A stretch of DNA of 64,000 bases from a virus, in IMG/VR virus record IMGVR_UViG_3300044620_001883, positions 1-64,000 of that record. One strand, written 5' to 3'. Positions 1 through 64,000 of this stretch are shown piece by piece; position 1 is the stretch's first letter, and each line of letters opens with the position of its first letter. Made by a program: the position numbers and the translations under genes. The notes below the pieces were generated by a model. The model worked only from the letters and a program-made list of their open reading frames with translations. It searched no databases and had not been told where the DNA came from.

Positions 1-2
1 CT

Positions 3-1955
3 AACAACCTTTCCGACCTCGCCAGCGCTTCGACCGCCCGCAGTAATCTCGGCCTCGCCATCGGTTCCGATGTTCAGGCCTACAACGCCAAGCTAGCGGC
101 CTTCGCGGCGTTACCAAATGCCAGCGGCGTTCTTGCCAATGACGGAACGGGCGTGTTCAGTTACGTTGCGAGCAGTATCGGCGGAGTCACCGCCGACGCT
201 TACAAGCTCGCCGTGTTCGACGGACTCGGTGGACTGCGTGCGGCAGACGCCATCAATGTGTATGGTTCGCAGCATAGCGATGCGCTCATGGCTCGATTGT
301 TTAGTGATGCTACAAGCGGCGGGTTGCAACTCACTCGCGGTGGGGGCGCTTATTCGGTAACGTTTCGACCCGGCACGTTGACAGCAAATCGCACGCTCAC
401 TGCGCCAAACGCCAGCGGCACGATTGCCCTCACGACCTCCGACATTACCGGCACCGCTGCGGGACTCAGCAGCACGCTTGCCGTCGCCAGTGGCGGCACA
501 GGCAGCACGACGACCAGCGATGCCCGCACAGCGCTCGGCCTTGCCATAGGGGCCGACGTGCAAGGCTACTCATCAACGCTCGCCGCTGTCGTCGCAGGCA
601 CTTGGCCGGGAGCAAGCAGCATCACCACACTCGGCACCATTGCCACGGGAGCATGGCAGGGCAGTATCATTGCGCCTGCTTACCTGGGCAGCGGCACGGC
701 TATCACGACCAAGTTTTTGCGCGGCGATGGAACATGGCAAAGTATCCCAGGTGGCGGCGATGCGCTCGTGGCTAGTTCCCTCGACCAGTTCGCGGATGTC
801 ACACAAACAGCGGGTCAGACGTTGGCGATCACATCAAGCACGACGCTTGCAGGCGGTAGCCATTCCGGCACCAATACAGGCGACAACGCAATTAATGCGC
901 TTTATTCCGGCCTTGTCTCCAACGCCACTCACACCGGAGATGCGACGGGAGACACGGCGCTCACTCTGGCGACGGTTAACGCGAATGTCGGCAGCTTCGG
1001 CAGCGCCACGAAAAGCAGTGCCGTCACGGTCAACGCTAAAGGGTTAGTAACTGCCGCGTCTGAGCAAACAGTGACTCCAGCCATCGGCAGCATCACCGGC
1101 CTTGGCACCGGCATCGCCACCGCCCTTGCCCTGAACACGGAAAGCGTAGGAGCGCCAGTTTTGTTTAATGGGGCAGGCGGCACACCTTCGAGCCTCACGC
1201 TAACAAATGCCACCGGACTCTCGCTAACGACCGGCGTTACCAGTGTGCTGCCGCTATCCAGCGGTGGCACCGGGCAATCGACGCAAACAAACGCATTCGA
1301 CTCGCTCGCGCCGACGACCACGAAGGGTGATTTGATCGTTCACAACGGAACCGACAACATCCGCGTTGCAGTCGGCGGCACCAATGGTCATGTGCTCACG
1401 GTGGACAGCGCCGAGGCTAGCGGCGTGAAATGGGCATCCGGCGCGGCTGGTTGGGTCTTGATTTCAAGTTCCACCATCAGCGGATCGCCAGCCACGGTCG
1501 ATGTTTCTCTCTCGGGATCATACCGAAAATACATGGTCGAGTTCGAGAATGTGTATAGCACAGGCGCGAACTACAATTTGTTTATGCGCACCAGCGCGAA
1601 CGGCGGCAGCTCGTTCGATAGCGGCGCGTCGAATTACCAATGGGGCCGTGGAGCGCTCGGCACCTACGGCCCGGTTCTTTCCAGTGGCACGGCGGTCGAT
1701 CTGTTGCCGCTTCCTGGCATCGGTTCCACGAAGGGGATTGTGGGAACGCTCACTTTTTTTGATCCGCTGAATACAGGACTCAAGCCACGTTTTCACTGGG
1801 AACTGTCTCGCATCGTTTACAACACCTCCGCCGTCGATCTCTTCATCGGCACCGGCTATCGCGATTCAGCGGCCGCTGTGAATGCTCTCCGGTTTTACTT
1901 TGACGCGGGGAACTTTGGCGGCGGCAAAATCCGCGTCTTCGGATGGAGCGAATAA
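3..1955 (+). CDS. Tail-fibre-like protein, 5' end cut by window
   Basis: The reading frame is open from the left edge, so the true start lies upstream. About 650 residues are visible. The sequence is Gly/Ser/Thr/Ala-rich, low in Lys, and built from short repeats typical of phage fibres: DARTALGLAIGADVQ and a matching ARSNLGLAIGSDVQ copy at the left edge, then TTLGTIATGAWQG. The last 150 residues differ and look like a compact beta-rich tip domain. Such proteins normally form trimeric fibres that contact the host surface. The fibre at 3092-4912 carries the same repeat types, so the two are related. The role is inferred from repeat architecture, not from a recognised receptor-binding domain. 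Confidence 0.75.
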   Translation, partial: NNLSDLASASTARSNLGLAIGSDVQAYNAKLAAFAALPNASGVLANDGTGVFSYVASSIGGVTADAYKLAVFDGLGGLRAADAINVYGSQHSDALMARLFSDATSGGLQLTRGGGAYSVTFRPGTLTANRTLTAPNASGTIALTTSDITGTAAGLSSTLAVASGGTGSTTTSDARTALGLAIGADVQGYSSTLAAVVAGTWPGASSITTLGTIATGAWQGSIIAPAYLGSGTAITTKFLRGDGTWQSIPGGGDALVASSLDQFADVTQTAGQTLAITSSTTLAGGSHSGTNTGDNAINALYSGLVSNATHTGDATGDTALTLATVNANVGSFGSATKSSAVTVNAKGLVTAASEQTVTPAIGSITGLGTGIATALALNTESVGAPVLFNGAGGTPSSLTLTNATGLSLTTGVTSVLPLSSGGTGQSTQTNAFDSLAPTTTKGDLIVHNGTDNIRVAVGGTNGHVLTVDSAEASGVKWASGAAGWVLISSSTISGSPATVDVSLSGSYRKYMVEFENVYSTGANYNLFMRTSANGGSSFDSGASNYQWGRGALGTYGPVLSSGTAVDLLPLPGIGSTKGIVGTLTFFDPLNTGLKPRFHWELSRIVYNTSAVDLFIGTGYRDSAAAVNALRFYFDAGNFGGGKIRVFGWSE

Positions 1956-1957
1956 CT

Positions 1958-2347
1958 ATGAAAACTCTCCCACAAATCCGCGAAGAACTGGAGGCTGATC
2001 AAGTCAACACCACGCTCACCAAGCTCGTCAACGGCGAGTCCATCACATGCACAGCCGATGAACGGGCAGCGATCATTGATGAACGGGCGCAAACGCTTTT
2101 CGACCGTCAGCAGCTTCAACTCACGGTCTCCTTTCGCGCCCTGGCCTTCGTGTTGCTGGAAGCCGGACTCTATGAGCAGGTCAAAACTGCCGCCATGGCC
2201 ACGCCCGCCGGAGAGATATGGTGGAACACCGCGCAAAGCAACACCGTGAGCCGCCAGCATCCATTCGTCGCAGCACTCGGCGCGGCCATCGGCCAAACAT
2301 CCGAACAACTCGACACCATCTTTGCTGCCGCAGCACTTCAAGCCTAA
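1958..2347 (+). CDS. Small protein following the fibre gene (paralogue A)
   Basis: 129 residues, function unknown. The ATG at 1958 lies 2 bases after the fibre stop, with a GGAG about 9 bases upstream. An in-frame ATG at 1943 would overlap the fibre gene. The C-terminal 75 residues are clearly homologous to the C-terminal half of the protein at 2551-3039. They share FRALAF/FRSLAF, AGLYEQVK/AGLYQQVK, GEIWW, TAQS, TVSR and HPFV. It is encoded between two fibre genes, so a role as a fibre-associated or assembly factor is possible but is inference only. Confidence 0.7.
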   Translation: MKTLPQIREELEADQVNTTLTKLVNGESITCTADERAAIIDERAQTLFDRQQLQLTVSFRALAFVLLEAGLYEQVKTAAMATPAGEIWWNTAQSNTVSRQHPFVAALGAAIGQTSEQLDTIFAAAALQA

Positions 2348-2353
2348 CCCATT

Positions 2354-2554
2354 ATGAGTCACGACGAATCTGCCGCACTGGACAGCATGCGCCAAACAAT
2401 TCGCTGGTTGATCGGCGGCATTGCTAGCCTTATCGGTGGCGCGGCCTTCCGTACAAACACGACTTACTACCGGTATTACCGTATTAAGAAGACAGCAGGC
2501 GCTGTCAACGGAGCGCCATGGGCGTACCAATTTGAGTTCAAAATATCCGCATGA
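2354..2554 (+). CDS. Small protein with one membrane-type helix
   Basis: 66 residues, not recognised. Residues 17-33 (IRWLIGGIASLIGGAAF) are hydrophobic and could span a membrane. The following segment is Tyr/Arg-rich. It starts 6 bases after the preceding gene, and its stop overlaps the next start (ATGA). The tail resembles short beta segments of fibre-type proteins, so it could also be a degraded fibre fragment. A holin role cannot be supported from one helix alone. Confidence 0.5.
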   Translation: MSHDESAALDSMRQTIRWLIGGIASLIGGAAFRTNTTYYRYYRIKKTAGAVNGAPWAYQFEFKISA

Positions 2555-3039
2555 AGAAGATCTACAATACCATCACGCAGACATTCCTGCCGACTTACCC
2601 GCGCGACGATGATGAGCCGATTGTTGGGCTTGATCCAACGCTGGAAGTCTACGAAGTCGTAGAAGAACCACCACCCGAAATCGCCGAGAATCAGTACCTC
2701 GAGCGTGTGGAGGAGCTCGACCATGTAAACAAAACATTAACGATGGGGTGGCGGACACACGAGACGCCTGTCGTTGCACCTGTCGTTATCACGCCTGTTG
2801 TTGTGCCTATCACTGTACCGTTTAGGTCGCTGGCTTTTGCACTCCGCGACGCTGGCCTTTATCAGCAAGTCAAAGCTGCAGCTTTGAGTTCAGAAGACGG
2901 CGAAATCTGGTGGTACACAGCACAAAGCTCCACGGTCAGCCGTGACCATCCTTTTGTGGAACAACTTCGTATCGCCCTCGACAAAACCACAGAGGAGATT
3001 GATGCTGTTTTTAACACCGCCGCTGCATTTATACCGTAA
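2551..3039 (+). CDS. Small protein between fibre genes (paralogue B)
   Basis: 162 residues. The N-terminal half is acidic and proline/valine-rich (residues about 20-85, with a run of V/P/T residues), like a flexible linker. The C-terminal half is the domain shared with the gene at 1958-2347 (FRSLAF, AGLYQQVK, GEIWW, TVSR, HPFV). The start overlaps the previous stop (ATGA), indicating translational coupling. The family is unknown to me. The duplication and its position beside fibres suggest a fibre-linked function. Confidence 0.7.
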   Translation: MKKIYNTITQTFLPTYPRDDDEPIVGLDPTLEVYEVVEEPPPEIAENQYLERVEELDHVNKTLTMGWRTHETPVVAPVVITPVVVPITVPFRSLAFALRDAGLYQQVKAAALSSEDGEIWWYTAQSSTVSRDHPFVEQLRIALDKTTEEIDAVFNTAAAFIP

Positions 3040-3091
3040 AACATTCACATCTCACTTGAAAAATCCATTCCCCACCGTGGGCTGTACGACC

Positions 3092-4912
3092 ATGAAGACA
3101 TTACTGCATACCATCCTGCTGCTCGCAATCTGGTGCGCCGCCGTACAAGCACAAACTCCGGCGACTAGCCCCCATCAACCCAGGAATACCAATCTGACCA
3201 ACATTGCAGCGCTGACGACCACAGCGTTTGGTCGCTCCGTGCTGGAAGCGGCCAACGCCGCGGCACTTCAAACCCTGGCGGACCTGCCCGCTTGGGTCGG
3301 CACTACCAATGTGACGACACTGGGAACCATCACGACCGGTGTCTGGAACGGGACCGCTATCCCGGTTTTGTATGGTGGCACCGGGGCCACGACTCAGGCG
3401 GCTGCCAGGACCAACCTCGGGCTGGTGATCGGCACCAATGTACAGCAGTGGAACACCAAGCTGGATGCTCTGGCTGGTGTGGCGAACAGTGCTGGGGTGT
3501 ACACCAACAACGGCAGCGGGACCATGAGTATCACGGCGGCTAGCGCCACGCCTGTGGTTGGTGCTCTAGTGAAGTATGACGCCAACGGCTACATTCGCGG
3601 ACAGGGAGAGTTGAGCACGGGCGTTGCGGGCGTGAGTGATGTTGTGGCGCTGTCTGGCGGTGAAATCACCATTTCACGCAATGGCTTCTCGGCGTACTCG
3701 GCGCTTTATGTGCCGGGTCGCAACACCTCACGGCGTCAGTACAACTTTCCCGACATCGACGCAACCAGTGTTGACCTCGTATCGCAGCAGGACACCGGCA
3801 CCGTCTCTGCGGCTATGCTCGCCAGCACCGCTGTGACGCCAGGCAGCTACACCTCTTCCAATATCACGGTCGATGCAGACGGAAGAATCACCGCCGCCAG
3901 CAATGGCAGCAGCGGCCTCACCATCGACAGCACCGCCATTAGCGGCGGAGCCTCGCAAGGCCTGCTTTACCACAAAAGCGACAACACTGTCGGTGAGGCA
4001 ACGGGAATCACACTTTCCGGCGGGGCGCTTTCAGGGCTTGCCCTCGCGGCTGGTACTCTGACAGCAAGCGCGCCCGTCACCATGACGCAAACCTGGAACA
4101 ACGCGGCCGTGGCCTTCACAGGGCTTGATGTCAACATCACCGAGACGGCAGCGGCGGGTCTGTCCACCTACATGCGGGTTCGCTCCTCAAGAAGCGCCGC
4201 GGATATATTCAAACTGCAATACTCTCAGTACGGCACATACACAGATTTGAGTTTGGGAGGTACTACGTCAGACGCTAGCGCCTTCACGTTGCGTAGTGGT
4301 TACGGGCATGCACAATTATATGCAGTTAGCCTTGGACTTTACAGCGACTCCCAGGTGGGGTTTGTGCTTGCCAGCTCCAACGGCACGGTATTCACATATC
4401 TCACGCCGTCAGCCGCTAAATTGTTCCAGCGAAACAGCACCACCGCACAGGCGTTTAACGTGTGCAACACGTACACCAGCACCGTGTCCTTTGAGTCCAT
4501 GTCGCTGGATTGGTCGTCCGACGTGGGACGGGTAGGAACCCTGAAAGGTGCGTCAGGTGGCAGCGCCCGTGAATGGGTGCTGCATTACGATGGCACCGAG
4601 AAGGCGCGGGTGTCCTCCTCCGGATTTACCATCGGGTCCTCCGGGACCGCTGTCTCATCCGTCTTGTCCGCCGTCGCGACCAAAGACTTCAACCTCACGG
4701 CTGTTATCGTCGAGGACCTGACCATGACAGTCACGGGAGCTGCTGTCGGCGACGTTGTGAGCCTGGGCGTTCCGCACGGGAGCGTCACCGCCACCGCACA
4801 GTTCACCGCCTGGGTCTCCGCCACCGACACCATCACGATCCGTTGCAGAACTGCCATTGCAGGCGAGAATCCAGCCAGCGGGTCCTTCCGGGCGACCGTC
4901 ACGAAACATTGA
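3092..4912 (+). CDS. Tail-fibre-like protein with N-terminal signal peptide
   Basis: 606 residues. The ATG at 3092 is chosen because it places a textbook signal peptide at the N-terminus: MKT, then a hydrophobic core (LLHTILLLAIWCAAV), then AQA-type small residues near position 20. Earlier in-frame starts run through the previous gene. The mature part begins with fibre repeats (TTLGTITTGVWNGT, ARTNLGLVIGTNVQ) matching the left-edge fibre. It continues as long Thr/Ser/Gly/Ala beta-rich sequence and ends in a small ATVTK-type tail. A secretion signal is unusual for a virion fibre, which assembles in the cytoplasm. It may be a host-derived or cell-surface adhesin module, or the hydrophobic segment may serve another purpose. 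Confidence 0.7.
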   Translation: MKTLLHTILLLAIWCAAVQAQTPATSPHQPRNTNLTNIAALTTTAFGRSVLEAANAAALQTLADLPAWVGTTNVTTLGTITTGVWNGTAIPVLYGGTGATTQAAARTNLGLVIGTNVQQWNTKLDALAGVANSAGVYTNNGSGTMSITAASATPVVGALVKYDANGYIRGQGELSTGVAGVSDVVALSGGEITISRNGFSAYSALYVPGRNTSRRQYNFPDIDATSVDLVSQQDTGTVSAAMLASTAVTPGSYTSSNITVDADGRITAASNGSSGLTIDSTAISGGASQGLLYHKSDNTVGEATGITLSGGALSGLALAAGTLTASAPVTMTQTWNNAAVAFTGLDVNITETAAAGLSTYMRVRSSRSAADIFKLQYSQYGTYTDLSLGGTTSDASAFTLRSGYGHAQLYAVSLGLYSDSQVGFVLASSNGTVFTYLTPSAAKLFQRNSTTAQAFNVCNTYTSTVSFESMSLDWSSDVGRVGTLKGASGGSAREWVLHYDGTEKARVSSSGFTIGSSGTAVSSVLSAVATKDFNLTAVIVEDLTMTVTGAAVGDVVSLGVPHGSVTATAQFTAWVSATDTITIRCRTAIAGENPASGSFRATVTKH

Positions 4913-4923
4913 ACACTTCCCTC

Positions 4924-5280
4924 ATGAAACACATCCTCCTTATCCTGCTCACCTGTACTGCAGCTATCTCTACCCTCCATGCCGTCGACCCGGTCGTGGT
5001 AGTTCGCAGTGCCACCAGTGTCACGGTAGACGGTATCGACTACGGCAAACCTGTCGACGCCATTGCGAACAACCCACAGCTCACCTCACCTATCCAACGC
5101 GCCCTTGAGGTTTGGGTAGCTGGTGTTGTGGCGGCCCAAGCAGAAGCTGAGGCGCAGCGAGCAGCCGAAGCTGCCAAGATTCGCGCGATCCTGAGCGCGC
5201 GCCTCACGGCCGAGCTCGCTACCGGAGACGGGCCCAAAGCTGCGCTCATTCGGGAGATCCAGGCCGCTCTCGAAGAGTAA
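4924..5280 (+). CDS. Small secreted-type protein with helical C-terminus
   Basis: 118 residues. The ATG at 4924 sits 11 bases after the fibre stop. Residues 1-20 form a signal peptide (MKH, hydrophobic core, STLHA). The middle has VVVVRSATSVTVDG. The last 60 residues are Ala/Glu/Gln/Arg-rich and almost certainly helical, perhaps a coiled coil. No family recognised. It directly follows another signal-peptide-bearing gene, so the two products may be exported and act together at the cell envelope. That is inferred from context. Confidence 0.65.
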   Translation: MKHILLILLTCTAAISTLHAVDPVVVVRSATSVTVDGIDYGKPVDAIANNPQLTSPIQRALEVWVAGVVAAQAEAEAQRAAEAAKIRAILSARLTAELATGDGPKAALIREIQAALEE

Positions 5281-5302
5281 CAAACCACACACCCACACCC
5301 TA

Positions 5303-5713
5303 ATGAGCGTACGCCCTCTTTGGCTCGAATCGACCACATTACCCGCGGATGGTGCCCCATTGCGCCTCAAGACCGGTGCTACCGGGGAGGTGGAGGAGGG
5401 AGCTGCAGCCGCACCGTGGACCACCCTCAGTGTGGGGGACACTGGAGCCACCCTTGTGAACAACGCGCGGCATCTGGTGAATACCACAGGCGGTGCAATG
5501 AGCCTTTACTTACCAGGATCACCAAGCGCCGGTGCGAACGTCCGGTTGCTGGATGCCGTCAGGACGTGGGTCTCGAACAACTGCACTGTTTTAAGGAACG
5601 GCGCTCTCATTGAAGGTGCCACTGATGATCTCGTCCTCGATGTCAGCGGTGCCTGTGTGGAGCTTGTCTACAGCGGCGCTGCCTTTGGCTGGCGCGTCAT
5701 CCTCACCCCATAA
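5303..5713 (+). CDS. Virion surface domain protein, fibre C-terminal-domain type
   Basis: 136 residues. Residues about 55-136 follow a pattern common at the C-terminus of phage tail or baseplate appendage proteins. There is a nucleic beta strand with LYLPGSPSAGANVRLLD, then CTVLRNGALIEGATDDLVLD, then VELVYSGAAFGWRV. The pattern (LPxxPxxGxxV, xVxRNGxxIxG, DLxLDVSG, LVYxGxxxGWRV) is familiar from many phage structural annotations. It probably forms a beta-sandwich in a tail appendage. The start has no Shine-Dalgarno. Confidence 0.6.
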   Translation: MSVRPLWLESTTLPADGAPLRLKTGATGEVEEGAAAAPWTTLSVGDTGATLVNNARHLVNTTGGAMSLYLPGSPSAGANVRLLDAVRTWVSNNCTVLRNGALIEGATDDLVLDVSGACVELVYSGAAFGWRVILTP

Positions 5714-5719
5714 AACGGC

Positions 5720-6082
5720 ATGTTGCTCTCGGCTTCATTTCTCGACAACGCCAAGGTTCCCGGTATCGCGGGCCCCCCTGGACCTACGGGGCCCGACGGC
5801 ACAGCGGGCGAACCGGGTCTGCCTGGATCACCTGGACCTGCAGGAGCCGACTATGCTGGCCCGCCGGGCGAACCTGGCAGCCCAGGTGCGGCTGGGCCTG
5901 CGGGGAGCCTGGGACCACCAGGACCGGCTGGTCCACCGGGAAGCGACGGCGCAACAGGCCTCGATGGTGAAGTAGGTTTACCCGGAGGGTTGGGAGAAGA
6001 ACCAGGACCACCAGGACCTAGCGGGCCGGTGGGTCCTCCAGGACCACCAGGACCTGACGGTCCCCCAGGTCCGCCGGGCTAA
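5720..6082 (+). CDS. Collagen-like Gly-X-Y protein 1
   Basis: 120 residues. After a short leader ([14 protein letters not shown]) the chain is nearly all Gly-X-Y triplets rich in GPP, GPA and GPD, with one GEEPGPP-type phase irregularity near residue 90. It ends directly in the repeats with no globular trimerisation domain. Such repeats form triple helices and occur in phage tail fibres. It is first of three consecutive, similarly sized collagen-like genes. A 2OG-Fe(II) oxygenase of the prolyl-hydroxylase type lies 1.2 kb downstream on the same strand. Confidence 0.8.
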
Positions 6083-6103
6083 CTGCGCAACCTTACCAAT
6101 CAC

Positions 6104-6460
6104 ATGATCTCACTTCGTTCCCTCGTTGTTCATACAACTGCTCCGCCAGGACCACCAGGCCCGTCGGGCGCGCCATCACTGTCAAACGGTACGCCTGGGC
6201 TGGATGGTGCCGAAGGTGCGCCTGGTATGCCTGTTCCTGGTCCTCCAGGTCCAGCAGGCGACATGGGAACTTCGGGCGATCCTGGAACCGAAGGCCCACC
6301 CGGACCGACAGGGACAGACGGCAACCCAGGTGCACCAGGAGCTGTCGGACTCACGGGTATCCCCGGACCTCCAGGTCCTCCAGGACCCGATGGACCTCCA
6401 GGACCCGATGGACCTCCAGGACCGGAGGGTCCCGCAGGTCCTCCAGGAACACCTCCCTAA
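6104..6460 (+). CDS. Collagen-like Gly-X-Y protein 2
   Basis: 118 residues. The leader is [13 protein letters not shown], followed by Gly-X-Y triplets to the C-terminus. A non-collagen interruption (APSLSNGTP) occurs near residue 24. Near the end, GPDGPP triplets are repeated as near-identical DNA units (about 6375-6425). No trimerisation domain is visible. Same strand, 21-base gap from the previous collagen-like gene. The leader of about 13-18 residues before the triplets is a shared design of the group. Confidence 0.8.
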
Positions 6461-6486
6461 ATCCCACCCCGCACATCTTCTTCATC

Positions 6487-6837
6487 ATGACCCTATCCAC
6501 CTTACGACCTGTTTTTGTCGGCAATCCTGGCGAACCAGGCACAAGCGGAACTCCAGGAACTGCGGGTCCAGCAGGATCTCCGGGCAGTCCGGGAGCTGAT
6601 GCGCTGGTGCCGGGGCCTCAAGGCGGTCCCGGCGACTCTGGCCCACCGGGTCCTCCAGGCCCTGATGGTTTGCCGGGTCCTCCAGGACCTCCGGGTACCG
6701 ACAACGGGTACGCGGGGATGCCAGGATCTCCGGGGGCACCAGGACCGCCTGGAGTTGGTCCCCCTGGGATCGAAGGCCCTCCCGGAGCGGCTGGACCTCC
6801 AGGACCTCCAGGACCTCCAGGACCCCCTGGCGCGTAG
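6487..6837 (+). CDS. Collagen-like Gly-X-Y protein 3
   Basis: 116 residues. The leader is [11 protein letters not shown], followed by Gly-X-Y triplets with one interruption (DALVPGPQG) and a DNGYAGMPG segment. It ends in GPPGA. Third member of the collagen-like cluster. The three are separated by 21-26 bases and are probably co-transcribed. They may be three chains of a heterotrimer or three interchangeable thin fibres. The sequence cannot decide between these. Confidence 0.8.
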
Positions 6838-6876
6838 GGTAATACCGTTTAAGCGACAGCCCACCATACAAAACTT

Positions 6877-7251
6877 GTGCTCACACCAACCAGCGAGATA
6901 CTCCCAGACCAAATAGGACCTGCGGGTCTTGCTGGTTCGCACGGTCCCAACGACGGGGCGTTCCTGTGTGAATGCATTCGCGGCGCCATGCCACAATTAC
7001 TGCGCGCCTGTGAATTTTACGTGGGCTACTCGCACCACCGCAACCTGACACCAGAACATCCTCTTGTGGTCGCCATAGCGGCGCTTGAAAAAGTCTACGA
7101 GCAGCACATCCATTCTGCAAACATGCTGCACGATCCTGAGTTGTTTCACATCCCGGACACATTGTTCCAGACCCCGACCCAGTACTGGGGCTACCCCGAA
7201 CCAATTGACACACAAGCTCCGACTGGTATGGATGATGCCCATAACCCCTAA
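6877..7251 (+). CDS. Small protein with short Gly-X-Y lead, unknown
   Basis: 124 residues from a GTG at 6877. The N-terminus (MLTPTSEILPDQ) resembles the leaders of the collagen-like proteins. It is followed by one short run (GPAGLAGSHGP) and then a globular His/Tyr-rich part: CECIRGAMPQLLRACEFY, then HPLVVAIAALEKVYEQHIH. It sits between the collagen-like genes and the oxygenase (12-base gap), so it could be the end cap of a collagen-like fibre or an accessory of the oxygenase. No family recognised. Confidence 0.6.
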   Translation: MLTPTSEILPDQIGPAGLAGSHGPNDGAFLCECIRGAMPQLLRACEFYVGYSHHRNLTPEHPLVVAIAALEKVYEQHIHSANMLHDPELFHIPDTLFQTPTQYWGYPEPIDTQAPTGMDDAHNP

Positions 7252-7263
7252 TCCGACAAGCTC

Positions 7264-7845
7264 ATGAATGGCTGGTGGCGCGCATTTTACAATCAACTCA
7301 CTCCTGCCGAGTGTAATCAAGTAATCGAGTACGGGCTCACGCACACACCCGTGCAGGGCACCATCGGGCATGGCGGAGGTACGACTATCGTGCAGCCGGA
7401 TTTCAGGCAGTCTACCGTGCGGTGGTTCAAGCGGAGCGATCCGAAACTCCATTGGCTTTACCTGCGCATGGAGGACATGGCGTTGCAGGCGAACGCCATT
7501 TCGTTTGGGTTTGATATCGCAGGCTTCAGGGATGTGCAGTTCACCGAGTACGACGGTGCCAAGAAGGGCCATTACGACTGGCATGAGGACAATTGCTGGA
7601 AGGGTAGTACGCCGTATGACCGCAAGTTGTCCATGGTCATCCAGCTCTCAGATCCGACCACTTACAAAGGCGGACAGCTGGAGCTGCAGAATGACCCGTT
7701 CCACAACACCCCGGGCAACAAAGTTCTGGTGAATCAGGGGGATGTGATCGTGTTCCCGTCCCATAACCGCCACCGCGTCACTGACGTCACGGAGGGGATG
7801 AGGTACTCGCTCGTGACCTGGTTTATTGGTCCGCGTTTCAGGTGA
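7264..7845 (+). CDS. 2OG-Fe(II) oxygenase, prolyl-4-hydroxylase/PKHD type
   Basis: 193 residues, a single double-stranded beta-helix domain of the usual length for small P4H/PKHD proteins. The iron triad is visible: H107-x-D109 in YDWHEDN, and distal H170 in SHNRHRV. R180 (EGMRYSL) stands 10 residues later, where the 2-oxoglutarate carboxylate is bound. KLSMVIQLSD and GGQLEL match the family core. These enzymes hydroxylate peptidyl proline or other side chains using Fe(II), 2-oxoglutarate and O2. The gene directly follows three collagen-like genes, so proline in GPP triplets is the obvious candidate substrate. The substrate is inference, since phage 2OG oxygenases are common and mostly uncharacterised. 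Confidence 0.85.
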   Translation: MNGWWRAFYNQLTPAECNQVIEYGLTHTPVQGTIGHGGGTTIVQPDFRQSTVRWFKRSDPKLHWLYLRMEDMALQANAISFGFDIAGFRDVQFTEYDGAKKGHYDWHEDNCWKGSTPYDRKLSMVIQLSDPTTYKGGQLELQNDPFHNTPGNKVLVNQGDVIVFPSHNRHRVTDVTEGMRYSLVTWFIGPRFR

Positions 7846-7925
7846 CGATGGTTTGTCAGGGATGACCTGACCTTGGACATTTGTGCTATTGCTGAGCACG
7901 CGCATACGGGCGATTGTTTGAATCT

Positions 7926-8558
7926 ATGATCCCGCCTCCAATCCCTGGTATGTCCGTTGTCCCTGCGACACGCTGCGCCCAGCAGATGCCCCGTTTGCAA
8001 CCTGATGGTCTAGGCAGCATTCGTCTCTACACCGCCACGGTACCTGCTCAGGAATGTGCCGTGCACATCACGCGGGAGAGTCGGATCATTCTGTCAGACC
8101 CACGTGGCAGCCGAGTCTTTCAGGACGCAAACCAACAAGGCGCGCGGTATGCTTGGTTTGTCTTCCAACGTGGTGAGGCTTTGGAGCCCGGCATCTACCG
8201 GCTGAGCTGGCTGCGTAGTGACGGTGTTTTTGGGACGCGGGATTTCGAAGTGCCTGACAGCCCGTTCCACCCGGGGTCCTCATTCGACCTTGCATCGGGT
8301 GCTCGTGATGGTTTTTCGGTGGAGCTGATTTATCGGGGGCACACGATTCTTCCAGCCAATGAGACCTCAGTTCTGCTTGAAGCCCCCTTCGAGCTGAATC
8401 CTATTTACCACCGCCCCGCCTGGGCAATCCTGGCCACAGGTAACAAAGTTGTACCGGGTGTCTCGCTGGAGATCACCCACACGTATCCCAAAGCCTGGCG
8501 TGTGACCTGTTCGCCGGTATCAGACGTGGAACGTCGCATCGACTGGGTTGTCTACTGA
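7926..8558 (+). CDS. Unknown protein, end of the adhesion module
   Basis: 210 residues from the ATG at 7926 (81 bases after the oxygenase). Beta-rich composition. Segments such as ARYAWFVFQRGEALEPGIYRL and FGTRDFEVPDSP look like an immunoglobulin-like or carbohydrate-binding sandwich, but no family is recognised. Its stop overlaps the end of the convergent gene on the minus strand by 7 bases. A virion appendage protein is the most likely role by position. Confidence 0.6.
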   Translation: MIPPPIPGMSVVPATRCAQQMPRLQPDGLGSIRLYTATVPAQECAVHITRESRIILSDPRGSRVFQDANQQGARYAWFVFQRGEALEPGIYRLSWLRSDGVFGTRDFEVPDSPFHPGSSFDLASGARDGFSVELIYRGHTILPANETSVLLEAPFELNPIYHRPAWAILATGNKVVPGVSLEITHTYPKAWRVTCSPVSDVERRIDWVVY

Positions 8559-10954
8559 GCAACAGGCTGAAGATGCGGAGGCTCCCCGTAATACGTTTCC
8601 AGCAACGCGAAGGCCGAGTAGGCGTCAATCTCGATACGGTTGCCCTGATGCACCACCACATCGTCTGCGAGCCGCCGGAGTTCTAGTTCCAATGAGATCA
8701 TGTCCAGCTCGTCAGAGAACCGGTCAGCGTCACAGAAAACCTTCTGGGCCTTGAAGTCATAGCTAAAAATTTCAGCCACCTCCGTCTTGGGTATCTGCTG
8801 CAGCAGCTGCTCCGTCCATTCAAAGGACGGTGTGTCCGCCTCAAGTTCCAAGCCGCAGTAAGTGTGTAGAAACTCGCGCGCGCATGAGATCAGACTGTTC
8901 GTGTACAGAACGGATTGCTGCTGCTGCCACTGATGCGGCTCAGGTAAGGCCAGAAGTGTTTCACACACCCGCCTCACCAAACCCCTCAGGGTCTCAGCCG
9001 CGCGCCCCAAGACTTCCTCGGAATGCTGCTCCCGGACGATCTGGCCGTGGTCGCAGAGCAGGAAGTAGGGGGCGTGGATTTTGCCGGTGACGCGCCCAAC
9101 TGTGGCCCACACGGGGTACTGGTGGAGCCCCTCGGCGTCGCGTTCCACGCGGGAGACCGGACGGATCTGCCCGAGGCCGCGGAACAGTCCCTCCAGGAGC
9201 CCCGCCGCCGGCCCGTCATGGCGGACCTGCACGGCCTGCAGGCGCTCCCCACGCTGGCCCCGGATAATGGAGCCCAGGATCATGAGCATGAAGGTCTGGA
9301 CCTCTCGGGGCAGGTCCAGATCGATCGCGGCATCGAGATGCTTCTCGGCCGAGAAAGCATCTAGGGCCTGGACATCGGGGTGCAGTGGGAAGTCATCCTG
9401 GATGATGCCGTCCATGCCAATGATGGCCCCGGCAGTAAAGAAGGTGTCGCGTTTGAAGTTCCAACCCAGGAACGGCAACCCGATGCGGGTGCTCAATCGT
9501 GGCAGTGTCCCCCGCAGATAGAAGGCCACGCTCCGGAACGCACTGGGGTCCCGCAACATCGGAACCAGGAGGCTCTTCCCCGCAGCCAGGAGTAACTGGA
9601 TGTGCTCCTGGAGCTCCCGGGGCGAATCGAGTAGACGACCCGGCAGGATCATGTCCTGCTGGACATCCCCAATCAGGACCGAGGCCCGGTGGTGCAGGGC
9701 CGCCTTCTCCCCGAATGTCACGTTGCCGTCGATCCGGACAATGAAGTTGCTGAAGAGTTCCAGGGGACCACCACCACGCCTGACCCCATAACCCTCCGGG
9801 GTCTCCAACGTGATGGTCCGGTCAGTACGGGCGATTTCGATGCTGTACAGGGATCGGGCCAGTTGGTCTGCCGCTCCAACAAACCCGGCACTCTTGAGCC
9901 GTCCATGGAGTGCTTGCTTGAGCCACCCCTGTGGGTTGAAGGAACCCAACAGTACAAGACCCTGACTGGTCAAGCTTGAGCGCCGGATGTGCCGCTTCAG
10001 GACTCGGAACATGAAGTCATCGAAGCCCACCGGAGAGCCTGCCCCCATCGCGACCTTGATGTCCGGCCAAGCCCGCTGCATCCGGGCAATCAGGGTCGTC
10101 GATGTGTGTTCGTCGTGTTGGGCCACGAGAGCCGGGAGATCCGGCACCGTACTGTCGCCCTGCCCGAACAGGCATGTCAGCGAGACCGTCAGGGGATCCT
10201 GTACACGCCACCGGCTATTTTGAATCCCGGCCGAGATCGCAGTGTCATGGAGGTACACCTGCTGGGCGGTCGGGGATAACATCCTGAGCCCCGCGACGGC
10301 CACCCGGTAGTTGGTGAAGGGAATAGTAGTCTGCCAAGTTCCTCGGGGGTTCGTCAGCACAACCGCAGAGAGTGCGTGGGCCTTCTCCCAGTAGGCAATC
10401 ATTAACAACGGGGCCTCAGGTGGGAGCTTGGGCTCTGGCAACCCCAACGAGGTAAGCAGGGTCATGAAGGCTGGACGTTCCGCAGGTAGCATAACACCAA
10501 TGAGATGCTGCCCGGGATCGTAGATCCCGAGTTGCTGAAGCTCGGCCAACACGGAGGCCCTGAGACCATTGACATCCAGGGGAGCTTGCAGCTTTCGCAC
10601 GTACTGACATAACCGCCGACGCATTCGGGCTTGGCTGGTTATGAGTGGTACAAAGTTCTCAGGAGTGAACTCAGGACAGCGTAGAATGCGGTCTTGGAAC
10701 AGTCGCAGAAGTTCCTCGAGACCCTTCGCGTAATCACGATGCTTCGCAGACGCAATCTCAACTACGGACCCGGCCAGCATCGGACAGCTGTTATTCTGAC
10801 ACAGGTAGCTGTCGGACTGGATCCAGAGATCTGCACCGCAGTACGGACAGTCCATGATGTAACAATCATTGAGACGTCGCGTGCTGTACCCCAGGTACTC
10901 GGCAGTCTCGAGTGGGCGAATCAATTGTTCCAGTTGCTCCAGGGATTCAAACAT
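8552..10954 (-). CDS. Large protein with N-terminal four-cysteine zinc finger, unknown
   Basis: 800 residues. Residues 36-57 hold CPYCGADL...LCQNNSCP, a four-cysteine zinc site like those at the N-terminus of primases and topoisomerases. The remainder is mixed alpha/beta without a Walker A or Toprim motif that I can find. AAGKS near residue 460 lacks the preceding glycine. Conserved-looking patches are GLPFLGWNFKRDTFFTAG and GSIIRGQRG. It is a monocistronic leftward gene facing the hairpin-rich region at 11 kb. A nucleic-acid-binding role is likely from the finger but not proven. It is one of only two minus-strand genes in the window. Confidence 0.75.
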   Translation of the reverse strand: MFESLEQLEQLIRPLETAEYLGYSTRRLNDCYIMDCPYCGADLWIQSDSYLCQNNSCPMLAGSVVEIASAKHRDYAKGLEELLRLFQDRILRCPEFTPENFVPLITSQARMRRRLCQYVRKLQAPLDVNGLRASVLAELQQLGIYDPGQHLIGVMLPAERPAFMTLLTSLGLPEPKLPPEAPLLMIAYWEKAHALSAVVLTNPRGTWQTTIPFTNYRVAVAGLRMLSPTAQQVYLHDTAISAGIQNSRWRVQDPLTVSLTCLFGQGDSTVPDLPALVAQHDEHTSTTLIARMQRAWPDIKVAMGAGSPVGFDDFMFRVLKRHIRRSSLTSQGLVLLGSFNPQGWLKQALHGRLKSAGFVGAADQLARSLYSIEIARTDRTITLETPEGYGVRRGGGPLELFSNFIVRIDGNVTFGEKAALHHRASVLIGDVQQDMILPGRLLDSPRELQEHIQLLLAAGKSLLVPMLRDPSAFRSVAFYLRGTLPRLSTRIGLPFLGWNFKRDTFFTAGAIIGMDGIIQDDFPLHPDVQALDAFSAEKHLDAAIDLDLPREVQTFMLMILGSIIRGQRGERLQAVQVRHDGPAAGLLEGLFRGLGQIRPVSRVERDAEGLHQYPVWATVGRVTGKIHAPYFLLCDHGQIVREQHSEEVLGRAAETLRGLVRRVCETLLALPEPHQWQQQQSVLYTNSLISCAREFLHTYCGLELEADTPSFEWTEQLLQQIPKTEVAEIFSYDFKAQKVFCDADRFSDELDMISLELELRRLADDVVVHQGNRIEIDAYSAFALLETYYGEPPHLQPVAQ

Positions 10955-11086
10955 ACGGTGGGGTTCAGATTAACGGGGGCGCCCAGGAATGCAAATGCTG
11001 GGGCGGGCGGGAACTATGCAATTCGATGGGTATTCACGTTATAGAGTTTTGGAAGCGGGCTGTTTTAGCGACAACTGCATTCCTCG
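10955..11086. promoter_or_regulatory. Divergent upstream region, no clear promoter
   Basis: This stretch separates the start of the minus-strand gene (10954) from the first hairpin of the candidate RNA. It contains a possible rightward -10 (TATAGA at 11040-11045) without a good -35, and an imperfect inverted repeat (CCCAG...CTGGG around 10983-11002). It must contain the leftward promoter, but no consensus element stands out. Confidence 0.3.
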
Positions 11087-11946
11087 CTTGCACCCTGCGG
11101 GGTGAACAAGATCTGAGTGGAGGACAGCCTCGCGACTCGGCATCGAACATACACACCCCTGGTGGGTTCGACTGACAGTCACATGGGGGATTCACCACAG
11201 CGACGTGTGGTGGTCAGACATATCAAATCTCGTCGCCACCTGCAGCAAGACTACAGGGAAGCCAACACAGTGGATCTGTGCTCTGCAACACTTTAGGACA
11301 TCCACGGATGTCCATGCATGCGCGACTCGAGCGGAGTCGGTGCAGAATAGTTTCCCCGCAAGGGGTCAAAGGAAACCGCAGCGGGTTGCTCTGCCGTGGT
11401 TTCACCTGATGGTGCCGTCGTACGCGCCTACATCACCCAAGCCCTTGAGGCAGTACGATAAGAAGGAGAGCGGCACCGCCCGCTTGCGAATCACCAATTA
11501 AAGGTGGGCAAGTAATCTCTCCTCCCTGGAACTTCCTTTGCGAGCAACAGCTCAGGGAATCCAGGCGGCGGTGCCACATTTCGCCCAGGGCTTCGAGCCA
11601 GGGTATCCGGTTATGGCAACCAACAACGAAGCCACCAAAACCCAAGAGCTGCTCACTCGGCTCTTTGGGATCTGTGACCGCAACGTGGCCCAACAGGCCA
11701 CGTTGCGGAAGCAGAAGGAGGACAACCGCCTAGCGGACCTCCGTCGTCGTGGGACACTCTGGTGTCCTCACAAAAACGAGTGAGCAACCCGTCCCTTCAG
11801 GGACGGGACCCTTTCCCTCGGGATCGCGGTCGACGCGATGCGCAGGAGCTGCTGGAATGTTTACCATCAATGTTGGCGACCAACAGCAGCAGACCACGCC
11901 CTGTTTACCCGGGGTGTGGTCAACAATTTCCCGCGGCATACGCGGG
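11087..11946 (+). ncRNA. Candidate giant structured noncoding RNA
   Basis: About 860 bases hold roughly 18 consecutive hairpins, many perfect. Examples: CACCACA/TGTGGTG at 11193-11212. A three-way junction closed by TCTGCA/TGCAGA (11282-11287/11341-11346), holding GGACATC/GATGTCC (11296-11313) and GACTC/GAGTC (11324-11338). CCCC-GCAA-GGGG with a GNRA loop (11354-11365). AGGAGAG/CTCTCCT (11464-11470/11517-11523) around CTTGC/GCAAG (11483-11512). A 9-pair stem with one bulge (11641-11669). A perfect 13-pair stem (11678-11690/11696-11708). GGAGG-CCGC nested (11717-11742). CCCGTCCC/GGGACGGG (11788-11807). A 9-pair stem with one G-U (11893-11920). CCCGCG/CGCGGG (11930-11946). The GNRA loop and the G-U pair favour the + strand. 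Size and density recall the GOLLD/ROOL class, but homology is not shown. Confidence 0.6.
11613..11783 (+). CDS. Possible 56-residue ORF inside the hairpin-rich region
   Basis: ATG at 11613, giving a short charged, helix-prone peptide (ELLTRLFGICDRN, then LRKQKEDNRLADLRRR). Codon use is not absurd, but the frame contains a perfect 13-pair hairpin, a bulged 9-pair hairpin and a nested GGAGG/CCGC hairpin, and the ATG itself lies in the loop of a 4-pair stem. There is only a weak CAGGG upstream. It is more likely a chance frame inside a structured RNA, though a dual-function RNA is possible. Confidence 0.25.
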   Translation: MATNNEATKTQELLTRLFGICDRNVAQQATLRKQKEDNRLADLRRRGTLWCPHKNE

Positions 11947-11988
11947 CCCCGGCACTGCCACGGTTACACCGGCAGGTAGACACACCAC

Positions 11989-12417
11989 ATGAAAACCATG
12001 CAAAGCATCGGCGGCGTCCTAGTCGCCATCCTCGGCATCACCACCCTCGTGGCAATGATGCAGATCGCGGCCACGGCCGCCGAACCCACGCCAACCAAGG
12101 AGCCTGGCTCCTTGGTTGTCTCCCGCTTCATGGCGGGCGCCTCGACCCTTGAGGCCGAGGCCAAGAAAACGGAGGTCGCCGTCAAGGAGGCCTCCACTGC
12201 GTTGAAGAGCTCGTGGGAGCTCTTCAAACAGGAAATCAGCGCCCGCGCACAGGTGGGTGCCGTGGCGGCAGAACCCGCAGCCGCGGAGTTCGTGGACGCT
12301 GCCATGGCACACGTCACGGCAGAGCAAAGGGCCGCGACCGCGCTGGTCAAGGCCACCGCTGCGGCCGTTCAAGCGGGCGTCACCACCCCCGCCAAGGAGG
12401 TGGCGGTGAAGAAGTGA
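11989..12417 (+). CDS. Membrane-anchored helical protein, unknown
   Basis: 142 residues. Residues about 7-30 form a hydrophobic segment (GGVLVAILGITTLVAMMQIA) followed by ATAAEP, either a signal peptide or a single anchor. The rest is Ala/Glu/Lys/Thr-rich and helical. The coding sequence contains a perfect 11-pair hairpin at 12093-12117. The stop overlaps the GTG of the next small gene, and a strong hairpin terminator follows at 12562. It could be a periplasmic or spanin-like protein, but no diagnostic motif is seen. Confidence 0.6.
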   Translation: MKTMQSIGGVLVAILGITTLVAMMQIAATAAEPTPTKEPGSLVVSRFMAGASTLEAEAKKTEVAVKEASTALKSSWELFKQEISARAQVGAVAAEPAAAEFVDAAMAHVTAEQRAATALVKATAAAVQAGVTTPAKEVAVKK

Positions 12418-12557
12418 AGCGGGCGTCCACACCTTCAGCGCGCCGCCCCGCGCGCTCCCCCGCAGCTCAAGCTCGCCGCAAGGCAGCCCGGGATGCCCGG
12501 CGGGACAACCCCGACTTCCGGGAGCACCGCGAGCTGCGACGCTCAACCAGCGCATGA
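12414..12557 (+). CDS. Very small basic protein, translationally coupled
   Basis: 47 residues from GTG at 12414, overlapping the previous stop (GTGA). AGGAGG stands about 12 bases upstream. The product is extremely basic (repeated AR/RR pairs, few hydrophobic residues), so it probably binds nucleic acid or is disordered. It ends 4 bases before the terminator hairpin, which supports a two-gene transcription unit with the gene at 11989. Confidence 0.45.
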   Translation: MKRASTPSARRPARSPAAQARRKAARDARRDNPDFREHRELRRSTSA

Positions 12558-12561
12558 CCTA

Positions 12562-12597
12562 CGCGGGTGCAGGTGGTGAAAGCCACCTGCACCCGCG
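12562..12597 (+). terminator. Strong hairpin terminator
   Basis: Perfect 15-pair stem (CGCGGGTGCAGGTGG and its complement) with the 6-base loop TGAAAG. It is followed by a short T-containing stretch (CTCTTGTTT) but no uninterrupted T tract. It closes the 11989-12557 unit. Confidence 0.7.
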
Positions 12598-12658
12598 TCC
12601 CGCTCTTGTTTAGCTGTGACTTGCCAAAGCGCGTTCCCGCCAGCATTGTATCAACAAG

Positions 12659-13696
12659 ATGGACTACACCACCGACAACAATCCACGAGCTCTCCACCGG
12701 GCAACCCTGAATGGACTCGAGTTCCCCAAGTACGCATCCGAAGGTGCGTGGCCCTCTGCAGAGGACGTACAGAGTCTGGCGGACACAGCGTTCGCTGACC
12801 GCAAGAACCGGCTGCATCCCCTGCACACCAAAGCGGCGGCTTTCGTGTCAGCCGTGTACTGCGCGAACCTGGATGCGCAGCCGGCACCCGAGATCATCGA
12901 GAATCTCAAGCAAGCCGCGATGGCACATGGTATCGAAGCCGACGTGCTGCCTATCCTAGCCGAGATCAACAACAAGCAAGCCGCTGAAAGTTCCGCCCCG
13001 GATACTTACGCGCTCCGCGATGGCAAGGAACACGCCTTCTACCCTGTGGGTACCAACCACGACATCGAGCATTCCAGCATTGGGATCTTGCGCGATATGC
13101 GCAACAAGCATCTTCCCGTCAAGTGTGCCAGACAGGCCTGCTTGAACCTGGTGCGCCGCGCCGATCAGCTCAAGTACGCGCAGTCGCTGCTACCGGATGA
13201 GATTCTGCTCCTGGGCCGCGACACTGTGGCCCGAGTGGATGCGCTGGAAAAACAGGCGGACTGGCGGGAGCGGCAGACTGGTACAAACCTCTACAAGGAA
13301 GCGGTCGATATGTTCCGCAGCAACCCCACCGAGGAAAACCGCCAGGCTGGTGCGGAAGCCTGGGAGCAACTCGACGAAGCCTGTGGGATCAAACAATCCA
13401 GCCTGACCCCCTCTGTGGCGTCCTGCTGGTTCGCTGGTACTGATCTGGTTGCCGTCAAAGCCGCGGCTCGTCACATGGTTTGGCTCGGCGATGAGTCTGT
13501 ACCTAGTGGCGTGTTCTCAACCGTTCCGCCGGAAGTCTACCAGAGCTGGTACGGCGCCCACGAACAGGAAAAGATCGCGGCGGTGTTTGAGGCCGCGGCC
13601 CGCGACGGGCTTGAGGCTTCGGAGTTGCTGGATGCCATGACAGGCGACGAGCGCGCCGTGCTGGCAGGACATCTACAACGCCACCACCGTCCTTGA
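12659..13696 (+). CDS. Unknown 345-residue protein
   Basis: 345 residues, Ala-rich, predicted mostly helical. The region around residues 110-170 (YALRDGKEHAFYPVGTNHDIEH, then LRDMRNKHLPVKCARQACLNLVRRADQL) has the look of a repeated helical unit also found in large phage proteins that list residues to be cleaved or counted. I cannot name a family. No membrane or signal segment. It starts a + strand run after the terminator at 12562 and is followed 8 bases later by another unknown gene. A virion role is possible. Confidence 0.65.
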   Translation: MDYTTDNNPRALHRATLNGLEFPKYASEGAWPSAEDVQSLADTAFADRKNRLHPLHTKAAAFVSAVYCANLDAQPAPEIIENLKQAAMAHGIEADVLPILAEINNKQAAESSAPDTYALRDGKEHAFYPVGTNHDIEHSSIGILRDMRNKHLPVKCARQACLNLVRRADQLKYAQSLLPDEILLLGRDTVARVDALEKQADWRERQTGTNLYKEAVDMFRSNPTEENRQAGAEAWEQLDEACGIKQSSLTPSVASCWFAGTDLVAVKAAARHMVWLGDESVPSGVFSTVPPEVYQSWYGAHEQEKIAAVFEAAARDGLEASELLDAMTGDERAVLAGHLQRHHRP

Positions 13697-13704
13697 TCTG
13701 AATC

Positions 13705-14367
13705 ATGCCACTCTTGGAAATTAACCGCGACGCGGCAGCGGAGTTGCTGCTCAACCCGGAGATATTCGGGCTGACCGTCGCGGTTATCCTTGAGGCCACG
13801 TTTGAGCCGGCGGTGCTGTACGGACAGGACACCGGCGAACCTTTGGACGCGCTGACGATATTCCACGAGCTGGAACGCAAGTACCGGGTGCAGTTGAACG
13901 AGGCCGCGCAGAATAAAGTGCAGGCTGTCATGACCCTGCACACCACAGAGGCCTACGAGAATGATCCACTGGCCTTCACTGGCATCACGCTGGCCCTCAC
14001 AGAGGGATATCTGGGTGATCTCGTGACAGGCACGCTGGAAGAGCTGGATGGTCCAGCAGTGATGTGGAGCCTCTTCGAGGCCGCTGCAATTGACCCGTAC
14101 CTGCGCCAGCTGGGTCCTGATGTCCAGCAGCTCGCCTATGACGCGCTCATGCTGCCTGAAGACAGTGAGGATGCGGATGGGGTGGAGGATATAGCAGATC
14201 CCATGACCGAGTTCACAGAGCAGTTGCAGCTGTTGCAGAAACAGCTGCGGACACTCGAGATGTCCCAGAAGCTAGCCAATCAGCTGATACAACGCGGCCT
14301 TGCCGCATTACCAGATGTCGACGAACAAAATCAAGGACCAGATTATCAAGCGCCGGATCAGTTCTGA
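13705..14367 (+). CDS. Unknown acidic helical protein
   Basis: 220 residues, acidic. The first 150 residues are mixed hydrophobic/acidic helices (EINRDAAAELLLNPEIFGL, then VAVILEATFEPAVLYG). Residues about 165-200 are predicted coiled coil (TEQLQLLQKQLRTLEMSQKLANQL). The last 20 are Gln/Asp-rich and disordered. Its 3' end overlaps the next gene by 53 bases. No family recognised. Confidence 0.65.
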   Translation: MPLLEINRDAAAELLLNPEIFGLTVAVILEATFEPAVLYGQDTGEPLDALTIFHELERKYRVQLNEAAQNKVQAVMTLHTTEAYENDPLAFTGITLALTEGYLGDLVTGTLEELDGPAVMWSLFEAAAIDPYLRQLGPDVQQLAYDALMLPEDSEDADGVEDIADPMTEFTEQLQLLQKQLRTLEMSQKLANQLIQRGLAALPDVDEQNQGPDYQAPDQF

Positions 14368-14500
14368 GCGCAGGAAGACGTCAATCGATGCTGTGATGGG
14401 TTTGACCAACGCAGATTGTCCCAAGGAGATCAAGGTTTCCAAGCATGTGCCACTGGCGCGTGACGTCTGGACGGAGCTGGAGGAGCGCATCAAGGCATGA
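14315..14500 (+). CDS. Small basic protein, overlapping both neighbours
   Basis: 61 residues from ATG 14315, overlapping the end of the previous gene by 53 bases and the start of the next by 4 (ATGA). Basic N-terminus (KIKDQIIKRRISSERRK), acidic C-terminus (ELEERIKA). Could bind nucleic acid. No family recognised. Confidence 0.5.
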   Translation: MSTNKIKDQIIKRRISSERRKTSIDAVMGLTNADCPKEIKVSKHVPLARDVWTELEERIKA

Positions 14501-14949
14501 ACGCACCCCCGTTAGCGGATCTGAAGCACCCCATGCAACCCGTCGGCAGAAGCCCGAACGGAAACCTGCGCTTCAAAGCAAACACCATCGTTGAGTACTT
14601 GCTGAACCACGGGGGGATCGACATGAACAAACTGGCGCTGCTCCATTTCGAGCCAGAAGAGCGAGAGCACTTCGCGCAGCTGATCGGGTACTCGGTGAGC
14701 GGGTACGCCGACCTGTCCTACGCCTCGCCGGATGTTGTAAAGCGCGCCTATGCGACTGCCTTGGCTCCCGGAGAAGCGCCGGGCATAGTCTTCGCTGTTT
14801 CAAATGATGGCGGGAAGACCGGCGTGGCGTGGCGCGACAATCTCCAGGAAGCCATGGCATACTGCGACAAGCAAAACGCCAACGGAGGTGATTATGCGGT
14901 AGTGGCAGTCCGCCGGAAGTCGCACCCAGTACAGGAGGATGAGACGTGA
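14497..14949 (+). CDS. Conserved phage-type protein of unknown function
   Basis: 150 residues with GGAGGAG upstream. Residues 12-65 (MQPVGRSPNGNLRFKANTIV, then YLLNHGGIDMNKLA, then REHFAQLIGYSVSGYADLSY) match a pattern I recognise from many phage and prophage hypothetical proteins: a short 'RFK.N.IV..LL..G..D.N.L......ED..HFAQLIGYS.SG...L.Y' unit. Function unknown. The C-terminal half contains SNDGGKTGVAW and DYAVVAVRRK beta strands. Start and stop overlap both neighbours, consistent with an operon. Confidence 0.7.
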   Translation: MNAPPLADLKHPMQPVGRSPNGNLRFKANTIVEYLLNHGGIDMNKLALLHFEPEEREHFAQLIGYSVSGYADLSYASPDVVKRAYATALAPGEAPGIVFAVSNDGGKTGVAWRDNLQEAMAYCDKQNANGGDYAVVAVRRKSHPVQEDET

Positions 14950-15215
14950 GCACCCTGACGCCCGCTGAAGCACAACGGCTGAGTGACATTGCGCTGGAAA
15001 TTTACGGGGCCGTCGAATACGGCAACATGGAGAAGGCCAGACGGCTTGTGCTCCAGCACAGCGGCGCGGCCGAGATCGAACGTCTCCGGGCAGGTGTGCA
15101 GGCGGCCGTAAACGATATCGACACGGAGGTCCGCGAGGGGTGGGGAAACGAGTCCTTCTTGGCAGGGGTGTCCCTGCAGCTGACCAATTTACTGAACGGA
15201 CAGGAGGCAGCATGA
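14946..15215 (+). CDS. Small helical protein
   Basis: 89 residues from GTG at 14946, with AGGAGG about 10 bases upstream and overlapping the previous stop. Helical, moderately acidic (AEAQRLSDIALEIYGAVEYG, then IERLRAGVQAAVNDI). No family recognised. Confidence 0.6.
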   Translation: MSTLTPAEAQRLSDIALEIYGAVEYGNMEKARRLVLQHSGAAEIERLRAGVQAAVNDIDTEVREGWGNESFLAGVSLQLTNLLNGQEAA

Positions 15216-15637
15216 GCGGATCCCTAAGTTCAGCCATGTCACGTATGGCCTGTCATCAGGGTATGGGTGACGTTTGTCAGCAGGTGCGGCACTTCGCTGA
15301 ATCGCTAACCGCGGAGGACAAAGAGCTGCTCATGGCTGCGGTTCAGGGTCCCAAAAGCATCAAAGTGCTGTCACTGGATCAGCTTGAGGAAGAGGCTCGT
15401 AAACACGAGGAGCAGATGGACCGCAACTTCGAGTACGACGCAAGGCTTGGATACCTCACCATTCACGTCGCTTACCCGTACCACATCGAATTGAGACGTA
15501 TCCCTGACCTGGAGGGGCTTGTCCCGTGGGTCGAACATCTCTCAGGTAAAGGTTGGATGACGGCAGACTTGATAAGGGAATTCATTCGACGTGTGTGCTT
15601 TATTAAAGGTTGGAAGCTTTATCGCCGGAATCTCTGA
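15212..15637 (+). CDS. Unknown 141-residue protein
   Basis: ATG at 15212 preceded by AGGAGG with ideal spacing, overlapping the previous stop. The N-terminal 75 residues are helical (CQQVRHFAESLTAEDKELLMAAV) with a charged helix (EEEARKHEEQMDRNFEY). The C-terminal part contains a beta hairpin (LGYLTIHVAYPYHIEL) and a basic tail. No family recognised. Part of the 14315-16181 cluster of overlapping small genes. Confidence 0.6.
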   Translation: MSGSLSSAMSRMACHQGMGDVCQQVRHFAESLTAEDKELLMAAVQGPKSIKVLSLDQLEEEARKHEEQMDRNFEYDARLGYLTIHVAYPYHIELRRIPDLEGLVPWVEHLSGKGWMTADLIREFIRRVCFIKGWKLYRRNL

Positions 15638-15638
15638 G

Positions 15639-16181
15639 ATGGGTACAGATAGTGCTGCATCATTCACTCCTGTACCCCACCATGTCGTACTTCGGCGTTC
15701 CTGGTTTTTACCGACGTGGGAAGGTTTGCGGTACAAAGAGGCGCCCGCGAAACATCCACGACTGAAGACCCCCTTCTCCGGTGTTGTGAACTTCTCCACG
15801 CAGTTACCGCCCATGGGCAAGCCCTACCCGGTTTTGAACCAAGTGGCGTATGACATGATGCGTAGGCTTCGCCGCGAACTCTCATGTGACATGCCTCCAA
15901 TGGATGAATCCCGCCATGGGGAGGCTTGGTTGGATATACACAACGGAGAACCCTTGGGATGTGTGACGATAAACATGGAAGCAGGCGAGCGCTTTTTGCT
16001 TGGTGCCTGGGTGCGGCCTTGTAGCAGGCGACAAGGGATCATGACGCGTTTGCTGGGCGCCGTCGCATGCAAGTACGGCAGCTTGCGGGCCATCCGACCG
16101 TCCCCGGCAATGAGAAACCTGCTAGCCCTTGACCACCATTCCCCGGAAAGCCGCCATGTTGCCGGTGTGGAGCCCACCTGA
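15639..16181 (+). CDS. GNAT-like acetyltransferase domain protein
   Basis: 180 residues from ATG 15639, one base after the previous stop. Residues about 100-165 look like the GNAT core. There is a strand (CVTINMEAGERFLLGAWV) followed by RPCSRRQGIMTRLL, which fits the acetyl-CoA pyrophosphate loop pattern R/Q-x-x-G-x-G/A with one deviation, and then a helix. GNAT enzymes transfer acetyl groups to amines. The substrate is unknown. Its last 60 bases overlap the 3' end of the terminase gene on the opposite strand, which is unusual. Confidence 0.5.
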   Translation: MGTDSAASFTPVPHHVVLRRSWFLPTWEGLRYKEAPAKHPRLKTPFSGVVNFSTQLPPMGKPYPVLNQVAYDMMRRLRRELSCDMPPMDESRHGEAWLDIHNGEPLGCVTINMEAGERFLLGAWVRPCSRRQGIMTRLLGAVACKYGSLRAIRPSPAMRNLLALDHHSPESRHVAGVEPT

Positions 16182-19100
16182 GGAACCATTGAGCTGGTCG
16201 TTGACGTAGTTGCGCAGATTCGGATCGTCGAACATGGGCTCCTTGAGCAGCAGCCGCGCTAGCACGAAGGCGAAGTTGACGGCATGCATGGTGTCGTCCG
16301 CCTTCGTGGAGTTGCGGATATGCAGGAAGTACTGACGCCCGTGACGGGTCTCGGCGTGCACACGCTGGCTGTTCAGGAAGTCATCCAAGTAAGGTTGGGC
16401 TGCGTCCCAAGCGTAACAGCGGATGCGCTGTTTCTTGATGGCTTCAAACAACTGCGTGATCGACTCAGTTTTGTTCAGCATGTACTGGGCTGGGAACTGC
16501 TGGAACTGCGGACGCGTGATCATTGGCAGATAGGGTGGAGAATAACCCCAGACGAAGTGCCGGTTGGGGTTCACACGCGCGTCGCGGTGGAGATAGGTGT
16601 TGTAGGCAAGCCCCGCGCCGAAGTCACTCGCAATCGCGGTGCCGCCGTATTCTGCGTGGGCCTTCAAGATGGACTCCGCGATTTCATCGTACTGCATACC
16701 CGAGTAACGGCGCATGTACAGGATGTCCATTTTGCCGTCTCCGTAGACACCCAGGATGATATGCACCGTGTAAGACGTCTTGGTCAGCCGGGACATCTGC
16801 GCGTCGGAGCCGCCCCAGTCACAACCGCTGACAATGAACCGATACGGGTTCTTGCTCTTGATGGCTTTGTGCAGCTGCGAGATGTCCCGGTAGGGGAGGG
16901 TGCAGATCGCCTGCAGATCCTTCTGGTTGATTTCTTTGAAGCCTTCCTCGGTTGCGATACCCCCAACTTCCTGCAAGGTCCTGGTCTCGCCGAAGTCCTG
17001 CAAGTACTTGAAGATCTTGGGCCACTCCTTGGGTGTCAGGAAGTCTGGAATCAGAAACTGTGGGATATGGATCCCGAGGATATTCTGATCGAGCTTGTGG
17101 GGTGCGGCGTGGGCATAGACACCATTTAGGGGGTTTGTAATCAGCCGGTCCGTGAATGGACACGTGAGACCCTTCTCCCGGATCATCTTCAGGACCTGTA
17201 CGCCGTCGGAACAGTCGATGAAGTCCTTGCCGTTCGGACTGCGCATCATCCACACGCCACCTGAACTCTGCTGGAACCGGTGCTCCAGTGGGCTGTCGAT
17301 CGTCGTCGAGGTACCGCTGTAGACCGTCACCGGGTTGCTGGTGTTGCGCTGCAGCTGCCGGATTTCAGCCTCAAGTCTGATGTCGAACAACTGATACTCA
17401 TCGTAGAGCAGTTCGTCGGCGGTTTTACCGCGCATGTGGGCCGCGCTAGTGAGCACGCGGTGCAGCTCGATGCGGCTGCCCGTCTTGTACTCCTTGAACT
17501 GCAGATTGTTGCGGAAACCCTTGGTCTCCAGGGAGTAACGGAAGCAGCGCTCCATGTCCCGCAGTTTGGTCGCGTAGGTCTTGATGTGATCCAGGTGCGG
17601 TGCGATGTAGATCGACACCCACGGCATCAACTGGGTCAGGATCAACTGCCGGGCTGACATATTCGTGGAGTTGTGACTCACGACTCCATTGATGACGTAG
17701 CTGTGGTGTCCATCCACCTCAATGTCCCACGCCGGTAGAGTACCAAGAGGTTTGATGCTACGTACTGAGGTCCAAGTTACAGGACCTTCAACAAGGTTAC
17801 GCAGCTGTCGGAACAACAGGCCGGGTCTGCCGTGCCTCTCAACGTAACCCAGCAGCGCGCGCAATTTGCGTCGCGTATACGAATTGGAGCTGTGCAGCTT
17901 CAACCCGATTGCCCGGTTCATACCCTTGATGGAAATGCGTTTGCCTGGAATACATGCTTCCTTCAGGACAGCGTGGATAAGTGCATGATACGAACCAGGC
18001 AACACGTCCTTGTTGCTGTTGGAAACCGTGGACGTGATACGCTCGGGAAGACGGTTCATCTCCTTGCCTGGAACCTGAAACAGTTCAATGAAAGTCTGCC
18101 AACCCTCACGACTTTCAATGCGCACAACATGCGCGTCACGGCAACGTTTGTACACACCATCCTTTTTGTACCCAGCCTTGACTGTGCTCAAGGATGAAGG
18201 CAAGCCGAACTTCCACAAGAGAGCCTGAACCCCTTCGGCCAATTTGCGGGAAGTGGACGAATACGTGATTTGCATCATCGTAGCCGCTGGTTTCACCATA
18301 CCATCCGTCGCCCACAGGTAATTGATGAACTCTATAGTGTCCTCAAAAGAAAGGTCAAAGACCCAAGCTGGGATCTGTTTATCCCAGGCATACTTGCCTA
18401 TCAGGTTGTCCTCAATGGCCCATTGCAACACTTCACCATCTCGGTTGCAGGCAATATGCACTGCATGTGTTCCCTTCTTATCATGGACCCGCACAGGGCG
18501 AGCTTGGCGTGGAGTGCAAATGCGCACAAACTCATCACGCAGTGCAGCATTGGCAGCGGTGAAACTGACAGTCCGATCTACCGTACTGCCATCGCCCAGG
18601 ATCATGGCCAGCAGGCGAATCCGATCCAAACCAGGGACCGCAGTGCCGGTGAACACCCCACCTTGACGCACATCCGCTACGAAATCGCCGACTTTCAAAT
18701 CTCTCACTTCTTTCCAGCCTTCGGGAGTGAGAAGTCGGTGGTTGTCCGACAGTTTAAGTTGCGCACCAGACCGCAGAGAAACTTCGCTGCACGGTAGTAC
18801 TCCCGCTTGGTGGACTGCCTGCACAGTGTGTTCACACAGTGTGTGCTCGTGGGGGTTCACACCGACTAGACGCATACCGGCTTTCAGGTCAGCCGGGTAG
18901 CATGGTAGCCCGTTGTGCCCCATTACAGGCTCATTTGCACCAACGACCCGGCATTTACTGATCTGCCGCGAACCCTTGATGACCAAGTACCCCTGGGTCA
19001 TCATTGAGTACATCGGAAAAGCAAACGGCCGCCGGCTCAGTGTCATAGGTGTGTTGGGCCCCCCGAAGTGGGGGAAGAACCAAGGTAACAAGAAGCCTGT

Positions 19101-19253
19101 ATTGAACTGGCAGGCTTCCAGGGCCAGCATGAGAGCACGCTGACGGTCTTTCTTCTCAACCTGCGCGACCTTCTCCAGTGCCTTCTGCATCGTGTCCCGG
19201 AATACCGGGTCTTCCCTTGCGAGTTTGGCGAAGTCGTGGTTGTGTTGGGACAT
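16122..19253 (-). CDS. terL: Terminase large subunit with an intein
   Basis: 1043 residues from ATG 19253 (GTG at 19271 is an alternative). About 428 residues are an intein inserted in the Walker A loop. The spliced product is about 615 residues, normal for TerL. It has the ATPase loop SRQISK/STNMSARQ, Walker B LLYDEYQ, and an RNase H-like nuclease with acidic residues in SGCDWGGSD, IASDFGAG and KADDTMHAV. The motor packages DNA into the prohead and cuts it. Encoded leftward, unlike almost all neighbours, with a short divergent region to the gene at 19376. No small terminase was identified nearby. Confidence 0.92.
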   Translation of the reverse strand: MSQHNHDFAKLAREDPVFRDTMQKALEKVAQVEKKDRQRALMLALEACQFNTGFLLPWFFPHFGGPNTPMTLSRRPFAFPMYSMMTQGYLVIKGSRQISKCRVVGANEPVMGHNGLPCYPADLKAGMRLVGVNPHEHTLCEHTVQAVHQAGVLPCSEVSLRSGAQLKLSDNHRLLTPEGWKEVRDLKVGDFVADVRQGGVFTGTAVPGLDRIRLLAMILGDGSTVDRTVSFTAANAALRDEFVRICTPRQARPVRVHDKKGTHAVHIACNRDGEVLQWAIEDNLIGKYAWDKQIPAWVFDLSFEDTIEFINYLWATDGMVKPAATMMQITYSSTSRKLAEGVQALLWKFGLPSSLSTVKAGYKKDGVYKRCRDAHVVRIESREGWQTFIELFQVPGKEMNRLPERITSTVSNSNKDVLPGSYHALIHAVLKEACIPGKRISIKGMNRAIGLKLHSSNSYTRRKLRALLGYVERHGRPGLLFRQLRNLVEGPVTWTSVRSIKPLGTLPAWDIEVDGHHSYVINGVVSHNSTNMSARQLILTQLMPWVSIYIAPHLDHIKTYATKLRDMERCFRYSLETKGFRNNLQFKEYKTGSRIELHRVLTSAAHMRGKTADELLYDEYQLFDIRLEAEIRQLQRNTSNPVTVYSGTSTTIDSPLEHRFQQSSGGVWMMRSPNGKDFIDCSDGVQVLKMIREKGLTCPFTDRLITNPLNGVYAHAAPHKLDQNILGIHIPQFLIPDFLTPKEWPKIFKYLQDFGETRTLQEVGGIATEEGFKEINQKDLQAICTLPYRDISQLHKAIKSKNPYRFIVSGCDWGGSDAQMSRLTKTSYTVHIILGVYGDGKMDILYMRRYSGMQYDEIAESILKAHAEYGGTAIASDFGAGLAYNTYLHRDARVNPNRHFVWGYSPPYLPMITRPQFQQFPAQYMLNKTESITQLFEAIKKQRIRCYAWDAAQPYLDDFLNSQRVHAETRHGRQYFLHIRNSTKADDTMHAVNFAFVLARLLLKEPMFDDPNLRNYVNDQLNGSSGGLHTGNMAAFRGMVVKG
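17670..18953 (-). mobile_element. Intein with LAGLIDADG-type homing endonuclease in terL
   Basis: 428 codons. It begins with Cys (CRVVGANEPV, block A) and ends HN immediately before a Ser extein residue (VINGVVSHN/S), the standard splice junctions. Block B is visible (LKLSDNHRLLTPEGW). The two dodecapeptide motifs are LAMILGDGS and INYLWATDGMV, so the endonuclease is probably complete. Removal joins RQISK to STNMS and restores the P-loop. Inteins spread by cutting intein-free alleles, and the P-loop is a typical target because it is conserved. Confidence 0.92.
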
Positions 19254-19375
19254 GAGAGGAGATGGAACCACCTTTGCTTACCTGGGGAGCTCACCCCCAC
19301 AGGTATTCGGGCCTATGCGTATCGCAAGTTCGTTCTGGACGACTCAGGTAGGAGCCGTTACAACAGTCGACCAAG

Positions 19376-19984
19376 ATGGCAAACAAACCAGCACCACAGG
19401 AACCGACGGAGAAACCGCCGGTGGAAGCACAACAGGAAACACCGATGGAGGTGTCGCCAAGCGCAAGCGCACCGCCCGACGTCAGCTCTTTGCTGACGCT
19501 GCAGCAGATGAACCTGCCGCTGGATCTGGAGCATCCAAGGAGTCGTGCGAGTCTTGAACGCAAGCTCTGCGGCAGCATTGAAAATGCGGTGCACGCCGTG
19601 CTGGCTCAGATGTTCGTTTCCGAGCCAGCCCCAGAGGAGCCAGCTGCGCCGCCGACCACACCGCGACTCAAAGCGGGCGACGGGCTGCTCCGGATAAATT
19701 ATGCGCTGCTGGACAGCAACGGCATCGCGTTCGGACACGACCTGGACATCCCGCTCCCTGGGTTCAACAGACCTTCGATGCTGCCTATGGCCATCAAGAC
19801 GGTTCAAGCTGCCCTGAGCACTTTGGTCTTGTCTCCGCTCTACGGCGCCATCACGGATTACGTGGAGGCATGCACGGCCAGTTCGGCCCATTCCGAAGTT
19901 CCTCTGCCGTTTCGTCTGAAACCGGTACATGCGTTTGACCCTGAGTCGGGCGAACAAGTAGATCTGGAAGGTCATGCCACCTAG
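19376..19984 (+). CDS. Unknown 202-residue protein with Pro-rich N-terminus
   Basis: The first 40 residues are Pro/Glu/Gln-rich and disordered. The rest is globular: LDLEHPRSRASLERKL, then NAVHAVLAQMFV, then RINYALLDSNGIAFGHDLDI, then LSTLVLSPLYGAITDYVEA. No motif recognised. First gene of the long rightward DNA-metabolism run, divergent from terL with 122 bases between the starts. Its stop overlaps the next gene. Confidence 0.6.
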   Translation: MANKPAPQEPTEKPPVEAQQETPMEVSPSASAPPDVSSLLTLQQMNLPLDLEHPRSRASLERKLCGSIENAVHAVLAQMFVSEPAPEEPAAPPTTPRLKAGDGLLRINYALLDSNGIAFGHDLDIPLPGFNRPSMLPMAIKTVQAALSTLVLSPLYGAITDYVEACTASSAHSEVPLPFRLKPVHAFDPESGEQVDLEGHAT

Positions 19985-20267
19985 CACAGAGTTGGTGCTG
20001 CGTTCGTGCATGTACTGTGGCGAGCTCACATCCCGCGCCAGCAGTGTGTGCCTGTGCTGCACCAAGTTCGGCGCTGGAGTATTGCCGGCTCCAGTGGGTA
20101 GTGACATGACGTCCAACTATGCTGCCGGTTCGCATGTCAGCTGTAGTTGTTGTACAAGCACGCCAGACACGATGATTTTGGAAGAGCCGCGCACAACCAT
20201 GCAGGAGCGCCGCACCCCGAACCAACCCTGGTACCGCACAGTACCGCAACGCCGCAAAAAGCGATGA
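19974..20267 (+). CDS. Small zinc-ribbon-like protein
   Basis: 97 residues. Cysteine pairs CMYCGEL (12/15) and CLCC (26-29) are spaced like a zinc ribbon. A further CSCC lies near residue 57, and the C-terminus is basic (RRKKR). Probably binds zinc and possibly nucleic acid. Overlaps both neighbours (11 and 4 bases). Confidence 0.55.
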   Translation: MPPSTELVLRSCMYCGELTSRASSVCLCCTKFGAGVLPAPVGSDMTSNYAAGSHVSCSCCTSTPDTMILEEPRTTMQERRTPNQPWYRTVPQRRKKR

Positions 20268-20533
20268 GCACGACCATGCATATCCCGCTCGATACGGTCG
20301 AGTTTGCAGTAGGTGATACTGTGACATTCAAACCCTACGAACTGGCCCTCAGGGCCGTCGTGCGCGCCGTACTGCCTGACCATTTTGGAGACGGTAGGGT
20401 CGTGTATCACTTGACCGCAAATTTCTCCAACCAGGTAATTGGCGGGCAACGGGTTATTCATTACCCGGTGCTTACGTACACGAGCGGGCTGTGCATCGTA
20501 GAGTCTGCGTTTTTTGAAACCCATGACGACTGA
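20264..20533 (+). CDS. Small beta-rich protein, unknown
   Basis: 89 residues from ATG 20264 (ATGA overlap). Begins with DTVEFAVGDTVTFKPYE, suggesting a small beta barrel such as an SH3-like fold, with VVYHLTANFSNQV later. No catalytic motif. Overlaps the RNase H-like gene by 11 bases. Confidence 0.55.
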   Translation: MSTTMHIPLDTVEFAVGDTVTFKPYELALRAVVRAVLPDHFGDGRVVYHLTANFSNQVIGGQRVIHYPVLTYTSGLCIVESAFFETHDD

Positions 20534-21134
20534 GCTTACAATCCAACAAGAGATGCATCGGCAGATTCTGGGGCGCGCAGGTGCCCAGGAGGACCACGAC
20601 TGGATTCTGACAACAGACGGGTCAGGCACAGACAAGACCCGCATTGCCACCGGCTCTGCCTGGGTGCTGCGCTCCTCCGCGTTGCAGGTGGAAGACAAGG
20701 ACGCGTACATGACCGGCTGGTGTGGTTCGTCGTTTGGATCGATTCAACGGGCCGAACACATGGCGTTGTTGGAGGGCCTGCGGGCCATTGCGTTGCTGAT
20801 GAAGCTCGAAACTGTGGCCGACATCGCCGCCTTCGCGGGGGACTCCAGCATCAAATCCATCGAGCAGCTGCCGCCCCAGAAACGTCCGCGTGTCTGGTGG
20901 GTGGGGGATCGCGAAAACCTGATCCTGCAGGTTGCCCGTAAACCTGACGGTACCACCTACTATGCCAGGCGCACCGAGCCTGATCTCTGGTACGGTATGT
21001 ACTGGTACGAGAAGCTGTTCAGCATCACGGCCGTCTACACGCCTCGTAACACTACTCCCGATCAAGTGGACGTGGACGCGCGAGCGGGCCAGACGCGTGC
21101 TTTGTTTCTTCCACAAAATGTCACAAAAGAGTAA
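20523..21134 (+). CDS. rnhA: RNase H-like ribonuclease
   Basis: 203 residues. The four acidic positions of the RNase HI active site can be placed: D32 in TTDGSG, E78 in RAEHMALLEGL, D107 in FAGDSSIKSI and D185 (or D183) in VDVDARA. The spacing and the surrounding beta-strand/helix pattern fit the RNase H fold, with an insertion before the last motif. The enzyme would cut RNA in RNA-DNA hybrids, for example lagging-strand primers. It sits at the beginning of the replication gene run, which fits. The N-terminal 25 residues are extra relative to minimal RNase HI. Confidence 0.8.
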   Translation: MTTELTIQQEMHRQILGRAGAQEDHDWILTTDGSGTDKTRIATGSAWVLRSSALQVEDKDAYMTGWCGSSFGSIQRAEHMALLEGLRAIALLMKLETVADIAAFAGDSSIKSIEQLPPQKRPRVWWVGDRENLILQVARKPDGTTYYARRTEPDLWYGMYWYEKLFSITAVYTPRNTTPDQVDVDARAGQTRALFLPQNVTKE

Positions 21135-21720
21135 AACGAGAGTGGAGCTGGAGATGCCAGCCCCGCTAAGCTCTGAGGAAATCAGAGCTGGTCTGGAGCG
21201 CGGCGCAGGTCTGCCATTCGACCGTGTCCTGGCCACATTTTCCCAACATGGTTGGTCTGCCCCCAGCGGGTGTCATGTCCGTGAAATCGCACAAGCGGGG
21301 CTTGATCGTCTCACGGATCCGGAGCGGCCCTTCACAGACGAGGATATCATCAACAGCTATGACGCCATCAAAGCCCGGCTAGAACAGATGGAACGGAACT
21401 GCTCGTGGTTGCTCAAAGGTCTGATGGTTATCCGTGCGTGCCTGCGTCCAGATATCCGGATGGGTTCCTGGCAGGATGACGTCAGGGCTGCTGTGCAGGG
21501 TGCTCAGAGTGCCAAGCGGCTATTGGATACCATGCGCCAGGAACGCCCCCGCGATCCCAAGCAGGCCCATCAGGACATCATAGACGTGAAGCGCTACGAA
21601 GCCGGTCTGTTTCTGGCTGCCATCCATGACATTGTCTTTGGTGAGATGGAGACCCGCACGGACGAGGAGCTCATACAGGAGATACGTAAACTGACCTCCT
21701 TCACACGCACAACGACATGA
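21118..21720 (+). CDS. Unknown helical protein
   Basis: 200 residues from ATG 21118, overlapping the RNase H gene by 17 bases. Almost entirely helical with many Arg/Asp/Glu: LSSEEIRAGLERGAG, then IINSYDAIKARLEQME, then RYEAGLFLAAIHDIVFG. No family recognised. The stop overlaps the next start (ATGA). Confidence 0.6.
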   Translation: MSQKSKTRVELEMPAPLSSEEIRAGLERGAGLPFDRVLATFSQHGWSAPSGCHVREIAQAGLDRLTDPERPFTDEDIINSYDAIKARLEQMERNCSWLLKGLMVIRACLRPDIRMGSWQDDVRAAVQGAQSAKRLLDTMRQERPRDPKQAHQDIIDVKRYEAGLFLAAIHDIVFGEMETRTDEELIQEIRKLTSFTRTTT

Positions 21721-21881
21721 GCCGAATCATTGAATCCAATGTCATCATGGTTGGGGTAGATCCCGTGGAGTTCCTCGAAGCTACGATCAAGTACGGTAAG
21801 GATGGTTGGTGGGTTGCGTGTACGAATGGCGCGGCAACTTCCGCAACTATGTTTTCGAAGGTACAATCATCAAAATTCTAA
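21717..21881 (+). CDS. 54-residue protein upstream of sbcD
   Basis: ATG at 21717 overlaps the preceding stop, and the TAA at 21879-21881 abuts the sbcD ATG exactly. Contains VGVDPVEFLEATIKYGKDGWWVACTNG split over two beta strands, a plausible small globular fold. No family recognised. The perfect tiling between two genes supports it as real. Confidence 0.5.
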   Translation: MSRIIESNVIMVGVDPVEFLEATIKYGKDGWWVACTNGAATSATMFSKVQSSKF

Positions 21882-23021
21882 ATGGCAACATACCCTAGCC
21901 TCCAAGACGGCAAATTGAAAAAGACACCGGCCAAAGGCCATGTCAGGTTGGTGCACACGGCAGACAATCATCTGCGCATGTCCAGCAGTGGTTCCCTCGA
22001 GCGCGGGAGAGACTTCTTCCGGGCCGCACTGAGCGTGGTGGAGATAGCTGGAGAGCGCGGAGCGCATGCGATCATCAACGCGGGCGACATGCTGAATAGT
22101 CCGGAGAATCTGCCGGAGGTGGCGCGACAGCTTGCCATGATCGATCAGGAGTGTCAGGCACGCAGGTTGGACATGTACGTAGTCCAGGGCAATCATGATT
22201 TCGCAGAGCCCAGCTGGATCAGCGTTCAGGAGATGCAGAACACAACAACTGGACTGACTGGCGGAGGTGTGAAGCTCCTCGACGGTTCCATCCAGGTGGG
22301 CAGGCTCAAGATCCTGGGGCTGCCCTTCATGACGCCTGATGAACTGCGGAAGACCTTGGCGGAAGCCGAACCACATCATGTCCTGGTCTGGCATGGCGCC
22401 GTCCTGGAGTTCGCGAAGTTCCCGTCCGAGAATATCATCACCTGCGAAGAACTCGCGAAGGGGCCATGGAAGACCGTGCTGCTGGGCGACATCCACGTAC
22501 GCCAGTACCTGCGCTGTAATGATACCGTCATTGGTTACCCGGGCGCGACGGAGCTGTGTAAGAAGGACGAGCCGCTGGAACACAGCTGCACTGTCATGGA
22601 CTTTGATGCCACGACGGGTGTTCTGCTGGGCTTCGAGTACGTGCCGGTCGCACACCGGCCTGTTCTGACGTTGACCATAGCCGACGAAACCGCCCTGGCC
22701 GCCGCCGTCGTGCAGGTCCAGCAGACAGCCAGCGTGACGCCGGCTTTCCTGTTGCTCGCCACCTACGCGGACTCGGTCGACAACGTCAGGATGCGCCTGC
22801 AACAGGCGGCAGGGCCCAAGGCCATCGTGCGCGCTCAGGCGTACTCGACTGCGAGCATGCAGGTGGACACACGGCGGCAGGCTGGTGAGCTTGATAAGCT
22901 GCCCCAGGACTACCTGGATCGGTTCATCCCCAAAGACTCAGCTCTGTTCCGTTTGGGGCAGCAACTGTGTGAGCCAGATGCAAACGTGAATGAACTCCTG
23001 CGCGGACATGTCGGAGGTTAA
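21882..23021 (+). CDS. sbcD: SbcD/Mre11-like DNA exonuclease subunit
   Basis: 379 residues, a calcineurin-like phosphoesterase. Metal-binding motifs in order: HTADNHL (about 25-31), AGDMLN (about 66-71), GNHDF (about 104-108), WHG (about 169) and GDIHVRQ (about 204-210). These correspond to DxH, GDxxD, GNHD and GHxH, with Asn replacing Trp after the first Asp and GDIH in place of GHIH. The protein forms the Mn2+ nuclease of the SbcCD complex, which processes hairpins and DNA ends. sbcC follows 1 kb downstream on the same strand. The C-terminal 100 residues would bind the SbcC coiled-coil base. Confidence 0.9.
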   Translation: MATYPSLQDGKLKKTPAKGHVRLVHTADNHLRMSSSGSLERGRDFFRAALSVVEIAGERGAHAIINAGDMLNSPENLPEVARQLAMIDQECQARRLDMYVVQGNHDFAEPSWISVQEMQNTTTGLTGGGVKLLDGSIQVGRLKILGLPFMTPDELRKTLAEAEPHHVLVWHGAVLEFAKFPSENIITCEELAKGPWKTVLLGDIHVRQYLRCNDTVIGYPGATELCKKDEPLEHSCTVMDFDATTGVLLGFEYVPVAHRPVLTLTIADETALAAAVVQVQQTASVTPAFLLLATYADSVDNVRMRLQQAAGPKAIVRAQAYSTASMQVDTRRQAGELDKLPQDYLDRFIPKDSALFRLGQQLCEPDANVNELLRGHVGG

Positions 23022-23025
23022 CAAC

Positions 23026-23781
23026 ATGAAGTACATCGTCACCAACACTGAAGAAGGTAAGGAAGAGATCTTCATCTTCCCGGACACTGTAAGCCACACC
23101 AGCATGGCGGAGGCCGTATGCGCTATGAGGAATCAAACACACGGCAACTGGGTGCGCATTCATCGTGACGCCGTAGCTGCCGGATTTATCGAGGGAGGCA
23201 AGTGTGTTGGAAAAAGCGAGTCACTCGGCATCTCTTCCAGACCTCAGGACTCCGAGTTGTTGGGGTACACGGAAGCAGCGAAACGTGAACTCGATATCGC
23301 GCGCGAGGGTCTGGAGTTGTACCGGGATCTGACGTGCGAGAAGTGCGGACACCATGCACATCCTGATGAGATCTGCGGGTTCTGCGCGTTAGCCGAGGCG
23401 AAGATCTACAGTGAGGATGTCACACACCCCGAAGGAAAACCACAATTCCAGCAGGGTGGTACACAGCATGAGATTCAGGGGTTGGTGACAGCTGAGGATT
23501 GTCAAGGTTACTGCGACAGGCTCGAGGAGCTGACGCGGGAACTCAAACGCGTGCAGACCTGGCAACCGATCGAGACAGCACCGAGGGATGGAACCCACGT
23601 GCTGCTTGCTGGACCAAGTGGTTACAGTACAACTCCACTGCGGGTGGAGGTCTGTAGTTATGAAAGTGAGTACCGTCCACAAAATCCTTGGGTCAACCAC
23701 GCGTCGGACGCCTTTTCTGATGGAGGCGCAGCGCCTACATGTTGGATGCCTTTGCCGGCTGTATGCGAAAGTCTGACCTAG
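23026..23781 (+). CDS. Protein with zinc finger and C-terminal DUF551-like domain
   Basis: 251 residues. The N-terminal 65 residues are a small phage-type domain (SHTSMAEAVCAM, then DAVAAGFI). CEKCGHHAHPDEICGFC near residue 105 is a four-cysteine finger. The C-terminal 75 residues begin WQPIETAPRDGTHVLLAG and end CWMPLP, the hallmark of DUF551, a small domain common in phage proteins of unknown function. It separates sbcD from sbcC, so it may be a later insertion into the pair. Confidence 0.7.
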   Translation: MKYIVTNTEEGKEEIFIFPDTVSHTSMAEAVCAMRNQTHGNWVRIHRDAVAAGFIEGGKCVGKSESLGISSRPQDSELLGYTEAAKRELDIAREGLELYRDLTCEKCGHHAHPDEICGFCALAEAKIYSEDVTHPEGKPQFQQGGTQHEIQGLVTAEDCQGYCDRLEELTRELKRVQTWQPIETAPRDGTHVLLAGPSGYSTTPLRVEVCSYESEYRPQNPWVNHASDAFSDGGAAPTCWMPLPAVCESLT

Positions 23782-24035
23782 ATAACATCCGCGCCCGGAG
23801 TCTGATTGGGCGCAACATCCGGTGGGAGTTCTTCACACCGGCGGTGTCCTGCCAGTCAGGCTATCGAGTGAAGCGTGAAGGTCGGGTTAGTTACTTGCGT
23901 CACAATCCTACAACCTATTTTGGGCGCAACACCCTGGTAGTGAATTGTGAGTACGTGACGCTGCAGAGTGTCACGCATTTTCAGAGCAGTACCACCGGAC
24001 GTTGGATAAAGTTCGAGCAAAAGCCATGCAAGTAA
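23763..24035 (+). CDS. Small basic protein, unknown
   Basis: 90 residues from ATG 23763 (ATG 23739 is an alternative). Overlaps the preceding gene by 19 bases and sbcC by 10. Arg/Tyr-rich with beta strands (GYRVKREGRVSYLRHN, then NTLVVNCEYVTLQ). No family recognised. Confidence 0.5.
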   Translation: MRKSDLDNIRARSLIGRNIRWEFFTPAVSCQSGYRVKREGRVSYLRHNPTTYFGRNTLVVNCEYVTLQSVTHFQSSTTGRWIKFEQKPCK

Positions 24036-26530
24036 CAAAAGTACATCTCAAGCAGCTGGGCCGTCATGCGGACCTAGTTTGTGACATGGGCGCACCGGTT
24101 GTCGGTGTGCTGGGTGAAAATGGTGCAGGTAAATCCACACTCCTGAATGCGATCCGGTATGCCTTCACGGGCGACTTCGGCACCACCGATGCGGACGGTA
24201 AAGTAAAGGCAAGTACGTACATGCGGGACGGCGGGAAGCACGGCACAGCCTCTGTGACCATGGAGTTCGTGAAAGACGGCAAACAGGGTTCCATCACACG
24301 CAAGATCACCAAGACCACGTCCGGGCGCGAGCTCACATGGGATGGTCGCAAAATCACATCCGCGGCTGAGGTTGATTCAGTCATGCAGGACATCCTCAAC
24401 GCCGACAAGCGGTCCGTCATGGACTGCGTGTTCGTCAAACAGGGCCACCTCGACGACGTTCTGTTTGGGAAGCAATCGGAACGTGAGAAGTCCTTCCTGC
24501 GCATGGTAGGCTGTGCCCACCTGGACCTTGTGTCCAAGGCCGCCTCCACCCAGGCTGCAATCTTGCGCACTGACGTGTACGACCACGGACCCGCCCTGCA
24601 GGATATCGCCACACTCTTGGAACAGAAGAGTTCACGATTCCGGGCAATCATGAATGACCTGGACGGCTGCCCGGACAACAGTGTCAGACTGCGTCATCTT
24701 TCACAGCAGTGGCAGCTGCTTGTGAACGTCGAACGGGAAGCCGGTGCCCTGGAGGCGGCGCAACATTCGCTGACCCGCCTGGGGGATCTGGCTGTGCGGC
24801 AGCGTGTCTTGGAGCACGAGATGCAACAGCACACAGATATGACCAAGAGTGCCCAGGCTGACTTGGAGCACAACCGCGCGGAGGTTCAACGGTTGGAAAA
24901 GTTGCTGACCGACGCCGTAGCTTTCCAGATTGCACTGAAGGGGCTGGCCGCGGCTGAGGAGGCAGCAAAAGACATGCCGCCTGATAATACGCAGGCCTTG
25001 GAAGATCTGCGCCGGCAATACGCCGAGACACAGGCGAAGCTGTCCGCCGCGGAGCAACTGCATGCACGGCTTACGCGCGGAGCCAATTACCGTACTGGAA
25101 TACAGCGCCTCGAGCAGCGACTCGCGGAGCTGGTAAGCGAAGAGGCGGACGCACGCCAGGCGGCGGAGCTGGCGCAAGCAAAACTGGCAGAACACCGAGC
25201 CGACCCAAATCAGGCCCTGGAACGCATGCAGATAGACATTTTGACGCGACTCCTGAGCACCGCCGCAGACCACAACCTGACAAGCTGCCCTGTGTGCCAA
25301 GGCGACCTGAGCCATTGGGACCGTGCAACTGCGGCCAAGCTGATACAGGATCTGCAGCGTAAACGGACGGAATACGACGCGGATGAGCGGACGTTCAGAC
25401 TGGAGGCGACGCGCACCACCACGGACCTGGCAAACCTTGAGCAAACTCGGGCGATCACATCGAGGGAGCTGGAAGAACTTAAACGATCTCTCTGCGAACT
25501 TGGCGAACTGACGGGGGCTCCAGACGCCGCAGAGCAAGAGAAGCTGCGCTTGGGCGCGGCGTTGATGGAGCTGACCTCCCGGGGTTCCCAGAGCGCAGCA
25601 GAACAACAGCGCCGTCAAAACCTGCTCCGGGACCTGCAGACGACGCAGGGCGGTTTTGCGCACTGGCGTGAACACGCTGACTTCCGTGAGCTGATGTTGC
25701 TTGATCCGGATCAGACGCGCAACACGTTGACGGGCGTGCGGGAGGCTTGCAATCTCAACAAACGCCAGTTGGAGAGCTGCGCAACAGCTCTGCACAACCT
25801 TGCCTTGCAGAGACAACAGATGCAGGAGGCCTTGCTGCGTGTGGAGCAAGCCCAGGCGAAACTGAGCACGGCTCGTGCTGGTATCACGTTCAGCGGCACC
25901 ATGCAGGACATTCTCTCGCAGCTGGAGGCAGAGCAGGCGCACGCCAACAAGCGAAGCGAGCTCACGGCGGTTCAGCAGGAGGTGCAGCGTGACATCACCG
26001 AACTGCAGCGCCGCCAAGGAGACCTGGAAGATCTGCAGCGGCAGTCCACGCATAAGCTGCTCGCAGCAGAGCAAATGGACAAACTCAGCCAAGCCTTTGG
26101 GCGTGAGGGTATCTCAAAGCTGTACTTGGATGGTATCTACGCCCGACTGATGCTGGTCCTGGGGCCGCATCTGACTCGCATGGATGCGAACTTCACAGTC
26201 CGGAAAGGTGGTGGGGTGCTGGACTTCGAGTTCCAGCGCACCGACGAACCATCCGAATGGATGCCACAAACACAGTTGTCCGGCGGGCAGCGGGTCAAGA
26301 TGGCCGTGGCATTCCTGCTGGCCCTGCAGGAGATTGTGATCCCGGATGTGGGCTTGCTGGTTCTCGACGAACCGACAACCCATTTGGACCCCGCCTCCCG
26401 CGAGGGGTTCCGGGACATGCTAGAGGACCTGCAGGCTGTGCTGCAGCGCAAGGAGTGTCAGGTGATCGTCTGCGATCATTGTGTTGAAATCCTGCCGGCC
26501 TTGCAGAAGAAGGTGATGCTTACCGTATGA
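24026..26530 (+). CDS. sbcC: SbcC/Rad50-like ATPase
   Basis: 834 residues from ATG 24026. All landmarks are present. Walker A GENGAGKST is near residue 30. Two long heptad-rich coiled coils flank the zinc hook SCPVCQGD (near 420). The signature LSGGQR is near 750 and Walker B LLVLDEPTTHLD near 775-785. A switch His lies in VIVCDHCVEI. It is shorter than bacterial SbcC (about 1050) but typical of phage gp46-type subunits. With SbcD it forms the end-processing nuclease that starts recombination-dependent replication and degrades host DNA. It overlaps the next gene by 4 bases (ATGA). Confidence 0.93.
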   Translation: MQVTKVHLKQLGRHADLVCDMGAPVVGVLGENGAGKSTLLNAIRYAFTGDFGTTDADGKVKASTYMRDGGKHGTASVTMEFVKDGKQGSITRKITKTTSGRELTWDGRKITSAAEVDSVMQDILNADKRSVMDCVFVKQGHLDDVLFGKQSEREKSFLRMVGCAHLDLVSKAASTQAAILRTDVYDHGPALQDIATLLEQKSSRFRAIMNDLDGCPDNSVRLRHLSQQWQLLVNVEREAGALEAAQHSLTRLGDLAVRQRVLEHEMQQHTDMTKSAQADLEHNRAEVQRLEKLLTDAVAFQIALKGLAAAEEAAKDMPPDNTQALEDLRRQYAETQAKLSAAEQLHARLTRGANYRTGIQRLEQRLAELVSEEADARQAAELAQAKLAEHRADPNQALERMQIDILTRLLSTAADHNLTSCPVCQGDLSHWDRATAAKLIQDLQRKRTEYDADERTFRLEATRTTTDLANLEQTRAITSRELEELKRSLCELGELTGAPDAAEQEKLRLGAALMELTSRGSQSAAEQQRRQNLLRDLQTTQGGFAHWREHADFRELMLLDPDQTRNTLTGVREACNLNKRQLESCATALHNLALQRQQMQEALLRVEQAQAKLSTARAGITFSGTMQDILSQLEAEQAHANKRSELTAVQQEVQRDITELQRRQGDLEDLQRQSTHKLLAAEQMDKLSQAFGREGISKLYLDGIYARLMLVLGPHLTRMDANFTVRKGGGVLDFEFQRTDEPSEWMPQTQLSGGQRVKMAVAFLLALQEIVIPDVGLLVLDEPTTHLDPASREGFRDMLEDLQAVLQRKECQVIVCDHCVEILPALQKKVMLTV

Positions 26531-27168
26531 AAATACTTCCAAGATTCGTACCTGTGATCCACGTCCGTGACGATGATCAGGCTGTTGAACAATCAGAAGT
26601 GGCCTTTGCGAACGGCGCAGATGGGGTGTTCCTCATCGATCACCGCCGTACTGCGAAGAAGTTGGTGGAGAGTTACTGGCGTGTAAGACAGGCACACCCA
26701 GCAGGGTGGGTTGGTCTGAACTTCCTGGACATATCTCCACAAAAGGCAGTTATGCTCGTACCTTCATGCTGCGATGCGTTGTGGTTCGACGACCCTATGG
26801 ATTTGAGGGTGGACGACCTGCCGTGTCGCGAGAACCGCGCTTGGCGTACATTCGTTGGGGTTGCCTTCAAGTATCAGGTACAACCAGAGGATCCAGCTGC
26901 AGCGGCCGTCAAGGCTGCGGCTATTTTCGATGTCGTGACCACGAGCGGTCCGGCGACGGGGATGCCTGCGGATCCGGCACGTGTGCGTAGCATGAAGACA
27001 GCCCTTGGGAGTAGTCCCTTGGCGTTGGCCAGTGGCGTGTCTGTCGGCAATGTTGTGAGGTTCTCCGGCTTCGTGGACTGTTTCATGGTGGCTTCGTCCA
27101 TCTGTCGCTCCTTCCATGAACTGGACCCTGCAAAGGTACACGACATGGCGACGTTGCTCGCTTTGTGA
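26527..27168 (+). CDS. BtpA/SgcQ-like TIM-barrel protein
   Basis: 213 residues. Pattern of a (beta/alpha)8 barrel: FVPVIHVRDDDQAVEQSEVA, ANGADGVFLIDH, DVVTTSGPATGMPADP, LALASGVSVGNVVRF, and CFMVASSI. The late strand motif TSGPATG followed by ASGVSxxN and the VASSI phosphate-loop-like strand match the BtpA/SgcQ family, whose bacterial members are linked to photosystem biogenesis or sugar metabolism with uncertain chemistry. A phosphate-bearing substrate is likely. It is an odd neighbour for recombination genes: it overlaps sbcC by 4 bases and is followed by an unknown phage protein. An auxiliary metabolic or nucleotide-salvage role is a guess. Confidence 0.6.
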   Translation: MKILPRFVPVIHVRDDDQAVEQSEVAFANGADGVFLIDHRRTAKKLVESYWRVRQAHPAGWVGLNFLDISPQKAVMLVPSCCDALWFDDPMDLRVDDLPCRENRAWRTFVGVAFKYQVQPEDPAAAAVKAAAIFDVVTTSGPATGMPADPARVRSMKTALGSSPLALASGVSVGNVVRFSGFVDCFMVASSICRSFHELDPAKVHDMATLLAL

Positions 27169-27178
27169 ATTCCGACTG

Positions 27179-27217
27179 GACGCATGCGCAGTACCCGCTA
27201 GGATCCGCGCATGCGTC
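27179..27217 (+). promoter_or_regulatory. Inverted repeat overlapping a start codon
   Basis: Perfect 11-base arms GACGCATGCGC (27179-27189) and GCGCATGCGTC (27207-27217), with a 17-base loop. The ATG of the next gene (27211-27213) lies in the right arm, and AGGA of its ribosome site lies in the loop. As RNA it could hide the start codon, while as DNA it could be an operator. Confidence 0.5.
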
Positions 27218-27840
27218 TCATGTTTTCCGTGCGGTTGACCACTCCCATGTTGGGAGACCGCGATATCAACAAGGTCCTGATGTTCCGCCGGGAACACAGG
27301 TCGGATATGCTGCTTCTTGATCAACCGCAGTGGGCCTGGGCCTGGGGGACGGCCCTCGGAGAGGTGGCAGGTCCTGATGTCTACCAGAGCGCGGTTCGGA
27401 TGGACCGCTACCTCACCAACATTCAGACAAGGCTGCACGCCCGCCTGTATCGCACAGGCCAGACCCAGCGCACCTGCGACCATGAAAGCATTCGCGCAGG
27501 AGCGATCGTCTCGTTTGGTGGTAGTCTGGTCCGCCCTGATCCCGGCGAACCACAGGCAGTGCAGCGCAAAAGGCTGCCAGAACCACAGGAAGTCTATGCA
27601 GCCCTTGAACGTATTGGCGACACACTCGGAATTTCACCATTCGGGTCCAAATTCGGCTATGGCCGATTCAACATTGAAACATTGGAAATTAACGGGAGGG
27701 CCTGTGCACCTCCTGTGGGACGAGAGCACCCTCACGGTGACACCGGGCTTCAAGGAGATCCGGCAGGTGCTCAAGATGGAGGTGTCGGAAATGGTCCAGA
27801 ATCCATCAACGTTCCGGTGGCAGAAGAAGACTCACACTGA
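27211..27840 (+). CDS. Conserved phage-type protein, 3' part overlaps helicase
   Basis: 209 residues. The first 160 look genuine: RLTTPMLGDRDINKVLMFRR near the start, and ISPFGSKFGYGRFNI near residue 150, a pattern I recall from phage proteins of unknown function ('LGISPxxxxxGYGRFxV'). The last 50 residues (Gly/Pro/His-rich) run in the frame that overlaps the helicase gene and may be a poorly constrained tail. The start codon lies in a perfect inverted repeat. Confidence 0.6.
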   Translation: MRLMFSVRLTTPMLGDRDINKVLMFRREHRSDMLLLDQPQWAWAWGTALGEVAGPDVYQSAVRMDRYLTNIQTRLHARLYRTGQTQRTCDHESIRAGAIVSFGGSLVRPDPGEPQAVQRKRLPEPQEVYAALERIGDTLGISPFGSKFGYGRFNIETLEINGRACAPPVGREHPHGDTGLQGDPAGAQDGGVGNGPESINVPVAEEDSH

Positions 27841-29173
27841 GGACCTGTACGAGCTGGGGCCTGTACCAACTGTGCCAGGGATGTGCTTCCTGCGCACCTA
27901 TCAGGGATTTCTGCCAGATGTGCTGGAGGTCCTGAAGGACCACGGGGTTGCCTACACACTCCACGATGTGCGTCTCAAGGACTTCCCGAAGCCGAGGTTT
28001 GATCTCATGCATGGGTTCCGGTTCTCGCAGCGTGAGCTGCTGGAGACGGCGCTGCTTGAAGACAAATCAGGGTTGATTGCAGCCCCGACACGGTTCGGCA
28101 AAACGACCGAGATCATCAACACCTGCCGCGCCTACCCGACCCTCTGTACATTGGTGGTGGTTCCGGGCGTGGATTTGGTGGACCAGCTCCACGCGGAGCT
28201 TGAGGGGGCGCTTCCGCTGCGGCTGGTGAAGAAGATGCATAGCAAGGTCTCGACCAAGAAGATCAGCCAGGACGTGACGGTGATCTCCATGGACTCGATG
28301 AGCAAGGTCGAGGACACGTCGGAAGTACGCCTGATTCTCGTGGATGAACCGCATGCTCTCCCGACATCTGGGCGTATGCCGGATTTCATGCGTTTCGAGA
28401 AGGCTCGGAAGCTTGGTTACGGGGCCACCCTGGATGGAAGGTTTGACGGCAAGGATCCACTGATCCGCGGGCTTATCGGGCCTGTGCTGTCGGAGCGTAC
28501 TTACCTGGAGGCTGTCCGCGAAGGTGCAATTGCCCCGATCGTTGTCTACATGCTTGCTATCCCGACCAAGGGGTTTCCATGCCGGGATCGCCGCAAGGCC
28601 TACCAGCAGATCTTCTGGGAGAATCCAGGGATTGCCAACTGTCTGCGCTGGTTGTGCAGTCCCGAGAGTGACGTGTTCGATCCCACATGGCAGATCTTGG
28701 GCTTCATCGACAACGAGCGCCAGGCTGAATACCTGAAGGAGTTTGTCGCCATCCCCGGGATGGAGATCGCGATGGCCAAGCAGATGTCCACCAAGCAGCG
28801 CAAGGAGAAGACGGATAATCTCAAATCAGGGGAAACACGTCTGTGCTTCGCGACCAACATCTATGCGCAGGGCGTCACCTTCAGTGACCTTCGGGTTGTC
28901 ATAAACCTGTCTGGTGGTGGCGCCTCCACGAAGACCATCCAGAAGCCAGGTCGTGTGGCGGAACTGCGTCCCGGCAAACGCTGCGGAGTCGTGGTCGACT
29001 TCCTCTTCACGGCTTCCCAGGATGCCATGGATCGGTTGAAGGGCTCGGACTGTTGGTGTCCTGTGCGCGAGAGCCAGACGCGCCTCAGATACTATCAGGA
29101 GCGCGGCTTCGAAGTGTATGTCGTACACGGACAGAATGAACTGAAGCGCAAACTTCGAGAAAGGTGCAGATGA
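27704..29173 (+). CDS. SF2 DNA helicase, UvsW-like
   Basis: 489 residues from GTG 27704, preceded by GGGAGG. ATG 27659 is an alternative. Motif I is IAAPTRFGKTT (near residue 127). Motif Ia is VVPGVDLVDQL. Motif II is LVDEPH (near 214, DEPH instead of DEAH/DECH). Motif III is GYGATLDGR, motif V NIYAQGVTF, and motif VI IQKPGRVAELRPGK. The two-lobed core with a 100-residue N-terminal extension resembles UvsW, which rewinds and branch-migrates replication and recombination intermediates. It lies between SbcCD and the replicative helicase, which fits that role. Confidence 0.82.
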   Translation: MHLLWDESTLTVTPGFKEIRQVLKMEVSEMVQNPSTFRWQKKTHTEDLYELGPVPTVPGMCFLRTYQGFLPDVLEVLKDHGVAYTLHDVRLKDFPKPRFDLMHGFRFSQRELLETALLEDKSGLIAAPTRFGKTTEIINTCRAYPTLCTLVVVPGVDLVDQLHAELEGALPLRLVKKMHSKVSTKKISQDVTVISMDSMSKVEDTSEVRLILVDEPHALPTSGRMPDFMRFEKARKLGYGATLDGRFDGKDPLIRGLIGPVLSERTYLEAVREGAIAPIVVYMLAIPTKGFPCRDRRKAYQQIFWENPGIANCLRWLCSPESDVFDPTWQILGFIDNERQAEYLKEFVAIPGMEIAMAKQMSTKQRKEKTDNLKSGETRLCFATNIYAQGVTFSDLRVVINLSGGGASTKTIQKPGRVAELRPGKRCGVVVDFLFTASQDAMDRLKGSDCWCPVRESQTRLRYYQERGFEVYVVHGQNELKRKLRERCR

Positions 29174-29850
29174 GCCGAGTACCACACCAGCAATCCCGAG
29201 AGTCCTTTTTCTCAGCCTGTCACGCTGAGGGTAATGTGGGTATGTGGGCACAGAGTTTATTGCAGGCGTGTGAACGTGCCCTCCCTAATTGCACGGCCAA
29301 CAGCAGTATTCAGAAGATCAAGGATATCCCGGCCGTCCTGGCTGCTGCGAGGTTCTGGCACGATAAACCACTGACTGCGGATCAGGTTGTACGGGAGCAC
29401 CTATATGACATACACAAACATCCAACTAGCGCTGGGGCGCTCTTGACTGGTGTCAGCAAGATTACCAGCTGTGAGGAAATATGGAAACGCGTGCAAGGCA
29501 GCATCAAAGCTGTACAGACCATGGGCGCCGACATCATCAATGCTGAGGATTATGCGCATGCTGGCTCCTCTGATGCCTTGATGGAATACGAAGGAGCTCT
29601 CGCGTATGCACACCAAGCATTGCGTGGGTGTGCCGGGAGTCTGACGATCGGCGAACCACAGCTTGAAGTACTGCGTAGTTACCTGCGGGACATCAAACCC
29701 TGGCTGCGCTGCCTTCTGAGTAACTTCGATCCGGTTGTGATGGAACGCTGGGGCAAGGCGGCACGGGACGAGTTGGCAGTTCGATCTGACCTTGGAAGCG
29801 TACTGAGACATCAAGGCTATGACATCCTACCCATCTTGAAACACACATGA
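29170..29850 (+). CDS. Unknown helical protein before the replicative helicase
   Basis: 226 residues from ATG 29170, overlapping the helicase stop (ATGA) and the dnaB-like start (4 bases). Mostly helical with many Ala/Leu and scattered Cys. EEIWKRVQGSIKAVQTMGADI and RSYLRDIKPWLRCLL are typical segments. No recognised motif. Its position suggests a loader or accessory for the helicase, but the sequence gives no support for that. Confidence 0.6.
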   Translation: MSRVPHQQSRESFFSACHAEGNVGMWAQSLLQACERALPNCTANSSIQKIKDIPAVLAAARFWHDKPLTADQVVREHLYDIHKHPTSAGALLTGVSKITSCEEIWKRVQGSIKAVQTMGADIINAEDYAHAGSSDALMEYEGALAYAHQALRGCAGSLTIGEPQLEVLRSYLRDIKPWLRCLLSNFDPVVMERWGKAARDELAVRSDLGSVLRHQGYDILPILKHT

Positions 29851-31259
29851 CCAGCGAGCAACTCTATGACATGATCGACAAGGATCCGGTGTACTTCGAA
29901 CGCACCATGTTGACTCGTATAATGCTGGACGCACAGTTCGCGACCCTGGTTGGAACGGTGCTGTTTTGCGATCACGAGGGGCAGGAAGCCAGGTCGTTCC
30001 AGATGCCCAGGCACGCTGGGCTGGCACAGGCTGCGCTGTTGTATCATCTGCACGGAGGTCCTGTGACACCACAGCCTTCCTGGGAATTCCTGCACACCTG
30101 TATGAGCCAGGTGGCCGGACAAGGCAAACTACCCGCGCAGGAATTGACGGATGTCTGGCAGTACTTCTATGAGATGCTCTGCAGCGGTTCAACCAACATG
30201 CCGCTTATCCAGCAGCAGACCAACACAGGTTGCACGTACTGGCTCAAGCAGGTGAGGACTCAAATGATCTCCCAGCGTGCCAGGACAGAGCGCTGGCGTG
30301 CCGACAAGCTGCAAGGACACCTCCGCCAGGAGAACGTCTTTATCGACAAGCTGGCCAACACCGAGCAGATGATCTTTGATATCTGGGAGGAGCTGCAAAA
30401 TCCCAAACCGGATGTCGTGCGTTTGAGGACCTCCATCGCACAGTTGAATGTGCGGTTGGGTGGTGGGTTCGGTCGTGGTGAGGGGTACCTGTTCATCGCC
30501 GCTTCCGGCGCCGGCAAGACCGTCACGAGCACACAGTTTGCCGGGGAATGGGCACTGGCTGGCAACAAGGTGGCACTGGTCACCACAGAGCGAAGCCAGG
30601 CTACCAATGACCTCACGATGCGACTGCTGAGCCAGCAATGCGGGATCCCGTACAAGCAAATCGTGAATGGTCTCAACCAAGGCACACTGCAGCCCACACA
30701 ACGTGCGGCCGTTGAGGAGTTCAGCCGTCACGTGAACAAGGGAAACTTTCGGATCGTGGAGTGGTTCAAGCGACCAAACCGGGACATCCGGCTGGGATTG
30801 CGGGACACGCTAGATCAGCTGGCCAACGAAATGGGCGGGCTGGATGCCTTCCTGTTGGACTGGATTGGTGGTTCCCTCGATGACGATGCCAAGAACGATC
30901 CGACCAAGATCCGGCTGGCCTACAATGGCGGTTGTGAGGCTGTGGCGGATCTGGCGGGTGACATGAACGCCGTGGGCTGCACATTCGCCCAGGCCCACAA
31001 TGTCACTGGCAAGAACAACGCGCGCGTGGGCGCCGCGAATCTGCAGGAGTCCAAGTCGATGGACAAGCCCATGACGGGTGTCATCGGCATCTCGGCAATC
31101 CAGAGCAAAGATCAGGACGAAGCCGGACATGGTGAGAACTATGAACCGGATCAGTACTTCTTCATCGGCAAAGCCCGCAAGGGTGTCGGTGGCTTGGTGC
31201 CTGTGCGTCGTAACTTCGGCTATCAGAAATTCGTGGACCGCATGTTCAGACAAGCATGA
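29847..31259 (+). CDS. dnaB: DnaB-type replicative helicase
   Basis: 470 residues. The C-terminal RecA-like ATPase starts near residue 195 (LNVRLGGGFGRGEGYLFIAA). Walker A is ASGAGKT (near 220-226) and motif 1a is VALVTTERSQ. LDAFLLDWIGG is the Walker B strand. AQAHNVTGKN precedes the helicase sensor region, and FIGKARKG near the C-terminus supplies the arginine/lysine finger region. The N-terminal 190 residues are helical, as in gp41/DnaB. It unwinds the fork as a hexamer with the primase encoded at 37087. No separate loader is identifiable. Confidence 0.87.
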   Translation: MTSEQLYDMIDKDPVYFERTMLTRIMLDAQFATLVGTVLFCDHEGQEARSFQMPRHAGLAQAALLYHLHGGPVTPQPSWEFLHTCMSQVAGQGKLPAQELTDVWQYFYEMLCSGSTNMPLIQQQTNTGCTYWLKQVRTQMISQRARTERWRADKLQGHLRQENVFIDKLANTEQMIFDIWEELQNPKPDVVRLRTSIAQLNVRLGGGFGRGEGYLFIAASGAGKTVTSTQFAGEWALAGNKVALVTTERSQATNDLTMRLLSQQCGIPYKQIVNGLNQGTLQPTQRAAVEEFSRHVNKGNFRIVEWFKRPNRDIRLGLRDTLDQLANEMGGLDAFLLDWIGGSLDDDAKNDPTKIRLAYNGGCEAVADLAGDMNAVGCTFAQAHNVTGKNNARVGAANLQESKSMDKPMTGVIGISAIQSKDQDEAGHGENYEPDQYFFIGKARKGVGGLVPVRRNFGYQKFVDRMFRQA

Positions 31260-31888
31260 GTGAAAAGATCAAACTACGGCTTACGTCCGACATCGAGTAC
31301 GAGATATTCGATGGGTGTGCAGACCATGAGCAACTGCGCAAGGATCTTGCGGCTGCGGCCAAGCGGGTAATTGAGCACGGGATGGGCAATGGGTTCTTCT
31401 CAGGCGAAGAAGAGGCATGTGCGGACACCCACAGTGTAAACACAGAGTGGATCACAACCGGTCAACCCACGATGGAGGAAGAGCTGGCGTATGCGCGGCA
31501 ACGCATCGAAAAGTTGGAGCGAGGCTGCATCGAACTCAGTTACGCGCTGGGCCGCATTGACTACATCTGCAGTGCGCCCAATGAGTACGAAGTATCTGAT
31601 TACGATGTACACCAGAACGAGGATCTGGTCATCACGGCTGTGGAGCGCAAGCTGGCAGAGCTGGTACAGGCCAAAGCCACTATCGATGAACTGATGGCTG
31701 AGTATCCCTTGGCGCTACGGGAACTGGCGCTGCGCACCAACACAGTTCCCGGAGACTGGGTTACAGAGGATGGGCCGGATTCCGGCGTCGGGGAAGACTA
31801 CTACTATCGCCACTGCGACCGCAATGAAGTCTGGTGGGTCTGTGTAGACCAAGGCGAAGTGACGCATTGTGTGTTGGAACAAAACTGA
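31256..31888 (+). CDS. Unknown acidic protein with coiled coil
   Basis: 210 residues, overlapping the helicase gene by 4 bases (ATGA). Residues 80-100 (MEEELAYARQRIEKLERGCIE) form a coiled coil seen in many small phage proteins. The C-terminus has beta strands with YYYRHCDRNEVWWVCV. Strongly acidic. No family recognised. Confidence 0.6.
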   Translation: MSEKIKLRLTSDIEYEIFDGCADHEQLRKDLAAAAKRVIEHGMGNGFFSGEEEACADTHSVNTEWITTGQPTMEEELAYARQRIEKLERGCIELSYALGRIDYICSAPNEYEVSDYDVHQNEDLVITAVERKLAELVQAKATIDELMAEYPLALRELALRTNTVPGDWVTEDGPDSGVGEDYYYRHCDRNEVWWVCVDQGEVTHCVLEQN

Positions 31889-31889
31889 G

Positions 31890-32336
31890 ATGGAGATGCT
31901 CATCCACGCGACCGTCAACGGACACCCCTGTCTCATTACCGAGTACGAGCATGGACAGGACTTCAAGACCATGCTCGGCTATGAACAGATTGGGGATCCG
32001 TTTCCCTGTCCAGGTTGCGGGGTCCAACATTCCCTGGAGGCAGGGGAGTGGACCAACTGCAGTACACGCCCAGCCTACTACGAGGACGGGGAAGCCTACG
32101 AGGAAGTCATTTGTAGTTACTGCGCCCGAGCATTCAATGCTCCCTTGCAGGCCAAGACACACTACATTTCAGGTATGCAACACCGCTCCCTTGTGTTGAA
32201 GTGTGTGGAACTTGAATGGTTCGAACCGCTAGGTGCGAAATGCCAGGTTGAATGCAGCAAACTCTCCGACCTTACAGGTCAGTACATCATGACAGTATTT
32301 GGAAACCACACTGCTACCCTGATGGGATGTCCATGA
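31890..32336 (+). CDS. Zinc-ribbon-like protein, unknown
   Basis: 148 residues from ATG 31890. CPGCG (about 40-44) and CSYC (about 75-78) form a probable zinc ribbon, with HYISGMQHR in between and later. The rest is beta-rich. No enzymatic motif. It lies in a run of small overlapping genes between the helicase and the initiator-like gene. Confidence 0.55.
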   Translation: MEMLIHATVNGHPCLITEYEHGQDFKTMLGYEQIGDPFPCPGCGVQHSLEAGEWTNCSTRPAYYEDGEAYEEVICSYCARAFNAPLQAKTHYISGMQHRSLVLKCVELEWFEPLGAKCQVECSKLSDLTGQYIMTVFGNHTATLMGCP

Positions 32337-32626
32337 GCCCGTTCCGTGAGCTTGAACAAAAGATGGAATACTACGTACCAAATCTTCCGGATGATGTGTG
32401 TCGCTGCCATGACCAGACCGGGTTGTGTGGGCGAAACAATGAATGCCGCCGCTGGCTGCAGCGTGGTTCTGGGGGTGTACGGGTACGCCAAGCAGCGAGC
32501 CTTCTGCACCTGGACTCACTCGGAGAATGCATTAACTTCATGGACACGAAGCTAGTGCCTGTAGTTATTGATGGGAAGCGCTACGAACCATGCATCACGA
32601 CGAACCCGGCAATACCAGACAAATGA
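32333..32626 (+). CDS. Small Cys/Arg-rich protein
   Basis: 97 residues from ATG 32333, ATGA overlap with the preceding stop. CRCHDQTGLCGRNNEC (residues about 23-38) has four to five cysteines in 16 residues, a possible metal site. The C-terminus has beta strands. Its stop overlaps the next small gene. Confidence 0.5.
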   Translation: MSPFRELEQKMEYYVPNLPDDVCRCHDQTGLCGRNNECRRWLQRGSGGVRVRQAASLLHLDSLGECINFMDTKLVPVVIDGKRYEPCITTNPAIPDK

Positions 32627-32781
32627 GGTACTTCCAAATCCTGTACCGGAACGCTGATGGCAAAAATGCCCTGACGAGCAGCATCAACTTGCAACCACCC
32701 TGTAAAGCCGAGGACTGCTTGAAGTACACGACACAGTTCGTACGGGACAATCTGATTCAAATCCTGGAGGTGGCATCTTGA
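32623..32781 (+). CDS. 52-residue protein
   Basis: ATG 32623 overlaps the preceding stop (ATGA). An in-frame ATG at 32590 exists but would overlap more. Short alpha/beta pattern (MRYFQILYRNADGKNALTS, then RDNLIQILEV). No family recognised. Confidence 0.45.
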   Translation: MRYFQILYRNADGKNALTSSINLQPPCKAEDCLKYTTQFVRDNLIQILEVAS

Positions 32782-32815
32782 CAAAGAGCACCACCACCTG
32801 AACTCCTATACCACT

Positions 32816-33403
32816 ATGACTCCAAACCTCGCAAAACTGCTAAGCCGCAGACATGAAGCAAAGTACAAGGGTTACACCTTCAAGGTGTTCCCTGGCATAG
32901 ACACCATGGCACAGGCACCATGGCAGGTCGAAGAGGCCGAGGAAGACTTTGTCGTCGAAGACGATTCGGACGTGCCCGATGAGAATCTGTGGTATCTGAC
33001 CAAGGTGCCAGATGAGTACAGCCCTTCTCCATTGGGTGACTCGTGCTGTACCTGCCTGATGTTCGACAGTGCTGCTGTGCGGGAATACTTTGAGGAGGAA
33101 GGACCGTTCCAACCTGACGAGGAACTTCGGGATGGTCTGCTGGCCGAGCTAGGTCGCGAGCCCACTGAGGATGATTACCTGGACGAGCATGTCTGGAAAC
33201 TGTACGTGTACTACCGGGAGTATGTGCAGGGTCAGTCCCCTTGGCTCATGATTGAGGTGCAGGTTTGTAATCCTGATGGTGAAATAAATCTGACGGCTAC
33301 AGTAACGTACCGGCAGATTGCTGCCGATCGTTTTGACGAGATCTGGAAAGCTGCGGTGGTCGGGGCACGACAGGAGATCGACAGCCTGATTTCTGAAAAC
33401 TAG
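32816..33403 (+). CDS. Acidic protein, unknown
   Basis: 195 residues, strongly acidic, with runs such as EEAEEDFVVEDDSDVPDEN and EELRDGLLAELGREPTEDD. CCTC (about 77-80) could bind metal. Aromatic-rich LYVYYREYVQG. The charge pattern is reminiscent of DNA-mimic or chaperone-type phage proteins, but nothing specific supports a function. Confidence 0.55.
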   Translation: MTPNLAKLLSRRHEAKYKGYTFKVFPGIDTMAQAPWQVEEAEEDFVVEDDSDVPDENLWYLTKVPDEYSPSPLGDSCCTCLMFDSAAVREYFEEEGPFQPDEELRDGLLAELGREPTEDDYLDEHVWKLYVYYREYVQGQSPWLMIEVQVCNPDGEINLTATVTYRQIAADRFDEIWKAAVVGARQEIDSLISEN

Positions 33404-33406
33404 GAA

Positions 33407-33598
33407 GTGAAACACGATAACAAACCAGCGCCCGCGGTGGGATCTACAATTAGCACCTGGTTCGCGGACAACCCTGCAGGTATGTCTACGGTGCTCAAGG
33501 TCGCGCGGTACACTGGAGCATATCCTCAGTGGTTCTCTTGGGTCGTTCGTGTTACAGCACCACGAACAAATCGAGGCTGGATGGAAATAGTCCAGTAA
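33407..33598 (+). CDS. 63-residue protein, GTG start
   Basis: GTG at 33407, 3 bases after the preceding stop. AGGAA lies only 2 bases upstream of the GTG. Begins KHDNKPAPAVGSTIS and continues as beta-rich sequence with FSWVVRVTAPRTNRG. No family recognised. Confidence 0.4.
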   Translation: MKHDNKPAPAVGSTISTWFADNPAGMSTVLKVARYTGAYPQWFSWVVRVTAPRTNRGWMEIVQ

Positions 33599-33863
33599 TT
33601 ATAGAACTTTGTGCTTGAATGTTCTCTCCTGATCGGGCACCATCACGGTGTAATCTCTCGATTTGAAGAGCGTCTCTGAGTTGAAAAAACAGCGACAATT
33701 GGATCTGACAGGAGGTCATCCCTAAATGCCCGAAGGGCCTGCGAGGATGTTGAGAGTTGGTGTTTTTTCACAAAAGCGAGCGGCCCCGCAACACTTTTGC
33801 CTGTAACAGGGCTCACCAGTTCAAGACAGAATCCAGGCCCTGAGGGCTCCAGGATCACCTCAC
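33599..33863. other. Gap before the initiator-like gene
   Basis: 265 bases without a clear rightward gene. Contains small hairpins (CACC/GGTG near 33640 and GCCC-GAA-GGGC near 33730) and is more AT-rich than its surroundings, so it may hold the promoter of the gene at 33864. A 71-codon leftward frame (about 33643-33858, GTG start) reads like plausible protein but stands alone, and I do not call it. Confidence 0.35.
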
Positions 33864-35654
33864 ATGTCTCAGACCACCCTCCCCGTGCCGGCTGCCAAGC
33901 AGCCCAAGGCTCCCAAGAAGCCCAGCAAGCCCAAGACACCCCCGTCTTCCCCGCACCTCCTGCCGCGCTGTATTGCCGGTTTGCGGGCTCCTACGATCCC
34001 CGAGCTGTCCCAGCACCCCGACTTCACCAAGAAGAACGTCAGCGACGCCAAGGTCATCCTGATGGCCATTCTGCGCCATGCCAGCTACTGGCAGGTCACC
34101 AAGAAGCTGGTCCGGGCTGACACAGGCTTTTCCGACAAGCGCACCACCAAGGCCCTGAACTACCTCAGGATTCAGCAGATGCTGGCCAACGTGGTTATCC
34201 GGAAGGACAGCAAGTTTCACGGCTGGTGCTTCAGGGTCGATCTGGACGGGAAGGTCCAGAAGGGCGGCTGGGTGCTCCACTACAGCCAGGAGACGGATGT
34301 GAAGCGCGACTTCAATGCCCGGAAACAGATGCGCCGGGAAAAGGGTGGGATCGACAAACCCAAGCCCAAGAAACGCCGCACACGCAAGACCAAGGCTCAA
34401 AAAAATGATCACAGTCAGTACCCCCCAAAACAGGGGGGTACTGACGCCGCTCCTCTGCACTCCTATAATGTAATACCTGTAGAAGCCTCTGAAAAAGAGA
34501 CCCTTTTATTCCCTCTGCCGAGGGAAAATTTCCAATCTCTTCCCGGAGACCCTCAGGACAGTCGCGACCGTCAGGAACTCCAGGGAGGATCGGAATCTCC
34601 GACCACCCCGGAAGTGGTCACGCCTGTCAGTCAGGAACGTCAGGAAGAAATCAAAACAGCCTACCCGGTCTCGGAGGACGTCCTGGAACACATTGAAGAT
34701 CTTGGGCTTCCTCAACCTGACCCGGCGATTGCCCCGACCTTCTACCTTCAGGCTCAGACATCGCTGGAAGCGGATCGATCATCATCAGATCCGGCACATC
34801 ACCATCGCGGCAGGCTCGCGATTGAGAAACTCCAACAGGGGGTGCGACCCCGCAAGGAGGCCGCGTTGGCTTGGTTCAAGGCCAACCTACCCGGCTGGCT
34901 GTTGGAGGATTGCCTCCGCCCTGGGGAGGCCATTACCGTCATGGTGGCTCACAAGTTGGTGCGCAAGCTACACGGTGGCTCCCTGACTCTTGACCACTTT
35001 GCCCGGTATTGGGCCGCGGTGCAGACAGAGCGCTGTAAACGCCTGCCGCTTGTGCATGTCGTGAATCTGCTTTCCAGCGCCTTTGCGATCAAAAACGAAC
35101 AGGATGCCGAGCATGCCACCAGCGCGGCAGCGCGGACTCACGATAAGTTCGGGCGGGTGCTTTACCGCGCTGAAGACGTCTCAGCCAACCTCGTACGGGC
35201 TATCCCGGATATGCGCGTGCCGCATAAAGCCGACACATCTGCGTGGGCACCCGATGCCCTCTACGAGGACCTGCAGGGTTGGAGAAGTGACCAGCTGACC
35301 GAGGGCTACGCTGACCGGTTCCTGTGGGCCGCACGCATCTACGCTCTGGCGGGCTACATGGGCGACCATCATGCTTGCGTGGTACCCCTGCTGCGTGACG
35401 TAAGTGCGGCGAACATCACCAAGCAGGATGTCTGCCGTTGGTTCGTGGAATCCCCTCGGGGGCGTCCGACCTTCGTGCGTGTCGCACGCGAGTTTGGTGC
35501 GTGTGGGTTGGATACCTTCGATGTTTTTGGTATTGACTGGCAGGAGTGCTATGCAAAGGCCTGGCGTCTGTGGGTCTGCCTTGCAACTGTCCGGGAATCC
35601 CAACTGCGGATCCCGTACGCGAACATGAGCCTTGGCGACTTCTGCCGCCACTAA
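33864..35654 (+). CDS. Winged-helix replication-initiator-like protein
   Basis: 596 residues. After a basic Pro/Lys tail (residues 5-30), residues about 55-120 have the look of a winged-helix DNA-binding domain used by phage and plasmid initiators (DAKVILMAILRHASYWQVTK, then TGFSDKRTTKALNYLR, then strands VVIRKD and WCFRVDLDG). Residues about 165-275 are a low-complexity linker rich in K/R then P/E/Q/S. The C-terminal 320 residues are helical. The DNA encoding the linker holds a 13-pair inverted repeat and several GTCAGGAA copies, as in lambda O where the origin lies inside the initiator gene. The function is inferred from fold and context. Confidence 0.6.
   Translation: MSQTTLPVPAAKQPKAPKKPSKPKTPPSSPHLLPRCIAGLRAPTIPELSQHPDFTKKNVSDAKVILMAILRHASYWQVTKKLVRADTGFSDKRTTKALNYLRIQQMLANVVIRKDSKFHGWCFRVDLDGKVQKGGWVLHYSQETDVKRDFNARKQMRREKGGIDKPKPKKRRTRKTKAQKNDHSQYPPKQGGTDAAPLHSYNVIPVEASEKETLLFPLPRENFQSLPGDPQDSRDRQELQGGSESPTTPEVVTPVSQERQEEIKTAYPVSEDVLEHIEDLGLPQPDPAIAPTFYLQAQTSLEADRSSSDPAHHHRGRLAIEKLQQGVRPRKEAALAWFKANLPGWLLEDCLRPGEAITVMVAHKLVRKLHGGSLTLDHFARYWAAVQTERCKRLPLVHVVNLLSSAFAIKNEQDAEHATSAAARTHDKFGRVLYRAEDVSANLVRAIPDMRVPHKADTSAWAPDALYEDLQGWRSDQLTEGYADRFLWAARIYALAGYMGDHHACVVPLLRDVSAANITKQDVCRWFVESPRGRPTFVRVAREFGACGLDTFDVFGIDWQECYAKAWRLWVCLATVRESQLRIPYANMSLGDFCRH
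34412..34647 (+). other. Candidate replication origin inside the initiator-like gene
   Basis: A perfect inverted repeat GTCAGTACCCCCC / GGGGGGTACTGAC (loop AAAACA-type, about 34413-34444) is followed by a consensus TATAAT (34464-34469) and an A/T-rich stretch to about 34545. Direct repeats of GTCAGGAA then occur at 34570, 34630 and 34639, with a variant CTCAGGACA at 34552. Inverted repeat, AT-rich block and iteron-like copies are the usual parts of an initiator-dependent origin. Nothing here proves origin activity. Confidence 0.45.
34441..34469 (+). promoter_or_regulatory. Sigma70-like promoter within the gene
   Basis: CTGACG (34441-34446, 4/6 match to the -35) is spaced 17 bases from a perfect TATAAT (34464-34469). 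The -35 overlaps the right arm of the inverted repeat, so a protein bound there would block it. It would transcribe across the iteron-like repeats. Confidence 0.4.
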
Positions 35655-35662
35655 TCCGATAT

Positions 35663-35875
35663 ATGCCCAAGCCACCCATAGAACTCGCAATCGTGCCCGC
35701 GCATTTCCAAAAGGGATGCCGCGTGTACAGCCCCCTCTTCGAGCAGGAGGGAGTGGTAAGCCGTGCTCCGCGTCATGACGACCAAGGGCGTGTGCTGTTG
35801 GACATTCTGTTCGACGGGGATACGATCCCTGTCGTGCAGCGTCCGCTTGAACTTCGTGTAGTCAATTTGGTATGA
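35663..35875 (+). CDS. 70-residue protein, small beta barrel
   Basis: ATG 35663, 8 bases after the preceding stop. Sequence (GCRVYSPLFEQEGVVSR, then GRVLLDILFDGDTIPV, then LELRVV) reads as an SH3/KOW-like small barrel. No family recognised. Stop overlaps the next start (ATGA). Confidence 0.5.
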   Translation: MPKPPIELAIVPAHFQKGCRVYSPLFEQEGVVSRAPRHDDQGRVLLDILFDGDTIPVVQRPLELRVVNLV

Positions 35876-36105
35876 CCCCAGAAACTTCCACTATTCACGC
35901 ATCCCATTCCTTCGTGCTGGAGCAGGCGAAGGCCAATATCGCGTTCGTGCGGGCCAACGCCGAGCACGTCGAGCAGGCAAAACAGATCAACGCGTCCCTG
36001 GCCAACATCGTGGCAATGGAACGCAACCTGGTCATGCACAACGCACTGGAACGCGCCAAGCTGAAGGAACTCAATGAAGACATGCAAAAACTGCTCAAGC
36101 ACTGA
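35872..36105 (+). CDS. Small coiled-coil protein
   Basis: 77 residues, helical throughout, with heptad-like spacing (EQAKANIAFVRANAEHVEQAK, split by small residues). Ends KLKELNEDMQKLLKH. Overlaps the next gene by 32 bases in another frame. No function can be assigned. Confidence 0.5.
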   Translation: MTPETSTIHASHSFVLEQAKANIAFVRANAEHVEQAKQINASLANIVAMERNLVMHNALERAKLKELNEDMQKLLKH

Positions 36106-36739
36106 CTTGGTGGCACGCGGCGCAAGCGGGTTCCGAAACGTGTGTCGTGTCTGCTGGGCGGAGGCTCAACGTGAAGCGTGGGCGAAGAACCGCACAAAAG
36201 GCCGCGCGGCGCTCAAGCGTGCCTATGCCAAGCATGCATCAAAGCGTCGAAGCGAGTCAGCCAAGTACAAGCAACAGCATCGTGAGTACTACGCATTGGC
36301 TGAATGGTTCCGTAAAAAAGGCATTCGTGTCAGCCACATTGCACCATCGGACATCACAGCTTTGGTTGAAATGAAGCAGGCCCTGAAACAGGCCAAGGCA
36401 CAGACGCAGTTACCAACACAATCTCCCAAACTGACTGCGCCAGCGCAACGCGTCTTGACTGCAAGAGCTGGACACGCTGTGGTTGCATCCTTCGTGGAAA
36501 CGCAAAGCGTGACTGCTCCACCAACGCACGAGCTTATTGAAAACATGATCGAACTCCAAGACACTGACCCGATGCCATTTGGTAAACACAAGGGAGATCT
36601 CATGCAGGATGTCCCGGCTAGATACCTGCACTGGCTGTACAGCAACGGCAAAAAGGATGACCGACGCTGCCCCGTCGCGGACTACATTCGCCGCAACCTT
36701 AACGCACTCAAACAGGAGTATTCCGATGGAATCTGGTGA
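36074..36739 (+). CDS. HNH-like zinc finger plus DUF3820-like domain
   Basis: 221 residues. The N-terminus has CKNC (4-7) and CRVCW (24-27), as in phage HNH-type zinc modules, but no HNH catalytic His-Asn pair is evident in what follows. The middle is a basic helix (RAALKRAYAKHASKRRSES). Residues about 163-221 (MPFGKHKGDLMQDVPARYLHW, then the acid/basic helix) match the DUF3820 pattern 'MPFGKxKGxxxxDVPxxYLxW', found in many phage and bacterial proteins. Probably nucleic-acid-binding. Confidence 0.65.
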   Translation: MKTCKNCSSTDLVARGASGFRNVCRVCWAEAQREAWAKNRTKGRAALKRAYAKHASKRRSESAKYKQQHREYYALAEWFRKKGIRVSHIAPSDITALVEMKQALKQAKAQTQLPTQSPKLTAPAQRVLTARAGHAVVASFVETQSVTAPPTHELIENMIELQDTDPMPFGKHKGDLMQDVPARYLHWLYSNGKKDDRRCPVADYIRRNLNALKQEYSDGIW

Positions 36740-37097
36740 TCCTGTGGTGTTGTGGGTGGAGCAGGCCCGACGTGCCTACGAGGCTGGGGAACAGCATCCG
36801 ATCCTGACCTTTCTGGAATCAGAGCTCGAGATCGAGATAGCAGAGCGTGGTTGTGATCGTGACATGACCGAGTCGGATCTGGATGCGTACCGCGAGAAGC
36901 GCATGCCCGAGATGCTTGAGGACGTGGTTACGATTCGGGAATACCTGGCATATTGCAGAATCCTGTCCGCAGGTAGAACCACCCCATTGGTTGATCTGCG
37001 CGCGATCATCACAGAAAACCTTCTCAAGGATCTGCCTGATGAATGTCCACAGCTTCTTGGTAGATATTTTGAACTCAAACCGAACAATGGACCCTGA
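36726..37097 (+). CDS. Acidic helical protein
   Basis: 123 residues from ATG 36726 with AGGAG upstream, overlapping the previous stop. Acidic helices (EQARRAYEAGEQHPILTF, then ESELEIEIAERGCDRD). Overlaps the primase gene by 11 bases. No family recognised. Confidence 0.55.
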   Translation: MESGDPVVLWVEQARRAYEAGEQHPILTFLESELEIEIAERGCDRDMTESDLDAYREKRMPEMLEDVVTIREYLAYCRILSAGRTTPLVDLRAIITENLLKDLPDECPQLLGRYFELKPNNGP

Positions 37098-38382
37098 CCA
37101 AGTACGATTTCGCAGCGGGGCCAGCACTGGTGTCCCCGAGGATGTCATGAACTTCGCGCAGGCCTTGGCGGTCAAGCATGGTGCGGTGCTGATCAGCCGG
37201 GAAAAGAACGGGCTGCATTTGAACCTTGCCTGTCCAGCCTGTTTGGAAGTTGAGGGGGATCAGGAGTTGCGCAAACGGCACCTGGCCGTCAATGCAGACA
37301 AGTTCTGCGCAACAGGACGTTGGGAAGGTGCCACAGATCACCTGCGGGACTCCGTAGGGTTGTGCATGAAGTGTGGCACCAAGTACAAGGCCACACAGCT
37401 CATGACCTTTGCGCCACTGGCCGCGCGCGGGATCAAGGAATCCAAGATCGGTTCCGTGTCTTTTGCGGACAACACACAGTGGCTGGTACGCGACGCCCTG
37501 GACAACATTGTTCCCGGTGGTCCGGGCAATGGTCCTCCCGGATCTCGAGGTAATCACGGGGATCCGCGGGATGTCATTCCGATCAACCAGCTGTCTGCTG
37601 ATCATCCCGCCGTCCAGTATTTGCTGGAGCGTGACTATGATTTGCAGAGTTTGTGGGAACAGTTCCGTTGCAGCTACTGTGTGCGAGAATGGGCGCAGGA
37701 TCCCGCGACCAAGCGTTACTACCGCAAACTCTGCGAGGGTTTCCGAGATTCGCCGCAGGGTCGTATTATCTTCTTCGCCGACATTGAGGGGGTGCAAAAA
37801 ACCTGGCAGGCGCGCATCATTGAACGGGTCGCGGAGCATGGTGGTACACGTTTCAAGTATTTCTGGAATGGGGACACAAACACTTGGTTCTGCATGGAGT
37901 CCTACGACGTCGCCAAGAAGAAGTTTATCCCGCCTCCTCAGTACGCGGAACGCTGGTCGCCCAGCAAGTACCGCACAGCTAACGGCACGGCACGGAATGA
38001 GATCCTGATGGGGCTCGATGCGGCTATCGCCTGGAATGCCTGCCATCGTCCTGGTCAGCTGCCAATCGCCTTCACGTCAGAGGGACCGTTGGACGCTGGA
38101 AGGTTGAGGGCGCCGGCCGTGGCGCAGATCGGCAAGTTCCTGTCGGATGATCAGATCGCGCTTCTTGCTCGTCACTTCGCGGTGGTCATTCAGGTGCCCG
38201 ACAATGACGCGGCCGGGCAGAAGGACCTGGAACTTAGCTCACGACGGCTGGCCTCCAAGGTGTTGACCGATGTCTGGCATTTGCCGCAGCAGCTTCCAGA
38301 CGGCAAAGCTGCAAAAGACATTGGGGACTTCCCGCAGGCCTGGGTGGACGAACAAAGGCAAACGTGGTTGAACAGCTACTGA
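37087..38382 (+). CDS. DNA primase with Toprim domain
   Basis: 431 residues from ATG 37087. The zinc-binding N-terminus has CPAC (about 51-54) and CMKCG (about 94-98). The central part has YRKLCEGFRDSPQGRIIFF and WNGDTNTWF. The Toprim core is TSEGPLDAGRL (Glu near 332) and QVPDNDAAGQKD (Asp pair near 372-374), the acidic metal-binding residues. The closing segment KAAKDIGDF resembles the DnaG 'KDxND' loop. It would synthesise RNA primers for the helicase encoded at 29847. The order zinc site, catalytic core and Toprim matches gp61/DnaG-type enzymes. Confidence 0.85.
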   Translation: MDPDQVRFRSGASTGVPEDVMNFAQALAVKHGAVLISREKNGLHLNLACPACLEVEGDQELRKRHLAVNADKFCATGRWEGATDHLRDSVGLCMKCGTKYKATQLMTFAPLAARGIKESKIGSVSFADNTQWLVRDALDNIVPGGPGNGPPGSRGNHGDPRDVIPINQLSADHPAVQYLLERDYDLQSLWEQFRCSYCVREWAQDPATKRYYRKLCEGFRDSPQGRIIFFADIEGVQKTWQARIIERVAEHGGTRFKYFWNGDTNTWFCMESYDVAKKKFIPPPQYAERWSPSKYRTANGTARNEILMGLDAAIAWNACHRPGQLPIAFTSEGPLDAGRLRAPAVAQIGKFLSDDQIALLARHFAVVIQVPDNDAAGQKDLELSSRRLASKVLTDVWHLPQQLPDGKAAKDIGDFPQAWVDEQRQTWLNSY

Positions 38383-38385
38383 CCC

Positions 38386-39942
38386 ATGGATATCACGCAC
38401 ATCACACAAATGTCCCCTTCGACAGAACGGGCCTGGAATGAGGTTAAGACACACACGACGCGCACGCCTGCCGTGACGGGTCGTTTTGACGCGCTGCTAG
38501 GCAATGTTTTCAAACTGCGGGATGCGGGTGACGACGGTATTTTCACGAGCAGCTTGCTTATGAAACAGGCAGGCTGGCGGCATGACAACTTGCTGCGGCC
38601 GATCCGGCGATATGTTGCCGCGCACCCTCAGGAAAAGGGTGTGCATTTGTTTCGCTCAGGTCAGCATGTGAACTCGGCGGTGTTTTGGTTGCCGGCGTTG
38701 CAGCGCTTCATCGTATGGCTGCTCAACAGCCTGAAAGGGCATGAGGCAGACCAGCAGCGCAGATGTGCGGGATTCATCGACGTCTACAGCTACATGTCAG
38801 GGCTGCGTAAGACGCGGGAGATCGAGTTCTGCGGACCTCTTATTCGTACAGCCTGGCCGGAATGTGCCAGCCTAGACGCGCTGGCCTGGGAGTACCAACC
38901 CATGTCACAGCTGGTGTTGGACTTCTACCACGACGACTTGAGCCAAACACGCATCGACGTGAGCAAGCTCGCCGCGCGCTGCGGGTATTCCGAGAAGCAC
39001 GTGAGGCGCAAACTGCAGACGTCGCGGGTCGAATATGGGGAGACAGATGACACTGATTTCCTGACTGTGGCGGCAGACGGCACACTCTCACGCAAGACGG
39101 CGGTGTTTCTACTGCTTAGCTTGCCCAAGCTGCTACGTGCCCGGTTGCTGGCGTTCAACGAGCTTTACCGGCGGATTGCACCGGTGCCGGTGCCGTGCCC
39201 CGCAGGTCTGCCTGAGTATATTTCCAAGGTGGACTTTAATGATCCTAAACAGGCGGTGCAGGCTTGTCTGCAGCTGGTCGAACGCACGAGGCAGCAACAG
39301 CAACACCATGTTCAATACAAGGCCGAGACGTTGCAGCGCATTCAGGACATGCAAGGGGCCGCGGATGTTCTGGCGGCGGAGCTGGCCGGCAAGAACGAGG
39401 AGCTGGCGCGGTTGAAGACCAGTCTGGCGCAAGCGACAGCAGCGGGCTCCATCGTGCGAAGTCCTGAAACTGACAGAATGGTTTACCATTCCAGCAAACT
39501 TCGGCAGGACCACGGCTGGTGCACGATCAATGACGTGTTGGCTGCGCTGTTGGACAAATACGATTATGACACCCTGCTCGCCATGGTGCACACAGCAATG
39601 CCCGCCAGCTCGCGTGACGTGAACAAAGTTCTGCGCAATGTGGTGCGGTTCAAGATAGGGCAGAAGAAATTGCGGGCGGACGGCGAGCCTGTGTTGCGTC
39701 CGCAGATCATGATTGAACAGAAAGCATTTGTACGGCGGGTGCACACGTCAAACAGCAGCACCGCAGGTTACCGTGCCAAGCATGGAACAGACCGCGATTG
39801 GCGCTGGCAGGTGTTCTTCACCCCTGTGGGAGCACGCTGGCTGGTCGATGATTTTCCGGCCCATGTGGAAGAATTCCTGGCAGCACGTTGCCCCGAGCAC
39901 ATGGCTGAGTGTGAACTGCCGGGGGAACTGGTCACGACATGA
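38386..39942 (+). CDS. Large HTH/coiled-coil protein, unknown
   Basis: 518 residues, 3 bases after the primase stop. Residues about 185-215 (RIDVSKLAARCGYSEKHVRRKL) look like a helix-turn-helix. A coiled coil occupies about 295-345 (QQQHHVQYKAETLQRIQDMQ, then EELARLKTSL). The C-terminal 170 residues (KLRQDHGWCTINDVLAALLD, then DWRWQVFFTPVGARWL) resemble the end of phage antirepressor or regulator proteins. A DNA-binding replication or regulatory role is likely. No specific family can be named. Confidence 0.6.
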   Translation: MDITHITQMSPSTERAWNEVKTHTTRTPAVTGRFDALLGNVFKLRDAGDDGIFTSSLLMKQAGWRHDNLLRPIRRYVAAHPQEKGVHLFRSGQHVNSAVFWLPALQRFIVWLLNSLKGHEADQQRRCAGFIDVYSYMSGLRKTREIEFCGPLIRTAWPECASLDALAWEYQPMSQLVLDFYHDDLSQTRIDVSKLAARCGYSEKHVRRKLQTSRVEYGETDDTDFLTVAADGTLSRKTAVFLLLSLPKLLRARLLAFNELYRRIAPVPVPCPAGLPEYISKVDFNDPKQAVQACLQLVERTRQQQQHHVQYKAETLQRIQDMQGAADVLAAELAGKNEELARLKTSLAQATAAGSIVRSPETDRMVYHSSKLRQDHGWCTINDVLAALLDKYDYDTLLAMVHTAMPASSRDVNKVLRNVVRFKIGQKKLRADGEPVLRPQIMIEQKAFVRRVHTSNSSTAGYRAKHGTDRDWRWQVFFTPVGARWLVDDFPAHVEEFLAARCPEHMAECELPGELVTT

Positions 39943-40205
39943 ACAGGAACGTACAGTGGGTTGGAACATGCGTTCATCTACCTGCACACAGGTTGGAAGC
40001 GTTCGATAATTCCTCTCGCGAGGTTACGTACCGGACGTTCTTGAAGCATGTGGGGTTGTACATTGTGCGTGAGCTCAATGAGCAATTCGGTTTTCATCCG
40101 ACAATCAAGAATGACTGCCACATTCAGTACTACCGCGGCAAATGGTGCGGGCGTCCTGCTATGTGCATGATGCATTCCAGTATTCACCACATCTGGCTGC
40201 TATGA
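39939..40205 (+). CDS. Small His/Tyr/Cys-rich protein
   Basis: 88 residues, ATGA overlap with the preceding stop. Contains TFLKHVGLYIVRELNEQFG and DCHIQYYRGKWCGRPAMCMMH, with His and Cys clustered at the C-terminus, possibly a metal site. No family recognised. Confidence 0.5.
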   Translation: MNRNVQWVGTCVHLPAHRLEAFDNSSREVTYRTFLKHVGLYIVRELNEQFGFHPTIKNDCHIQYYRGKWCGRPAMCMMHSSIHHIWLL

Positions 40206-40444
40206 AGAAAAAGACACCTAGACAAAAGAAGAAGCGCAAGGTGGAGTTCTGTCCCCGCCTCAAACCCTTTCGGTTACCGGAAGGGGAGCGGGGTCCTGTG
40301 GATCCGGTGACGGGCGATTTTGACATGGGATCCTCGTGTCATGGAAACTCAGCTTGCAGCAAGCGCGGTGTGAGTCACAGGATGCACAAGGTGACACCCC
40401 AAATGTGGGTCTGCCTCAATCCCGGCTGCTACGCCAACTGTTGA
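40202..40444 (+). CDS. Small basic Cys-rich protein
   Basis: 80 residues from ATG 40202 (ATGA). Very basic N-terminus (KKKTPRQKKKRK), then CHGNSACSKRG and CLNPGCYANC at the end, giving five or six Cys likely to bind zinc. A nucleic-acid-binding accessory beside the polymerase gene is plausible. Confidence 0.5.
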   Translation: MKKKTPRQKKKRKVEFCPRLKPFRLPEGERGPVDPVTGDFDMGSSCHGNSACSKRGVSHRMHKVTPQMWVCLNPGCYANC

Positions 40445-40450
40445 TTAACT

Positions 40451-43400
40451 ATGAACGGCATGCTTGAGAAACTCACAGATATGGAGCAAACCGAACAACC
40501 TTACCCGTCGTTTCCAGCGCCGACTCCCGAGCCGGAGGCAGCCACGCCGAAGGTGTGCGCTGAACCTTTTGAAGTGCCGGAGAATTGGAACGTTAGCAGA
40601 CGTCATCAGGATCGAGTTGTGGTGGCCGGCCGAGGGTCCAAACAATCCTCCATCATGTTCCTCTCCAGCAGTGTTCTGGAAGAGGAGGTGCTGGAGGAGG
40701 AGCAGGGTACCTACGGGGCTGTGTTCAAACGCAAACCTGCGTACTTGAAAGGCCCGCACGGCGCGGCTCTAAAGGACATGTGTATGTCCGTGGGTGTAGC
40801 GGTTGACAGTGACGTGTACTACACGGCGGTGTGCAAATGGTTGCTGCCCAAGGAGACACGGCTCAACCCCAAGGCAGGGGACATATCCCCCGGTCTGGCG
40901 TGTCTGCGGCGTGAGCTGACGGAGGTAAAGCCCAAGATTGTGGTGGCTTTCGGCAAGGCCGCCTTCGAGTTCTTGGTGCCGATACGGTTCAAATTTGGCG
41001 ATGCCATCGGGGCCTGGTTCTGGAGCGATGAGTTCCAGTGTCGCGTCATGCCCATGAACCACCAGTACTACGTGGCGGCCAAGCCTGAATGGATGGAGCG
41101 GTTTCGGATGGACATGGCCCAGGTGAAACAGGCCCTCGACGAATCTCGGGGTATCCTGGTCAACAGGATACCGTTGCATTACCGAACTGTCACGAACGCC
41201 GCGGAACTGCGGCAGCTTGTAAAGGACCTGCAACCATACAAGCTGCTATGTCCTGACTGTGAGTGGCACGGCAGGAGCCACGCATCAGGCCAGTTGCGTT
41301 CGCTCCAGATTGGCTGGCTGCCGGGGCATGCGGCGTACATCAGGTTCATGGACGACAAGCTCAACTACGTCTTTGACGTGGACTACCGGGCGGCCGGGGC
41401 GATTCTGGCGGAAGTGTGGGATCAGCCGGACGTGGAGCTGGTCGGACATCACATATCTGCGGATTTACCCTGGCTTGCGGAGTGGTTAGGATTGACCTGG
41501 TGGGGCAAGACAAGACTTGATACTGAGTTCGCGTACCAGTGCTGCAACGAACATGGTGACCGCGGGTTGGAGCGTATGTCCCTCCGGTACACAGATCTTG
41601 GCAGGTATGAGATGGAGCTGGAGTTCTGGAAGAAGGACCACAGGGCGGACGTGGAGGGTGGCTACGGTCTGATCCCGGATGAGATACTGATCCCCTACGC
41701 TCTCCGGGACGTTGACGTCCCGTTGCGTGCTCTGCCTTACATCGAGAAGGACTTAGAGCAGCAGGGCATGCTTGAGTACTACCGGACGATCATGAACCCG
41801 TTTGTGACGGATGTGTTCACGCAGTTCGCCATCACGGGGCTGCCGATGAACATGGAGCTCATGGATGAGATGCGCATGTTGTACGGGTTCGTCTACCAGG
41901 AGATGGAGCGGATCTTCCGCGACAACATCTACGCAGAGGCCTGGTTGCTACTGGCGCGCAATGCGGTGGAGATGCTGCCGAACCTCAAGGGGCTGGAAGA
42001 CGCGGAGCTGCGGCGCACGCTTGCAATATCTGTATCGAGTTCCTGGGGGCCCAGGCTCCGGCAGGTCTACGAGGACGCCATGGCCGACGCAAAGGACGCG
42101 GCGGCGGCACTGCGTGTTTTCTTGCAAGAGTCCATGGGACTGCCGTTGGAATCTCTCTCAAAGGAGGAGGAGCGCTGCATTGTGCAGTCCATTGAGCACG
42201 CCCACGGGGCTGCCGGTTTCAATTTACGCTCCGTGACGGACATGCGGCGTTGGTTGTTTGATGTGAAAGGTTACACACCAGTCAAGAGTACTGCCAACAA
42301 AGCCAAGGGGGTACCGGCCACAGACTGGGCAAAGGTGATGTCCTGGAAGCCGGCAAAACGTGAAGGTCTCGTGCCGGCCGTGGACAAACAAACTTTGCAG
42401 ATCCTCTCGGCCGCCAACCAGGATCCGGTATTGATGGAGTTGCTGGAGCTCAATGCGGTGGGCAATATCCGGAAGGCTTTCCTGAAGGAACCGGAGCGCA
42501 ACGAGGCGGGGGAGATTACGGAGGAGGCCGGACTACACGCGTGGGTGGCACCAGACAAGCGGGTGCATGGGCAAATGTCCATGACGGAGACATCCCGTCC
42601 GCGTGCCTGGAATCCGAACAGCCTCAACTGGCCCTCATATGTCCAGGATCGGATCCTGTCTGGGATGGCGCGCATCCTGGAATATGTTCACGCAGAAGGC
42701 AGACTTCCCGCCATTTTTCAGAAGTACCTGAAACAGAAATTGCCAGCTCTGCGGCACTGCGTGCAAGCTCCGCCTGGTCTGTGTTTTGTGGAGTCCGACT
42801 TCCAGACAGCCGAGGTGCTGGGCCTGGCGTACATTTCGGGTGATGAAAATTTGATCCGGATCATGACGGAACCGGATCAGCAGTTCGCGATCACAACCAA
42901 GGGGGAGAAGGTGCGGGTGGGTTATGCCAGCGACTGTGGTATTGCACCGCGAGCGCAGGAGCAGCGTTTCATCATGAGTGTGTGGGAAGAGGGCAAGTTT
43001 ATACGCAACGTTCAGGAATCTGAGCTGAAGCGAAATCCGGACGGTTCTCTGCGCCATCCCAAAGCGGATCTACACTGGTCCCTGGCGGAGATGTTCCAGG
43101 AACGCCCGCGCGAACTGATGACCAACAAGAAGGACCGAGGAGCCGGAAAAGCTGGCAACTTCAAGACAGCATACGGCTCGACGCCCGGCACACTGGAACG
43201 CAGTATTGAGGCGGACACAGGCTTCAAGCCGGAGCCCGGTACTGGGGAGAAAATCCTGACAGCTTTGGAGAAGCGCCAACCAAAAGCTGTGGCGTTCCTG
43301 AACGCGCAGGAAGACAAGGTTCTGGATCCTGGTTACTTGCGTGCAGCATCAGGTAAACTGCGGCACTTTGTGGCACCCCCGAACGTGTACGGGCTATCTA

Positions 43401-43876
43401 GCAGTTTGACCCGGTCGATCATCTCAGCACAGGCTCGTGAGGCGAGAAACTACTTCATGCAGGAGTCGGTGGCGGCTACAGCTCTTCGGGCTGCGTACTG
43501 GCTGATGCAGTTCAAGCGGCGGTACAACCTCGAGGGTGTGCCTATTACGGTCCTGTACGACAGCGTGGTCACCATGTGCCCCTACCACGAGCGAAAGCTG
43601 TGGGCCAAGGCGCATGAACTGTGCATGTACAGAGCCAACGGGTGGGAGTACCATGGACGCGTTCTGAACTACTCGATCGACACGGAAGTCAATGCCGGGT
43701 GGTCGCTGCCCTACAAGTACGTACCAGGGCAGCGTCATATGGACGCGCTGTTGTCGCGTGACGAGTACGCGCCCACCCCTTCCCATTTACGGGCAGCAGA
43801 AGCATGGTTGGATTCGTCGAATGAGTTCTTCAAGCAGAACCCTCGCGCGAGTCTGAACACGTGCTTGTTCAGCTAG
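40451..43876 (+). CDS. polA: DNA polymerase, family A, with N-terminal UDG-like domain
   Basis: 1141 residues. Residues about 60-235 resemble family 4/5 uracil-DNA glycosylase (YTAVCKWLLPKETRLNP, then LRRELTEVKPKIVVAFGKAAFEFL), as in SPO1-type polymerases. The catalytic GExPGxxED loop is missing, so this part is probably inactive. The 3'-5' exonuclease has DCEWHG (near 267), GHHISADLPWL and YALRDVDVPL. Polymerase motif A is ESDFQTAEVLGLAYISGD (Asp near 782). Motif B is KAGNFKTAYG (near 900). Motif C is LYDSVV (near 1035), where the usual HDE is YDS. Replicative polymerase of the phage. Confidence 0.92.
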   Translation: MNGMLEKLTDMEQTEQPYPSFPAPTPEPEAATPKVCAEPFEVPENWNVSRRHQDRVVVAGRGSKQSSIMFLSSSVLEEEVLEEEQGTYGAVFKRKPAYLKGPHGAALKDMCMSVGVAVDSDVYYTAVCKWLLPKETRLNPKAGDISPGLACLRRELTEVKPKIVVAFGKAAFEFLVPIRFKFGDAIGAWFWSDEFQCRVMPMNHQYYVAAKPEWMERFRMDMAQVKQALDESRGILVNRIPLHYRTVTNAAELRQLVKDLQPYKLLCPDCEWHGRSHASGQLRSLQIGWLPGHAAYIRFMDDKLNYVFDVDYRAAGAILAEVWDQPDVELVGHHISADLPWLAEWLGLTWWGKTRLDTEFAYQCCNEHGDRGLERMSLRYTDLGRYEMELEFWKKDHRADVEGGYGLIPDEILIPYALRDVDVPLRALPYIEKDLEQQGMLEYYRTIMNPFVTDVFTQFAITGLPMNMELMDEMRMLYGFVYQEMERIFRDNIYAEAWLLLARNAVEMLPNLKGLEDAELRRTLAISVSSSWGPRLRQVYEDAMADAKDAAAALRVFLQESMGLPLESLSKEEERCIVQSIEHAHGAAGFNLRSVTDMRRWLFDVKGYTPVKSTANKAKGVPATDWAKVMSWKPAKREGLVPAVDKQTLQILSAANQDPVLMELLELNAVGNIRKAFLKEPERNEAGEITEEAGLHAWVAPDKRVHGQMSMTETSRPRAWNPNSLNWPSYVQDRILSGMARILEYVHAEGRLPAIFQKYLKQKLPALRHCVQAPPGLCFVESDFQTAEVLGLAYISGDENLIRIMTEPDQQFAITTKGEKVRVGYASDCGIAPRAQEQRFIMSVWEEGKFIRNVQESELKRNPDGSLRHPKADLHWSLAEMFQERPRELMTNKKDRGAGKAGNFKTAYGSTPGTLERSIEADTGFKPEPGTGEKILTALEKRQPKAVAFLNAQEDKVLDPGYLRAASGKLRHFVAPPNVYGLSSSLTRSIISAQAREARNYFMQESVAATALRAAYWLMQFKRRYNLEGVPITVLYDSVVTMCPYHERKLWAKAHELCMYRANGWEYHGRVLNYSIDTEVNAGWSLPYKYVPGQRHMDALLSRDEYAPTPSHLRAAEAWLDSSNEFFKQNPRASLNTCLFS

Positions 43877-43880
43877 ACCA

Positions 43881-43933
43881 ACAGCAGTCTCTGAGGCTGC
43901 TGTAACTGCAGTAAAACTTTCGCACAAATGCGA
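43881..43933 (+). terminator. Two hairpins after the polymerase gene
   Basis: ACAGCAG/CTGCTGT (43881-43887/43897-43903) followed by TCGCA/TGCGA (43920-43924/43929-43933). The T content after either stem is modest, so termination strength is uncertain. Confidence 0.4.
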
Positions 43934-43965
43934 CAAGAAAAATGAGTGTTCAACGCTGCAATGGC

Positions 43966-43993
43966 TTGCACCTCACGTGATGCGTTTTAGATG
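43966..43993 (+). promoter_or_regulatory. Possible promoter for the FG-repeat gene
   Basis: TTGCAC (43966-43971) and TAGATG (43988-43993) with a 16-base spacer, ending 11 bases before the ATG at 44005. A weak match. It is supported by its position between a hairpin terminator and a gene that has its own terminator. Confidence 0.35.
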
Positions 43994-44004
43994 ATCGTTC
44001 CCTT

Positions 44005-45987
44005 ATGGCAACTCATATCCCAACTAAACAAACCAGCCGCCGACTCACCGGTGGCAGTGCAGCAGAAGAACAGATGGACGCAGGCTTCAGCTCTGTGATC
44101 AGCCTATTCCAACCAGGGGTTGAATGGATTCAACCTGGCGACAAACGTGTGAACTTGCAGGTGCGCTTCAAACCGGCCCACGACCCACAGTTGGATCCGC
44201 AGGACCCAGCGTTCAAGCTCTCGGTAGTTCCCTACCGCACCAACTCAATCGACGCGGAATCCGGTCACCCGTTCTTCAGCGCCTGGTATGTGCCGTATCG
44301 TTCGTATCGTTATCTGGGCAACCAGAAACTCTCGTTCGTGTCTCCTATCACACGTGGGGACAGTTATCCCGAAGCGGATCGCACTTGCCCTGTGGTGATG
44401 CTGCTGCGGTATTGCAAGAAACACGCGGAATACGCGCACCTGCTTGAAGAGCGCCCGCGCACTCCTGACAACAAGTACGGTAAGCCAATCCTCCAATGGC
44501 CCGGCACGAGCATGGCTTACAATGTTGTGGCCGCGCATCGTGATCAGCAAACCCCGAAGGACATGCTGCTCACGATTGATCGCGGCGGGCACTTGAACAT
44601 GGTGGATCAGCTGGATCGTGCGACTCCGCGTGCTGCTCCTCCGGACATGCTTTCCCCTACCGGGGCGCCTCTGAATCCCGCGGACCCGCGCTGGAAGCAG
44701 TTTATGCCGCCTCATCTGGTGGACCCCAAGTGGGAACAGTACATGCTCGGCGATATCACAGATCCCGCTCGTGGATTGTTGGCGACAGTGAAGCAAGTTC
44801 AGTCTGGTAACTCTTCCGCAACGCCATGGTGCCCAGTCTTCTCCACGGAGCCCGGTTGGCCCGCTGGTATCGTGCAGTACCCGCTGACACAGCAACAGCT
44901 TGAGAATCGTTACGATCTTCAGTCTGAAGATGTGATTCGCATCGAGCCCTTTCAGCGTCTTGTTGAGATCTTGATCGCCGACGGTTTCTTGCCGCGTGAT
45001 CTGATTGCTGTTGTCTGTGGTGGTATGTGTGACATCCCTGGAGGTGGTGCGCCCTCTCCGACTTACAAGTCGGCTGTCACGGGTTTTGCACAACCGTCCG
45101 ACGACGACATTCCGATGCAGCACCCCGCGCCAGCCCAGCAGGCTCCGGCCTTCGGAGGTCAACAGGCTCCAGCGCCTGCTTACCAAGCCCCAGCTTTCGG
45201 GGACCAGCAGGCTCCGGCCTTCGGAGGTCAACAGGCTCCAGCGCCTGCTTACCAAGCCCCAGCTTTCGGGGGCCAGCAGGCTCCAGTGCCCGCTTATCAG
45301 GCTCCGGCCTTTGGCGGTCAGCAGGCTCCAGTGCCCGCTTATCAGGCTCCAGCCTTTGGAGGTCAGCAGGCTCCAGCCTTTGGAGGTCAGCAGGCTCCCG
45401 CCTTCGGAGGTCAGCAGGCTCCCGCCTTCGGAGGTCAACAGGCTCCAGCGCCTGCTTATCAGGCTCCGGCCTTCGGAGGTCAACAGGCTCCAGCGCCTGC
45501 TTATCAGGCTCCGGCCTTCGGAGGTCAACAGGCTCCGGCCTTCGGTCAACCGGCAACCAGCCCGTTGGGCCATGAAGCGGACACTCCGTTTACGGCACCG
45601 CCTCCACCACCTCCACCTCCGCCTCCGCCTCCACCTCCGCCGCCTCCACCTCCACCTCCCGCGCCCGCCCAGTTTTTCTGGGTTGCTGAAAATGGTGTAA
45701 GTCGTGCGGAGCCGGTGGCACTGCATGACCTGGGCAAATGCCCACCTGAGGTCCGCGTGTGTAGCGTCGTGGATCCAAGTAAGGGGTGGCAGTCAATTGC
45801 AGACGTGCTCGGCACGGGCGTCTCCGTTGAAACCAACGACAGCAGCGCACTGACCGGACCGGAAATGCAGGAGTGGGCGGAACTCGACGCACAGTCGCGA
45901 AACCGCACCATGGACATGCCTGGTGAGCGGCTCATGCGCTTGGGTGCGCTGCAGCAACGGGCAAGGGCAGCAGGGCAATCCCTGTAA
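44005..45987 (+). CDS. FG-repeat/polyproline protein, possible ssDNA-binding protein
   Basis: 660 residues. The first 355 are globular (FKLSVVPYRTNSIDAES, PFFSAWYVPYRSYRY, RTCPVVMLLRYCKKHAEY) and could be a single-strand-binding domain, judging by length, charge and position between polymerase and recombinase. Residues about 375-515 are repeats of QQAPAFGG and PAYQAPAFGG with 12 Phe-Gly pairs. A run of 21 prolines follows. The C-terminal domain (FFWVAENGVSRAEPVALHDL, then GWQSIADVLG) resembles the GYF_2/DUF4339 type. It has its own terminator, suggesting a separately expressed, abundant protein. The function is uncertain. Confidence 0.6.
   Translation: MATHIPTKQTSRRLTGGSAAEEQMDAGFSSVISLFQPGVEWIQPGDKRVNLQVRFKPAHDPQLDPQDPAFKLSVVPYRTNSIDAESGHPFFSAWYVPYRSYRYLGNQKLSFVSPITRGDSYPEADRTCPVVMLLRYCKKHAEYAHLLEERPRTPDNKYGKPILQWPGTSMAYNVVAAHRDQQTPKDMLLTIDRGGHLNMVDQLDRATPRAAPPDMLSPTGAPLNPADPRWKQFMPPHLVDPKWEQYMLGDITDPARGLLATVKQVQSGNSSATPWCPVFSTEPGWPAGIVQYPLTQQQLENRYDLQSEDVIRIEPFQRLVEILIADGFLPRDLIAVVCGGMCDIPGGGAPSPTYKSAVTGFAQPSDDDIPMQHPAPAQQAPAFGGQQAPAPAYQAPAFGDQQAPAFGGQQAPAPAYQAPAFGGQQAPVPAYQAPAFGGQQAPVPAYQAPAFGGQQAPAFGGQQAPAFGGQQAPAFGGQQAPAPAYQAPAFGGQQAPAPAYQAPAFGGQQAPAFGQPATSPLGHEADTPFTAPPPPPPPPPPPPPPPPPPPPPAPAQFFWVAENGVSRAEPVALHDLGKCPPEVRVCSVVDPSKGWQSIADVLGTGVSVETNDSSALTGPEMQEWAELDAQSRNRTMDMPGERLMRLGALQQRARAAGQSL
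45130..45660 (+). repeat. Coding repeats: QQAPAFGG units and polyproline
   Basis: About 400 bases of near-identical units (CAGGCTCC...TTCGGAGGTCAACAG type) with alternating short (AFGGQQAP) and long (AFGGQQAPAPAYQAP) versions. CCN codons then encode 21 prolines (45598-45660). Unit number is likely to vary between relatives by slippage or recombination. Confidence 0.8.
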
Positions 45988-45998
45988 GTAGGTAATCC

Positions 45999-46031
45999 AA
46001 ACGTGACGGGGTCCGATCCCCCGTCACGTTT
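45999..46031 (+). terminator. Rho-independent terminator
   Basis: 13-pair stem (AAACGTGACGGGG and its complement), loop TCCGATC, running into TTTTGTT. A classical terminator, 12 bases after the stop of the FG-repeat gene. Confidence 0.85.
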
Positions 46032-46070
46032 TGTTCGTACTAGGAAGACAATCAGCCAGAGAGCAAAAAC

Positions 46071-47558
46071 ATGGCCAAACGCAAAACAACAAAGCCAGCA
46101 AAAGCGACGAAAGTGTGCAACAACACATCCCCGGACACAGCTGTTCCGGAGGTTGCGGAGGACATGACAGTCCCGCGTATCCATAATGCATCACGCAGCA
46201 ACGCAGGCGAATTCGACAGTGTGGCACAGGCGGAAGCAGGGCGGGCCAGGTCCGTGCAGGAGCAATTGTTGGAGATGGCCTCGCGGCGTACTTCCAACCC
46301 ACGCCCAGCGACCTACGCGCAAGCGTCCACAGTAAAGCAAACACAGCTACCACATGTGCATTTTCTGATGCAGTGGCTGACCGACAATTATGGGTACCCG
46401 GGCAGCGGTCTGGTTAATTTCGTGGGAGACACGAGTTGCGGCAAGACCACCAAAATGTTGACCGACGCCGCACACATCATGAAGGAACGCAATGCGCCCC
46501 TGCTGTACATGTCTTGTGAAGGCAAGGACAAGACTATGAGCCGCGATCGCATGCTTCGTTGCATGCACTCTGACCCGGTCATAGCACTCCAGCTGCTCAG
46601 TAATGTGTCTATCGAGTACACCCAGTCTGTGTTGCAGCTAATGCCTCAGATGGTCAATTGGGCCAAGGTTCAACGTGAAGGTTGCGGTAAGGGTAAAAAC
46701 GCCGCGGCAGGTCTGCCTATGTCGATCCCTTTGTTGATTATCGTGGATCCATTCAGCCGCCTCCTGAACGCCGTGGAGTCTGAGGGTAATGTGTCGTGGG
46801 ACAAAGTCGGCAAGGAGCAGCGTACTGAAGTGGGCACTCAGAAGGTGAACTTAGGACACTCCAAGTACGCCCAACACTTTTGCCGTTGGTTGCAATGTTT
46901 TGTGGATGAGTACAACGTGCTGGTGTTCGTTGCCCACAGCCGTAATGCTGATGTCGATTTCGACGGTTCCGCGGCACGGGCTGTGCAGGGTATGTCCGAG
47001 TGGAAGTCCCACCTGATGCGCTACAAGTTCCTGGGCATGAGCGCTTTCGAGAGTCTGGCAGCCTTGACCTTCATCATGACATCCTTAGAGCTTATCAAGG
47101 ATCCATTCGAGAAAAAATTGATCGTGTCCAAAAGGGTGCGCTGTCGTTTGCGCAAACAGTCACACGGAATAGGTGAACGGTTGTGTTCTTGGGAACTGCG
47201 CATGGAGCACAAGAAGTTCGACCTCGATCAGGGAAAGACATATCTGGATCCTCCGATTCACTACAGCGAAGGTTTCTGCGACATGCTGCAGGAGCAAAAA
47301 CTGCTCGGTGTGCGCATCAACGAGGAAGGCCTGGTGTCCGTCGGCGATCTGGGTTTGAAAGGCTTGACCCCGCTGCAAGTGGATCTGCACCTGCATCGCG
47401 ACAAGGCGCTGATCAACAACCTGGGCATTCAGCTGGGTATCAACGGGTACGTGAACCTGGTGGAAGACATTGTGACCTCCGTGAAGGAAACCAGCGATGC
47501 CAAAGTGAAGAAAACCAGCGATGCCAAAGTGAAGAAAACCAGCGATGCCAAAGTCTAA
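46071..47558 (+). CDS. RecA/UvsX-like recombinase
   Basis: 495 residues. RecA-type ATPase core with Walker A FVGDTSCGKTTK (near 118-126) and Walker B IPLLIIVDPFS (near 222). A catalytic acidic residue lies in LLYMSCEGKD, and VLVFVAHSR forms the strand before loop 2. The N-terminal 90 residues are an Ala/Thr/Ser extension. The C-terminal part is longer than in RecA and ends with three 8-residue repeats (KKTSDAKV). It would coat ssDNA and pair strands for recombination-dependent replication with SbcCD and the UvsW-like helicase. A DnaB-like or KaiC-like role is a less likely alternative. Confidence 0.7.
   Translation: MAKRKTTKPAKATKVCNNTSPDTAVPEVAEDMTVPRIHNASRSNAGEFDSVAQAEAGRARSVQEQLLEMASRRTSNPRPATYAQASTVKQTQLPHVHFLMQWLTDNYGYPGSGLVNFVGDTSCGKTTKMLTDAAHIMKERNAPLLYMSCEGKDKTMSRDRMLRCMHSDPVIALQLLSNVSIEYTQSVLQLMPQMVNWAKVQREGCGKGKNAAAGLPMSIPLLIIVDPFSRLLNAVESEGNVSWDKVGKEQRTEVGTQKVNLGHSKYAQHFCRWLQCFVDEYNVLVFVAHSRNADVDFDGSAARAVQGMSEWKSHLMRYKFLGMSAFESLAALTFIMTSLELIKDPFEKKLIVSKRVRCRLRKQSHGIGERLCSWELRMEHKKFDLDQGKTYLDPPIHYSEGFCDMLQEQKLLGVRINEEGLVSVGDLGLKGLTPLQVDLHLHRDKALINNLGIQLGINGYVNLVEDIVTSVKETSDAKVKKTSDAKVKKTSDAKV
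47481..47552 (+). repeat. Three tandem 24-base repeats at the end of the recombinase gene
   Basis: Units at 47481-47504, 47505-47528 and 47529-47552 (the first with one change) encode KETSDAKV/KKTSDAKV. Each contains ATGCCAAAG. In the first two units it is followed at once by TGA (a three-codon mini-ORF). In the last it is the start of the next gene. Confidence 0.85.
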
Positions 47559-47985
47559 CAACGAAGCGATCAAAGTCTCCGAGCAACAAACGCTCGGGTG
47601 GTTGTGGCGTGCCTTGAAGCTCTCGGGAAGAGCGCCGAGAGCACTGGATGAATTGACAGAGGCGCATTTTTTGCAGCTTGATGAAGCATACCCGCTCCCG
47701 GTCGGATGGGATCGTGTGTTCATAACCTGTGTGGCGTTTCCGGTGTGCCGTGACATCTGGCAGGACAACGCTGACTCCATTGTTCATGACCTGCTCAGTC
47801 AGGCCCGCGCAGGTGTGTTATTGGTCTCCGATTCGACGGTGGTGCGGAGCGCGGAGAACCTGCACCTGATCTACGGCGACACGCCCCACGTGGATCCTTT
47901 GAGCTTCGACCTGGACACGCCCCCACAATTGGTACATCCCGGCTGGCAGATAGCTTGTGAAAAATTGAAGAGGCATTTTGCATGA
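47545..47985 (+). CDS. Unknown 146-residue protein
   Basis: Starts inside the last 24-base repeat, overlapping the recombinase gene by 14 bases. Globular, mixed: WLWRALKLSGRAPRALDELTE, then WDRVFITCVAFPVCRDIWQD, then RAGVLLVSDSTVVRSAENLH. No family recognised. Overlaps the next gene by 4 bases. Confidence 0.6.
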   Translation: MPKSNNEAIKVSEQQTLGWLWRALKLSGRAPRALDELTEAHFLQLDEAYPLPVGWDRVFITCVAFPVCRDIWQDNADSIVHDLLSQARAGVLLVSDSTVVRSAENLHLIYGDTPHVDPLSFDLDTPPQLVHPGWQIACEKLKRHFA

Positions 47986-48425
47986 TGCGCAGCAGACGAA
48001 ACATCAAGAAATGGTACGAGATACTTTTAGCCGTCGAGGATAACTGGCGGCCGGCGGCTGATGATATTGTGGAGCGAAACTACAGTGCGGCGGAGTTGTG
48101 CGTACCGGCCGCGGAGTTCGGTTCCGGGTCGACCATCTTGGATGTGGCTTTCTACTTCCAGAGCCCAAACTTGGAAGGCATGCGCAGGCAGCTGCGCATG
48201 TTCGATATTTTGCACATGTGTGTTAACACCCAACAAGCCTCGGGCGGTGCCAACTTCAGTGCCATCGACTTCTTGTTGGTTCCGCGCGAAAGACTGCGTG
48301 AGTTTGTGTGCCTGACCGCAGCTGGGCGCTTGCCTTTTGCGGACCCAAACATCCCAGAACTGTGCATGGTTCAACTGGGACGTTCGTTCCAGAAGTCATT
48401 CAGGAAGGAACTGCGCACGGCATGA
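47982..48425 (+). CDS. Unknown 147-residue protein
   Basis: Starts with a basic MMRSRRNIKKWYEIL, then PNLEGMRRQLRMFDILHMCV and AIDFLLVPRERLREFVCL. Mixed alpha/beta. No family recognised. Overlaps neighbours by 4 bases on each side. Confidence 0.6.
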   Translation: MMRSRRNIKKWYEILLAVEDNWRPAADDIVERNYSAAELCVPAAEFGSGSTILDVAFYFQSPNLEGMRRQLRMFDILHMCVNTQQASGGANFSAIDFLLVPRERLREFVCLTAAGRLPFADPNIPELCMVQLGRSFQKSFRKELRTA

Positions 48426-49027
48426 CACCGTCATTCAGCCAGCCCGCCCTTGTATATTTTTACTCACCCCTTCCAGGTGGGTTGGTTGATTTGACCCAGG
48501 GTTGTATCAACACACCCGTGTTGCCAGGTACTCCTGACGTGGACGTCGTGTGTCAGATCGTTACAGAAGCAGGCATCCACGCACCCTTTGCTGTAGTCGA
48601 TTCGGGCAGGCTGGTACCATCCAGTGCAGGGTTGTCACAGCTGATCGGGATAATAGAAACTGCGTCAACCTCACAGCAATGGTACAGTCCACATGCTCGG
48701 AGTGTGCTAGCGCGGTACGCGCAGTGGGCGCTGTGGCAGGATCAGCTCTTCCGGGAACAGAAGGGGTTACAACCACCCGCGTACTGGCAACCGACATTGA
48801 GTTTCCTGGATCCTGTTCAGGAACTCAACAGCCCCGCCTACATGGCTTTGCAGGACAGGCAGTCCTGGACTGCTGTGAAGGTGTTGCAGCTTTTCCCGTC
48901 TTTACTGCCGGAAGGCGCTGACAGGTCAAAATGGCCGCTGGTCGAACCGTGGGTTGCCGCTATGATCTGGTTCAATCTTGCTAAATTCTTACACACGCAC
49001 TCGAAATGTCCCAACCTCGTTACATAG
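48422..49027 (+). CDS. Unknown 201-residue protein
   Basis: ATG 48422, ATGA overlap. Contains ALVYFYSPLPGGLVDL, VAGIH-like strands (IVTEAGIHAPFAVVDSGRLV) and a Trp-rich helical C-terminus (KWPLVEPWVAAMIWFNLAKF). No family recognised. Overlaps the RecQ gene by 22 bases. Confidence 0.6.
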   Translation: MTPSFSQPALVYFYSPLPGGLVDLTQGCINTPVLPGTPDVDVVCQIVTEAGIHAPFAVVDSGRLVPSSAGLSQLIGIIETASTSQQWYSPHARSVLARYAQWALWQDQLFREQKGLQPPAYWQPTLSFLDPVQELNSPAYMALQDRQSWTAVKVLQLFPSLLPEGADRSKWPLVEPWVAAMIWFNLAKFLHTHSKCPNLVT

Positions 49028-50682
49028 TACGTAAGCCAGTAATTGATATGGAGCAGTACGCACGCGGAATGCTCAAGCTCCCGGCAGTACTGAAGCGCAT
49101 GGGTTTTCAACGTATGCGCGAAGGGCAGGATGCCGTTGCGGCCAGCCTGATGGCAGGGCGGGACACGATTGGCATCCTCCCGACCGGCACCGGCAAGAGC
49201 GCCTGTTTTATTATCCCGACATTGTGTTTGGGTCTCAAGACGTTGGTGTTCCTGCCCTTGATCAGCTTGATGGCGGACCAGGTGCAGTCCGCGGTAGCCA
49301 AGGGCGCCAGGGTAGGCAGCATTTCGAGCCACAACCCGGCGCTGCATGCCGAGACAGTCCGCGCGTGGTTGCGAGGAGACCTGGATCTGCTGTTCGTGGC
49401 GCCGGAGCGTCTTCGTCGTGATGATTTCATGGCCGCCATGCGGAAGGTGCCTCCGGATATGATCGTCCTCGATGAGGCCCACTGTATCTCCACCTGGTCG
49501 GTCACGTTCCGTCCGGCCTATAAGATCATCGGTGATTTCATCACAGCTTTGCAGCCCAAGATCGTGGCGGCTTTCACGGCCACGTGTCCTGCCCAGGTTG
49601 AGCACGACATCCGTCACGTGATGTGTATTGAGGACGCGCATCTGTCCATGCATTACCCGCGGCGCAGAAACCTGGAACTCAAGTCGGAAGACTGGCAAGG
49701 TGCTGCGCCTTTGGCCTCGCTGTTGACGCAGCAGACCGAGGGTGCTGCGATTGTGTACTGCGCAACCAAACGCCGGACCGAGGAGCTGGCTTTGGAGCTG
49801 CAGAAAATCACGGGGGAGCAGGTGGGGTTCTACCATGGTGGGCTGGCACCCGCGGCGCGCAACTACATCCAGTCGCAGTTCATGACAGGAGAGATACCTT
49901 GGTTGTGTGCGACCAACGCATTCGGGATGGGTATCGACAAGAGCAACATCCGGCTGGTTGTTCATAGAGATATTCCAGGTTCCATTGAGGCGCAGATGCA
50001 GGAGGATGGGCGTGCCGGGCGTGATGGTTTACGCTCCACCTGCCTGACCTACTTCAGTCCGGACTCGGTGCGCACGCAGGAATACCTGATCAACCTCAGC
50101 AGTCCATCCTTCGGCGAAGTGCGACAGGTGCACAAGGCGCTGGTCAAGCATGCGGCAAATCATGATGGTTTGATCTCTCTGTCCTATGAGGACCTCAGCA
50201 AGGCCGCGGGGCTACACGCACCCCGGCTGGCGGCCATCATGAACATTCTTTCCGGTGCACGCGTCACAGACCGTGCAGCCGCGACAGAAAAGATATGCAG
50301 CGTGCGCTTGCGTAACAAAGTGGACAGTCCGGTTGTAACGTCGCTGTTGGAGTTGTTGCAACAGTGTGGCGTGCCTGCGGCCAATGGTTACATCGATGTG
50401 CCAATGTGCACGCTCGTGGAGGAGCTGAATGTACAGGAAAGCACAGTGAAGCGCCGGCTTGGGGATCTGGCCAAGCAGCAAATCATCGACTACATACCAC
50501 CGGACTCGCAGCGTCCGATCAAGCTGATTGGTGACCTCAGTCAAGTTGACGCAGAGCTGGTGGACGAACTGCGTGAAAAGGCCTTCTGGCGACTTAGCCA
50601 AACTGTCGAGTACGCGACGAAGATTCCAGACAGGGACAAGCACAAGTTTGTGGAAGACCAACTAGGCATCATCAGCATCTAA
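49006..50682 (+). CDS. recQ: RecQ-family DNA helicase
   Basis: 558 residues. Motif 0 is MGFQRMREGQDAVAASLMAGRD. Walker A is LPTGTGKS (about 59-66) and the DEAH box VLDEAHCISTW (about 155). Motif III is AAFTATCP, motif V CATNAFGMGIDKSNIR, and motif VI EDGRAGRDG. The C-terminal 200 residues resemble a winged-helix RQC region (VCTLVEELNVQESTVKRRLG without a full zinc site). RecQ enzymes unwind forks and joint molecules 3'-5'. It is rare in phages that also carry a UvsW-like helicase. Confidence 0.88.
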   Translation: MSQPRYIVRKPVIDMEQYARGMLKLPAVLKRMGFQRMREGQDAVAASLMAGRDTIGILPTGTGKSACFIIPTLCLGLKTLVFLPLISLMADQVQSAVAKGARVGSISSHNPALHAETVRAWLRGDLDLLFVAPERLRRDDFMAAMRKVPPDMIVLDEAHCISTWSVTFRPAYKIIGDFITALQPKIVAAFTATCPAQVEHDIRHVMCIEDAHLSMHYPRRRNLELKSEDWQGAAPLASLLTQQTEGAAIVYCATKRRTEELALELQKITGEQVGFYHGGLAPAARNYIQSQFMTGEIPWLCATNAFGMGIDKSNIRLVVHRDIPGSIEAQMQEDGRAGRDGLRSTCLTYFSPDSVRTQEYLINLSSPSFGEVRQVHKALVKHAANHDGLISLSYEDLSKAAGLHAPRLAAIMNILSGARVTDRAAATEKICSVRLRNKVDSPVVTSLLELLQQCGVPAANGYIDVPMCTLVEELNVQESTVKRRLGDLAKQQIIDYIPPDSQRPIKLIGDLSQVDAELVDELREKAFWRLSQTVEYATKIPDRDKHKFVEDQLGIISI

Positions 50683-50687
50683 ACCCC

Positions 50688-51110
50688 ATGGACAACCGCC
50701 TGCTGCAAGAGTACATCGATATTACCAAGAAGCTACCTCCCCCGGTACCCCCGCGCATCGTCACTCTTCTGGACGACGTCAATTTCATGCTTTGCATGTG
50801 TGGTAAGCGAAAGCGCAAGGTGGATATGCCACCGCGCCACAGCGGCGTAGTACGCTTTCATGACAACATCTGCCGGGGTTGCGTGGCCCAGGCCAAAGAC
50901 TGGGCTGCCGTGGTGTGTACACGCTGCAAAGAAGTAGTGGCACGCATGGAGCCGGGCGGTAAGGAGAAAGACGGCTGGACATTCAAAAGGAACGGCATAT
51001 ACCATGTCGTCAACTGTGCCTCTTGCTGTCCCGGATTGGAGTCCGTCGAAATCGTCGAACGCATTCTTTGGCGGCAGAGGAACAATCTACCCATACCCAA
51101 ATCATCATGA
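50688..51110 (+). CDS. Small zinc-binding protein
   Basis: 140 residues from ATG 50688. CMCGKRKRKVD, CRGC, CTRC and CASCC give at least four Cys pairs suitable for two zinc sites, with basic and Gly-rich segments between. Probably nucleic-acid-binding. Overlaps the next gene by 4 bases. Confidence 0.55.
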   Translation: MDNRLLQEYIDITKKLPPPVPPRIVTLLDDVNFMLCMCGKRKRKVDMPPRHSGVVRFHDNICRGCVAQAKDWAAVVCTRCKEVVARMEPGGKEKDGWTFKRNGIYHVVNCASCCPGLESVEIVERILWRQRNNLPIPKSS

Positions 51111-51670
51111 GTCTGACAAGAAACAATCCAAAGATCTCCCGGCGTGTGCTCATCTACGCCATGGACAAAGCCCTCATTCCCATGAAGGAAGGCACAGACA
51201 AAGTCATCGAGGAGCAGTGCCGCATTATCGGTACGGACCCAACAGGTGTGAATCTCAAATTCCCATGCACGCGGGCCGCCATCGCTCAGGCTGTTGGACG
51301 TAACGACGCCGGTAAACCGACACGCGCGCCGTTCCATTTGCTGCCGGAACACACACGTTTCCTCGTGTGTCTGGATGACGCTGGCCGTGTCGTGCGCACG
51401 GACACCATCAGCGACATCGAGCCCAGCCGTTTGGAGCGTTCCAAGGACGGTACAACCGTCGATGTGCGGGTGGAATCTGACGCACTAGGAACGCTGCGGG
51501 TGGAGAATTATCCGCAGCGCTTTGGTTTCGAAGCCGTGCGTCGGATCGTATCCAGCATGTCTGATGTGGAAGCTTTCAAGGTGGGTGATGCCTTCGGGGC
51601 TGCCACGATCTCGGCCATTGAAGGCAACTTGGTGCGTCTGACGCCCGAGGTGACGGCGGACGAGAGCTGA
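51107..51670 (+). CDS. Unknown 187-residue protein
   Basis: ATG 51107. Basic N-terminus (LTRNNPKISRRVLIYAMDK). The middle contains FPCTRAAIAQAVGRNDAG, an HTH-like turn, then beta strands TRFLVCLDDAGRVVRTD and TVDVRVESDALGTLRV. No family recognised. Possibly DNA-binding. Confidence 0.55.
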   Translation: MSLTRNNPKISRRVLIYAMDKALIPMKEGTDKVIEEQCRIIGTDPTGVNLKFPCTRAAIAQAVGRNDAGKPTRAPFHLLPEHTRFLVCLDDAGRVVRTDTISDIEPSRLERSKDGTTVDVRVESDALGTLRVENYPQRFGFEAVRRIVSSMSDVEAFKVGDAFGAATISAIEGNLVRLTPEVTADES

Positions 51671-51708
51671 GTTCGCAATACAGCGACCTTCCACGTTATA
51701 GATATTTG

Positions 51709-52083
51709 GTGAAGAGATTCATCAACACGGTTGAGACCTGGGTCCGCAAGGGCAGCCAGGTCGCCCTGATCCAACTTGGTTGGATCGGGAAACCCCTCGC
51801 ACTATTGTGCGGGGTGGTTGTTGTAGGCGCACTTATCCTTGGCGGGTGTTCCGCCTTGGTTTGGGTGTTCGCCGACGGGCTGCGTATCCTGCTCGTCACC
51901 TTCGTGGTGGCGTGCATGGTGCCCTGGAATGCCGTCCTGCCTTTGTGCAGCGGTGTCGCAGCCCTTGTAGCGGTGGGAGAGTTGCTACCGACTCTCCTCA
52001 GCATACTGCCCACTTTGGGTAGTGTGTGGGTACTCCTAACGGTGCTGCGGGTCTTTCAGGGCCCGGAAAGGAGGTCAGCATGA
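51709..52083 (+). CDS. Multi-pass membrane protein
   Basis: 124 residues from GTG 51709 (TTG 51706 is one codon earlier). After an amphipathic start (KRFINTVETWVRKGSQV) there are three to four hydrophobic segments: about 25-48 (LALLCGVVVVGALILGGCSAL), 55-75, 78-95 and 97-115. C-terminus PERRSA is basic. This size and topology suit a holin or other phage membrane protein, but there is no adjacent endolysin, so the role is open. Confidence 0.55.
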   Translation: MKRFINTVETWVRKGSQVALIQLGWIGKPLALLCGVVVVGALILGGCSALVWVFADGLRILLVTFVVACMVPWNAVLPLCSGVAALVAVGELLPTLLSILPTLGSVWVLLTVLRVFQGPERRSA

Positions 52084-52859
52084 CAAAGCTGGCGTCCCTA
52101 CTAGGAGAGTTTGACGTCGATACATTGTTGGGCGACCCGCCCAGCGATGTACCTGCCGACCAGCCACCACACAATGGTGGGCTAGATCTGAACAGGATCA
52201 CAGGCGGAGGTGGGGATGGGGACGATGTATACCGGGGCCATCATCGGCCCTGCTATCAGTTCATCTACATCATACCTGGGGCAGGAGTGGTACCTCTATG
52301 GCGCCGCAAGTGCCTGAAGGAACTTCTGAGCTGTTGCCTGTTTCAGTTCCAGCAGCAATGGGAGCCCTGTCAGGAGTACCTGGAGATGTGGATGCTAGGG
52401 GTGACAAGTACCGCCAACTCTGAAATGGCATTCATGGTACCGGGCGGGGTGTCCGGGTGGGAGCACAAATCCATCTCAGAGCTCCGACAGCGTCATAGTC
52501 CGGAGCTTTCTGTGGTGACGTTGAAAATGAAGCTCCCACCATCTCCGTGGGAGCTTTGTCCTAACATCCACGTACCCGGCAGGGCCAGGAATGACAGCTG
52601 GGGAGTGCGCACCGTGCCTCTCAGCCAACTTCCCTTGGACGATCATTGGCCGCCCAAGATGGGGACAAGAATCCCATTTACCCCGAGCAGTACCGGCAGA
52701 GGAAAACTGCCAGGTCTGAACCTTACGGACAAGGAATGGGAGTGGGAAGGTGACTGGCGTCCAGGTGCCGGTGCAGTTGTCAATGCCGCGACGATCGGTA
52801 TGCAGGCGGGTGCCTTCTACACGGGTGTGTATGAGGATATGGGCGTAATCCCACGCTGA
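52080..52859 (+). CDS. Unknown protein, Trp/Pro-rich, with an internal hairpin
   Basis: 259 residues from ATG 52080 with AGGAGG upstream. Residues 40-60 are Gly/Asp-rich (GGGGDGDD). The middle is Cys/Trp-rich and the C-terminal half Pro/Trp-rich (WELCPNIHVPGRA, then KEWEWEGDWRPG). No family recognised. A perfect 9-pair hairpin followed by TTTG (52530-52556) lies inside the frame, raising the question whether one or two products are made. Confidence 0.5.
   Translation: MTKLASLLGEFDVDTLLGDPPSDVPADQPPHNGGLDLNRITGGGGDGDDVYRGHHRPCYQFIYIIPGAGVVPLWRRKCLKELLSCCLFQFQQQWEPCQEYLEMWMLGVTSTANSEMAFMVPGGVSGWEHKSISELRQRHSPELSVVTLKMKLPPSPWELCPNIHVPGRARNDSWGVRTVPLSQLPLDDHWPPKMGTRIPFTPSSTGRGKLPGLNLTDKEWEWEGDWRPGAGAVVNAATIGMQAGAFYTGVYEDMGVIPR
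52530..52556 (+). terminator. Hairpin with short T run inside a reading frame
   Basis: AAGCTCCCA/TGGGAGCTT stem (52530-52538/52548-52556) with a 9-base loop, then TGTCC. It resembles a weak terminator or attenuator, and being intragenic makes its role unclear. Confidence 0.35.
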
Positions 52860-52871
52860 CCTCTGAGGTCT

Positions 52872-52900
52872 CCAGCGGTAGGGGTGCACCCTGCCGCTGG
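52872..52900 (+). terminator. Hairpin terminator before the RNA polymerase genes
   Basis: Stem of about 12 pairs with one G-T (CCAGCGGTAGGG and CCCTGCCGCTGG), loop GTGCA-type, located 13 bases after the stop at 52859. It is followed by CATCCCCCATTCTATT. It separates the polymerase-fragment operon from the upstream genes. Confidence 0.6.
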
Positions 52901-52931
52901 ACATCCCCCATTCTATTAGCTATTGGTAAGC

Positions 52932-54512
52932 ATGCGTGAATTCAAACCAAAAGGTGTGGAGCTGTTTGACCCGGATGATTTCGGGACACAGCGTACTCAT
53001 ATTTTCGACAAGGTACACGACGCGGTGAAAACTTCGTTTCCGCGCAGTTTTGGCGGCGTGCGCATGGAGCTCAAGGACTCGACCTACGAGGGCCCGGAGG
53101 ACTTTTCTCCGGAGGAGCAAAAGCAGGCACTGCTGAACAACAAGTTTTTGGGGCGCCGGCTGCGCGGGACCCTGCAGCTGTTCGACGACAAGACCAACGA
53201 CGTGCTGGACGAACAGCGTGTGACGCTCATGAATGTTCCCTGGTTGTCGCCTCGCGGTACGTTTCTGCACGGCGGTTCAAACTACACAGCCGTGCGTCAG
53301 CTGCGGTTGGTCCCAGGTCCCTATGGGCGTGTCATGAACAACGGCAACACCGAGGTTCATTTCAACGTGCGGCCCGGATCCGGGTCCGGCTACCGGGTCA
53401 TGCTGGAGCCCGAAACGGCGCAGTTTAAGCTCAAGGTTGGGAAACAGTCAGAGGTGCATTTATATTCGGTCCTGAAGGACATGGGCGTCCAGGACGATCA
53501 CATCAAGGGTATGTGGGGGGATGGTACATGGGAACGCAACGCCAAAAAGTACAACCCCAAGGCGTTCCAACAGGCTTACGTCAAGCTGGTGCCCACCCGC
53601 GAACAGCTCCCTGATGCCCCCAGAGTGGATCAAGTCAAACAGCTACGTGCGGCATTTGACCGCTCCCAGATACTGGCAAGCGTGCGGGACCAACACCTGC
53701 CAACCATGGCAGACACCGTCAAGCGCGCGGCCTTGGGTCGTGAGTTGGCGACAACTGACAAGGACTACGAGGATCTCGAAAAGGCTTTCAAGCCAGACTT
53801 CACACCCGAGGATCTGACGGACGTCAAGAACGCCATTTACGGCAAGTCGGGACCGCAGCTGGCGTCCATGAAGCAGTGGCCGGATGCGTGGATTAACAAG
53901 GACGTAGATCCTATGGGCTGGTTGGAATGGTATGACAATTACGCGGGCGGGCGGCGCTCCGAGGACGACGCCAGGCAGATCCAGCGCTGGTTGCGTTTCA
54001 AGCGCCGAGCCGGTGCACAGTATGTACAGAACCCAACGGCACGCCGGGGACACGCTTTGCGGAACTGGGGGATTGATGCGCCGACCCTCCTACCACAGGA
54101 GCGACAGGAGGCTGCCCGCAAGGACATGGACGCGCACAAGGCACAAGCCTGGGGTGACTGGGCCGCGAAAAGGGCCAGCTTGACCCGGCAAGACTTGATC
54201 GCGCTGGCCAGGTATATCAACCAGCAGAGCCAGGCGGCGTTACCTCTTGAGGGCACAGTTGAGGAACTCGAGCAGGCGATCAGCATCTTTCTGACACGCC
54301 CCGATAATCCGGACGCAGGCAATGACGCAATGCTGGCAGCTTCCAGCCTCTTCAAAACGGCGACAATTGCGCACATGATGGCGCGTCACCCGGAAGACTT
54401 CCAGATGGTCTTCGAGGCGGGGGACAACTTGAAGATCAAGTACGCCAACAGCGCCCAGGCCTGCACCGTGGTTGCCACACCCTTCATGGAGGTACTTGGA
54501 TGTCTTATTTGA
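52932..54512 (+). CDS. Multisubunit RNA polymerase beta-subunit fragment, N-terminal
   Basis: 526 residues from ATG 52932. Residues about 72-192 follow the beta protrusion/lobe pattern: GTLQLFDDKTNDVLDE, NVPWLSPRGTFLHGGSNYTA, VRQLRLVPGPYGRV, then EVHFNVRPGSGSGYRV and LYSVLKDMGVQDDHI. This parallels the bacterial 'P.MT..GTFIINGxExVxxxQLxRSPGVxF ... LLRALGxxxxxI'. Residues about 325-400 (WLEWYDNYAGGRRSEDDARQ, then IQRWLRFKRRAGAQY) form a separate motif I have seen in large-virus proteins. The chain ends before the fork region, which is encoded by the gene at 54972. It would form part of a phage-encoded transcriptase, provided partners exist elsewhere. Confidence 0.75.
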   Translation: MREFKPKGVELFDPDDFGTQRTHIFDKVHDAVKTSFPRSFGGVRMELKDSTYEGPEDFSPEEQKQALLNNKFLGRRLRGTLQLFDDKTNDVLDEQRVTLMNVPWLSPRGTFLHGGSNYTAVRQLRLVPGPYGRVMNNGNTEVHFNVRPGSGSGYRVMLEPETAQFKLKVGKQSEVHLYSVLKDMGVQDDHIKGMWGDGTWERNAKKYNPKAFQQAYVKLVPTREQLPDAPRVDQVKQLRAAFDRSQILASVRDQHLPTMADTVKRAALGRELATTDKDYEDLEKAFKPDFTPEDLTDVKNAIYGKSGPQLASMKQWPDAWINKDVDPMGWLEWYDNYAGGRRSEDDARQIQRWLRFKRRAGAQYVQNPTARRGHALRNWGIDAPTLLPQERQEAARKDMDAHKAQAWGDWAAKRASLTRQDLIALARYINQQSQAALPLEGTVEELEQAISIFLTRPDNPDAGNDAMLAASSLFKTATIAHMMARHPEDFQMVFEAGDNLKIKYANSAQACTVVATPFMEVLGCLI

Positions 54513-54982
54513 TTCTGCATCTTCCCCTGCCAGACCGTTATCGCGGAGCCTGGGCTGCCGCGCAGTTAAAGCTTGGGTGCAAGCCGCATGATGCCGACTT
54601 GGATCCCGGCATCCTGCTCGCATTGCTTCCGGCAGGTGTGGATGTGGATGCCCTCCGCGCGGGCTTGCCTGAACGTATCAGCTGTACGCTCGGGGATGTG
54701 GAGCAACAGGCTTCAGCTTCAGGAGCCGCTGTGGTCATCAACGTGACAGGGGAGGTGTTGGAGGTCTGGGAAGATTTGATGACCAGCGGGGCTGAACATC
54801 TCGACAACACTCCCACCCTCACGCTGGCCACCGGCATGTACGACGCGCTGGAAGCTGTGCAGGACATGCTGAGCGGTCAACGTGTGTTCTTTGACACACT
54901 GGACGTGTTGGATCTTGAAACCGGAGAATGCGTGGCAAGTTTTGATTTGAACGGAACGGAGGACACTGACGATGACGACTGA
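54500..54982 (+). CDS. Acidic protein between the two beta fragments
   Basis: 160 residues from ATG 54500 with GGAGG upstream. Overlaps the N-terminal beta fragment by 13 bases and the next fragment by 11. Begins SYLILHLPLPDRYRGAW. Rich in V/L/D/E, ending in an Asp tail (NGTEDTDDDD). No RNA polymerase motif seen. Its tight coupling between the two fragments suggests a subunit or inserted accessory. Confidence 0.6.
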   Translation: MSYLILHLPLPDRYRGAWAAAQLKLGCKPHDADLDPGILLALLPAGVDVDALRAGLPERISCTLGDVEQQASASGAAVVINVTGEVLEVWEDLMTSGAEHLDNTPTLTLATGMYDALEAVQDMLSGQRVFFDTLDVLDLETGECVASFDLNGTEDTDDDD

Positions 54983-55622
54983 TCTCGACGTACTTGATAA
55001 TGCTGATATTCCTTCGGCTTCCGACGACCACTATGTACCAGTTGGTGTCGACGGTGTACTGGCTGCAACGCAAAAAGCGCTGGCGATCAATCGCGGCTTG
55101 GCCGAGCAGGACCACCGTGATGGTATTCAGTTCAAGCGCATCATGAACACACCCGACTTGTTGTCTGAGCGTGTACGGTTGGACGCAACCGGCTCCTTGC
55201 GCAAAACACTGGGCTACGCGGCCCGGCACCGATCCTTAAAAGGGTTTATGCCTGGAGCATTGAGCGATCTCGTGACGAAGCACATCACAGCCAGTCAGCT
55301 CGCTTCTCCTTTGGAGGAAATCAACCCGCTCGACGTCGCAAACCAGGCAAGGCGTGTCACGTTATTGGGTCCAGGCGGGGTCAGCAGCGCTGACATGATC
55401 ACAGATTCGATGCAGGCAATTCACCCCTCGATCTTTGGTTTCTTGTCCCCTATTGAAGGTCCTGAATCAGGGTCGGCCGGTGTCGACACCAGGTTGGCCA
55501 ACGGCGTCAAGATCGGGAGCAATGGGCGGCTGTACCAAAAGTTCAGAAATCCCCGCACGGGTGACATTCACTGGTTGTCCCCGGAAGATCTGCGCGGTAA
55601 GGTGATTGGCCTGCCCCGGTGA
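54972..55622 (+). CDS. Multisubunit RNA polymerase beta-subunit fragment, fork region
   Basis: 216 residues with GGAGG upstream. The sequence follows the beta fork region: DHRDGIQFKRIMNTPDLLSE (like the 'DRDxLxxKRV' segment), then LEEINPLDVANQARRVTLLG, PGGVSS, HPSIFGFLSPIEGPESGSAG and VDTRLA. The bacterial equivalent is 'LDQTNPLxExTHKRRLSALGPGGLxRERAGFxVRDVHPxHYGRxCPIETPEGPNIGL'. It ends soon after this block. The remaining half of beta, with the hybrid-binding and clamp parts, is not in the window. Likely one subunit of a split phage transcriptase. Confidence 0.82.
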   Translation: MTTDLDVLDNADIPSASDDHYVPVGVDGVLAATQKALAINRGLAEQDHRDGIQFKRIMNTPDLLSERVRLDATGSLRKTLGYAARHRSLKGFMPGALSDLVTKHITASQLASPLEEINPLDVANQARRVTLLGPGGVSSADMITDSMQAIHPSIFGFLSPIEGPESGSAGVDTRLANGVKIGSNGRLYQKFRNPRTGDIHWLSPEDLRGKVIGLPR

Positions 55623-55667
55623 ATTTCTTTTTGACAGGCTTCAACTCTCAACGTTCCTTTAAGTACT

Positions 55668-57248
55668 ATGTCACTCATCCTCCGCCCCCTTCGCACTGGT
55701 ATCTTCGGTTTTGGTCAGAAATATGTCCGGAACCTTGCGAACCGGGAAGACTTCACGATTCCAGCAGAGTTCGCGCTCGACAAAGAGGTCCTGGCGGCTG
55801 TCCGCAGCCATGTCGCCGCTGGCTACATGCAGGTCGTCAAATCGGACGCCATCCACGGCATCTCTTCGGTGCGTCCAAGCACAGCACGCAAAACACTTCT
55901 GGTACAGATCGGTGCCGGCGGGGTCATTCCAAATGGCGCCACGCTCAACAAGGTCACGCTTGGTGGGGTTCCCTTCACGTTCGGCAACTCCAACATTGAC
56001 GGCGCAACCACCGCCGCCCTGCTCGCCGCCTTCTTGGTGGAACTTGCAGCCAGCACCGACTTCGCCGCCACGGGCGCAACAGTACGCAGCTCCACTGAGC
56101 TGGCCACCCCCGCGGCTATTGCGGCCTCCGGTACGCTGACCGCCGCCGCTGCGCCTGCCAACAACGACACGGTCACGATCGGTGGCACTGTTTACACTTT
56201 CAAGACGGCGATCCAAGGCGTCACGGCCAATGAGATTCTGGTGGAGGTGGCAGCCAGCGACGCGTTGGACAACCTGATCGCCGCTATCACTGGTGGAGCT
56301 GGCAGCGGTACAAAGTACGGCTCGGCAACCGTCGCGCACACAACCGTTACGGCAGCTGCCGGCGCGGGTGATACAATCACGGTCACGGCCTCCACCGCCG
56401 GTTCGGCGGGCAACGCCATCGCCACCACGGAAACCGGCGCGAATCTTTCCTTCGGCGCAGCGACACTCACTGGCGGCGCGGACACGCATGCGGTTGTGAT
56501 CATCGACGGGGATGACGTCGCCGATTGGACTGCCTTTGGAGATGCCAGCAGCGTGACAGGTTCTAATGACCTGCCGCTGGCTACGCCGCTGGTGTCCTTG
56601 GAATTCAAAGCCGGCGCATATGCGACCGGCACGCTCACGAGCAACAACACCAATGTCACAGAAGGCGACACGGTCACGATTGTCGACAAGGTTTACACTT
56701 TCATGGCAACCCCAGCCGAAGAAGGTGATGTGGACATCGGCGCAGACGCCGATGGAAGCCTCCTGAATCTGATCCGTGCCATCAACCACTCCGGCACCCC
56801 GGACACGAATTACGTCTGTGCACTGCCACATCCGCACGTGACAGCCGCCACGTCAGTCACTTCCCACGCCTTTGCGGTCACGGCACGCGTTCCCGGCACC
56901 GATGGCAACAGCATTCCAACCACTGAGGTGGCGGCGACACTCTCCTGGGGAGCTGCGACTCTCGCAGGTGGCACTGACGTGCTGGATACCATCGCGACAG
57001 ACGTTCCCGTCTATGTGTCTCGCACGGTCACCGCGGCTGATGTCAGCCGTGGTTACATTGAACTCGACACAGGCCTCACAAATCTGTCCACCAAGTTCGC
57101 GGTCCGCATCACCCGTTCCGGCACCGCTGTGCTGCATGACGGCACCGTGAATGTCAAGGGCTCGGCCATCATCCTGATCCAGAACAACGGCAGTGTGGAC
57201 TTTGTCGCTGGTGACATCGTCCAGGCCTTCGCCGCCGGTGCTGATTGA
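55668..57248 (+). CDS. Virion structural protein with a duplicated domain
   Basis: 526 residues, Ala/Thr/Gly-rich. Two copies of a phage structural domain are visible, about 155-265 and 325-435: (NN)DTVTIGGTVYTFKTAI...DNLIAAITG...AGNAIATTETGANLSFG and the matching VTIVDKVYTFMA...LLNLIRAINH...DGNSIPTTEVAATLSWG...LAGGTD. The pattern is common in phage tail and capsid-surface proteins. The N-terminus (ILRPLRTGIFGFGQKYVR) and the C-terminal beta strands look like a separate base. A head or tail decoration protein. It may be abundant. Confidence 0.7.
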   Translation: MSLILRPLRTGIFGFGQKYVRNLANREDFTIPAEFALDKEVLAAVRSHVAAGYMQVVKSDAIHGISSVRPSTARKTLLVQIGAGGVIPNGATLNKVTLGGVPFTFGNSNIDGATTAALLAAFLVELAASTDFAATGATVRSSTELATPAAIAASGTLTAAAAPANNDTVTIGGTVYTFKTAIQGVTANEILVEVAASDALDNLIAAITGGAGSGTKYGSATVAHTTVTAAAGAGDTITVTASTAGSAGNAIATTETGANLSFGAATLTGGADTHAVVIIDGDDVADWTAFGDASSVTGSNDLPLATPLVSLEFKAGAYATGTLTSNNTNVTEGDTVTIVDKVYTFMATPAEEGDVDIGADADGSLLNLIRAINHSGTPDTNYVCALPHPHVTAATSVTSHAFAVTARVPGTDGNSIPTTEVAATLSWGAATLAGGTDVLDTIATDVPVYVSRTVTAADVSRGYIELDTGLTNLSTKFAVRITRSGTAVLHDGTVNVKGSAIILIQNNGSVDFVAGDIVQAFAAGAD

Positions 57249-57292
57249 TTTCCCTGCATTCCACAACAACCCCACCCACCCATACCCCGTAT

Positions 57293-57508
57293 ATGATTCC
57301 CTCCTCCGCCTACGTTAAACGCGCCTCGCAGATGTTCTTGCTTGGCGTCTCCGCTGAAGCACGCTCCCGTCACCAGGATTCCAGCAAGCTCCTGGAGAAG
57401 GTCGCCAGTGCCGCCCCCCGTCTGCAGGAACAGGCCGAAAAGGCTGTCCTGGGCACCTGTCTCTTCATCGACGCGCTGACGTCTCGCCTCAATGGGCAAG
57501 CCGCCTGA
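57293..57508 (+). CDS. Small helical protein
   Basis: 71 residues from ATG 57293. Helical and basic/Ala-rich (VKRASQMFLLGVSAEARSRH, then QEQAEKAVLGTCLFIDALTS). Opens the portal-associated run. Overlaps the next gene by 17 bases. No family recognised. Confidence 0.5.
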   Translation: MIPSSAYVKRASQMFLLGVSAEARSRHQDSSKLLEKVASAAPRLQEQAEKAVLGTCLFIDALTSRLNGQAA

Positions 57509-58097
57509 TGCCAGGTTATCCCGCGCGACCCATGAGCGGTTCGTGTGGTTTGTTCAGCAGCAACTTCAGTTACAGAAACGGAACGTGGTATCTCTCGGGG
57601 TACCACGTTCTGTGTTTTACAACTGGTGCAAAATGAGGCACCGACCAGGAAGGCGGCGTGCGGTACAAGTGTTACGCCTTCTAGGATTCAGCTGGGGTGA
57701 GTTTAGGGCGGCGGGCATGGTGACCCCGGAGGAAGGTTTGCCGGAGCTGCCGGTCAACGCAGGGATCGTCTGGGATCTCGCCAATATGTTCTCCCTCATC
57801 CTGGAAGAACCGGCGACGATCACAACAGACACACAACCCAACGCCGTGTGGTTTGCCAGGGTGCGGACTTTACACCTGGTTGTACACATGTCCCGCTGGT
57901 GTGAAGTATTTGACGGTCCTGCTTTGGTGTTGGCTGGTCAGTACTCGACAGGCTTCAGGAATGAGTGCGCCCGTATTGCGCGTTTAATCAGCGCACCTGT
58001 GCGGCGGCACAAGAAGAAATCGCAGATGAGCATTTCACGCTTGCAAAGCAAGATGCGTGCGCTTCATCTTAGCGGTGATGGTTCCTCCCAATGCTGA
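57492..58097 (+). CDS. HTH-like basic protein
   Basis: 201 residues from ATG 57492. Residues about 30-70 (NVVSLGVPRSVFYNWCKMRH, then RRAVQVLRLLGFSWGEFRAAG) resemble the N-terminal helix-turn-helix of small-terminase or transposase-type proteins. The C-terminus is basic (RRHKKKSQM). DNA recognition for packaging is conceivable, but terL lies 38 kb away. Overlaps the next gene by 20 bases. Confidence 0.45.
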   Translation: MGKPPDARLSRATHERFVWFVQQQLQLQKRNVVSLGVPRSVFYNWCKMRHRPGRRRAVQVLRLLGFSWGEFRAAGMVTPEEGLPELPVNAGIVWDLANMFSLILEEPATITTDTQPNAVWFARVRTLHLVVHMSRWCEVFDGPALVLAGQYSTGFRNECARIARLISAPVRRHKKKSQMSISRLQSKMRALHLSGDGSSQC

Positions 58098-58656
58098 TGT
58101 CGCTTCGAATGACCTGGCCGAACAAGCTCTCTTGGAGCAGGCGGACAAATACCCCGCGCCCGCAGAACTGAGCAGACGCGCGCGTGCGGCGGAGAACTTT
58201 TTTACTGGCAAATCCAGCAGCTCTGTACAGGACCCTGACGACGCCGTCACACCAGTTTCCATCGCGCCGGTCAAACGTAAACGTGGAAGGCAACCGACAG
58301 ACAACACGCCAGTGGAAGCCAACACCACGGCTGCGGGTGAACTTGCACAGCTCCTTCTCTCCTCACAGGAGCGGATCACGCTCACCTTCGATTCCCTGAC
58401 CCTGCAATTCAGCGTGTTCGTGTATGTGAGTGAGGACGCCGCAACGTTAACTCTACTGGGCTGGGGCGCCAACCAAGTGCAGTTGAAGCTGCACGATATG
58501 GCCAGTCAGGTTATTAAAGTGACGCGACAGTCCGGTCAGGTTTACGACGCCATGTACCTCGGTGCCAGTGTCACGCTGGGGTTGCACGGTACGCTGATCA
58601 GTTTTATGCTGGTGGAGCATGATGATCAAAACTGGCATACCACCCGTCCAGAATAA
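58078..58656 (+). CDS. Unknown protein with an AT-hook-like tract
   Basis: 192 residues from ATG 58078 (GTG 58057 is an alternative). KRKRGRQP near residue 72 resembles an AT-hook. The second half is beta-rich (FDSLTLQFSVFVYVSEDA, then VYDAMYLGASVTLGLHG). Overlaps both neighbours. No family recognised. Confidence 0.5.
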   Translation: MVPPNADVASNDLAEQALLEQADKYPAPAELSRRARAAENFFTGKSSSSVQDPDDAVTPVSIAPVKRKRGRQPTDNTPVEANTTAAGELAQLLLSSQERITLTFDSLTLQFSVFVYVSEDAATLTLLGWGANQVQLKLHDMASQVIKVTRQSGQVYDAMYLGASVTLGLHGTLISFMLVEHDDQNWHTTRPE

Positions 58657-58795
58657 AACAGCGGCACATCAACCCCAACCTCACGTGGTTGATGTTGATG
58701 TGCTGGTTGAACTGATGCCTAAGCAGGCGGCAATCAAACCCTCCAAAACAACTTCCCACTCCCGTGTTCGAGTCGCATCAAAACTCACTGTCTAA
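58619..58795 (+). CDS. 58-residue protein upstream of the portal
   Basis: ATG 58619 with GGTGGAG just upstream. Overlaps the previous stop by 38 bases and the portal start by 32. Pro/His/Val-rich start, basic C-terminus (SHSRVRVASKL). The DNA inside (58664-58703) can form a 10+5-pair hairpin, so it may instead be untranslated leader sequence. Confidence 0.35.
   Translation: MMIKTGIPPVQNKTAAHQPQPHVVDVDVLVELMPKQAAIKPSKTTSHSRVRVASKLTV
58664..58703 (+). promoter_or_regulatory. Hairpin in the portal leader
   Basis: GCACATCAAC/GTTGATGTGC (10 pairs) outside, CAACC/GGTTG (5 pairs) inside, separated by a CC/AT internal loop. Sixty bases before the portal GTG. No T tract, so a regulatory or RNA-processing element is more likely than a terminator. 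Confidence 0.45.
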
Positions 58796-60572
58796 CACGG
58801 GAACCAGCGGGTTCTTGTCGTCGAGCATCTCCAAGTTTGGAGATCCTTTCATGCTGCCAAGCTGGTCCTTCGTCCCGGAGAACCTGACAGCACTTTTTGA
58901 AATTTGTCGTTTCCTGTACATCCGCACGCCTGAGTATGCGCGGGCCAGTCAGCGTGTTGTCTCGTATTTCCTCACGGATCTGGATTTCATCGGCGCCAAA
59001 TCCAAGGCCGGGGACAAGGCGGAACAGGATGAATTACGGGAGTGGATGCGCGACGGTATCGCCTTCTGGTTACATCTGGCTGAACTGGGGATGGACTGGT
59101 CGGCTTTCGGCAACGCGTTTGGACGGATGCACAGGCCGTTCAACAGGTTCCTGCTGATTCCCACGGACAATGGACACTCCGAAATGTCTGTGTCGGAGTT
59201 CCCGGATGCCAAGTACAAGTTTGAGACGCTCAAGTACGAGATTGCTGACCCTACACGTCAGCACCGCAGCCAGCGGCAGCGCCGCACTATTCAGGTCAAT
59301 TTCATTGACCGTGTTGCACGTGACCTGAACCGGCTGGCGTTGCGCCGGATCGATCCGGCTTACGCGTACCTCCAGCACGCGGACAGATCCGGGCGCTACC
59401 AGGTGGCTGAGCGTTTCCAGCCGTTCTTCAAAGCCGCTATCCGCCGCGGGGACCTGTGGCAGGTCAATGAGACTCCGATTGCGCAGCTGCGGGCGCTCGC
59501 CGCGGACAGTGATTTTCTCTACAACGAGGGGGAGGTGTTTCACCTGCGTGCTCCGTGCATCTCCGGCATCAGCGACTCCGGCTGGGGTATGCCTGAGATT
59601 CTGGCCAACTTCCCGAACATCCATCAGATGGCTGTCTACCGTCGAATCGACGAAGCCATTGGGTTGGACTATATGTTACCGTTCCGTGTGTTCTTCCCAC
59701 AGGCCGGCGCCAGCGGGTCACTCGACGCGTACGCGAACCAGGGCTCCATGCAGGTCTGGCAGCAGATGCTGCAGCAGATGATTGGAGACCGGCGCAAGGA
59801 TCCGTTTTCGATTCACGCCATGCCCTTCCAGATGGGCTTTGCGGAAGTCGGGGCCTCAGGCAAGCAGCTGACACCCAAGGAGAACATGGAGTGGCAGACC
59901 AACGCGATGCTAAACGCCCAGGGTTTTCCGGCCGAACTCTACAACGGTTCCATGGCTTGGCAGCAGGTGCCGACAGCCTTGCGGTTGTTTGAGAATACCT
60001 GGCAGCATTTGCCTTGGAGCTTCAACAAGCACCTCAAGTGGGTCGTGCGCACTGCCCTGGATTTCATGGGGCGGGAACAGATGCAGGTCAAGGCCGCCAG
60101 TCCGCGTATCCTCGACGACATCGAATCCCGGCAGGTGTACCTGCAATTGGCGGCCGGTGGAGAGTTTCCACGCCGCATCGCGTTCCGTCCTTACGGTGTG
60201 GACGATCCGGTCGAAGCAGCGGCGGAGCGAGCTCGCGAGAACGTCGAAATCAAACGGCAGGTGGACAAGATTCAGGCGGACGCTGCCTTGGAGGAAGGCG
60301 CAGGGTCAATCGGAGGAGGCGGCGGCGGCGCAGGTGGCGCACCGGGAGGGGTGGCCTACACACCTTCCCAGAAAGCCGAGCAGGCCCTCGCGGAGTCCCA
60401 GCGCTTGTTGCAGATCCAAGATGACGGGGATCGGGCTAAACAGCTCGCTGCCATCCGGTCCACGGATCCCGACATGCACGCTCTGGTGCGTCAGAAAATG
60501 ACGGAGCTACGTGCGGCTGCACGTAGTCAAGGCGGAGCGCAAGTGGCGCAGCTTGCATCAGCAGGGGCTTGA
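58764..60572 (+). CDS. Portal protein
   Basis: 602 residues from GTG 58764. Typical features of large-phage portals. The N-terminal membrane-shell wing has aromatic-rich segments (MLPSWSFVPENLTALFEICRF). The stem region has LAADSDFLYNEGEVFHL. LFENTWQHLPWSFNKHLKWV lies near the C-terminal third. The segment EYARASQRVVSYFLTDLDF and the later glutamine-rich crown (QQMLQQMIGDRR) fit as well. The C-terminal 90 residues are Gly-rich then helical. The dodecameric portal is the DNA channel at one capsid vertex and the docking point for the terminase encoded at 16122. The identity rests on pattern and context. Confidence 0.72.
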   Translation: MFESHQNSLSNTGTSGFLSSSISKFGDPFMLPSWSFVPENLTALFEICRFLYIRTPEYARASQRVVSYFLTDLDFIGAKSKAGDKAEQDELREWMRDGIAFWLHLAELGMDWSAFGNAFGRMHRPFNRFLLIPTDNGHSEMSVSEFPDAKYKFETLKYEIADPTRQHRSQRQRRTIQVNFIDRVARDLNRLALRRIDPAYAYLQHADRSGRYQVAERFQPFFKAAIRRGDLWQVNETPIAQLRALAADSDFLYNEGEVFHLRAPCISGISDSGWGMPEILANFPNIHQMAVYRRIDEAIGLDYMLPFRVFFPQAGASGSLDAYANQGSMQVWQQMLQQMIGDRRKDPFSIHAMPFQMGFAEVGASGKQLTPKENMEWQTNAMLNAQGFPAELYNGSMAWQQVPTALRLFENTWQHLPWSFNKHLKWVVRTALDFMGREQMQVKAASPRILDDIESRQVYLQLAAGGEFPRRIAFRPYGVDDPVEAAAERARENVEIKRQVDKIQADAALEEGAGSIGGGGGGAGGAPGGVAYTPSQKAEQALAESQRLLQIQDDGDRAKQLAAIRSTDPDMHALVRQKMTELRAAARSQGGAQVAQLASAGA

Positions 60573-60590
60573 TCTACATTTTGCGGTATT

Positions 60591-61232
60591 ATGCAACTTA
60601 TCCCGCACGCGGAACATGTTTCCAAACCACGCTCCCGGCTGCGCTATCAACGTATTGATGGGATGCCACCGCGTGGTTTCAATGAGCCCAAGGAGGACGA
60701 GGACCCTTCAGGCCTTTCCAAATTGAACTTGGTCGGCAAAGATTACTACAGTGGCTCCGGTACAGGCCCTGAAATTGAGAAAGTCTCAGCCCAGATCTGG
60801 GGTGCTCCTTTAGTCAATCTAGCTGTCAAACTCGCAACACGTCAGCCGCTGCCGTCGGGATTGGCGGCCGTGCATGACAACGCGACGTACATGAACACCG
60901 GCAAGCTGGTTCAAACGGACCCGTTCCGCCGTCCGGTTGGTGCGCCTGCTTGGCAATCCCAAACTCCCGACTTTCCTTTTCTGGGTACCTCGTTGTTTCA
61001 GCTGGCTCGTAATTTACGCAACAAGCTGCAAACCGCGCAGATGCCCAACATCCTGCAGCAGTCCGCCCCGCTGCGGGGCACTGTGGGGGCGTTGGGAGGT
61101 GCGGCGGCTGCTGCCGGCGCTGGCTGGTTGTCGAACATCCTGAATCAGAAGAACACCCCGCTGAGCCACTACGCCCTTGGCGGAGCAGGGCTCGCTGGTT
61201 TGCTCGCGTATGGAAGGGGCACCCACAAGTGA
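60591..61232 (+). CDS. Virion-associated protein with Gly/Ala-rich hydrophobic C-terminus
   Basis: 213 residues from ATG 60591. The first 150 residues are soluble (SRLRYQRIDGMPPRGFNEP, then APLVNLAVKLATRQPLPSG). The C-terminal 60 hold two Gly/Ala-rich hydrophobic stretches (TVGALGGAAAAAGAGWLSNI and HYALGGAGLAGLLAYG). Part of a set of four genes downstream of the portal with such helices. No family recognised. Confidence 0.55.
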   Translation: MQLIPHAEHVSKPRSRLRYQRIDGMPPRGFNEPKEDEDPSGLSKLNLVGKDYYSGSGTGPEIEKVSAQIWGAPLVNLAVKLATRQPLPSGLAAVHDNATYMNTGKLVQTDPFRRPVGAPAWQSQTPDFPFLGTSLFQLARNLRNKLQTAQMPNILQQSAPLRGTVGALGGAAAAAGAGWLSNILNQKNTPLSHYALGGAGLAGLLAYGRGTHK

Positions 61233-61507
61233 ACGTGGGAGCCCTGCTTCGTATGCTTATCCAAGGTGCCATGGATATTCCGCCCAGCGCCAAGCAGGGG
61301 ATCATGGGTATCATTGACCTTCTGCCGGAGGAACACAAACAGCGGTTGTTTCAACTTCTCAGGGCAGGCACGGCTGCAGGTATCGGCGCAGTTGTGTCCT
61401 CCTTCCTTTCGGGGTATGGTGGTCCGGGCGCACTCGCAGGCCTGGCCGTTCAATCCAGCATACGCTACGCCACACCAGATCAACTCACTTACCGTCCGTA
61501 TTTATGA
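61229..61507 (+). CDS. Small protein with Gly-rich hydrophobic helix
   Basis: 92 residues from GTG 61229 (GTGA overlap). Begins MNVGALLRMLIQGAM, then SAKQGIMGIIDLLPEEHKQRL, then a hydrophobic Gly-rich helix (AGIGAVVSSFLSGYGGPGAL). Sits between two proteins with similar helices. Could be injected or part of a membrane channel. No family recognised. Confidence 0.5.
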   Translation: MNVGALLRMLIQGAMDIPPSAKQGIMGIIDLLPEEHKQRLFQLLRAGTAAGIGAVVSSFLSGYGGPGALAGLAVQSSIRYATPDQLTYRPYL

Positions 61508-62067
61508 ATCACAGGAACGCTGCTCAAACTCACGTCATGCATGAAACCGCGAGACAGCTGGGCTGTTCTCCACTCGATTTGCAAGTGGCGAAAGCAGCGG
61601 CTGAGCACCTGGACAACCGGGCGTTTGGACGCATCCTTGCTTTGATCGGCGACACCTGTCTCATCAAGGCAGGCCATGAAGGCAAATTCGCGCAGCAGTT
61701 GTACTGCAGGCTGTGGCGCAGCCCTGAGTGGAACCCGTCGTTTGATACCCTGGTGGAACCCGTCCAAGACGCCTTGGGTCGTGTGAACATCAAACAGGCC
61801 AGCTTTGGCACTGCGACGATTGCCTCCATGTTCCCTCGTGCAGGTACAAGCATTTCGGACAACATGTTTGGCATTCTCAGCGCGTTGGCGTTGGGTGGAG
61901 GTGTCGTTGGCAGTGGTGTGGGCGCTCTGAACTGGCACCTGAAGCGCATGACACAGGCCGACGACGCCAAGGCTGAGGAGTTGGATACCAAGGCCGATTT
62001 CTACAAGCAGCTGGCGGATGAGATCGGCACAGATGCGCGGTTGCGCAAATGGCAGCAGGGTGCATGA
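61504..62067 (+). CDS. Unknown protein with one Gly-rich membrane-type segment
   Basis: 187 residues, ATGA overlap. Helical N-terminus (ARQLGCSPLDLQVAKAAAEH). The middle GTATIASMFPRAGTS leads to a hydrophobic Gly-rich segment (FGILSALALGGGVVGSGVGAL). The C-terminus is charged and helical. Follows the pattern of its neighbours. Confidence 0.55.
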   Translation: MNHRNAAQTHVMHETARQLGCSPLDLQVAKAAAEHLDNRAFGRILALIGDTCLIKAGHEGKFAQQLYCRLWRSPEWNPSFDTLVEPVQDALGRVNIKQASFGTATIASMFPRAGTSISDNMFGILSALALGGGVVGSGVGALNWHLKRMTQADDAKAEELDTKADFYKQLADEIGTDARLRKWQQGA

Positions 62068-62074
62068 ATGCGCC

Positions 62075-62476
62075 ATGTCTCCATCTGACCTATCTCCCGG
62101 TATAGCCCTCCCTGCCGCAGTGCCTGTCCTGGGCCAGGCAGCGGTGGAAGTTGTCGACACAGTACGTCGACCAGAGAAGTGGGTTAAGGGCAAGCCACAG
62201 CTCAAGGATCATTTTGTAAAAAACCAGCAGCACGTCAAGTACGGGCCCATAACACACAAGATCCTGAATCTGTTGGATGCTGATGACCTGGGGGCGCTGA
62301 ACGAGTTGTACGAGCAGTCGCATAATCCCACCGGGGACGGTGCTTGTATTGAAATCATGCGACACAGCGAGCCTGTCGTTGTCGGTGACAAATGGATATG
62401 CCACATTATGTTGCGCGATATCTTTTACAGAAAGCTCGATCCTCATGACTCAGACGACACCAATTCCAAACCCTAA
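62075..62476 (+). CDS. Unknown 133-residue protein
   Basis: ATG 62075, 7 bases after the preceding stop. N-terminal Pro/Ala/Val-rich (SPGIALPAAVPVLGQAAVEV), then basic (KWVKGKPQLKDHF), then HKILNLLDADDLGALNELYE. Overlaps the next gene by 32 bases. No family recognised. Confidence 0.5.
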   Translation: MSPSDLSPGIALPAAVPVLGQAAVEVVDTVRRPEKWVKGKPQLKDHFVKNQQHVKYGPITHKILNLLDADDLGALNELYEQSHNPTGDGACIEIMRHSEPVVVGDKWICHIMLRDIFYRKLDPHDSDDTNSKP

Positions 62477-63944
62477 CGTCAAGCAGGCGGACGCTGCTAT
62501 GTTCCCCACCGCAGGGATGCCAGCCCCAGCAGGGATGCCAGCCCCAGCAGCGATGCCAGCCCCAGCAGCGGCTCCCGCCCCTCCCGCCCCTGCCGCCCCT
62601 GTGGGAACCCACGACACTCATGTCAACCCAGGGTTCCTTGCCCGCATGCTGCTTGGAGGTCTGGTCGCCGGCGGCGGGGTAGGACTTCTGACCGCGTTGC
62701 TTCGGCAGCGGAACGCCATCGTGGAGGACAAAAACGAGGCAGCCGATTCTGACTTGGAGCTGCAACTACCGGCGAGACTTCGCAAGCAGGCCTCAGGTTT
62801 TTCTCAACTCATGAACCTGGCGGCCCCCGCCGGGGAGTGGTTCAATGAGAAAATGGCACCGGCTGAGCAGTACGTGCAGTCACCAATGCCCGCGGCAGGA
62901 AAACAACCACTGAGCGTGTGGGACTACATGTTGGGTGGTGCAGCGTTCCCCCTGGCTGCGCTGGGCGGGTTGCAGCTGACACGCAAGGCCTACCAAGGCT
63001 GGCGCGAGCGGGACGTGAAAGACAGGCTTGCGGAACAGCAGTCGCGCTACATGGCGGCGCTGCAGGCCGAAGCTGAAGGTACAAAGGAGGCGGCAGACGG
63101 GCGAGGCTTGAGTATGCCGCAGATCGCCGCTCTTGCGATTGGCGGCATACCGTTACTGACAGCCCTGACGTCGGGCTTGCTGACGGATCGTTTTCTGGAC
63201 CAGCAATTCCCGCTCAAACCCAAGATGCAGGCCCCGGTGAACCGAGTGCGTGTCGGGTTTGGGGAAGACCCGGCAGCAGAGGAGGAGGAAGACACGGAGG
63301 CTTTCAAGAAAGCATCCGACGCCCTGGTACATGTGGCTCTCCAGTTTGAAAAGCTTGCAGCCGATGCCGGTGTCAAAGCCGTCATCGCTGCAGTGGGACA
63401 CGGGATGCTCGATGACCTGGAACGTCATCAGTTCAAATATGGTTCGGACGCCATGCTGGATCTGGCCCAAGGAGCCAACCTTGAGTTGCCGTCGGATCCT
63501 TTGGTCAAGTGCGCAGCTGTGCGGGTCGCGGTGCAGTCTGGTATTGGGCCTGCTCTGATGCTCATGTCTGCCGGTGTTTTCGCTAATGCTGCACCGCACT
63601 GGCGCAAGCAAGGCGCACAGCTGGCGGAGTTCAACAAGACGGCGTCGCAGCTGATTAGTTGTACGGCTTCCGCCCTGGATCTGCATATCGCGGCACTGGC
63701 CGGCGAAGAAGTCATCAAGGCGGCGGCAGCGCAGGCTGCCCCACAAACACCGATGGAACAACTGCGTGCTATGCTTGCCCAACAGGGTGGCGCAGCAACT
63801 ATCGGTAAAGATGACGCGTCGCAAATGCACACGGGTACGCTACAGACGGCAGCCACGGGCTCCCAGTTCAGTGATTCCACACAGCAGGTCAACAGACCGC
63901 AGAACATCAAAGACGATATTGTAGACAACGTCCTGGTTAAATGA
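62445..63944 (+). CDS. Virion-associated protein with MPAPA repeats and membrane helices
   Basis: 499 residues. Residues 20-55 are repeats of GMPAPA/AMPAPA. Hydrophobic Gly-rich segments lie at about 65-85 (FLARMLLGGLVAGGGVGLLT), 155-170 (AAFPLAALGGL) and 210-230 (ALAIGGIPLLTALTSGLLTD). Two further weak ones occur after residue 370. The second half is helical (DALVHVALQFEKLAADAGV). Reminiscent of internal virion or ejection proteins, though it could be a short tape-measure. It is the fourth gene of the membrane-helix cluster. Overlaps the next gene by 4 bases. Confidence 0.55.
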   Translation: MTQTTPIPNPNVKQADAAMFPTAGMPAPAGMPAPAAMPAPAAAPAPPAPAAPVGTHDTHVNPGFLARMLLGGLVAGGGVGLLTALLRQRNAIVEDKNEAADSDLELQLPARLRKQASGFSQLMNLAAPAGEWFNEKMAPAEQYVQSPMPAAGKQPLSVWDYMLGGAAFPLAALGGLQLTRKAYQGWRERDVKDRLAEQQSRYMAALQAEAEGTKEAADGRGLSMPQIAALAIGGIPLLTALTSGLLTDRFLDQQFPLKPKMQAPVNRVRVGFGEDPAAEEEEDTEAFKKASDALVHVALQFEKLAADAGVKAVIAAVGHGMLDDLERHQFKYGSDAMLDLAQGANLELPSDPLVKCAAVRVAVQSGIGPALMLMSAGVFANAAPHWRKQGAQLAEFNKTASQLISCTASALDLHIAALAGEEVIKAAAAQAAPQTPMEQLRAMLAQQGGAATIGKDDASQMHTGTLQTAATGSQFSDSTQQVNRPQNIKDDIVDNVLVK

Positions 63945-64000
63945 CACCCAGCATTGCTGATATTATCTCACGCGCCCAAGAAAGTCTTGGGCAGGTATGG
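63941..64000 (+). CDS. 5' end of a further gene, cut by window
   Basis: ATGA overlap with the preceding gene. Twenty codons visible (TPSIADIISRAQESLGQVW). Too short to identify. Confidence 0.5.
   Translation, partial: MTPSIADIISRAQESLGQVW

Follow-up and report, generated by a model that had tools for sequence, protein, structure and literature searches.

Between two conserved, divergent phage genes lies what appears to be a lineage-specific rightward transcription unit of ~1.5 kb (Table 1), and we lean, by no great measure, towards reading this insert as a structured mRNA that carries two genes behind a pseudoknotted leader domain and whose folding probably acts in cis. The message would encode two small orphan proteins, a helical one of 56 aa and one of 142 aa whose N terminus resembles a signal peptide or membrane anchor. 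It would be tightly folded, coding frames included, and open mainly at the two translation starts, through which ribosomes would enter, and a compact domain with a probable pseudoknot would precede the first of them. Folding in cis would most likely hold down or meter translation and/or protect the transcript. The unit belongs to a 64-kb window (the whole 64,000-nucleotide stretch analysed) that is part of a virus record of 200,255 bases, in which a phage terminase bearing an intein, SbcC/SbcD-like proteins, helicases and a DNA polymerase are encoded.

Table 1. Coordinates of the unit, its flanking genes and its predicted features (positions in the window)
Feature	Position	Strand	Evidence or remark
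Left flanking conserved gene, 800 aa	8552-10954	-	Homologues in 4/4 first relatives and in most of the later ones
Whole insert, read as one transcription unit	11060-12615	+	Fold z and synteny
Weak promoter-like TTTTAGCGAC, possible unit start	11063-11072	+	One mismatch to TTAGCTA; inference
5' leader, ordinary hairpins, little above chance	11087-11392	+	z -2.05; 3/100 shuffles as good
Leader hairpin TCGTAC..GTACGA, inner GCCT/AGGC	11417-11459	+	z -3.74 for 11415-11465
Compact leader domain: 9-bp closing stem GGCACCGCC/GGCGGTGCC, two arms, candidate pseudoknot	11464-11580	+	z -4.0
ORF 56 aa, codon-supported, predicted single long helix	11613-11783	+	Codon score 0.18; AlphaFold2 pLDDT 87.5
13-bp perfect hairpin inside 56-aa ORF	11678-11708	+	z -8.75 for 11671-11716
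Hairpin array between ORFs, including 11788-11807 (8 bp) and 11892-11921	11784-11988	+	z about -5.1 to -5.2 (+), -2.8 (-)
ORF 142 aa, hydrophobic N-terminal segment (signal-peptide or TM-like), codon-supported	11989-12417	+	Codon score 0.26
12-bp perfect hairpin inside 142-aa ORF	12092-12118	+	z -5.1 for 12088-12122
11-bp perfect hairpin inside 142-aa ORF	12202-12227	+	Genome hairpin scan
16-bp perfect terminal hairpin, GAAA loop, then CCCGCTCTTGTTT; read as terminator	12561-12598	+	z -7.35 for 12555-12610
Promoter-like GTTTAGCTGT, TTAGCTA variant (12609) right after terminal hairpin	12608-12617	+	~50 bases before 345-aa gene
Right flanking conserved gene, 345 aa	12659-13696	+	Homologues in relatives

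Related IMG/VR loci were gathered by a terminase search (first four, later 34; identity 35-46%). In the first four relatives the homologues of the 800-aa (minus) and 345-aa (plus) genes are directly divergent with a gap of ~0.1 kb or less, and profile searches of further loci, a few near-duplicates among them, found the flanking genes abutting in ~20 loci. The sites that depart from this arrangement are those of the window (1.7 kb), L033 (813 bp), L050 (3.2 kb) and one species group (L038, L039, L041, L054) in which the 800-aa gene has the other orientation. Because the flanking genes abut in ~20 related loci, the 11060-12615 unit is, judged by gene order, an insertion between them, in line with the original prediction, which has it stand apart, with a leftward gene on one side and the rightward arm on the other. 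The insert, ~1.5-1.7 kb long, is known only from this phage, in whose genome it is single copy; searches of phage, plasmid, IMG/VR and genome collections returned no homologue of it (the best match, at E 0.3, was not used) or of the 56-aa and 142-aa proteins. The description of the region as gene-poor holds for ~10955-11612 and fails beyond, where two frames are codon-supported. At the same site L050 carries, next to an inverted 800-aa gene, a 3.2-kb insert (14168-17420) that contains an ORF for an HNH-like endonuclease (14471-15025) and a tmRNA carried by the phage (15191-15594; 65.8 bits).

The segment originally proposed as a giant hairpin-dense RNA, 11087-11946, folds better than shuffled sequence, as expected of it, its minimum free energy being -390.4 where shuffles average -314.5 (z -9.5; 0/20 shuffles as good; minus strand z -6.7). 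Over the whole unit z reaches -12.25 on the plus and -10.87 on the minus strand; values in neighbouring coding controls on both sides run from ~0 to -1.6, and the mean for non-coding segments from the rest of the genome is -0.6. The extent of the proposed RNA needs redrawing at both ends: strong folding sets in at ~11393 and runs on past 11946 to ~12600, whereas the first ~300 nt of the segment are little above chance (Table 1), and 10955-11392, cut into ~200-nt segments, gives z -0.3 and -0.9. Further along, z is about -3.4 to -3.7 on the plus and -0.9 on the minus strand for 11393-11612 and, against shuffles, -6.9 for 11613-11783, -5.2 for 11989-12417 and -6.7 for the 3' hairpin region. Perfect hairpins whose stems reach 10 bp or more number 11 in the 200-kb genome, and four of these fall in 11678-12598; hairpins with stems of at least 7 bp number 139 in 200 kb and are hence common. 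The stems of the unit differ in sequence and form no repeated-hairpin family. Of the individual elements named in the original prediction, those confirmed are the perfect stems of 13 bp (11678-11708), 8 bp (11788-11807) and, twice, 7 bp (11193-11212, 11296-11313), the GNRA loop (GCAA in CCCC-GCAA-GGGG near 11354-11365) and, in the sequence, the TCTGCA/TGCAGA pair.

Both longer frames of the unit use codons as genes do. Scored against ORFs in dinucleotide-shuffled copies of the unit, the 56-aa frame is matched by 0.05% of shuffled ORFs (p about 5e-4) and the 142-aa frame by 0 of ~4,000 (p below 2.5e-4), both scores falling mid-range for real genes of the phage; the 56-codon frame had been called weak, which its gene-like codon usage contradicts. 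A 47-aa ORF at 12414-12557, considered as a third gene, was rejected as not codon-supported. The 142-aa protein has a 19-residue hydropathy of 2.27 at its N terminus and an all-helical predicted model of low confidence (pLDDT 58.9). Relative to synonymous-codon permutations, for which 853 coding segments of the genome served as reference (mean z -0.3, sd 1.2), the 56-aa ORF has a folding z of -6.2 (rank 1/853) and the halves of the 142-aa ORF have z -4.06 (rank 7/853) and -4.62 (rank 3/853). Folding in both ORFs exceeds what protein sequence and codon usage give. Codon periodicity in 11613-11783, named beforehand as grounds for refuting the RNA proposal, is indeed there, yet folding surpasses synonymous shuffles (z about -6), so that codon usage does not account for the folding.

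By the partition function of the unit, the two non-overlapping 32-nt windows of the plus strand with the least pairing begin at 11978 and 11609, where the ORFs of 142 aa and 56 aa, respectively, have their starts. Their lead over the windows that follow is slight (0.588 and 0.587, then 0.585 and 0.583); the minus strand is ordinary at both start sites (18th and 58th percentile). Since SD-like motifs are barely enriched in this phage (34/186 genes vs 29/186 at a control position), the open starts of the predicted fold plausibly serve as an initiation cue. E. coli operon mRNAs are made of ORF-wide folded modules punctuated by open starts, and their folding is anticorrelated with translation (Burkhardt et al., PMC5318159). 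The window unit looks like an extreme case of these messages (PMC5318159), sharing with them coding frames folded as modules and low pairing at starts; unlike them, it is the folding extreme of its genome, an orphan phage insert and the bearer of a pseudoknot-like leader.

The minimum free energy structure of the compact leader domain is identical to its centroid. Just 5' of its closing stem, AGGAGAG (11464-11470) is perfectly complementary over 7 bases to CTCTCCT (11517-11523) in an unpaired junction, and a 7-bp crossing helix of this kind arises in 2/2000 shuffles, about a dozen independent places having been tested. The modelled pairing is suggestive, though not conclusive, of a pseudoknot, which we regard as probable. 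A covariance model of the domain (R1, 11464-11580) run against 25 records, its own included, matched only itself, with no structural match in the 24 related records.

TTAGCTA is enriched upstream of genes of this phage, five of its eight genomic copies being intergenic and 16-104 bases before a start, mostly directly after a hairpin. Variants of this motif at either end of the unit would, by likeness and position, act as promoters, and the terminal hairpin as a terminator, although a T-run terminator scan missed it; a sigma-70 scan found no promoters. Together, the terminal hairpin and the weak TTTTAGCGAC at 11063 make the proposal that the region is transcribed on its own a plausible one. A candidate phage promoter motif, TTAGCTAT, occurs in intergenic regions of G000 (e.g. 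52916, 71121, 130287, 150168), where it directly follows hairpins and precedes genes by 16-57 bases.

A folded insert is also found between the same gene neighbours in L033, a distant relative (IMG/VR contig 3300028364_000018). It spans 813 bp (5410-6222) and has a fold z of -10.5 on the equivalent strand (leader -3.8, ORF -3.0, 3' part -7.4). Its 65-aa ORF starts at the least-paired spot of the insert and folds moderately beyond synonymous permutation (z -2.8) and hardly beyond sampled codons (z -1.1). Promoter-like TTTTAGCTACT / TTTTAGCTA stands before the 345-aa homologue, in a place matching that of GTTTAGCTGT. The two inserts are alike in their neighbours, a folded leader, a short ORF opening at the least-paired spot and a strong 3' hairpin, and unlike in length (813 bp vs 1.7 kb) and in sequence. 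Neither protein nor covariance-model comparison detected any similarity between them, the 56-aa and 65-aa proteins showing no homology, and for this reason we claim no common descent; the L033 insert matched no known RNA family. A second folded insert at this site points to a possible hot spot for cargo of this kind.

Dense folding in a phage brings to mind the large RNAs GOLLD and ROOL, which assemble into an RNA-only cage. The original prediction placed the region in the class of GOLLD, ROOL and similar ornate RNAs, or in a new one. Membership in GOLLD, ROOL, OLE or HEARO was rejected: Rfam gave no match in the window at gathering thresholds and, with the cut-off relaxed to E <= 5 on 10900-12100, nothing but ArcZ and HgcF, both far under their thresholds. 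GOLLD and ROOL are often sited near a phage tRNA island (PMC12286853), whereas the sole tRNA of the 64-kb window lies at 63387, ~51 kb away, and neither a tRNA nor a tmRNA was found within the insert. The insert shares with GOLLD and ROOL its size, dense folding and phage-borne nature; it differs from them in having no Rfam match, no tRNA array nearby and codon-supported ORFs. We think it unlikely that the insert represents a new class of stand-alone ornate non-coding RNA with incidental ORFs, or a dual-function RNA working mainly as RNA. The whole-unit z of -12, a compact leader domain with its probable pseudoknot, the plus-strand bias of the folded non-coding parts and the folded insert that a second phage, L033, has at the matching site would all suit such an RNA. 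A giant non-coding RNA is made less likely by the coding evidence: two codon-supported ORFs lie among the best-folded parts, and their start codons are the least-paired spots of the unit, which does not agree with RNA only. The weak folding of the first 300 nt, the failure of Rfam and of the leader-domain model to find counterparts in databases and in 24 related records, respectively, and the want of sequence kinship with the L033 insert also count against it. A precedent for the dual-function variant is S. aureus RNAIII, which is 514 nt long and codes for a helical peptide of 26 aa (PMC8383071); a dense RNA fold and a short helical ORF within stems are common to both, while the insert has two ORFs and no sequence or family relation to RNAIII.

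What counts for the structured mRNA is the plus-strand bias of leader and spacer folding, the strand specificity of the open starts and the L033 insert with the same plan; counted against it are the absence of detected homologues of either protein and a third small ORF that is not codon-supported. Folding inside the ORFs, about equal on both strands and G-U-poor in the 56-aa ORF (nearly perfect stems with 3.6% G-U pairs vs 9.6% in shuffles), is a further point against it, and because of it DNA-level causes may operate within the ORFs. The hairpins would then be palindromes tied to replication, recombination, packaging or palindrome-making mutation, with RNA folding as a by-product, an explanation to which we give rather little credence. 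Other orphan genes of the phage (69753-71060, 148192-149142) are likewise hairpin-rich, as palindromes at the DNA level would lead one to expect, but the plus-strand bias in 11393-11612 and 11784-11988, the strand-specific open starts, the dissimilar stems and the single genomic copy speak against them. Most improbable, in our estimate, is that two small genes were inserted as ordinary cargo together with terminator-type and regulatory hairpins, any extra folding being functionless. Large phages commonly have small orphan genes and terminator hairpins, and a GC content of 64-70% across 11800-12800, where the window has 58%, is a hint of foreign origin; such cargo would nevertheless leave three coding segments folding 4 to 6 standard deviations beyond codon-preserving controls.

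If the structured-mRNA reading is correct, mRNA folding in a DNA phage would here reach a natural extreme: coding and folding constraints would bear on the same sequence while the starts stay open, in a genome that shows hardly any Shine-Dalgarno signal. The purpose of strong ORF folding would then become directly testable. A more far-reaching idea, to which we attach little confidence, is that the inserts represent a new kind of phage element: fast-evolving, dense coding RNAs with a pseudoknotted leader and short helical ORFs in stems, having RNA and message roles, and placed independently, or diverged beyond recognition, at one site in one clade. Since the codon and synonymous-shuffle tests changed the reading of this region, dense hairpins alone should not be deemed sufficient for an ornate non-coding RNA.

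Several further observations lie outside the unit. The orphan genes at 69753-71060 (L018 5753-7060) and 148192-149142 (L022 4192-5142) fold beyond synonymous shuffles, with z down to -4.5 and -5.6, respectively, the former having no homologue among 19 related records. Window positions 51671-52079 are strongly folded too (51671-51900, z -5.5, with minimum free energy and centroid structures almost the same) and overlap a TTG-start ORF (51706-52083) whose protein has a hydrophobic segment. The terminase large subunit (window 16122-19271) has a LAGLIDADG domain inside its intein, and the terminases of relatives align on either side of the intein stretch but not over the greater part of it. G000 encodes an RNA-polymerase beta-prime-like protein (159844-162834) whose translation, inspected by eye, seems to include an intein, and L039 carries a tRNA array and a group I intron (80.8 bits) at 4997-9543, upstream of its terminase.
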